A stretch of DNA of 27,620 nucleotides from a virus: positions 1-27,620 of the IMG/VR virus record IMGVR_UViG_3300050821_002138; one strand, given 5' to 3'. The position numbers and the translations under genes were made by a program. A model generated the notes under the pieces. The model saw nothing but the letters and a program-made list of their open reading frames with translations. It did not search any database and was not told where the DNA came from. Shown in pieces: positions 1-27,620 of the stretch (its first letter is position 1; each line of letters opens with the position of its first letter).

Positions 1-1
1 T

Positions 2-103
2 GAATTTAGCCAGATCACATTCCAGGTTCCCGAGCCTGACAGTCTCTTACTCCTGATACTCGCATTAGCTCTTTCAGGATTGGGGATGAGGAAGAAGCCA
101 TGA
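2..103 (+). CDS. C-terminus of a PEP-CTERM sorting-signal protein (5' truncated by window edge)
   Basis: The reading frame is open from base 2 to the TGA at 101-103. Its last residues are a classic PEP-CTERM tail: the VPEP motif at 26-37, then Asp-Ser, a Leu/Ile/Ala-rich membrane segment (about 44-85), and a short basic end (Arg-Lys-Lys-Pro). In known systems this tail is recognised and cleaved by an exosortase in the inner membrane of Gram-negative, exopolysaccharide-producing bacteria, so the protein goes to the envelope or outside. The stop overlaps the start of the next gene as ATGA, which places it in the small-gene operon that follows. The body of the protein lies outside the window, so its function cannot be told. 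A chance hydrophobic tail is possible, but the full order VPEP, membrane span, basic end makes that unlikely. Confidence 0.72.
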   Translation, partial: EFSQITFQVPEPDSLLLLILALALSGLGMRKKP

Positions 104-255
104 AGAAGAAACCAACCAAGAGAGCGAAACGACCGACAGTCGTGACAGAGCTACGGGATATGCGGGCCGAGCTTAACGAACGCCTGCGGGTGATTGAGTC
201 AGATATCGGAAAGATCCAGAAGAACATCGGAATACTGGCAACGAGGAAACCATGA
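100..255 (+). CDS. Small basic helical protein, unknown function (51 aa)
   Basis: This 51-residue frame starts at ATG 100, overlapping the preceding stop as ATGA, and ends at TGA 253-255, which again overlaps the next ATG. The N-terminus is very rich in Lys/Arg (MKKKPTKRAKRP). The remainder (VTELRDMRAELNERLRVIES...) has the heptad-like spacing of a short coiled coil. A GAGGAAGAAG stretch just upstream can serve as ribosome binding site. The family is not recognised. A charged N-terminus plus a coiled coil fits a small oligomeric or nucleic-acid-binding phage protein, but that is inference. The overlaps on both sides support it as a real gene despite its size. Confidence 0.6.
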   Translation: MKKKPTKRAKRPTVVTELRDMRAELNERLRVIESDIGKIQKNIGILATRKP

Positions 256-383
256 ACGACCCGGACAATGACCGCAGACAACTAGAACAGACAGAACAGG
301 CGCGCTACGAGGAAGAAGCAGGATGGTTGGCATCGGACCCCGAGTACATCAAGTGGTTGCAGAGCTACGAGGAAAGAACATGA
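252..383 (+). CDS. Small acidic protein, unknown function (43 aa)
   Basis: This 43-residue protein (MNDPDNDRRQLEQTEQARY... to ...YIKWLQSYEERT) is linked to both neighbours by ATGA overlaps. It is rich in Glu/Gln/Asp, with a Trp/Tyr-containing C-terminal helix. An ACGAGGAAAC sequence directly upstream gives a plausible ribosome binding site. It resembles no family I can name. Its position in an uninterrupted chain of coupled genes is the main support. Confidence 0.55.
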   Translation: MNDPDNDRRQLEQTEQARYEEEAGWLASDPEYIKWLQSYEERT

Positions 384-817
384 TCGGTACGGTTACAAGG
401 CGTGGCATGTCCCAAAGCCAAAAGCCCATCATCATCATTGATGACAAGACCTATAGTGCAGCTAAAGTCGATTTAGGGGGTTTGGTTTCCGGGGATCGCA
501 TCGAATTTGACGCCAATTCCAAGGTCTACAACGGGAGCACGATCTGGTTCATCAATAGCTGGAAGATGATACAGGCGGCTACGAAGCCCCCAGAGGAACA
601 GAAGTACCCAGCTACCCCTGTACCCCACATCCCCTCACCTATCGCCTCTCCTACGCCAGCTACGCACGCTCAGAACGCACTCCTGAGCGTCACTGACGTC
701 GAAAGGCCATGTTGCAGCAATTGGGGTGCCGAGTTGATCCGGGCCGGTGTTGTCAAAGAGCCAGCCGATCTTGGTATCTGGGTTCAGGCTATTTTGCGGT
801 CCCTGCGCGGCCAATGA
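380..817 (+). CDS. Phage protein with possible OB-like N-terminal domain
   Basis: The start is taken at ATG 380 (MIGTVTRRGMSQSQ) because it overlaps the previous stop as ATGA and has GAGGAAAG about 4-11 bases upstream; an in-frame ATG at 323 would overlap the 43-residue gene heavily. The 145-residue product has a beta-rich N-terminal part (about residues 1-65, with short strands such as KPIIIIDDKTYSA and GDRIEFDA), a Pro/Thr-rich linker (about 70-100), and a C-terminal helical part (NWGAELIRAGVVKEP...). This domain order recalls small nucleic-acid-binding phage proteins with an OB-like fold, but no signature motif is certain. Function is unassigned. Confidence 0.7.
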   Translation: MIGTVTRRGMSQSQKPIIIIDDKTYSAAKVDLGGLVSGDRIEFDANSKVYNGSTIWFINSWKMIQAATKPPEEQKYPATPVPHIPSPIASPTPATHAQNALLSVTDVERPCCSNWGAELIRAGVVKEPADLGIWVQAILRSLRGQ

Positions 818-1077
818 TCGAACAACTCGGTATAGACCCTCGCGGAGACCTATCCCAGGTTGAACCTGAAGTGGTGGAATCCCACGTCCACATGCTCGCC
901 TACATTCTCACAGCCGATCTAGATGAGTTTGAGATAGCTGATGACTTAAGAGCCTATGTGAAGGCTTACCTTATCGAACAACCAGAACTCTATATGTGCG
1001 TTCTTGACAAGCTGGTAGCGGATAAGACCACGACTAAGGCTATCTGGCGCAAGTGGCTTGAGACTTATCGTGATTAG
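814..1077 (+). CDS. Hypothetical phage protein (87 aa)
   Basis: The start at ATG 814 (MIEQLGIDPRGDLSQ) overlaps the preceding stop as ATGA. The same frame is open further upstream, but those starts run deep into the preceding gene. The product is an all-helical, acidic 87-residue protein with no Cys or membrane segment that I can see, and no recognised family. It lies three genes before the DUF1364-like nuclease gene, in a zone where tailed phages usually keep recombination and replication accessory genes. Confidence 0.65.
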   Translation: MIEQLGIDPRGDLSQVEPEVVESHVHMLAYILTADLDEFEIADDLRAYVKAYLIEQPELYMCVLDKLVADKTTTKAIWRKWLETYRD

Positions 1078-1390
1078 CGAAGAACGCTTGGAGAAAGCAC
1101 TTGTCTACCTCGCCACAACGGATCAGGAAGCGGCGGACCTCAAGGTGTCATATCTGCGACAGGAATATGCTGCGGATCTTGCTCGCAAGCGAATTTTCCT
1201 CCTTAGTGAAGGGAATAACGAGGAACGGAAAGCTAAAGCTGAGACATCCGCTGAAGTGCAAGAACGCCAAACCGATTACTTTGGTGCTATTGAAGCCTAC
1301 GAAAGGGTCAAAGCGAAAAGGGCGACGGAAGAACTGATCGTGGAAGTATTCCGCACGCTTGAGGCATCACGCAGGCAGGGCCGGATATGA
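1070..1390 (+). CDS. Conserved small phage protein, helical (106 aa)
   Basis: The GTG at 1070 (VISEERLEKALVYLATTD...) is preferred over the in-frame TTG at 1058 because it gives the short 8-base overlap typical of this operon and the ISEERL...ALxYLAxTDxxAADLK beginning that I recall from many unannotated phage proteins. The protein is highly charged and helical, with AxTSxEVQER and YERVKAKR patterns. Such proteins often sit near single-strand annealing or ssDNA-binding genes, so a helper role in recombination is possible but unproven. It ends as ATGA with the next gene. Confidence 0.7.
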   Translation: MISEERLEKALVYLATTDQEAADLKVSYLRQEYAADLARKRIFLLSEGNNEERKAKAETSAEVQERQTDYFGAIEAYERVKAKRATEELIVEVFRTLEASRRQGRI

Positions 1391-1662
1391 CCGATTTGAG
1401 AAAACTAGCTAAAGGGCAGAATTGCCAGATCCGTTTACCGTGTTGCAATCACAACCCTGAAACGGTTGTACTGTGCCACTTCAGGCTTTCTGGAATCAGC
1501 GGACTAGGAATGAAGTCACCTGACGCAATTGCTTCCTGGGGTTGTAGCGCATGCCATCAATTCGTAGATAGCCACAAGGACGAAACAACACAACTGGCGT
1601 TCGCACACGGAGTGCTGAGAACCATAAACGCATTGATAGAGGATCAGGTGATTTCGTGGTAG
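1387..1662 (+). CDS. DUF1364-type nuclease domain protein
   Basis: The 91-residue product has the hallmarks of the DUF1364 family of short phage proteins: an N-terminal LRKLAKGQNCQIRLP segment, a CCNHNPETVVLCHFRL stretch, a GLGMKSPDAIASWGCSACHQ segment and a following VDSH. The paired Cys/His residues (CC...C-H... and C-x-x-C-H) look like a metal site in an HNH-like fold. Family members are found in the recombination/replication regions of lambdoid and related phages; a nuclease role is inferred from the fold and has rarely been tested. ATG 1387 overlaps the previous stop as ATGA. Length is normal for the family. Confidence 0.85.
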   Translation: MTDLRKLAKGQNCQIRLPCCNHNPETVVLCHFRLSGISGLGMKSPDAIASWGCSACHQFVDSHKDETTQLAFAHGVLRTINALIEDQVISW

Positions 1663-1949
1663 AACAGCGGACATCGGAAACGAAGATCACCGATCTGGCG
1701 ATCCATAGGCCAGACAAGGAGCCGCATCAGCTCCATCGGCGAGAGTACACGTTCTATCGCGGCGCTTGGTACGCGCGCGTCCCCTACTCCGACCCGCACA
1801 TTGATCTGACAGCGAACCTAGGCTCTCACCAAGTGATCGAGCACAATGACGGAACCCTGACCGTGAGTCCGTCTATTCTCGTCAGCGATGGCGCGGCTGG
1901 GCATCAGTGGCACGGCTTTCTTGAGCGCGGCGTATGGAGAGAGGCATGA
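1656..1949 (+). CDS. Small phage protein, DUF6527-like (tentative)
   Basis: The start is GTG 1656 (VVEQRTSETK), overlapping the preceding stop by 7 bases. The 97-residue product has a C-terminal half with a DGTLTVSPSIL segment followed by a His/Trp-rich GHQWHGFLERGVW segment. The order 'TLxPSI ... H-x-F/W-x-x-x-G' resembles the short DUF6527-type proteins that are common in phages, though the usual N-terminal Cys residues are missing here. Function is unknown for that family. The ribosome binding site is weak, so translation probably depends on coupling to the upstream gene. Confidence 0.65.
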   Translation: MVEQRTSETKITDLAIHRPDKEPHQLHRREYTFYRGAWYARVPYSDPHIDLTANLGSHQVIEHNDGTLTVSPSILVSDGAAGHQWHGFLERGVWREA

Positions 1950-2248
1950 GCGAGAATGAGTTATTAGCATTCGATGAGAAGTTAGGGCGTTTCATCAAGA
2001 AGGACGGAAGCATGGCATTCCCAGAAAATGACCCGCTGTCCTCAAAACCGAACAACGATCACTTCGCGGACAAATTCCCGACGGCCGACGAGCTGGCGAT
2101 GCTCCGCGAGGCGTACGCCGAGATTTACCCGGTGCGTCCGCTGCTTAACGAGATCGAGCGGCTGCGCGCGGCGCTGGAGAAGATCGCCGCCACCACTTGG
2201 GCGTGGGAAGGCATTGAAATAGCCCGCGAAGCCCTTAAGCTGCCTTGA
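1946..2248 (+). CDS. Hypothetical helical protein, last gene of the plus-strand operon
   Basis: ATG 1946 (MSENELLAFDEKLGRF) is chosen over the in-frame ATG at 1934 because it makes the ATGA overlap seen throughout this operon; GAGAGAGG lies just upstream. The 100-residue product has a C-terminal helix with Leu/Arg heptads (LLNEIERLRAALEKIA) consistent with a short coiled coil. The GC content over about 2080-2200 is visibly higher than in the genes before it. No family is recognised. It ends 36 bases before the oppositely oriented late operon ends. Confidence 0.65.
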   Translation: MSENELLAFDEKLGRFIKKDGSMAFPENDPLSSKPNNDHFADKFPTADELAMLREAYAEIYPVRPLLNEIERLRAALEKIAATTWAWEGIEIAREALKLP

Positions 2249-2252
2249 CCGT

Positions 2253-2279
2253 TATCCCTACAGTCTCAGGATAGGTTTT
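2253..2279. terminator. Possible weak terminator at the convergent operon junction
   Basis: Between the two convergent operons there is a short inverted repeat, TATCC (2253-2257) and GGATA (2269-2273), with an 11-base loop and TTTT at 2276-2279 on the plus strand. Five base pairs are too few for a convincing intrinsic terminator. Position is the main argument: both operons end here and would otherwise collide. Confidence 0.25.
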
Positions 2280-2284
2280 ACCCT

Positions 2285-2485
2285 CTAATGCCTGAATCCG
2301 TTATTGCCGAAGTTCATGTTCCCACCACCCACGTAGTTCAGAAGCCATACAAGGATTATCACCCCGATGATGACGTAGATGACAGTCTTGATGATCGGCG
2401 GGATACCGGGAATTTGGTTCACGCCCCAGAGGATGAGCCCTACTATACAAAGAACGATAAACGCGGTCAGCAACATGGTAATCAT
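2285..2485 (-). CDS. Small two-span membrane protein, Thivi_2564-like
   Basis: The 66-residue protein has two hydrophobic segments, about residues 4-21 and 31-52, joined by a short polar turn (NQIPGIPPIIKT), and a Gly/Asn-rich tail (GGGNMNFGNNGF). The pattern resembles the short Thivi_2564-type membrane proteins seen in Proteobacteria and their phages, whose function is unknown. The start at 2485 has AAAGGAA about 7 bases upstream. It is the last gene of the late operon, next to lysis genes, so a holin-like or anti-holin role is possible but only an inference. Confidence 0.75.
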   Translation of the reverse strand: MITMLLTAFIVLCIVGLILWGVNQIPGIPPIIKTVIYVIIGVIILVWLLNYVGGGNMNFGNNGFRH

Positions 2486-2495
2486 AAAGATTCCT

Positions 2496-2585
2496 TTAGG
2501 TGAATTTGCACTTACCCTTATGTCCTGCGGGTAAAAGGCATTTAAATACCTTACCTGCGAACTTCAGGGTCTTCTTGCACTTCAT
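2496..2585 (-). CDS. 29-residue Cys/His mini-protein
   Basis: This very short gene reads ATG at 2585-2583 to TAA at 2498-2496. Its start overlaps the stop of the upstream gene as ATGA, the same coupling as elsewhere in the operon. The product has Cys3, Cys16, His22 and Cys26 in the pattern C...F-x-C-x-L-P-A-G-H-x-G-x-C, plus many Lys. Small phage proteins with a C-x-LPxGHxG(x)C/H motif are widespread, and the four residues could bind one zinc ion. Function is unknown. The gene would be missed by most annotation length limits; the coupling and motif together support it. Confidence 0.5.
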   Translation of the reverse strand: MKCKKTLKFAGKVFKCLLPAGHKGKCKFT

Positions 2586-2785
2586 GTGTCCAGTTCTTCT
2601 ACCTTTCGTCTCAGGCTCTCCCGGTCCTCGAATACAACATCGTGTCTTGCCTTCCAGTCGTCGCGTTGTTCAACTACACGTCTGTAGGCTTGAGCCAAGG
2701 CAAACACGTCATCAGTACTCACTGTCACATAGTCATCCAGCACCCGTTGTGCGATGAGGTCAGCATCGTTTACGGTGGCGTTCAT
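2582..2785 (-). CDS. Hypothetical small protein (67 aa)
   Basis: ATG at 2785-2783 (MNATVNDADLIAQRVLDDY) overlaps the stop of the hydrolase gene as ATGA, so it is preferred over the in-frame start at 2824, which would run 43 bases into that gene. The 67-residue product is acidic and helical, with a C-terminal stretch (RVVEQRDDWKARHD...SLRRKVEEL) that looks like a coiled coil. No family is recognised. Its own stop overlaps the next mini-gene. Confidence 0.6.
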   Translation of the reverse strand: MNATVNDADLIAQRVLDDYVTVSTDDVFALAQAYRRVVEQRDDWKARHDVVFEDRESLRRKVEELDT

Positions 2786-3360
2786 GCCTGCGACACGATC
2801 CTTTGAGCTTCGTACGGCCCCCATTGGGCGATGTTGTGAGGCTCGAAGAAGTCACTGTGCCCTGAGACTACCGGCATGTTTGGGGTAGCTCCGCAGTTGA
2901 TGGAGTGAATGTTAGGGTCTGTCCCCCAGTATCCGATGTGTCCCATCATTCCCCATGAGGGATCGGTTATCCCCAAGACTGAGGCAATCTCCGCAACCTC
3001 AGTAATAGTGTCTCCGGGGTTGTAGAGAACGTCTATGAACGACACATCCACGGCTCTCGTGATCCTTGGGTCCAATGCCCCGTTGATGAACACGCATCCT
3101 TTTACCCTGGCTCCAGCATTCATTAGGTCGTAGCAGATCGCAGCCCCATTTGAGTGACCCACAAGGATCGAACCAGGTTCAACAAAAGGGAGCATCGTTC
3201 TCCACACCAAAGGATTAGCTAACTTTGTTTCCAATCCCAATATATAGCCATAGTCGATATAGGTGACTTGCAATCCTGCTGCCACAAGATACGGAATGAG
3301 GTTCTCCACACAAGAGATTGCCTCCGTGTGGATTCCTGGCAACAGCAGGACTTTCGTCAG
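2782..3360 (-). CDS. Alpha/beta hydrolase (lipase/esterase-like) in the lysis region
   Basis: The product has the alpha/beta hydrolase signature G-H-S-N-G, the 'nucleophile elbow' with the likely catalytic Ser, after the strand SILV. A late His in VVSGHSDFF is the likely catalytic His, and an Asp in YNPGD may be the acid. There is no Met codon near the start. A TTG at 3342 would begin at PGIH and lose the first beta strand. A CTG at 3360 restores it (KVLLLPGIH), overlaps the upstream stop as CTGA, and has GAGGA nine bases upstream, so I extend to 3360 with caution. No signal peptide is seen. Its place beside lysozyme and holin candidates suggests a lysis or envelope-lipid role, as for mycobacteriophage LysB, but the substrate is unknown. 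Confidence 0.75.
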   Translation of the reverse strand: MTKVLLLPGIHTEAISCVENLIPYLVAAGLQVTYIDYGYILGLETKLANPLVWRTMLPFVEPGSILVGHSNGAAICYDLMNAGARVKGCVFINGALDPRITRAVDVSFIDVLYNPGDTITEVAEIASVLGITDPSWGMMGHIGYWGTDPNIHSINCGATPNMPVVSGHSDFFEPHNIAQWGPYEAQRIVSQA

Positions 3361-3452
3361 GAGCCTTCGTCCTCATCTGGCTCCGGCTCGGGCTTTGGCT
3401 GAGGTGGTGGTGGGGGCCATCTTTCAGGTTTTGGTTTCTTCGGGTCAGACAT
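3357..3452 (-). CDS. 31-residue proline-rich mini-protein
   Basis: ATG at 3452 begins MSDPKKPKPERW, followed by five consecutive Pro and KPEPEPDEDEGS. A strong ribosome binding site (TAAGGAG) lies 6 bases before the start and overlaps the previous stop codon. The protein is basic at the front and acidic at the back and is almost surely unstructured or polyproline-II. It lacks a lipobox or membrane span, so it is not an obvious spanin. Function is unknown. A longer frame to 3614 exists but lies inside the upstream gene. Confidence 0.55.
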   Translation of the reverse strand: MSDPKKPKPERWPPPPPQPKPEPEPDEDEGS

Positions 3453-3462
3453 ACATTTCTCC

Positions 3463-3810
3463 TTACGGTGTCTTTGGTGGTAACGAGGCAGCCAAGGCAG
3501 CGACCGATGCTGTCTGTGCCGTGGAGGCTGCTGCAATCTCAGCTTGTGCGGCTGCAATAGAAGCTTCGAGCTTAGTAGAAAGCGCACCTTGCACCTGTCC
3601 TGCAATAGAAGCATCGACCTTTATCAACCCGCCGGTAAGATCCCCGTTGAGTTGGATCAATGCGGCAGTACGACCTAAAGCTGTCTTGGCTGAGAGGAAG
3701 TTCTGCAGGAAGGACAGGACTGCCGGGCCTTCAATGGCAATCACATCGGCTTTAAGAAGCTCAAGAAGAAGTGAACCGCTGGGGGCCGGAACTGGATTCG
3801 GGGTACTCAT
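3463..3810 (-). CDS. Ala-rich helical protein of the lysis region (115 aa)
   Basis: ATG 3810 (MSTPNPVPAPSG) overlaps the stop of the holin candidate as ATGA; the in-frame start at 3948 would lie within that gene and is rejected. After a short Pro-rich beginning the 115-residue protein is helical. It has a central IQLNGDLTGGLIKVDAS segment and a strongly Ala-rich C-terminal half (about residues 70-110), which suggests a long amphipathic helix or coiled coil. No known family. It sits between two small lysis-region genes and probably acts with them or belongs to the virion. Confidence 0.65.
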   Translation of the reverse strand: MSTPNPVPAPSGSLLLELLKADVIAIEGPAVLSFLQNFLSAKTALGRTAALIQLNGDLTGGLIKVDASIAGQVQGALSTKLEASIAAAQAEIAAASTAQTASVAALAASLPPKTP

Positions 3811-4127
3811 GTCTTTGGTATCTCCGTTGATGGGGGAGGGGAGGCTTGCAGCACGTAGGTCTTTATCGGGGAAGCCGCATCCACCTGCTGCTGGTGGACG
3901 ATGGCTTTTGCATTGGCGACAGTATTCGAAACCGATTGCGCACGCCAATATGTCAGGATGGAAATGGCACCGGCAAAGTACTTCAACGACGTTTCAGGGA
4001 TAAGGCCAGTGCCAACAAGAGTTGTGACGGTCCCGAGTGTTACCGCAATTATGCGGGTTGTACGGGCCTCGAACCAAACAAAAAGATTGGTCAGGAACTG
4101 CCAGAAGTTAAGCGGTGGTTCAGTCAT
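3807..4127 (-). CDS. Putative holin (two membrane segments)
   Basis: The 106-residue protein has an amphipathic N-terminus (NFWQFLTNLFVWFEA), two probable membrane spans (about residues 25-43 and 48-62) and a polar C-terminal tail. Size, two spans and position directly after the lysozyme gene (ATGA overlap) fit a class II-type holin, the inner-membrane protein that forms the lysis hole and times lysis. Sequence motifs cannot prove this because holins share little sequence. An alternative is a small membrane accessory protein. Confidence 0.6.
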   Translation of the reverse strand: MTEPPLNFWQFLTNLFVWFEARTTRIIAVTLGTVTTLVGTGLIPETSLKYFAGAISILTYWRAQSVSNTVANAKAIVHQQQVDAASPIKTYVLQASPPPSTEIPKT

Positions 4128-4570
4128 GTATCGCTACCGCTCACAAGGATACTCGCTAGTTTCTCATACCGCTCCTGATCCTCTCTTGCGGCCTTGGAGG
4201 CTAGTAACTGCGCTCCGGCTAACTGCCAGTTCTGTGCCCCCCAAGCCGCTATCATCTGGGTGAATTTCATCAAGGTTTCAACTCCCATATTGAACCCCAT
4301 ATCCAAAGCCACGGACTGACGTACAGGATCGCTGGATGAATACCAGGTAAGGGGGAGTAACTGTTCCTCTACTAACTCAGCCCTGTGCAGGAACAACCAG
4401 GAGACCTCTATAGGATCTAACCCTATCTCAAGGTTTACCCCGATCCCGATAGAGAGATTCCCATTTGGTTTTAAGGTGACTGACTTCCCCGTAGCGTCAT
4501 TGTAGGCGTAGTACCTGACCCCTTCCTCAACAGGAACACGCTTGGTGAAGATATCCAAAGCCTCACTCAC
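4124..4570 (-). CDS. T4-type lysozyme (GH24-like endolysin)
   Basis: The 148-residue protein aligns with T4 lysozyme around the active site: Glu16-Gly in VEEGVRYYAYNDATG corresponds to the T4 catalytic Glu11, Asp25 to Asp20, and NLSIGIG to the TIGIG segment. The T4 catalytic Thr26 is replaced by Ser40, there are about nine extra residues before it, and the His after GIG is Val. It should cut the beta-1,4 bond between MurNAc and GlcNAc in peptidoglycan. There is no N-terminal signal or SAR segment, so a holin is needed for export. It overlaps both neighbours by 4 bases. Length is near the usual 150-165 residues. Confidence 0.88.
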   Translation of the reverse strand: MSEALDIFTKRVPVEEGVRYYAYNDATGKSVTLKPNGNLSIGIGVNLEIGLDPIEVSWLFLHRAELVEEQLLPLTWYSSSDPVRQSVALDMGFNMGVETLMKFTQMIAAWGAQNWQLAGAQLLASKAAREDQERYEKLASILVSGSDT

Positions 4571-5058
4571 TTAGCACCCCAGTGAGCGACGTAGTAAAGC
4601 GTAAGTACCACGTTGCCTAATATCGCAATCACCAAGGCCACTTGTGTCCAAATAGCAGTGTGGTTTTCTTTATTCTCTCGTGTCCCTTCCTTGACTCCTG
4701 CCGTGATGTTGGATCTTTCCCGGAAGTCCTTTTCCAGCTTGTCCATCTGCTCTTTGAGAGTCTTGGAAGCTTGTTCACTCTCAGCACGAGGCATTAGCAG
4801 ACGCGATTGATCAGCGAGTGACGCACGAAACTCGTTCACCGCATCAAAGCGTTTCTCTGATGCTGACTCGGCTTTAAGAACTGCTCTGTCCGCTGCTGTC
4901 AAAGCGGCATTAACGGCATTTTGTTGGGCGGTGAAGGCTGCCGAGAGTGCTTCCGACTGTGCGGCAAAGCGTTGGGAGTAACGCAGGTCGTTAGCTTCGA
5001 TCAAGACCCTAAGAGTTTTAAGAGTCCATTCATCCCCGTTGGGATCACGTTCTGGCAT
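4567..5058 (-). CDS. Coiled-coil protein with C-terminal membrane anchor
   Basis: The 163-residue protein begins MPERDPNGDEWTLKTLRVLI. It carries a long Ala/Glu/Gln-rich coiled coil (about residues 25-125, including the ESASEKRFDAVNEFRASLADQ region) and ends with a single membrane span (about 137-157) and a short tail. This architecture is common in tailed-phage lysis regions, where such genes precede the endolysin; most are unannotated and some are proposed as holin or spanin-like components. Its start directly follows the stop of the tail spike gene, and its end overlaps lysozyme as ATGA. Confidence 0.7.
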   Translation of the reverse strand: MPERDPNGDEWTLKTLRVLIEANDLRYSQRFAAQSEALSAAFTAQQNAVNAALTAADRAVLKAESASEKRFDAVNEFRASLADQSRLLMPRAESEQASKTLKEQMDKLEKDFRERSNITAGVKEGTRENKENHTAIWTQVALVIAILGNVVLTLYYVAHWGAK

Positions 5059-6864
5059 TTAATTCCCTCTTGCCCGCCAGTAGACAACACTGGTCCCTGC
5101 GGTCCCTGCAACGTTAAGCGTGAAGCCTGTAGTGGAGATACTGGATAGACTTACTGTGTCCGTAAGAGCTGACGGACTTACGAGTGTCGCCTGCATATTC
5201 CACACTGCATTGGGATAGGCAATCCCGTTGGTAGCAAAGGTCACAGCTAAGGGCGTAGCTATCGTGACGGTAGCCGATCCCCACTGCTCAACTATCCCGT
5301 TGGCATCGATTGAGTAGCCATTTATGGCTGCCTTACCAAGTCCAGCAGGGGGAGCAATAAGCGGGCTATTGGGATTGAATACAAGATTCGCAGGAGCATT
5401 GGTTGTTGTGGTAAGTGCAGTCGTAACACCTGTGAAGTAATTATCTACTATCGAAACGCCAGTGATTGTGGCAGTAGTGAAGTCAATACCTCCAGTGAAG
5501 GTATCGAAGCTGTTTCCTGCTATCAGGACTCCATTACAACTGTTAAGGGAAATGGCATATGTAGTAGTGAATCCACCGAAACGATTACCACAGATCGAGA
5601 TCCCGTTACCGTATAACGTACACCAGATGGAGCCACCGAGAGTCACGTCCCCAAACCAACACCCGGTTATAGACAATCCCTTGGTTAATGGGACTGTTGA
5701 ACTGCCTAAGATTCCGCAAGCTGTTCCTGTTGCGCTCGCTTCAAAGTCACACCCGATAAATGACCAGCTTTCTCCCGGGTAGTACACAGCCCCAAAAACG
5801 TTACGGGTGCTATTGAAGCTGCACCCTTTTACAGTGACTACATTGGAGTAACCACCACCGCCTACAGCTACACCACGGATAGCAGGATTCCCGTAGATGA
5901 AAGAACAATTCTCAAAGTAGAAATCTATGCACTTGTTGATATCTACAAGGACAGCCCCCCCAGTCCCGAGACTTGAACCAAGTAGACAGTTGACGAGACT
6001 GTTGTATGCGGGGTCTCCATTTGTTCCATCGTTGTTACAACCGATGAGAGTATTTGTCCCATTCCCCCATGAAGCCTGGTTGTATTCAATCTGACAGTCC
6101 CTGATGGAGCATCCGATAGATGAATTAAGATTGATAAAGACACTGGAGACAGTTCCGGTGTACTGAATGATGGTCGCGGTAGCTGCCCCGGCAGAGCGTC
6201 CCCCAGAACCTTGCAGGATGATATTGCGCTTGACGTTAAGCCCGATCTGTCCGGCAAAGTTAAAGACCCCTGGTGGAAACGTGATTGTCCCACCATTTGT
6301 CCCGCAAACTGAAATGACACTGGCTAATGCCGTATCGCTTGCACTAACTCCAGTAGGGTCCCCACCATAACGGCGAATGTCGAAAGGCTGGTAACTGAAA
6401 TCAACAGGAACGACAGCAGCACTGATCTCTGCATTTGTTCGAGCGACATACCCTATGTTTCCGGTTGCAGTATCTAAAGCCGGGGAGTTGTTGGGACCAA
6501 GATAAAGATTGGCCCAAGAGAAAGTAGGACTCCCGAGCGTGAAGGAGTTGGTTACCGAAGGGATTATATTCCCGCTTGAAAGTGCCCCTGTGATGTTGTC
6601 TACAGGCCATCCGGGAATCGTGTTCCCTAGAGAGTCCGTAAGAAGGAACTTATAGCCCAGGGTTGGGTTGAGCCATAAGGCACACTCACCGCGAGCATTC
6701 AGGACTATGGGATTAAGATTCGGTGTGGACTGAGTTGAATCTATGTATGTGGCTTGGGGAGTAGTTGTTCCTGCCGTATAGCTGTAGAGAAGTCCGCCAG
6801 CCAAAGGGGTTCCATCGTTATTGAAGGCTTTGAAAACCGGAGCGGGACTTAGCTGGGCTGTCAT
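5059..6864 (-). CDS. Tail spike with right-handed beta-helix
   Basis: The 601-residue protein has three parts. Residues about 1-95 are a virion-attachment domain (FNNDGTPLAGGLLYSY..., PNLNPIVLNARGE, YKFLLTDSLGNTIPGWP) shared with the next fibre. From about residue 160 there is a pectate-lyase-3-type beta-helix entry (FDIRRYGGDPTG...SDTALASVI...GGTITFPPGVF) followed by many beta-helix rungs with repeated Asn/Cys/Gly turns. The last ~90 residues form a compact beta-rich tip. Such spikes bind and often hydrolyse surface polysaccharide; catalytic residues cannot be assigned by eye. It follows the other fibre gene by 2 bases and precedes the lysis genes. Confidence 0.85.
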   Translation of the reverse strand: MTAQLSPAPVFKAFNNDGTPLAGGLLYSYTAGTTTPQATYIDSTQSTPNLNPIVLNARGECALWLNPTLGYKFLLTDSLGNTIPGWPVDNITGALSSGNIIPSVTNSFTLGSPTFSWANLYLGPNNSPALDTATGNIGYVARTNAEISAAVVPVDFSYQPFDIRRYGGDPTGVSASDTALASVISVCGTNGGTITFPPGVFNFAGQIGLNVKRNIILQGSGGRSAGAATATIIQYTGTVSSVFINLNSSIGCSIRDCQIEYNQASWGNGTNTLIGCNNDGTNGDPAYNSLVNCLLGSSLGTGGAVLVDINKCIDFYFENCSFIYGNPAIRGVAVGGGGYSNVVTVKGCSFNSTRNVFGAVYYPGESWSFIGCDFEASATGTACGILGSSTVPLTKGLSITGCWFGDVTLGGSIWCTLYGNGISICGNRFGGFTTTYAISLNSCNGVLIAGNSFDTFTGGIDFTTATITGVSIVDNYFTGVTTALTTTTNAPANLVFNPNSPLIAPPAGLGKAAINGYSIDANGIVEQWGSATVTIATPLAVTFATNGIAYPNAVWNMQATLVSPSALTDTVSLSSISTTGFTLNVAGTAGTSVVYWRARGN

Positions 6865-6866
6865 AA

Positions 6867-8795
6867 CTAGACCGAATACGAGAAGATTATGAGGCCGCTC
6901 AAACCCACGTTTCCTGCTGCTGGGCTTCCACCCCCACCCATTCCCCCTCCACCCCCGGAACCGAATAGTCCTGTAACCTGACCCCCGGCAGCTCCTGTTC
7001 CTGAACCATCCGAAGTCTGGTAACCAGCTTGTCCTGATCCGCCGGTCGTATTAACCACAGTCCCACCGACAGCAGCCCCACCAGCTCCGCCGGCACCGGA
7101 TGCAAACCCTGAGGCACTTGCTCCCCCGGCTCCGGGACTTGCCGTCATGGTGGTCATGGCTAAAGTGCCTGCGGTCACGGAGCTTAGAGTCCCGATGGTG
7201 GCTATAGCCCCTCCAGCCCCTACGCTATAGGTGACGGTATCGCCGCCTAACCCTGTAACCGTCACGACTGAGCGGCAGTACCCTCCAGCCCCTCCCCCTC
7301 CACCCCCTGCGTAGAGTGGCGGACTAGGCCTTGCGAGGCGTCCATTACCACCCCCGCCACCTCCACCCCAAACCTCGATTGTGACCGTGTTGTAGCCGCT
7401 GGGGACGGTCTCAGTGCCGGTCCCGGTGGTGTACTGGCGGGTCACATTACTCACGCTGGAACCTGTGTTCAGCAGCGTCGTATTGAGGTAGGAACCGGCC
7501 CTTAAGGTGGTCGGGGAGGCATTAGATGAAGCCTGTGCCCAGCTTATGCTTAAGGTTCCTGCCGTCCCTACCAGCATCGTCCCTTTGTAGAGAACCTGGT
7601 TTGCGTCCGCTGCTGTTCCTATGGTCGTGTAAGTGATGGTAGTCGAGTAGAAAGTGTCGGATTTAGGCCCGTAAGCCCCCGCGTTGACCCACCCATAGGC
7701 CAAGGCCGGCATAAGACCCCGGGAGTCAACTGCCGTCCCACCATTAGTCCACTGGAACCCACCGGCAGCAGGACCGTCAAAGACAAGGTAAAGCTCGAAC
7801 GAGTAGCGTCCGATAACAAGGCTGTTACTCACCAGATCAGGATCGGCGGTAAGGACAGCGTTTGAGGTTATAGCCGTATCTGAGGGCTTTACCTTTGTAT
7901 TGGGGTTAGCCCCGGAGAATATCTGGTAGACGAGAACCTTCCATGCCCCGGAACCTAAATACTCAACTACTGCAGCATCCCCGGCGGTCGTGATGATCGA
8001 GGAATTAGCCGGCAGGAGCATGGTCGATGGGTTGTAGGTGAGAGTAAGACCACCTGAGAACCTGACGATGTAGATAGGCGCTGAGAGGGAGGCAGACGTC
8101 CCAAAGGACGTGATCGTGGTAGTCCCGGTAATCAGCACCACATGGGCCAAGGCACTCCCCAGATCTGTCGTAGAAGCACTGGGAATGGCTGTTTCAGGCC
8201 CGAAAGTCCCTATAGTTGACCCTGTAAAATTACCTATGGAAACAAGCTGAAACTGGCCGTTGTAGTAGATGATCTGAGTCATCTGACCGGCAACTATCTG
8301 GTTAGCTCCTAGAGGCGTTCCGTTCGGATTGACGATAGAAACTATCCCCAGAGCATTGACGTTCATCGTCGAGGCCCCGGAGTTGTTGTTCGCTGGAATC
8401 CAGTAGATCACCGTCCCATTGGTGTAGGCACTCTGCGGGGTAGTAAAAGTGAGTATGTAGGCGTTGGTTGACCCTGTATCTATTCCACCGAAAAGGGTGA
8501 TGAGCTGCGTCAGTTCCAGGTTGTCGATAGGCCAGCCGGGGATGGTGTTTCCGAGTGAGTCTGTCAGCAGGAACTTGTAGGCCACATTGGGAGGGAGGAA
8601 TACCGGAGCTTCCCCCCTTGCATTAAGTACTATCGGATTGAGGTTCGGAGTGACCTGTCCGGGGTCCTGATAGGTTACTAAGGGGGTATTGGTCCCGGCG
8701 GCGTAACTCCAAAGTAGACCCCCAGAAAGAGGGCTTCCATCGTTAGCGAACCCCCGAAATGGAGTGTAGGGAGTGGGAAAGGCAGAGATGGTCAT
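6867..8795 (-). CDS. Tail fibre with glycine-rich receptor-binding tip
   Basis: The 642-residue protein begins with the same attachment domain as the neighbouring spike (FANDGSPLSGGLLWSY..., PNLNPIVLNARGE, YKFLLTDSLGNTIPGWP). Middle domains are beta-rich (e.g. STMNVNALGIVSI, NAVLTADPDLV). From about residue 470 to the end it is dominated by Gly runs (VWGGGGGGG, AGGGGGGAGG, GSGGGGGMGGGG), as in glycine-rich adhesin domains of phage receptor-binding proteins that pack polyglycine-II helices. The likely role is host recognition. No Shine-Dalgarno sequence is apparent before ATG 8795; a 12-codon frame upstream overlaps this start as ATGA. The gene differs from the spike by ending in a Gly-rich tip instead of a beta-helix. 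Confidence 0.85.
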   Translation of the reverse strand: MTISAFPTPYTPFRGFANDGSPLSGGLLWSYAAGTNTPLVTYQDPGQVTPNLNPIVLNARGEAPVFLPPNVAYKFLLTDSLGNTIPGWPIDNLELTQLITLFGGIDTGSTNAYILTFTTPQSAYTNGTVIYWIPANNNSGASTMNVNALGIVSIVNPNGTPLGANQIVAGQMTQIIYYNGQFQLVSIGNFTGSTIGTFGPETAIPSASTTDLGSALAHVVLITGTTTITSFGTSASLSAPIYIVRFSGGLTLTYNPSTMLLPANSSIITTAGDAAVVEYLGSGAWKVLVYQIFSGANPNTKVKPSDTAITSNAVLTADPDLVSNSLVIGRYSFELYLVFDGPAAGGFQWTNGGTAVDSRGLMPALAYGWVNAGAYGPKSDTFYSTTITYTTIGTAADANQVLYKGTMLVGTAGTLSISWAQASSNASPTTLRAGSYLNTTLLNTGSSVSNVTRQYTTGTGTETVPSGYNTVTIEVWGGGGGGGNGRLARPSPPLYAGGGGGGAGGYCRSVVTVTGLGGDTVTYSVGAGGAIATIGTLSSVTAGTLAMTTMTASPGAGGASASGFASGAGGAGGAAVGGTVVNTTGGSGQAGYQTSDGSGTGAAGGQVTGLFGSGGGGGMGGGGSPAAGNVGLSGLIIFSYSV

Positions 8796-8832
8796 ACAGT
8801 CTTAAAGGGGTACAATGGCTGTATGGTCATAC
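8788..8832. repeat. Direct and inverted repeats upstream of the tail fibre gene
   Basis: The 10-base sequence ATGGTCATAC occurs twice in direct orientation, at 8788-8797 and 8823-8832, 35 bases apart. Within the same span CATACAG (8793-8799) and CTGTATG (8819-8825) form a 7-base inverted repeat with a 19-base spacer. The region lies in the 87-base gap between ejection and fibre genes, one of the longest gaps between genes in the late operon. It could be a protein-binding site, an RNA hairpin, or a small duplication of the fibre start. Confidence 0.4.
8792..8830 (-). CDS. Possible 12-codon leader peptide before the tail fibre
   Basis: A short frame, MTIQPLYPFKTV, runs from ATG at 8830-8828 to TGA at 8794-8792 and overlaps the fibre start as ATGA. 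AAGGTAG lies 8 bases upstream of its start, while the fibre start itself has no visible ribosome binding site. It may therefore load ribosomes for the fibre gene by translational coupling. The peptide itself has no known function, and a chance occurrence is possible. Confidence 0.3.
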   Translation of the reverse strand: MTIQPLYPFKTV

Positions 8833-8882
8833 TAATAACTACCTTGGTTCTCATCATCGGTTACGCGGTTCTACGCGAGATT

Positions 8883-10250
8883 CTAAGGACGCCTTAATAG
8901 CTGTTCTCCGATGTTCTGTCCTAGTTCTGCCCCTGCCGCTCCTGTCAATGGAGCCAGCGGACCTCCCAAATAAGCTCCTACCGCCGCACCTGCCATTGGT
9001 GCAGAGCGAGCACCGATCCTTCGCAATAGACTTGGCTTTGGTGCCTGTGGGGTAGCCTTGAAAGCCTCAGGGTTTACCGCCCCCATAGTCGCCAGATCCT
9101 CTAATCCACCCGATAGCGGCTTGCCACGGATCAACTGGGATTTGAGCTTCGGCACCACGACATTCCCGGCCCCATCCAATGCGCTTTGAACGCTATAGGT
9201 TTTGGCATAGCCCACTCTGGCGTTATCCCAATCCGTAGCCGTCTGAGCTTGTCCGGTAGCCTTTAGCCGCCTTTCTACGGCATCTTCTACCGCTTGAGCC
9301 GCATCCCAATGGGCTTGACCTTTCTCAGTCGCATCTACGGTGCCTTCCTGAAAGTAAGCCGAGGCTTTTTCTCTAAGGTATTTGGATAAATCAACTGCCC
9401 TCGCACCTGTAATGCTGCCTCCAGGAGGCGGTTGATATTTGTCCTTAATCGCACTCAGATCCACATTCCCAATGTCATCTTCATATGCGGACCCCAACTG
9501 AACCTTGGGGATCTTCTCTACCGCCTGATATCCAGGTGCATAGTTGTTCTGCCGGACGGCATCCAACATCTTGGGTGTAATTGGCGCGCTTCCGGGCATA
9601 TTAAATTCATCGCGGATGATTTGATTAGCAGCACCTTGGGTCGGAGTAATAGTCCTGTCTGGTAATTCCATTCCTGCTGCCCGACCTTTCGCGACAGCTT
9701 GGGATATCCGTGCGGTCTCGGCATCTGCAACACCCTGTAAGGGATGAGAAGATTCAGCCGCAACATCATCTGCAGTAAAGGAACTAGGGCGCAGGACGCC
9801 TTTAGCAAGCCCCGCAGCTCCTGTTACCGTTCCGACAGCCCCTAAGGCCTCAGGCACTCGTTCCTTGATGGTTGTTGCTAATGGCCCAGTTCCAAAGGCA
9901 GCGTCATATGCGTTGCCAACCTTCCCGGCCCCGATATTGATGGCTTTGGCTAATTGTTGCCCGGCTTCAGTTTTAGGGCGGTATGCCCAATCGTGAGTGC
10001 CAGGATCAGAAAGCGTCAGAGCATCCGCGAGACTACCAGCCCCGCCTGTAACGCCACTAAGGACGTTCTCCCCCATCCCAACAATCCCCTTGGCCGCAGA
10101 TTCGAGAGGGATTGCATCGCTTGCGCTTTGTACGGAAGCTGCGCCTGTAGATGCAGGCACTTTGCCAGCTTCCAAATGTGACCAGATATCAGGTGCAACA
10201 GTATTTTGAGGCTGAGGATCGTCAAGACCTGACCACACATCATCAGTCAT
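8883..10250 (-). CDS. Internal ejection protein (P22 gp16 position)
   Basis: The 455-residue protein is third in a row of three internal-protein genes, matching the place of P22 gp16. It begins MTDDVWSGLDDPQPQNT. It has Gly/Ala-rich segments around residues 55-75 and 130-150 (e.g. ALGAVGTVTGAAGLAKG) and a C-terminal glycine-zipper-like segment (APMAGAAVGAYLGG...GAAGAELGQ) that could insert into membrane. Ejection proteins are carried in the virion and enter the host envelope with the DNA to form a conduit. The assignment rests on order, size and composition, not a family motif. It overlaps the preceding gene as ATGA. Confidence 0.6.
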   Translation of the reverse strand: MTDDVWSGLDDPQPQNTVAPDIWSHLEAGKVPASTGAASVQSASDAIPLESAAKGIVGMGENVLSGVTGGAGSLADALTLSDPGTHDWAYRPKTEAGQQLAKAINIGAGKVGNAYDAAFGTGPLATTIKERVPEALGAVGTVTGAAGLAKGVLRPSSFTADDVAAESSHPLQGVADAETARISQAVAKGRAAGMELPDRTITPTQGAANQIIRDEFNMPGSAPITPKMLDAVRQNNYAPGYQAVEKIPKVQLGSAYEDDIGNVDLSAIKDKYQPPPGGSITGARAVDLSKYLREKASAYFQEGTVDATEKGQAHWDAAQAVEDAVERRLKATGQAQTATDWDNARVGYAKTYSVQSALDGAGNVVVPKLKSQLIRGKPLSGGLEDLATMGAVNPEAFKATPQAPKPSLLRRIGARSAPMAGAAVGAYLGGPLAPLTGAAGAELGQNIGEQLLRRP

Positions 10251-11869
10251 TTAGGGAAATATCCTTGAGTAAGATCGTCAATGGCACGTCCCTTAGCGGC
10301 TAAGGTCTTACGTTCCTCGGGACTCAAGCCACTTACAATCTTTTGTGCAGCCTCAGTATCGCCTCGCTTAACAGCCAACTTGTATTCCTGTGCTACGGGA
10401 TCAAAGTTCTGTGCCCATACGGATTTGAATTGCTGTACTGCCTGCGGACTTGCATTACCCGTAAACCCTTCAACTCTATCCAGACCCTGACGATATAGAT
10501 GAGCGCCTTCTGTCAAGGCTTCATTGAGGTTGTTCTTGGCCTGAATAGCTCCGCGTTGGTACTCGGTCGTCCCACCAATCAGCTGAGCCGTAGCCTGCCC
10601 CATGTTGGTTTCCGGGATGTTCATCTGTTGACGCAATCCAGCGGCCTGACGGTCAAGGAATGATCCTAATGTCTGATAGTTCGCTACCGCTTCTGAACCT
10701 CCAGCCTGAGAACTAAGGACACCCATCCCGCGAGTCCATGCTGCCGTACCTGGCCCAGTATTGGTGTCTGCTGATAGATGTCTGATGGTATGAGCAATCG
10801 ACATATTAGTGCCGTACTGGTCATCTATAGAGCGGGCGTTAGCTACCTGTTCATTAGCAGCCTTGGCAGAAGCGGCAAACTGCTGCTGTGTTGCTGTAGG
10901 AGCATTAGGCGGTGGCGCATCATCCTGAGCGGTTCTCGGTCTGCCGTTAATGCGGCCGATCTGTTGTGGGCCTTGCGCCGGACCAGCAGGAGGCCTCATT
11001 GCTGGAGGCCCTCCACCTCCTGCCCCACCCCCAATTCCACCAGCTCCTGTTCGGACCAATGCACCTGAGGGGGCCTGAGTAACTCCAGGTGGCGGCGCAT
11101 TCATAACAGGAGCACCGGCTACGGAAAGCCCACCTCCCTGTAATGGCGGGGCCTGAACGCCTCCCTGTACCCCTCCTGAAGTTTGAATAGTAGTTGCGGC
11201 AGGCGCGCCGATTCCATTAGCCCCAACAGTCTGCGGTGCTCCTAATACCGAACGTCCATATTGAAGCGCAGTCTGTCTCCAAGGTGCTACTTGTCCCTCT
11301 ACAGTTGGCTGCTTACTGGCATGATCCAGCACCGTATTAAGGTGCTTATCCATAGTCTCGTAATCAGCAGCAACCGGAGAGCCTTTGGTAGCTTCCAGAA
11401 ACTGGGCAGAAGCATCCTTAATGTCTTGCGGGCTTTGTGCCCCAGCAGCGGCGCCGGCCACTGCTGAGTTGTAGGCTTGCCGTTCATTCAGGTTCAGATT
11501 GTTCTTGGCGTTATCAAACTCAACTTTCCCCTGAGCTGCTTTAACGATATCTCCAAAGCGAGCAGCCCCAGTTGTGGGCATCGTCCGCATGATGATGCTT
11601 TGAGCGTTCTGTGTTGGTGTCTTGCCATCTGCTTCCAAGATCCCATTGCCTACCGGATCAGATAGTAAAGACGCTCCAGCTTGAGTTTCGCGCGCTTCCT
11701 GTTGAGCTTTGATCGCTCCAGATTGCGCCGTCTGCTGTAGATATTGTCCAGTCTGTAACTGTTGCTTCTGCTGTTGAATCCCTATGATCCCTGAGAGCGT
11801 CCTGACGCCTTGCATAGGATCAGGTGGCTGAATCATTGCCCCGACCGGAGTACCAATCATGTCGGGCAT
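10247..11869 (-). CDS. Internal ejection protein (P22 gp20 position)
   Basis: The 540-residue protein has a Gln/Ala-rich helical N-terminal region (IIGIQQQKQQLQTGQYLQQ), a low-complexity Pro/Gly linker at about residues 225-320 (GAGGIGGGAGGGGPP and nearby), and a helical C-terminal region with SGLSPEERKTLAAKGRAI. This composition, flexible and helical with few aromatics, is typical of podovirus internal proteins that unfold to leave the capsid. Its place between a 243-residue and a 455-residue protein of similar style matches the P22 order gp7-gp20-gp16. Start at ATG 11869; an alternative Met lies three codons later. Confidence 0.65.
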   Translation of the reverse strand: MPDMIGTPVGAMIQPPDPMQGVRTLSGIIGIQQQKQQLQTGQYLQQTAQSGAIKAQQEARETQAGASLLSDPVGNGILEADGKTPTQNAQSIIMRTMPTTGAARFGDIVKAAQGKVEFDNAKNNLNLNERQAYNSAVAGAAAGAQSPQDIKDASAQFLEATKGSPVAADYETMDKHLNTVLDHASKQPTVEGQVAPWRQTALQYGRSVLGAPQTVGANGIGAPAATTIQTSGGVQGGVQAPPLQGGGLSVAGAPVMNAPPPGVTQAPSGALVRTGAGGIGGGAGGGGPPAMRPPAGPAQGPQQIGRINGRPRTAQDDAPPPNAPTATQQQFAASAKAANEQVANARSIDDQYGTNMSIAHTIRHLSADTNTGPGTAAWTRGMGVLSSQAGGSEAVANYQTLGSFLDRQAAGLRQQMNIPETNMGQATAQLIGGTTEYQRGAIQAKNNLNEALTEGAHLYRQGLDRVEGFTGNASPQAVQQFKSVWAQNFDPVAQEYKLAVKRGDTEAAQKIVSGLSPEERKTLAAKGRAIDDLTQGYFPK

Positions 11870-11873
11870 ATGT

Positions 11874-12605
11874 TTACCCTATAGCCCCAAGGAGCGAAGA
11901 ATCTCCTGTCCATGAGACTGGTGGTTGTTGACCACCACCATACAGCCACGGCATAGCGCTAGAGATCGCCCCGCTGTAAGCATTTGCCGCTCCAACCTGA
12001 CCACCAGCCAATGCTGTACCAATATTCTGCGCACTCGTTGCCTGTTGGCCCGCAAGCGCCGTCCCTTGCTGCCCAGTGTTCGCAGCTGCGTTCTGACCCA
12101 ATTGTGCGATACCGGACAAACGGTTGAATATGTTTCCCTGCTGAGTCTGATACTGATTGAAAGCCTGTCCAAAGGATTGATTAGCAGCCGACTGGTTGTA
12201 GTTGATCAGATCCTTTGCGGCAGACCCGGAGAGTGAACCCTGTTGGGAAGCATCCTGATTCAACACTCCCTGTTGGCCCTGCTGCTTGGTGAAGTTATAC
12301 ATGGGTGACAACTGCTGCCAGTTCTGGGTAGTGAAAGGAGCCGTGAGGCTTCCAGACCCCAAGCCTGTTTGTCCTGGAGAACCTCCGATCCCCATCCCAT
12401 AATTCAAAGCACTTTGAGCGCCATAACCAGCCTGCATGAACGGCTGTTCTTGGCCTGTGATTGTCTGGAACTCTTGCTGCGAGATGTTCTGCGCATTCAT
12501 CGCAGCATTGGCTTGAGTCTGCGCAGCGCCTTGTGCGGCCTGACCCTGAATCATCCCACCAACAAGAGCACCCCCACCGATAATGGCAGCAGCTATGAAG
12601 GACAT
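11874..12605 (-). CDS. Internal DNA-transfer protein (P22 gp7 position)
   Basis: The 243-residue protein starts with a hydrophobic glycine-zipper segment (AAAIIGGGALVGGMIQG) followed by long Gln/Ala/Asn/Gly-rich sequence. This pattern is common in phage DNA-injection proteins often labelled 'DNA transfer protein'. P22 gp7 has a similar size and is one of three proteins ejected with the genome. Ribosome binding site AGAGGAT lies about 7 bases before ATG 12605. Its start overlaps the end of the cupin-like gene by 13 bases. Confidence 0.7.
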   Translation of the reverse strand: MSFIAAAIIGGGALVGGMIQGQAAQGAAQTQANAAMNAQNISQQEFQTITGQEQPFMQAGYGAQSALNYGMGIGGSPGQTGLGSGSLTAPFTTQNWQQLSPMYNFTKQQGQQGVLNQDASQQGSLSGSAAKDLINYNQSAANQSFGQAFNQYQTQQGNIFNRLSGIAQLGQNAAANTGQQGTALAGQQATSAQNIGTALAGGQVGAANAYSGAISSAMPWLYGGGQQPPVSWTGDSSLLGAIG

Positions 12606-13042
12606 TTTTCTATCCTCTTGAGAATGTTCCCCGGTAGATAAGCCGACTCCGAATCAGGCTCTACCAGTTCATCCTCAATTCTTCCTAAGTCAGTCTCGTC
12701 GGTACGATGGACTGTGATACATACTGCGTCTGTCTTGGCATACACAGCACGCTTGGTTCCTGGGTGACTCACGATTACCTTTGGGCCAGTTACCTCTATC
12801 GGTTCCTCGTCCCCATTAGTGATGAGAACAGTCCCGCACATCACCATGTAGAAGTGCTCGCGCTTGTGAACCTTCCCGACTATCAAGGCCCCGGCAGGAC
12901 GTGGAAGCTCACGGCAGTACATACCGTCTGCAAAGTAGTGATGAGTCTCGGGTTGCCATTGGGGTAGCTTTAAAACCTCAGTCTGTAGAGCGCTTACCTT
13001 TTGGCGCATCTGCCTTCGGACTACGATCTCAATGGCGTTCAT
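12593..13042 (-). CDS. Cupin-fold phage protein
   Basis: ATG 13042 (MNAIEIVVRRQMRQKVSALQ) overlaps the previous stop as ATGA; the longer in-frame extension to 13309 lies wholly inside the neighbouring gene and is rejected. The 149-residue product has the strand pattern of a small beta-barrel: MYCRELPRPAGALIVGKVHKREHFYMV followed by CGTVLI, with His residues in the place of a cupin metal site (VHKREH). Proteins of this type occur beside tail and ejection genes in many podoviruses and their role is not known; structural or small-molecule binding are both possible. Confidence 0.65.
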   Translation of the reverse strand: MNAIEIVVRRQMRQKVSALQTEVLKLPQWQPETHHYFADGMYCRELPRPAGALIVGKVHKREHFYMVMCGTVLITNGDEEPIEVTGPKVIVSHPGTKRAVYAKTDAVCITVHRTDETDLGRIEDELVEPDSESAYLPGNILKRIEKCPS

Positions 13043-13374
13043 TTGGGGATGAAAGTAGCCGTAGGAACCGCTGAATAAGTCGTCCTCAAAGTATCTCCTT
13101 GGGATAGTGGGAACATGCCGGAGGTCTGCCCGGTGACAAAAAATGTCACCCCGTCGCGGCTCACCTCTACTTTTGATACGGTACCACCCGTCAAGATGAC
13201 CGTACCTCCGAGGGGAGCCACGTAGCTGTATGGGGAGACCCCCGGCACGATAGTGCTTACAGGGCCTGTAGGCTGGCCCTGCATCAACCCAAGCCAGAAG
13301 GTATACCACCCACGGGTGGTGTTCGATCCCGTCTCCAATGGCTCCGTATAGGTCGGCATGCGGTTTAAACTCAT
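13039..13374 (-). CDS. Small structural protein next to the tail hub
   Basis: The 111-residue protein starts MSLNRMPTYTEPLETG and is beta-rich in its second half, with a conserved-looking KVEVSRDGVTFF...GQTSGMFPLSQGD segment that I recall from many unnamed phage proteins coded near the gp10-like gene. A neck or tail component is likely. It overlaps the genes on both sides by 4 bases. Confidence 0.65.
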   Translation of the reverse strand: MSLNRMPTYTEPLETGSNTTRGWYTFWLGLMQGQPTGPVSTIVPGVSPYSYVAPLGGTVILTGGTVSKVEVSRDGVTFFVTGQTSGMFPLSQGDTLRTTYSAVPTATFIPK

Positions 13375-15119
13375 GCTTCAGCCCACAAGGTTGCCCCGAT
13401 GATGTCCCGTTTTACAGGGTCGGAGATATTGACCTCCCATACCCGGTCCCTTGCTTCGCCTAGGTTGTAGATAACCGCCCGATTACGGGTATCCCCGACC
13501 TTACCAATGGATACCCATTGTTCCGTCCCCCATGAAAATCCACCATCATCACTCCATCTCACCATGACCTGTGGATCAGTACCCTGGCCTGACTGAAGGC
13601 CTACACCTGGGGTAAATTCCACCTGTAGCTGGGCAAAGAAGATTCGCTCACGGCTCTCCTTCTTCCACACGTGGGGGGTACGTCTTTGAGCCCTTAAGGG
13701 ATTTCCGGCATCCGTATAAAAGCTCCTGTCCTGCTGGTGGAGCTGGCCGGTCTGATAGTCACCACACAGGCGTAGATCAGCAAAGTTGGCATAGCAGTTC
13801 GCTACATGACGGTGATAGGTCCCGGAAGTACTGTTCCATGACAGTCTTTGCCACCAGCCTAGTTTCCCTTCACTCGCCATAAAGACGGTGAGATCCAGGC
13901 ACCAGGTCACATCCTGGGTGGGGAAGGTGAGGACGTACATGACGTGTCCGTTGTCCTCGTACACATCCCCGATAGCATCCGAGACAAAGGTATAGCCGGA
14001 AAGGGCTGCCTCTATCGCATGGGTTGAAACCCTCTGCATGGTGTACTGGTTGGTCATAAAGACCATGTTCTCGCCCTGCTCGTTTCTGGCAAGCCAGATC
14101 AGATTCGGCCCTATCCTTGCTATGGAGTGTTTAGCAGCACACCCCATCTGAGGACCGATACCGGGGAGGCGTGAGAACGAAAAGTTAACCCCACCTGAGT
14201 TGTACCAGACCTCCGTCGTCCTCTCTCCTACCAGCCACAACTCCCTGTTGTTCTCATGCAGGGTTATGAGGTTGTCCGTGGATGAGTCCTTAAGAGCATA
14301 GAAGGCTCCGGCAAAGGTGAGCGTGTAAGGGATCGGGGCGTTAGTGTAGAACGTCCTTGTTCCCGGCTGGTTGAATATCAACCACCCTTCAATAAACGCC
14401 ACCCTGTCGGCACCTAAGAACGCAGGGTCGAGAATCTGCCCGAATGCCGGAAGGTTCAGCGTGAAAACATCGTTTGACTGGTTTGAGGCTGAATTGGCCG
14501 AGAGCGTGATCGTGTTCGCGGTAAAGCTCACCGATGAAATCTTGGTAGAGGCCGGGAGAGCGCCGGCACTATCGGTAACAACCCCGCCTGCAACGATGAG
14601 GTTATTCGGTACCAAGGCCCCTACACCGAAGGAAACGGTCGGGGTGTTGATCGTGAGGTTGCCGGTAAAGGTAATTGTCCCGGCTCCGGAGAGCCTATAG
14701 AAATAGCCATACAGGCCATCGACCAGAACCGCATAGCCTCCAAGGCCGTTGAACAATACCCCGTTATCCCGGATCACCACCCGACCTGAATTGGTGAGCA
14801 GTGTCCCTACCTGGGTGACTGAGAACTGTGCGATTGAGGTAGAGGTGGCAGGTACAGTAACGGTTGCAAGATACACATTCGCCGCTACCACATAGAGCAG
14901 CGTAAGATTCCCTGGCAGAGTCCACATCCCTCTTACCGCACCTGTAATCGTAGTGATGATCGGTTTCAGCCCCGGCGCTCCGATGAGCGCTATTGGCATC
15001 TTTGCCCCGGTCTGATTATCAATCTCGACGTAAAAATTTATGAGTTTTTGTGCATCTTGGAGAAGGTTTGGGGCTTCGTACGCGCCTCCAATAAATCCGA
15101 AGTCACCGCCTTGAAACAC
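13371..15119 (-). CDS. Tail hub / packaged-DNA stabilisation protein (P22 gp10-like)
   Basis: The 582-residue protein begins MFQGGDFGFIGGAYEAPN, then DAQKLINFYVEID, a start typical of P22 gp10-like proteins that form the hub below the adaptor and keep the packaged DNA from leaking. It is beta-rich throughout, with conserved elements such as ELWLVGERTTEVWYN, GCAAKHSIARIGPNLIWLAR and MVRWSDDGGFSW. Residues about 148-225 look like an inserted beta domain, similar in style to one in the adaptor gene. Length exceeds P22 gp10 (472 residues), partly because of that insert. It follows an HNH gene that overlaps its start by 17 bases. Confidence 0.8.
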   Translation of the reverse strand: MFQGGDFGFIGGAYEAPNLLQDAQKLINFYVEIDNQTGAKMPIALIGAPGLKPIITTITGAVRGMWTLPGNLTLLYVVAANVYLATVTVPATSTSIAQFSVTQVGTLLTNSGRVVIRDNGVLFNGLGGYAVLVDGLYGYFYRLSGAGTITFTGNLTINTPTVSFGVGALVPNNLIVAGGVVTDSAGALPASTKISSVSFTANTITLSANSASNQSNDVFTLNLPAFGQILDPAFLGADRVAFIEGWLIFNQPGTRTFYTNAPIPYTLTFAGAFYALKDSSTDNLITLHENNRELWLVGERTTEVWYNSGGVNFSFSRLPGIGPQMGCAAKHSIARIGPNLIWLARNEQGENMVFMTNQYTMQRVSTHAIEAALSGYTFVSDAIGDVYEDNGHVMYVLTFPTQDVTWCLDLTVFMASEGKLGWWQRLSWNSTSGTYHRHVANCYANFADLRLCGDYQTGQLHQQDRSFYTDAGNPLRAQRRTPHVWKKESRERIFFAQLQVEFTPGVGLQSGQGTDPQVMVRWSDDGGFSWGTEQWVSIGKVGDTRNRAVIYNLGEARDRVWEVNISDPVKRDIIGATLWAEA

Positions 15120-15549
15120 GCTTCTTTGGTCCTGTTCTAGCCTGTCGATTACGCATTACCTTATCGCGCATGTTGTCCCAGATATCTCCTAAGTAAAGAT
15201 GCTTTGGATTGCAGCACAAGGGATTGTCGCAAGTATGCAAAACATGTGTTTTGTCGTACTGACTCAATGGTCCCTCTAATGCAATATGGCCGCGTGCAAT
15301 GGCATAAACCACTCGGTGGGCCTTGTAATATTTACCCTCAATCCTGAATGCTCCGTAGGTGCCTTGTTTCCCGGCGGTCCAGTTCCAGCACTCATCCTCT
15401 AAGCCTTTACTGACGTACTTCCATACATCAGAAGGCTTATTTCTCGGCAAACCACATTTGGATTTATCAATCGGCCCACGCTCACGCCTGAGCCGCATAG
15501 ATTCACGCCATCTCTCAAGAGATTCCGGCGTCCATACGTATCTACCCAT
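15103..15549 (-). CDS. HNH endonuclease (HNH_3-type, free-standing homing-type)
   Basis: The 148-residue protein has the HNH_3 signature: DECWNWT at residues 52-58, YKAHRVVYAIARG at 75-87, then HVLHTCDNPLCCNPKHL at 102-118, with metal/catalytic His102-His105, Cys107, Cys112/113, Asn114 and His117. The N-terminus is basic (ERWRESMRLRRERG). Such genes are selfish elements that cut related phage DNA lacking them. It separates the adaptor and hub genes, which are usually adjacent or close in P22-like phages, and overlaps the hub start by 17 bases. Its ribosome binding site lies inside a hairpin (separate entry), suggesting delayed or limited translation. Confidence 0.9.
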   Translation of the reverse strand: MGRYVWTPESLERWRESMRLRRERGPIDKSKCGLPRNKPSDVWKYVSKGLEDECWNWTAGKQGTYGAFRIEGKYYKAHRVVYAIARGHIALEGPLSQYDKTHVLHTCDNPLCCNPKHLYLGDIWDNMRDKVMRNRQARTGPKKRVSRR

Positions 15550-15552
15550 TTA

Positions 15553-15573
15553 GCTCTCCTATCTATGGAGAGC
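15553..15573 (-). promoter_or_regulatory. Hairpin burying the ribosome binding site of the HNH gene
   Basis: In the minus-strand RNA, GCUCUCC pairs perfectly with GGAGAGC across a 7-base loop (AUAGAUA). The 3' arm contains the Shine-Dalgarno GGAG, placed 6 bases before the AUG at 15549. Seven continuous pairs, four of them or more G-C, should hide the site. In phage T4, the endonuclease I-TevI and related homing genes have their ribosome binding sites sequestered by RNA hairpins that limit translation from some transcripts. The same logic is inferred here. Confidence 0.65.
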
Positions 15574-15605
15574 ATATTCTATCGGTAATTACCACATGAT
15601 ACCAA

Positions 15606-16568
15606 TTAAACAAAACCACCCTGAACAATCCAGCCAGCGTCTGTATGCCGGCTCCTGACCAGATCCGAGTCGTATCGGAGTGTGACCACAGGGGATACGT
15701 TCTGTGCTTTGAGTAAGTCCTTGGCTTCCTTCGCTTGCAGGATCAGTTGGGGTGAAGGAGTCTTCCCAAAGAGCGGACACAGCTCAAGTCCCAGAAGCTT
15801 CTTCAGTGCCCGGTTATACCCTGGGGGAAGGTTTACCGGAGTCGTCAGGGTCGGGAAGCTTGAAAGAATCAGGTCCGTGAAAAGATGTACTTCCCCTGCG
15901 ATAGATGGGTTGGGGTAAACCCATAGAGTCGCTAGAGGGAAGGTCTGCTGATAGGCACACAGATATGGCCACGGACCCGGGACTGATTTCAGTCCAATCT
16001 CGTTATAGCGATCAAGGGAAACTATGTCGAACCAGTAATCTAGTCCTGCTGCGGCTGAGTTTGTTACACGGGTGAAGCTTGAACGAATCCTCAAGGGCCG
16101 TGGGATCTTGAAGTTTCCCGGGGTGGTGTAGGTGAATACGTCAAGGCCCGTGCTGTTCGCCGTGGCGTTCTGATCCAGCGTGACAGTGGTTGGCGTGAAA
16201 CTTAAAACCTCAGTACCGGCAGGCAACAGAGCCTGGTTGTCCGTGATATCGCTCTCGATGATTACCCCGGCAGGAACAGTAGCTCCGGTGATGACAGGAG
16301 ACCCACTGGTTAGAGTCCCGGTGAACGTCGATGAACTTACCGGGTTTCCTACGGTGTACTCAAACTGTCCTGGATTCCAGCTGAGTATGTTTTCAGTCTG
16401 GGTGTAGATAAAGGCTTGATCGGTTGAGAGAGAATCCAATAGGTCATTCAGCACCTGCATACAGGTCGAGGCCACCTGATTAGTCAGAGGCTGGCCTACC
16501 GCGTAGGCGGTGATGTTTATCAGTGCGCCTGTGATGATGTCAGAGGCGGTAGAGGTAAGGTTTCCCAT
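15606..16568 (-). CDS. Head-tail adaptor / tail accessory factor (P22 gp4-like)
   Basis: The 320-residue protein begins MGNLTSTASDIITGALINITAYAVGQPL and continues QVLNDLLDSLSTDQAFIYT. This helical start matches gp4-type adaptors that dock under the portal and seal the capsid. After a beta-rich section (about residues 72-145, including TSGSPVITGATVPAG) comes a conserved region with PGPWPYLCAYQQTFPLATLWVYP and PPGYNRALKKLLGLEL. P22 gp4 has only 166 residues, so this is a long member, with extra length in the middle beta insert. Downstream gp10-like gene supports the assignment. Confidence 0.78.
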   Translation of the reverse strand: MGNLTSTASDIITGALINITAYAVGQPLTNQVASTCMQVLNDLLDSLSTDQAFIYTQTENILSWNPGQFEYTVGNPVSSSTFTGTLTSGSPVITGATVPAGVIIESDITDNQALLPAGTEVLSFTPTTVTLDQNATANSTGLDVFTYTTPGNFKIPRPLRIRSSFTRVTNSAAAGLDYWFDIVSLDRYNEIGLKSVPGPWPYLCAYQQTFPLATLWVYPNPSIAGEVHLFTDLILSSFPTLTTPVNLPPGYNRALKKLLGLELCPLFGKTPSPQLILQAKEAKDLLKAQNVSPVVTLRYDSDLVRSRHTDAGWIVQGGFV

Positions 16569-16569
16569 A

Positions 16570-16896
16570 TCAGTGCAGCATGTTGAAAGTAACGCTTAAG
16601 AGATTTTCCATCGCTACGGTCAGTTGAATGTTCGTTCCTCTGCTCACGAAAGTCCCAACGGATGGAACCTGCCCCACCACAGTCCCGGGAGGCACAAGCT
16701 GGAACTTGCCTATCGGGACAATGTAAGGGGGATTCCCCTGTACAAGTCCTTCAATGAATATCTGGTAGGACGCAACATACCAGTCAAGTCCTACATAGTT
16801 AGGCAACGGGAACTGCCCCGGCTGAACAGGGGTTGGCAGTATCTGCTGGAAATCAAGCTCAAACGGCCCTACCTGAAACCCGCCATTAATAGCCAT
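16570..16896 (-). CDS. Small virion protein with PASTA-like domain
   Basis: The 108-residue protein has a Pro/Gln-rich beginning and then, at about residues 32-95, a segment laid out like a PASTA domain. It has PNYVGLDWYVASYQIFIEGL in the place of 'P-x-V-x-G-x-(helix)-x-x-G-L', followed by PPGTVVGQVPSVGTFVSRGT and IQLTV in the place of 'PGTVVSQSPxxGTxVxxGSxVxLxV'. PASTA domains bind cell-wall fragments or act as small spacer domains in bacterial kinases and PBPs; here a virion or wall-contact role is inferred. It begins directly after the methyltransferase stop and ends 1 base before the adaptor gene. Confidence 0.6.
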   Translation of the reverse strand: MAINGGFQVGPFELDFQQILPTPVQPGQFPLPNYVGLDWYVASYQIFIEGLVQGNPPYIVPIGKFQLVPPGTVVGQVPSVGTFVSRGTNIQLTVAMENLLSVTFNMLH

Positions 16897-17463
16897 CTAC
16901 TTCTTTGCGATCACACACGCATGGAGATCCATTGCTGCCTCTTTATAGTTGGATAACGCGAAGTTCTGATACTCCTGGTTCCTTACCATCAGATCCTGTC
17001 TCATCCCATAACCCCATGTCGCCTCGAAGTCACAGTCGTAGCCGTCGGGGTTCCACTCCTTGTCATTGTCGGGGGCATTGTCCTTCCTCCACGTCTTTGA
17101 CAGGTAGTAATAGAACATCTCTCCAACCGGAGGCCACTGGTGAGTGAAGTCACCATAGGCTCTGGATGAACACCAATGAGGCGTGATAATCTGACACTTC
17201 GCCCCGGGCTTTAAGACCCTGTATAGCTCGTTCATCACGAATACACGCTGAGGTCCGTTGAAGTGTTCCAAGGTGTGGGACATGTAGGCCTCGTCCACTG
17301 ACGAGTCCTCCCACGGCCATTTCTCGGTGAGTTCAGCGACTACATCAATACCGGGGAATGCCCTGCGGTCTACCTTAGTAAACCCCTCCTTGCCGTTCTT
17401 ACCGGCCCCAAGATCCAGCTTTAAAAGAGGGACTTCTACGACCGTTTCTGCTGTGGCTACCAT
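16897..17463 (-). CDS. Class I SAM-dependent methyltransferase
   Basis: Motif I is clear at residues 15-23 (KLDLGAGKN), with the ribose-binding acidic residue at VD32. Next come the motif around WEDSSVDEAYMSHTLEHF and the post-motif VFVMNELYRVLKPGAKCQIITP, the usual Methyltransf_11-type order. The 188-residue length fits a minimal class I enzyme. It should transfer a methyl group from S-adenosylmethionine; the substrate is unknown. Its gene overlaps the glycosyltransferase gene by 7 bases, so methylation of a sugar or glycan made by that neighbour is a reasonable guess. The context within structural genes argues against a DNA methylase, and no DPPY/NPPF motif is seen. Confidence 0.82.
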   Translation of the reverse strand: MVATAETVVEVPLLKLDLGAGKNGKEGFTKVDRRAFPGIDVVAELTEKWPWEDSSVDEAYMSHTLEHFNGPQRVFVMNELYRVLKPGAKCQIITPHWCSSRAYGDFTHQWPPVGEMFYYYLSKTWRKDNAPDNDKEWNPDGYDCDFEATWGYGMRQDLMVRNQEYQNFALSNYKEAAMDLHACVIAKK

Positions 17464-18197
17464 ACTGTATCAATCTCCCCGAAGGTTCCGTTGTAATCCA
17501 AATGACCGACTTTTACTGAACAATCAACTGCAAATCTATATCCGTACTTTCTCGCGTCTGTTGAGAAATAAAGGTCTTGGGTGCCCTGTCCCTTCCCCTC
17601 GATCCCTGAGAGGGTCTTGAACCAGGGTTTTCTAAGCTGCTCATCGCGGAACATCTTCATCCGCCAAAGATTGAATCCCATTCCGGTCCCCACACACTCC
17701 ACCAATCCGCCATTAGGATCTGGAGGTTGTGGTCTGAAATTCTGAACTGGATCTTTCACATCGCCCCAGATTTGAGCGCACCCCCCGGGGCCTTTGGTGA
17801 AGTAAAGTCCTCCAATACCTGAGAACTCCGGGTTGTTCTCCATGCGCTCGATGAGCTTCAGAACTCCATCTGCTGGAGGCAGGTTGTCGTGTTCTACGGT
17901 GAGCAGGTATTCCCAGTCCTTGAGGTCTGGATGGGCCAAAACTTGCTCTATCGCATTTGAGTATGCCTCTCCTACCTCCTGACCTAAGGCCAGAATCCTT
18001 ATCACTCCATTGTTCGGCGGGAAGGCGAGGTTCCACAAAGACAAGGCGACCTTTGCAGGCATCATGTCGGCGGAAGGTATTACAACGACCACCCGCTGGC
18101 GCTTCCACGACCCACCCTTGATGAGTCGCGCACTCGTCTTGGTGAGGTCTTTGTTATGTTCCCCACCCCAATCCTGCATTACTAACTGCGGTTTCAT
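17457..18197 (-). CDS. GT-A-fold glycosyltransferase (GT2-like)
   Basis: The 246-residue protein has a nucleotide-sugar-type fold: RVVVVIPSADMMPAKVALSLWNL near the front, a VGEAYSNAIEQVL helix, then WEYLLTVEHDNLPPADGVLKL with E-H-D (about 102-104) in the place of the metal-binding DxD. GIGGLYFTKGPGG and CVGTGMGFNLWRM follow, and a late QDLYFSTDARKYGYRFAVD matches the acceptor-side region. Donor and acceptor are unknown. Its start shares one base with the stop of the adhesin-like gene (TAATG), and its end overlaps the methyltransferase. Modification of virion adhesins or host glycans is inferred. Confidence 0.8.
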   Translation of the reverse strand: MKPQLVMQDWGGEHNKDLTKTSARLIKGGSWKRQRVVVVIPSADMMPAKVALSLWNLAFPPNNGVIRILALGQEVGEAYSNAIEQVLAHPDLKDWEYLLTVEHDNLPPADGVLKLIERMENNPEFSGIGGLYFTKGPGGCAQIWGDVKDPVQNFRPQPPDPNGGLVECVGTGMGFNLWRMKMFRDEQLRKPWFKTLSGIEGKGQGTQDLYFSTDARKYGYRFAVDCSVKVGHLDYNGTFGEIDTVW

Positions 18198-19771
18198 TAG
18201 TAGTTCCTGAAGATAACCGGGAAGTTTCCAGCCATCCCGTTAGTCCCGGTCGCTGAGATATTGGACATGGCTATGGTCTGATTAGTCGCGGTGATGGTAG
18301 CCGTATACATCCCCTGACTCACAACGTTCTGCGAGGCAGAGAAGGTATTGCCGAAATCATCTATCTGGGAAGCCGAATAACTCGCTCCCAGGATCATCGA
18401 AATGGTGTTACCAAGCAATGTAGTGGAGAGTCCAATGCTGCTGTTGTCCGTGGTGGATATCTGGAATCCCACCCAGTATTCCCCCGGTGTGAGAGATCCG
18501 TTGATCGGGAAACTGAAGTTCTTCCCACCCGTAAGATTCGAGTAATTGGAGCTATTGGACGCCCATGTGTATGTGGTCGTCCCGAAAGCCCCTGTGATGG
18601 GACTCAAGGTAGAACCATTCCGGCTGTAAACGACAAGCCCGGAACTCACGTTCATGTCTGCCGTTGCAGTGGTTGCGGCATTGGACATGGATACGAGACA
18701 AGGCACGTCTATCCGGGAGAAAGTCACCCCTTGTGGTAACTGGATATATCTGAAGCTCGCTGAAAGGTTCGTCTGCTGCTGGACAGTGCTTTGACCTAAA
18801 GGCCATGCATCCAACCTTGATTGTAGGATAGCTCCTACGCTGATCGTTGACCCTGCAGTCGAGACTGTTAGGCCGCTCGCTCCAACAAGGGAGGACGTAG
18901 CGGGGACAGAGAACAACGCGCTTTGGGCACCGCTGGAGATAGTCAGCGCCCCACCAGCGGCTGACAGAACTACAGTCCCGCTGCTGAATGTCGTGTTGCT
19001 TGCGACTATTGCAAGGCCACCAGTCCCGATAATTGAAAGTGTGGCGCTGCCTAAGTTGTAGGACTGGGAGAGAGAGATATTGTTTGAGCCAACGATAACG
19101 AGCTGGGCAGTCGCCAAACTTGCAGTTCCCGCCGTATTTCCGGCAGTGGACATTCCACCTGAGAACTGGGTCAGGGCAGCTGTCGCGGGGGCAGAGACAA
19201 GGAATGATCCGTTACTCAACCCTACCGATATTGCTCCAGCCCCATCAATAGAAAACGCATTGAAAGGCATCGTACTGGATGAGGATTGTCCAGTGGTATT
19301 CCCCACCCCGATGAGAGTTAAGGTACTTCCTCCACCCCCAGGAATTGAGGCCGTAATAGTCGAGCCACTTAACCCGAAACTCACGCCATTGGAATTTGAG
19401 AAAACAACTGAAGCTAAATTGTTGTTGGCAGTCCCGGCAGAGATATTAAGATTCGAGTAACTGCCTGTAAGAGTCGATCCATTCAGACCAAAACTTAAGC
19501 CATTGGAGTTTGAAAAGACGACCTGGGAGAGGAAGTTACTCGTAGTTCCTGCTGAAATGAGAGGCTGCGCACCTACTGCCGAGATAGTAACCAAGCCATT
19601 ACTTAGGCCGAAACTGACCCCATTTGTATTTGAGAACGCATTGATGATCTCGCTACCGGACAAGTTAGCTGTGGCAACATGCCCAGCATTCCAATGCGCT
19701 AAGGGGCGAATCTCAAAGTTAGTGTTATCCGGCGTGGTGGCTGTCAGGGCATGAAATACGCTTATAGGCAT
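18197..19771 (-). CDS. Ser/Thr-rich repeat adhesin-like virion protein
   Basis: The 524-residue protein starts with a short module (MPISVFHALTATTPDNTNFEIRPLAHWNAG) and then has at least three copies of a FSNSNGVSFGLxGSTIT-type repeat at about residues 46-60, 86-100 and 124-140. A long Ser/Thr/Gly/Ala-rich stretch follows. The last ~250 residues, ending FPVIFRNY, are clearly related to the 281-residue protein at 22859-23704, including TFSSGTVV, LFSVPATSSLVG and SLTPGEYWVGF segments. Composition and repeats suggest a fibrous surface protein. It lies immediately upstream of a glycosyltransferase, so it may be glycosylated on Ser/Thr. No catalytic motif is seen. Confidence 0.7.
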   Translation of the reverse strand: MPISVFHALTATTPDNTNFEIRPLAHWNAGHVATANLSGSEIINAFSNTNGVSFGLSNGLVTISAVGAQPLISAGTTSNFLSQVVFSNSNGLSFGLNGSTLTGSYSNLNISAGTANNNLASVVFSNSNGVSFGLSGSTITASIPGGGGSTLTLIGVGNTTGQSSSSTMPFNAFSIDGAGAISVGLSNGSFLVSAPATAALTQFSGGMSTAGNTAGTASLATAQLVIVGSNNISLSQSYNLGSATLSIIGTGGLAIVASNTTFSSGTVVLSAAGGALTISSGAQSALFSVPATSSLVGASGLTVSTAGSTISVGAILQSRLDAWPLGQSTVQQQTNLSASFRYIQLPQGVTFSRIDVPCLVSMSNAATTATADMNVSSGLVVYSRNGSTLSPITGAFGTTTYTWASNSSNYSNLTGGKNFSFPINGSLTPGEYWVGFQISTTDNSSIGLSTTLLGNTISMILGASYSASQIDDFGNTFSASQNVVSQGMYTATITATNQTIAMSNISATGTNGMAGNFPVIFRNY

Positions 19772-19772
19772 G

Positions 19773-20717
19773 TTAAGTAACCCACGCTATAGCGTTAGCA
19801 CCAGCGCCAGCGGTGAAGTAGGCAAGTTCACTTACCACCAAAGCAAGATTGGCGATATTCACCTGAGCGGGCGTATAAGCAACATCTCCTCCGGAATAGC
19901 CACCGCCTGGAACAACATTTGGCGCACTCCAGGAGGTTCCTTGAGCTGAAAGCTGGTAGGCATATCCTGTAGATGGAGAATGCAGATAATACGCAGCCCC
20001 TATAGGATTCGTATCTCCGGATGTACTCAGATTCTGATAACTACCAGCAGTCCCGGGTGTACGCGTAACTGCAATACCGTTTGCAGGAACAACAACATTT
20101 GACGTGAAATAGCACACCAGATATGGCTGTCGCCCTGCATTACCTGCCTTTGCCGCATATTGCTGCGTTCCATTCAAAGCACAGAACCAATCTCGGCGGG
20201 CCACTCCTTCGTTACCATTGTCAAACGCATCCGTACTGGAAGGATGGCGGAAGTAAACATCATAGTCGTTCGTGCCGTGGATGGAGAAAACTGCTGCCAG
20301 CCCTGCGGGCGCATTCCCACCAGTTCCGTAAGTTGCGTAAGAAGTCGTCAAGGTGGACATCGCAACGATATTTTGCAGGAAGGTCGCTTCCGGTCCCCAG
20401 AATACAAGGGGAGTAATAACATCATTTGCTGGAGCCGCAGCCGCACTGTAATACTGGAAATCATTTACGCCGTTTTGACCAGGTTGCAGACGGCACCACC
20501 TCGTATATTGCTGGTTAGTACATGCATCAGACACATAATTATCGGTTGAATCTGCCCCACGAAATTCTCTTGCAGCAGAACCAACCCCTCCTGCAAGTTT
20601 AATCGTCATCCCAGTTGCTCCTGCGGGAGCACCTGAGGAAAGCGTTGTCCAAGTGGAGGCACTTACCCCTGCGGTACTGATAGCTACCGGATTCTGAACG
20701 AAGGACGGGAAACTCAT
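19773..20717 (-). CDS. Hypothetical virion or adhesin protein (314 aa)
   Basis: The 314-residue protein is beta-rich and aromatic. It starts MSFPSFVQNPVAISTAG and includes GMTIKLAGGVGSAAREFRG, YFRHPSSTDAFDNGNEG and a late ANLALVVSELAYFTAG. I do not recognise a family. Its position between the adhesin-like protein and the GH123-like protein, with only 1-3 bases between genes, suggests a structural or receptor-related role. No signal peptide or membrane span is visible. Confidence 0.65.
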   Translation of the reverse strand: MSFPSFVQNPVAISTAGVSASTWTTLSSGAPAGATGMTIKLAGGVGSAAREFRGADSTDNYVSDACTNQQYTRWCRLQPGQNGVNDFQYYSAAAAPANDVITPLVFWGPEATFLQNIVAMSTLTTSYATYGTGGNAPAGLAAVFSIHGTNDYDVYFRHPSSTDAFDNGNEGVARRDWFCALNGTQQYAAKAGNAGRQPYLVCYFTSNVVVPANGIAVTRTPGTAGSYQNLSTSGDTNPIGAAYYLHSPSTGYAYQLSAQGTSWSAPNVVPGGGYSGGDVAYTPAQVNIANLALVVSELAYFTAGAGANAIAWVT

Positions 20718-20720
20718 AGT

Positions 20721-22859
20721 CTATAATCCATCTATGATATGCGCGAGTGCGAGGCGCTGGGCTTCAAACGTCCCGGGATCGCTCGGCCACGTTTGAAACG
20801 CATTAACGTAGTAGGTCGGGTCGTTGGTATCAGAAACCGGCACTTCCCACAGCGCCTGCGGGATGATCGCGGAGACTGCAGAAGTGACCGCGCTAGAATT
20901 GATCACATTAGCCATCGTGAGATAATCCACATCCTGTACACCGCGCCGGATGTGCTTTAAGCGCAGGCTTGAGAACGGGCCACCGACTCCGTATGAGGAC
21001 GATGGGAATACAAAATCAGTTCCAGGGTAGAAAAGCACCCCCTCACCGTTGTTACCGTAGAGCGTGCCTTTGATGCCATCCCCCGTACCAGTGCCGTAAG
21101 TGCGCGCTTCGTTGAACAAATCCCGCTGCCCACCGCCGAGTTGGTAATCGTTGTAGTAAGTGACTTCCCACTCGAACCAGCGGTAGATCCCCTTCTTGTA
21201 GAAGGCCCACCATGAAGCGCGAAGGTCAGTCCCGTCCCCTTCCGTGTTTATGGCCCCCTGCCCAATGCGCGCACCGTTGTAGCGCCATATCTGCCGACCT
21301 GCTTGGGCGGCAAATGCGGTATAGGCAGCATTCCACGCCGTCGTGCCCCCAAGACTGCTGCTGCAAGCGTAAGCAAGCGCAGGTTCAAGATTGATTATTT
21401 GTGTATAGCCATTGGAGTTCGTGGCTCCAGTCGGGTTACCGCTATAAGGAGCGTACACGTTCCAGTAAGTCGCGTTCGGTGGCACATGATTAGTGTTAGC
21501 CAGAATGCAGATGTAAAGAACGGAGCTGGAAACGACGATATTGTTGAGGACATAGGCCGTGGCAGAGTTCCAGGCAGAAACATGCGGGACCAACGGGAGC
21601 GTGGCGAATGAGGGCAGATTCACTCCAACGCCCGGGTTGGTCGCCATCCAGTTCGCGTATGTCTGTACGGCATTATAGTTACTGGACTCGTCCAGGAGAT
21701 ATACAAAACGTTGTGTACTCGGTGCATTCGCCTCGAACCATGTCTCCCATGCGTTCGTATTAGTCCAGAATCCTGCTTGGGTAGCAGGCCACGCGGTCGC
21801 GTTCTGCCAATGCCCGTATGTCCCTATAGAGTAAAGATCCATCCCGGTTCCATATCCGGGTCCAGCATAACCATAGGTAGAAGTGAACAGCGATCCTGAA
21901 AGGGCCAACTGGGCGGCAGGTCCAGGATTAGTCCCATAGTTGAACGAGATATCAAATTCTTCATCATCCGGCATTGTGAGCTTATGGCGATGTGCCATCA
22001 TGCGCTGATATTTCAGCACCTGTCTTGCAAGGGTGTCGGCGGCGCTCGGAATAACCGGGGACGAACTCCCGGTATACCGTTGGGCTACGTCCCCGTAGCC
22101 TGTGATAAGGAATGATCTGCCATTGGCAAGATCAGGCAGCGTGAAGTTTCGGACTGTTAACTGTACAGGAATCGTATGCGTGGGCGTACCGCTTTCTGTC
22201 ACCGTCACTGTGCCGGTGTAAAGCCCGTTGGTCGCAGTCTTGGGGATGTAAACATCAACCCAGATGCTCTGATTGTGTCCAACCGCAATGGTGAACGTCG
22301 GCACCAGCTCCAACGGCACCGCGATCTCTGGGTAATACTTCGCTGCATTTGGGCGATTCGCCCAGACCGACCCACCACTTGGCATCCGTAACTTCGTCGG
22401 GACTTGCGGCTCAAAAGCACTTCCCGTCAATGTGCCATAAGCTTGCGGCGACAGGCCATTGATCTGCAAATAGCGGACGTAGAAAAGCTCGCATTCCGTC
22501 GTCGTCCAGTTCCAAAGATTTGCTGAAGTCCTCGTCTGATCACAGCGAAGCGTCGAGCCTCCTGGCCCCACAAGATTACTCATCGTCACGGCTACTGACT
22601 GAGCTGCCTTGTTCGCAGCTTCGAGGATGATGTTAAATGAAACGACCTCGTTCATCGCGCCAAACTGCAAAATGTTCGTGCCGTCCCAACAAGTGTTGAT
22701 TACAGACGATGAACTTGTAGTAGCGCGAGTCTCATCCTGTGTAACTTTGTCCCCACCATCATTTGCCCATAATGCCGAGATAGCTACACTTGTCCCGCTA
22801 TCAAAAATCTGCCCACCAGGACCAATGACAACCTTGCCTCCCTGCGTGTACCAGGCCAT
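20721..22859 (-). CDS. GH123/DUF4091-like protein with inserted carbohydrate-binding segment
   Basis: The 712-residue protein has a beta-sandwich part at about 170-242 ending in IWVDVYIPKTATNGLYTGTV and IPVQLTVRNFTLPD, typical of the domain preceding the barrel in GH123/DUF4091 proteins. A barrel-like part follows, with RFVYLLDESSN at about 385-393; the adjacent Asp390-Glu391 fits the catalytic Asp-Glu pair of GH123 beta-N-acetylgalactosaminidases. At about 430-468 an AW...TAYVLNNIVV...LYICILANTN...YWNV segment resembles a CBM5/12 chitin-binding module inserted in the domain. Near the end SSLRLKHIRRGVQDVDYL matches the DUF4091 terminus. A glycan-cleaving role on the virion is inferred; the fold assignment is by eye. 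Its start shares one base with the upstream stop. Confidence 0.7.
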   Translation of the reverse strand: MAWYTQGGKVVIGPGGQIFDSGTSVAISALWANDGGDKVTQDETRATTSSSSVINTCWDGTNILQFGAMNEVVSFNIILEAANKAAQSVAVTMSNLVGPGGSTLRCDQTRTSANLWNWTTTECELFYVRYLQINGLSPQAYGTLTGSAFEPQVPTKLRMPSGGSVWANRPNAAKYYPEIAVPLELVPTFTIAVGHNQSIWVDVYIPKTATNGLYTGTVTVTESGTPTHTIPVQLTVRNFTLPDLANGRSFLITGYGDVAQRYTGSSSPVIPSAADTLARQVLKYQRMMAHRHKLTMPDDEEFDISFNYGTNPGPAAQLALSGSLFTSTYGYAGPGYGTGMDLYSIGTYGHWQNATAWPATQAGFWTNTNAWETWFEANAPSTQRFVYLLDESSNYNAVQTYANWMATNPGVGVNLPSFATLPLVPHVSAWNSATAYVLNNIVVSSSVLYICILANTNHVPPNATYWNVYAPYSGNPTGATNSNGYTQIINLEPALAYACSSSLGGTTAWNAAYTAFAAQAGRQIWRYNGARIGQGAINTEGDGTDLRASWWAFYKKGIYRWFEWEVTYYNDYQLGGGQRDLFNEARTYGTGTGDGIKGTLYGNNGEGVLFYPGTDFVFPSSSYGVGGPFSSLRLKHIRRGVQDVDYLTMANVINSSAVTSAVSAIIPQALWEVPVSDTNDPTYYVNAFQTWPSDPGTFEAQRLALAHIIDGL

Positions 22860-23704
22860 TAAGAATTCCTGAATACGAGCGCAATATTTGCTTGGGATTG
22901 CGATGCTCCAGTCTGTGCGATCTGGGCTAATTGCGGTGCTGTTGGAACCCCTGTAGTCGCAGCCGTATAGACACCCATCCCGCCTTGAGCATTAGTGCTC
23001 GTAGCAGTATTGCCAAAGTCAGCATAGTTCATGGCGCTTTGTAGGTTGTTTCCACCCATCATGGACTGGGTAACACTTCCGGCGGTATTTGCTGTTACTA
23101 GATTGAACCCTACAAAATACTCTCCGGGCGTCATGCTGAAATTGATGGGGACCGAAAGAGGATAGATCGCACTGTTACTAAGATATGTTGCTCCCGCTGT
23201 GTTGGAAGCATACGTGTAAGTAGTCTGGGTCGAGCCTGACGAAAGACTGGAAAGCGTGCTGACGTTCTTCGTGTAGATGATGGCATAACGGGAATGCTGG
23301 AGAGTCACAGTACCAGCTCCCGCAGATGAGCTATTAGACATAGCCATCAGGGCATCGATCCTGGAACCTGAAAGAGGTGCCTGCACGACCATGTACTGAA
23401 TCGACATGGTTGCATTCCCGGGAGCTGAAAGAGGGGTAAGAAAGTAAGCGTCCGGGACAAAGAACCTGCTTATGGGATTCTGTAAGACAGAGATAGTAGA
23501 GCCTGCTGTGCTTACCGATATCGGCCCTACGCCAACTAAACTTGAGGTCGCAGGAACGGAAAAGATTATTGATCCGGCACCCGTTGAGACAGTAAGGGCA
23601 CCTGAACCTGTGAAAACCACTGTTCCACTTGAGAAGGTGGAATTACTGCCTACTATCGCGACTCCGCCACCACCTCCAGCCGCAGCTCCAAGGTTTTTGA
23701 TCAC
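22859..23704 (-). CDS. Adhesin-like virion protein, short paralogue
   Basis: The 281-residue protein starts at GTG 23704 (overlapping the previous stop as GTGA) with a Gly run, then matches the C-terminal half of the 524-residue protein at 18197-19771: SNSTFSSGTVVF, FSVPATSSLVG, STAGSTISV, and MTPGEYFVGFN, ending NIALVFRNS. It lacks the FSNSNGVSFGL repeats. The two are therefore paralogues with a common C-terminal domain that may trimerise or attach to the virion or receptor. Function is inferred from composition and context only. Confidence 0.7.
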   Translation of the reverse strand: MIKNLGAAAGGGGGVAIVGSNSTFSSGTVVFTGSGALTVSTGAGSIIFSVPATSSLVGVGPISVSTAGSTISVLQNPISRFFVPDAYFLTPLSAPGNATMSIQYMVVQAPLSGSRIDALMAMSNSSSAGAGTVTLQHSRYAIIYTKNVSTLSSLSSGSTQTTYTYASNTAGATYLSNSAIYPLSVPINFSMTPGEYFVGFNLVTANTAGSVTQSMMGGNNLQSAMNYADFGNTATSTNAQGGMGVYTAATTGVPTAPQLAQIAQTGASQSQANIALVFRNS

Positions 23705-24063
23705 GAGCCTGACCCTCGGGTGAAGATCACCGTGCCGGTAGAGCTGCCTAGAATCACACTCGCCGCTGCAACTTCAGAAGTCACAGTAATAACTACCACT
23801 CCACCCGGAGCGACTGGATAGCTCGCAGCCACCGTAGCGGCTGGAATCTCAGCCATATTGCGACCGAAGTTCACATAGGCCCAGACACTTGAGGTGTTGG
23901 CTATCTGGATCTGGTTGAAGTCGTTGGTCTGGGCGTTGCCTGGTAAAGCTGCAGAGGTAGCGCCAGTGGCTACCGCACTGATGGAAACGCTCGCTATTAA
24001 GCCGCCAGCTCCACCACCCGCATTAGGCGCATAGAGCGGTGTAAACGGTCGTACGTCGAACAT
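23701..24063 (-). CDS. Small structural protein, beta-rich (120 aa)
   Basis: The 120-residue protein starts MFDVRPFTPLYAPNAGGGAGG and has a beta-strand-rich Ala/Val/Thr body (e.g. QIANTSSVWAYVNFGRN, VAPGGVVVITV). Small proteins of this look are common just downstream of phage coat genes, where they may act as head decoration or fibre adaptors. No firm family. The start is 3 bases from the preceding stop and the end overlaps the next start. Confidence 0.6.
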   Translation of the reverse strand: MFDVRPFTPLYAPNAGGGAGGLIASVSISAVATGATSAALPGNAQTNDFNQIQIANTSSVWAYVNFGRNMAEIPAATVAASYPVAPGGVVVITVTSEVAAASVILGSSTGTVIFTRGSGS

Positions 24064-24066
24064 ATG

Positions 24067-24405
24067 TCACTGTATCGCTGAGGGAGCGGAACCGAGCGCC
24101 GCATTCTCATAGCGGGTGACTTTGACAGAGTATATTTCACCTGCTGTGGGGGTAATCGTAGCGGCTCCGACATTGGCAAAGTTGATAGCCAGCGTATTAG
24201 CTGCCGATACCCGCACTCCACCAAGAACCAGATTGGCTTGGGTAGTGGGTTTAACAACATCCACAAAATCCCCTGCCTGCAATCCGTTTACCGTAAACGT
24301 CTGCTCGGCAGAGGTTGCATTAGATACTGAAGCTGGAGTAAGCGCGACGCTTAAGAGCATTATCATTTTGATATTGCCCTGAGTATAAGTAGCTGGACCA
24401 GGCAT
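24067..24405 (-). CDS. Small conserved phage structural protein (112 aa)
   Basis: The 112-residue protein begins MPGPATYTQGNIKMI and has a beta-sandwich-like body with EQTFTVNGLQAGDFVDVVKPT and RVSAANTLAINFANVGAATITPTAGE. I recall this pattern from unnamed proteins in many phage structural operons. A strong ribosome binding site (TAAGGAG) overlaps the preceding stop and lies 7 bases before ATG 24405, suggesting good expression, as expected for a virion component. Confidence 0.7.
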   Translation of the reverse strand: MPGPATYTQGNIKMIMLLSVALTPASVSNATSAEQTFTVNGLQAGDFVDVVKPTTQANLVLGGVRVSAANTLAINFANVGAATITPTAGEIYSVKVTRYENAALGSAPSAIQ

Positions 24406-24414
24406 GTGATCTCC

Positions 24415-25146
24415 TTAAGCCGCCTTCTGCGGTTCATCAAGTTTGGTTAACTTACCGACTTCTAAACAGTGTTCCAGATGATTGCCCTTCCATGCATTAC
24501 TTCCCCTGTGGGAGAAGTTTACGTTCGGGTCAATCCATAGCTTTTCTCCCAATCGGCACCACTGCCGACAGAAGAAAATATCCTCTCCCATGAAGGAAAC
24601 ATCCTCATTAACCGGGTCTTTGAAATACCCGGTCTGAAAGTATGGGATGCCTCTTTCCATCGTCTTGTAATCCTTGTAATGCGGGTAGGCAGCATCAAGA
24701 ATCGCAAAGACTTCACGCTTCACCCGCATGAAGGCCGTGGGAGCCTCTAGTGCTGCGAGTAATCCATCCTCAGTCTCCCCCGTCATGGCGTTGTCATGAA
24801 AGGGAGGTTGTTTACCCGCGTCCGGTGCCCACTTCTTAGGCACCAAACCTGCAACGATGAATTGCTTGTAGGAAAGAAACCGTGCTACCACTCGCCAGTC
24901 CCACCCGACATCAGCATCTATGAAGAATAGGTCGGTACAGTCGGTGGCGAGAAAGTGCTTTACGAGATCGTTTCGTGCGAGGTCGATAAAGCACAATCCC
25001 GCCACAAACTTTGCCCGTGCATCTATCCCAAGATGGGTCAGATGTATGGTGGTCGCCATCAGGGATGAGGTGTAATCCACGCACATCTGATAGTCGTACG
25101 TGGGTGTTGCAACCATCACCCTTATGTCGGCCTTCTTCTCCATCAC
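24415..25146 (-). CDS. GT-A-fold glycosyltransferase
   Basis: The 243-residue protein has VMVATPTYDYQMCVDYTSSLM near the start, then ARNDLVKHFLATDCTDLFFIDADVGWD, where Asp77-Ala-Asp79 is a textbook metal-binding DxD. QFIVAGLVPKKW follows, and a late FMGEDIFFCRQWCRLGEKLWIDP resembles the catalytic 'ED' region of GT2-type enzymes. It should move a sugar from a nucleotide-sugar donor; the acceptor is unknown. Phages carry such enzymes to modify host surface glycans, DNA bases or virion proteins; in this setting, next to capsid and adhesin genes, virion or surface modification is the more likely inference. It overlaps the previous gene as ATGA. Confidence 0.8.
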   Translation of the reverse strand: MMEKKADIRVMVATPTYDYQMCVDYTSSLMATTIHLTHLGIDARAKFVAGLCFIDLARNDLVKHFLATDCTDLFFIDADVGWDWRVVARFLSYKQFIVAGLVPKKWAPDAGKQPPFHDNAMTGETEDGLLAALEAPTAFMRVKREVFAILDAAYPHYKDYKTMERGIPYFQTGYFKDPVNEDVSFMGEDIFFCRQWCRLGEKLWIDPNVNFSHRGSNAWKGNHLEHCLEVGKLTKLDEPQKAA

Positions 25147-25625
25147 GTAAGATCGTGGCCGAACAAGAAAACATCAAAGTACGCCGCCGTACTCGCAGCA
25201 GTCCCCACCCGAAGGTAGAGCGTCTGTGCAGTCACAGCAGTCGTGCCAATAACGGTTCCCGTGGTCACGGACGTTAGACTCGATCCCAACGTCACACCAG
25301 CCGCAGCCGTAACAAGTGCCGTTCCTAATCCGCCTACAGCCGGATAGATTCCGATTGAAGCTGCGGAGAGAAACGCTGCACTTGCAGCAACCGTTGTCGA
25401 TGAATTGACTGCAAACCATACACTTGATGGCACGAATCGGGAGGTATTGAATACCGGCATTGGATAATCTCCAACAGCGGCACAATTAAACCCCCGAAAC
25501 GTCGCAATCAAACGTAAGGCATTCGTCATCTCCGGTGCGGAGTTGGTCTGAGTGTTGACAGGAATGTAACCGGCTACGCTATTTGGATTAGCAGTAGTCG
25601 CCGGTCCTGGATTTACATTAGCCAT
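25143..25625 (-). CDS. Probable head decoration or head-associated protein
   Basis: The 160-residue protein directly follows the coat gene and has a perfect ribosome binding site (TAGGAGGG) in the 8-base gap, so high expression is likely. It starts MANVNPGPATTANPNSVAGY and is rich in Ala, Thr, Val and Ser, with beta-strand-like segments (SVWFAVNSSTTVAA, LYLRVGTAASTAAYFDVFLFG). Position and size suggest a capsid decoration protein. No named family is recognised. Confidence 0.65.
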   Translation of the reverse strand: MANVNPGPATTANPNSVAGYIPVNTQTNSAPEMTNALRLIATFRGFNCAAVGDYPMPVFNTSRFVPSSVWFAVNSSTTVAASAAFLSAASIGIYPAVGGLGTALVTAAAGVTLGSSLTSVTTGTVIGTTAVTAQTLYLRVGTAASTAAYFDVFLFGHDLT

Positions 25626-25633
25626 AAACCCTC

Positions 25634-26971
25634 CTATCCGTTCACCCGTAGACCCAGCGAACGATACAAGGATGCCGGTCCATAGAGCACATCTGCTCGA
25701 GTGGGTTCCGAATCGTTGTTGATCGTGTACTGGGTCACACAGCGGATACTCATCCCCACGTCCTCATCGTCATAGGCTCTCGCTGCCATCTCCACTCCCT
25801 GAGGAAGCGGCAGGTCAGCAAAAGCCAGTGCGAAAGCGTACTTGTGGAAGACAAGTCCCTGTGGGCTTACGGTTGCGGCATTCCCCGTTCCACCGTTCAC
25901 CGTGATGGTGTTCACCGTTCCAGTTGGAGCAGCTGTGACGTTCTGGAACTGCCCGCCGGAGATCAGAGCATCCCCGATAGTCAGGGTCAGAAGTCCACCG
26001 CTAGTTGAGGTGTAGACACCCGAGAGGTTGTTGAACGTCCCGTTATTAAGAGAAGCTGCGGCATAGTAGATACCAGTCGTAGCCGCTCCATTCGGAGGCG
26101 TCGAGAACCCACCAGGCGGCAGCACCACAAACTGCTTCGTGGCCCGACCATACTGCAAACGGTTCTGCGGGTTTACCGGGTAGATATTGGATATCTGGAT
26201 GACATCCCCTACCTTGATAACTCCGGTGCTGGCTGTCCAACCCGTAGTCTCCAAGGTTCCAGAAGCCGCCCACCCTGAGGTCAGAAGGGCCGTACCTGCT
26301 ACAGTCGCAGGAATAGTCGGAGTTCCGCCCTGTGCACCAGTAGTGAAGGACAGAACGTTCTGATCCTCCCACCAGTCAAGGCCGGCAAACTCCTTCGCCA
26401 CCATTCCCTTCTCGTTGTACTCCGAAATCCTTGCCTGCGGGTTAAAGAGGCCCTTGATGGCATCCGTAGCCGCTGACATGGAAATCGGGTCCAGTACACA
26501 GTTCTTCTCCCCTTCAGTCGGGCAGGCTTCCAAGGCCAGGATCGCCCTTGCGTCAGAGAAAATCTTGTAACTGGCCGGCTGTACTCCTGGAGTTCCGAGA
26601 GAATTAGCCGTAGACAACGTGAAGTACTGAGCAGAATCCGCATCAATGCGGTTAGCCACGGTGGCAATCTGGGGCTTCAGGATCCGCTTCTTGAACATAT
26701 CCATCGAGAGAGCGAGATCCTGGGTCGTGAACTGAACGTCCACATGGAACTGGTAGTTCAAGACTACCGGGACATAGGTCTCAAAAGTGTCCTCTACATT
26801 CAGTGGAGGACCGTAAGTACCAATATAACGGGGCGGACGGCGGATATTGACTGTGTTTCCGACTTTCGCTCCGGTCTGCGCAAATTCGTTTGAATATTGG
26901 CGTTCAACACGATTAGCGATTACGAGTTCGTTCTCAAGTACTACCAATGCCTCGTTCGTAATATACGACAT
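25634..26971 (-). CDS. Major capsid protein (P22 gp5-like, HK97 fold)
   Basis: The 445-residue protein begins MSYITNEALVVLENELVIANRV and has VGNTVNIRRPPRYIG followed by VDVQFTTQDLALSMDMFKKR, ILKPQIATVANRIDADSA, and a middle Gly/Thr-rich section (about 215-345) that should hold the P22-type insertion domain (KVGDVIQISNIYPVNPQ and TKQFVV). The end, GMSIRCVTQYTINNDSEPTRADVLYG, is typical of P22 coat-like proteins. Length is close to P22 coat (430). It forms the procapsid with scaffold. No clear Shine-Dalgarno lies just before ATG 26971, surprising for a gene of this output. Confidence 0.87.
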   Translation of the reverse strand: MSYITNEALVVLENELVIANRVERQYSNEFAQTGAKVGNTVNIRRPPRYIGTYGPPLNVEDTFETYVPVVLNYQFHVDVQFTTQDLALSMDMFKKRILKPQIATVANRIDADSAQYFTLSTANSLGTPGVQPASYKIFSDARAILALEACPTEGEKNCVLDPISMSAATDAIKGLFNPQARISEYNEKGMVAKEFAGLDWWEDQNVLSFTTGAQGGTPTIPATVAGTALLTSGWAASGTLETTGWTASTGVIKVGDVIQISNIYPVNPQNRLQYGRATKQFVVLPPGGFSTPPNGAATTGIYYAAASLNNGTFNNLSGVYTSTSGGLLTLTIGDALISGGQFQNVTAAPTGTVNTITVNGGTGNAATVSPQGLVFHKYAFALAFADLPLPQGVEMAARAYDDEDVGMSIRCVTQYTINNDSEPTRADVLYGPASLYRSLGLRVNG

Positions 26972-27010
26972 TGTTAGGAGTTGCTGGGTGATGTTCGCTG
27001 CTCCAAAGGG

Positions 27011-27523
27011 TTATCTAGCGTGTTGGATTCTCCCGGATAAAACCATGGAGATAAGCGGACGACTCACACCAATCCAATCAGCAATTTGTTGCTGTGTGCA
27101 ACCTGAAAAGCGCAGATCTCGAATTCTCTCTACGTCAGTAGGAACCAATTTCTGCCAAGGCAGAGGCCGATTCCAATAATGGCGATTTTTCTTCACCATA
27201 TCTAACGTGTTTTGCTTGTAAGTTCCTAAGAACAAATGCTCAACATTTACACAAGCTCTGTTATCACACGTATGACAGACCACTAATTTAGCTGGTATAT
27301 CACCATGAACCAGAGCCCATGCAATTCGATGCGCATAGGCCATATGTTTCTTCTTGGAATCGTTCAAGATCCCAAGCATTCCATAGCCTTTATTGTTCAA
27401 GAACCCTAGCCAGAGAATGCAACCATCCGCATTCTTAGGGGCACATTTAGCGTCAAAGCGTTGACGGATAGTGGAACTCAAACGCTCACCGCTGAGTTTC
27501 AATCCGGGACTAACGGTTGTCAT
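27011..27523 (-). CDS. HNH endonuclease with C-terminal helix-turn-helix
   Basis: ATG 27523 (MTTVSPGLKLSGERL) is chosen over the in-frame start at 27577, which lies within the preceding gene; AGGTG lies just upstream. The 170-residue protein has GCILWLGFLNNKGYG, MAYAHRIAWALVHG and the HNH core VCHTCDNRACVNVEHLFLG at about residues 82-100, with His84, Cys86, Cys91, Asn93 and His96. A C-terminal helix-turn-helix (about 129-166: TDVERIRDLRF...TQQQIADWIGVSRPLISMVL) probably reads DNA. It is a free-standing homing-type nuclease placed between the probable scaffold and the coat genes. Confidence 0.9.
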   Translation of the reverse strand: MTTVSPGLKLSGERLSSTIRQRFDAKCAPKNADGCILWLGFLNNKGYGMLGILNDSKKKHMAYAHRIAWALVHGDIPAKLVVCHTCDNRACVNVEHLFLGTYKQNTLDMVKKNRHYWNRPLPWQKLVPTDVERIRDLRFSGCTQQQIADWIGVSRPLISMVLSGRIQHAR

Positions 27524-27530
27524 AGAGCAC

Positions 27531-27620
27531 CTAGCGCTTCTTGTTGCGCTGCCTCTCATAAGCCCGCAGTTCTGCAAAACTCATCCGGGCCGGATCTGTA
27601 CTCACAGTCCCGGAAGCGTT
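27531..27620 (-). CDS. C-terminus of probable scaffold protein (5' part beyond window)
   Basis: The minus-strand frame is open from the window end to TAG at 27533-27531. Its 29 visible residues end in a basic amphipathic helix, MSFAELRAYERQRNKKR. Scaffolding proteins of P22-type phages end in a basic helical domain that binds the inner face of coat protein, and the gene order scaffold-coat is conserved. With the coat gene next, apart from the HNH gene, scaffold is the best guess. The visible part is too short for proof. Confidence 0.55.
   Translation of the reverse strand, partial: NASGTVSTDPARMSFAELRAYERQRNKKR

Follow-up and report, generated by a model that had tools for sequence, protein, structure and literature searches.

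The window analysed here, a 27,620-bp IMG/VR fragment of a soil phage with P22-like coat and head-tail genes, opens with the 3' end of a gene (2-103, + strand, frame open at the contig edge) that encodes a PEP-CTERM tail. The gene very probably belongs to the phage, and we consider it reasonably probable that its product is sorted by the exosortase of the host to the cell surface or the exopolysaccharide, changing the exterior of the host during infection or lysogeny. Tails of this type recur in complete genes of the closest relative of the phage, in an unrelated clade of soil phages and in prophages.

The visible part of the protein is its last 33 residues, the remainder lying off the contig: the translation of 2-103 reads EFSQITFQVPEPDSLLLLILALALSGLGMRKKP, then stop, and its C-terminal end is VPEPDSLLLLILALALSGLGMRKKP. 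The signal is tripartite, with a VPEP motif, a hydrophobic stretch (LLLLILALALSGLG) and a basic end (MRKKP, followed by the stop). In profile searches, the tail scores 29.4 bits with PF07589 (E 7.8e-7) and 22.8 bits with TIGR02595 (NCBIfam), where the curated cut-offs are 20.7 and 16 bits. It has two marks of PEP-CTERM domain proteins, scores above the curated cut-offs and a motif, hydrophobic stretch and basic cluster placed at the C-terminus. It is of the classical TIGR02595 type and falls far below the cut-off of the PEPxxWA-CTERM model (NF035944). The full tripartite signal, which an earlier note had read from the letters while recommending a search with TIGR02595-type profiles, is confirmed by both models. 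The PF07589 search of 34 coat-related phage records gave a single match, which is a genuine second case (G001, described below), and that of 14 control genomes gave none; a regular-expression scan of 1.18 Mb gave eight raw matches, among which the only credible tails were those of the window and of G001. A chance origin of the tail is therefore unlikely. That only one of the 34 coat relatives carries such a gene nevertheless counts against our reading. The exact pattern VPEPDSLLLL, with which we sought the complete window gene, had no match in IMG/VR.

The TGA stop of the PEP-CTERM gene shares ATGA with the start codon of a gene encoding a basic small protein of 51 aa (100-255, +; no match in the PHROG search). 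This overlap, also remarked in the earlier note, joins it to an operon (100-2248, +) that meets late genes of the opposite strand. The following genes encode a small protein of 43 aa (252-383, +), which by eye, unscored, resembles the product of the small gene preceding the 145-aa homologue in G001; a 145-aa protein (380-817, +; 52% identity to G001 22240-22638, -); an 87-aa protein (814-1077, +; corresponding in place to G001 22061-22243, -, as judged visually from position and ends); a 106-aa protein (1070-1390, +; counterpart of G001 21748-22068, -, by eye, with relatives in other viral contigs); and a YbcO-type nuclease (1387-1662, +; PF07102, 105.5 bits; phrog_131). The gene chain leading to a DUF1364-like phage nuclease is thus borne out, DUF1364 being presumably the older name of the YbcO family (PF07102). 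The P22-like major coat protein (25634-26971, -; PF11651, 114.1 bits; phrog_283) was the query for finding relatives, 80 of which were fetched; compared with 84,980 genomes in search of the host, it gave none. No phage matched window positions 1-8000 in blastn, and the homologue search with the 145-aa family returned G001 only. The search with P0001 for homologues of the window operon or of the G001 PEP-CTERM protein among viral contigs returned only itself, and neither P0001 nor the PEP-CTERM tail matched isolate phages. Elsewhere in the window, a 712-aa gene in the head-gene region (20721-22859, -) matches models of the GH123 N-terminal domain over short stretches (PF19543, PF22680) and, weakly, a tail-fibre PHROG. 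A gene near the lysis genes (2782-3342, -; no Pfam match) resembles, on visual inspection, one for an alpha/beta hydrolase, with a GHSNG motif.

The closest relative, G001, is a near full-size record (42,565 bp) with a coat protein 98% identical to that of the window. It carries a complete PEP-CTERM gene (20754-21377, -) whose 207-aa product starts with MKWVVLLIVLLLACHAKA, judged leader-like by eye, ends with VPEPSVFSLMALGIAMVVGLRNFKRCAT, and clears the cut-offs of PF07589 and TIGR02595, each narrowly. The start of this gene overlaps (ATGA) the stop of a gene for a Ref-type RecA-dependent nuclease (PF16786), which stands where the window has the YbcO-type nuclease. The nuclease gene in turn closes a series of overlapping genes, the preceding members of which correspond, in the same order, to window 380-817, 814-1077 and 1070-1390 (the first scored, at 52%; the other two by eye). 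The place of the PEP-CTERM gene in the shared operon differs, being upstream of the common genes in the window and downstream of the nuclease in G001, where phage genes flank it for many kilobases on both sides. Because the closest relative has a complete PEP-CTERM gene in a matching operon, that of the window is very probably viral as well, and the absence of a host or prophage border claimed in the earlier note very probably holds. IMG/VR records are assemblies, and G001 could in principle be misassembled; the overlapping chain of genes argues against this. An AlphaFold model of the G001 protein alone (pLDDT 37) was uninformative except for a helix at each end. Downstream of the PEP-CTERM gene and on the same strand, G001 encodes an R2K-clade ATP-grasp protein (PF18299) and an MT-A70 methyltransferase (PF05063), at 17079-17792 and 18013-18852 (-). 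Beside its tail genes, region 354-2699 (L098) encodes a protein similar to NAD-dependent epimerases/GDP-mannose dehydratases (PF01370, 161 bits) together with a methyltransferase-like gene; modification of sugars may be a further capacity of this phage.

We joined three typical tails into one query and scanned IMG/VR, which revealed PEP-CTERM tails in 51 contigs; 44 of the 45 records tested passed PF07589. The phrog_2 terminase was found in 19 of 46 records, a count that is too low because the model misses the terminase of G001. Some of the 51 contigs may be host flanks, and we therefore relied on three contexts only: G001 and the window, a second phage clade, and prophages. The survey of other phages proposed in the earlier note thus revealed recurrence in unrelated phages. 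The second clade consists of soil phages unrelated to that of the window (L151, L153, L166, L169 and relatives) that encode on one strand, in this order, the terminase, the portal, the PEP-CTERM protein, a 65-aa protein, a 179-aa protein and the capsid. Among 80 contigs fetched by capsid, 32 encode between the portal and the 65-aa gene a protein with a leader and a C-terminal helix, the only features required for this count; with L195, in which the tail is followed by an extension, 33 have a predicted exported and tail-anchored protein, near-duplicates included (e.g., L189/L190 and L206-L209). Simple rules and visual inspection served to identify the leader peptides. The search for isolate phages related to this clade gave no match other than two remote records from spring metagenomes (34-35%).

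The patterns of variation at this place speak for our reading. The ectodomains of the 32 proteins fall into three families (10, 12 and 10 members) with no BLAST link between them, and these are exchangeable. The genes are kept by purifying selection, since their dN/dS ranges from 0.10 to 0.44 (16 pairs). In other contigs of the clade, the place between portal and capsid is either short and empty or, by eye, occupied by an HNH gene; HNH-like genes, also identified by eye, are found there in L184 (4350-4787), L205 (4284-4730), L234 and L245 (4356-4757). The model of a second-clade protein (12-row alignment, mean pLDDT 64.5) has a helix at each end and an all-beta or beta-rich middle, which is the arrangement expected from the mechanism proposed below. 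The protein has no PDB relative by sequence. The best structural match of the model is weak, an adhesin domain (Z 7.2 over 115 residues, 3.1 A); Foldseek and VIA-align gave nothing above this value, with carbohydrate-binding modules at Z 4-5, and such predicted matches are too weak to name a function.

The tail motif of the 33 proteins is an exact PEP in 21, PEA, PEI or PEL in 11, and PGP in one. The helix and the basic end are kept where the motif has changed (L173, L174, L179, L180, L199, L201, L202, L204 and L206-L209). Two of the non-PEP proteins were tested, and both fell below the PF07589 cut-off. The changed motif possibly reflects the loss or the tuning of exosortase recognition, and exosortase may not always be needed. 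These twelve proteins weigh against our reading and are what might be expected if the viral tail were a plain C-terminal anchor in the inner membrane, independent of exosortase, for a protein acting in the periplasm, e.g., by blocking DNA entry. We regard this as unlikely: the window and G001 proteins retain VPEP unchanged and score above the cut-offs of the curated models, PEP is kept in most second-clade proteins, and the motif hardly varies among known exosortase substrates (PMC1569441).

The third context includes a named host. Contig L146 and a prophage of Novosphingobium chloroacetimidivorans share 14.7 kb of identical sequence; portal, terminase and HNH genes surround the PEP-CTERM gene of the prophage. 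The genome of this lysogen encodes three exosortases and has 19 PEP-CTERM matches, including the prophage gene, as expected if the phage protein is sorted by the host. In L146, a gene for a leader-bearing 480-aa protein (5178-6620, +; no Pfam or PHROG match) adjoins the PEP-CTERM gene, and both are oriented against the head genes. In L163-165, which come from three isolates, the PEP-CTERM gene lies between the endolysin gene and the baseplate and tail genes. We found no exosortase in 46 phage records, which also favours sorting by the host enzyme. One IMG/VR record, G046 (L126, IMGVR_UViG_2751185896_000001), has five PEP-CTERM matches and probably includes host chromosome.

These contexts bear on three further explanations, each of which we consider very improbable. 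The first is that the tail belongs to host DNA at the contig end, be it a prophage border or a transduced or misassembled piece. The gene does lie at the extreme edge of the contig, and the other known occurrences of PEP-CTERM are in bacterial genomes (PMC1569441). Yet it overlaps the next gene of the operon, and host PEP-CTERM genes mostly form single-gene operons after large gaps (PMC1569441). A host border is made very unlikely by G001, with its matching operon and phage genes many kilobases to either side, and the two other phage contexts point in the same direction. Slightly less credible still is a lysis protein akin to u-spanin, i.e., an outer-membrane lipoprotein with a C-terminal helix in the inner membrane. 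The G001 protein does have a loose lipobox (LLAC) along with its C-terminal helix, but its start also contains an AKA signal-peptidase site, a lipobox is found in none of the 32 second-clade proteins, the gene is outside the lysis region, and the exact PEP motif would be left unexplained. The position between portal and capsid genes in the second clade could also indicate a virion protein that retains its tail by descent only, an equally faint prospect given the signal-peptide-like start and C-terminal membrane helix, the patchy presence with three unrelated ectodomains or an HNH gene exchanged at one place, and the early-type operon, away from structural genes, of the window and G001.

Sorting by a host exosortase would proceed as in bacteria. 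There, a leader directs the substrate through the inner membrane, where the C-terminal helix anchors it so that PEP faces the periplasm, the side on which EpsH (exosortase) acts (Haft 2006, PMC1569441). Within its early-type operon, the phage PEP-CTERM gene would be a variable accessory gene (a 'moron'). The protein, which in the window presumably begins with a signal peptide encoded off the contig, is expected to leave the cytoplasm through the Sec system of the host and to stay anchored in the inner membrane through its PEP-CTERM helix. The enzyme recognising the tail would be the host's, because the phages bring none, and the ectodomain would be delivered to the cell surface or the exopolysaccharide, where it would most likely alter the surface of the cell, whether infected or lysogenic. 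Processing, final location and function are deduced here from the sequences and from the known system. Exclusion of competing phages is our leading guess for the role and is proposed tentatively, by analogy with T5 Llp (PMC9586334). A change of the matrix or another surface effect comes second and is more doubtful; we consider it because PEP-CTERM proteins have a role in flocs (PMC9012009).

The comparison with known systems shows where the phage genes depart from them. They share with the PEP-CTERM/exosortase system (EpsH/Xrt; PF07589, TIGR02595, PF09721) a C-terminus made up, at its very end, of the motif, a hydrophobic helix and basic residues and, in the complete relatives, a leader-like start and a poorly conserved ectodomain. 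In contrast, their carriers lack exosortase, part of the set has PEA, PEI or PEL, and the genes lie in overlapping operons or structural modules, whereas the bacterial ones mostly form operons of a single gene preceded by a large intergenic region. The FxDxF (NF038126) and PEPxxWA-CTERM (NF035944) families are matched by several proteins of the second clade and of prophages, most of which are below the whole-protein cut-off of NF038126. Cor and SieA are phage envelope proteins for superinfection exclusion. Like T5 Llp (PMC9586334), the phage PEP-CTERM proteins would be small exported proteins in the host envelope with a patchy distribution; unlike these three, which have lipoprotein or membrane anchors, they carry an exosortase signal, and their role in exclusion is suggested by analogy.

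The nin region of lambdoid phages carries variable accessory genes among small nuclease and other genes in an overlapping operon, with YbcO or Ref nearby. The window and G001 resemble it in having a variable gene among small nuclease genes and genes without assigned function in an overlapping operon, and differ from it in that the position of the PEP-CTERM gene changes between the two; the likeness does not imply a temperate life for the window phage. As the earlier note had supposed, no established phage system using the PEP-CTERM pathway was found in the open-access literature. The PEP-CTERM genes of a Microcystis study are host genes (PMC12642866), and a Ferrovum study places the system in the host (PMC4886054). 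Sorting by PEP-CTERM is known, as are accessory genes of phages that act in the envelope; their combination appears to be undescribed.

Exosortase/PEP-CTERM sorting is regarded as a system that bacteria use for housekeeping and biofilms. Our results suggest that phages can use a surface-sorting enzyme of the host to alter its envelope. In a broader formulation, to which we would give an even chance, unrelated phage groups carry interchangeable surface cassettes addressed to the host exosortase, as a regular route to reshape exopolysaccharide-forming soil hosts during infection or lysogeny, and the loss of PEP in some of them represents an evolutionary escape from this processing or its tuning. 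If phages do use the sorting system, a testable route would open by which they exclude superinfecting phages or change the matrix of soil bacteria and floc formers, for which the Novosphingobium prophage offers a named lysogen in which to test the sorting of a phage PEP-CTERM protein. Exosortase may then bear on phage infection, and some of the 'host' PEP-CTERM genes in genomes would be prophage cargo.
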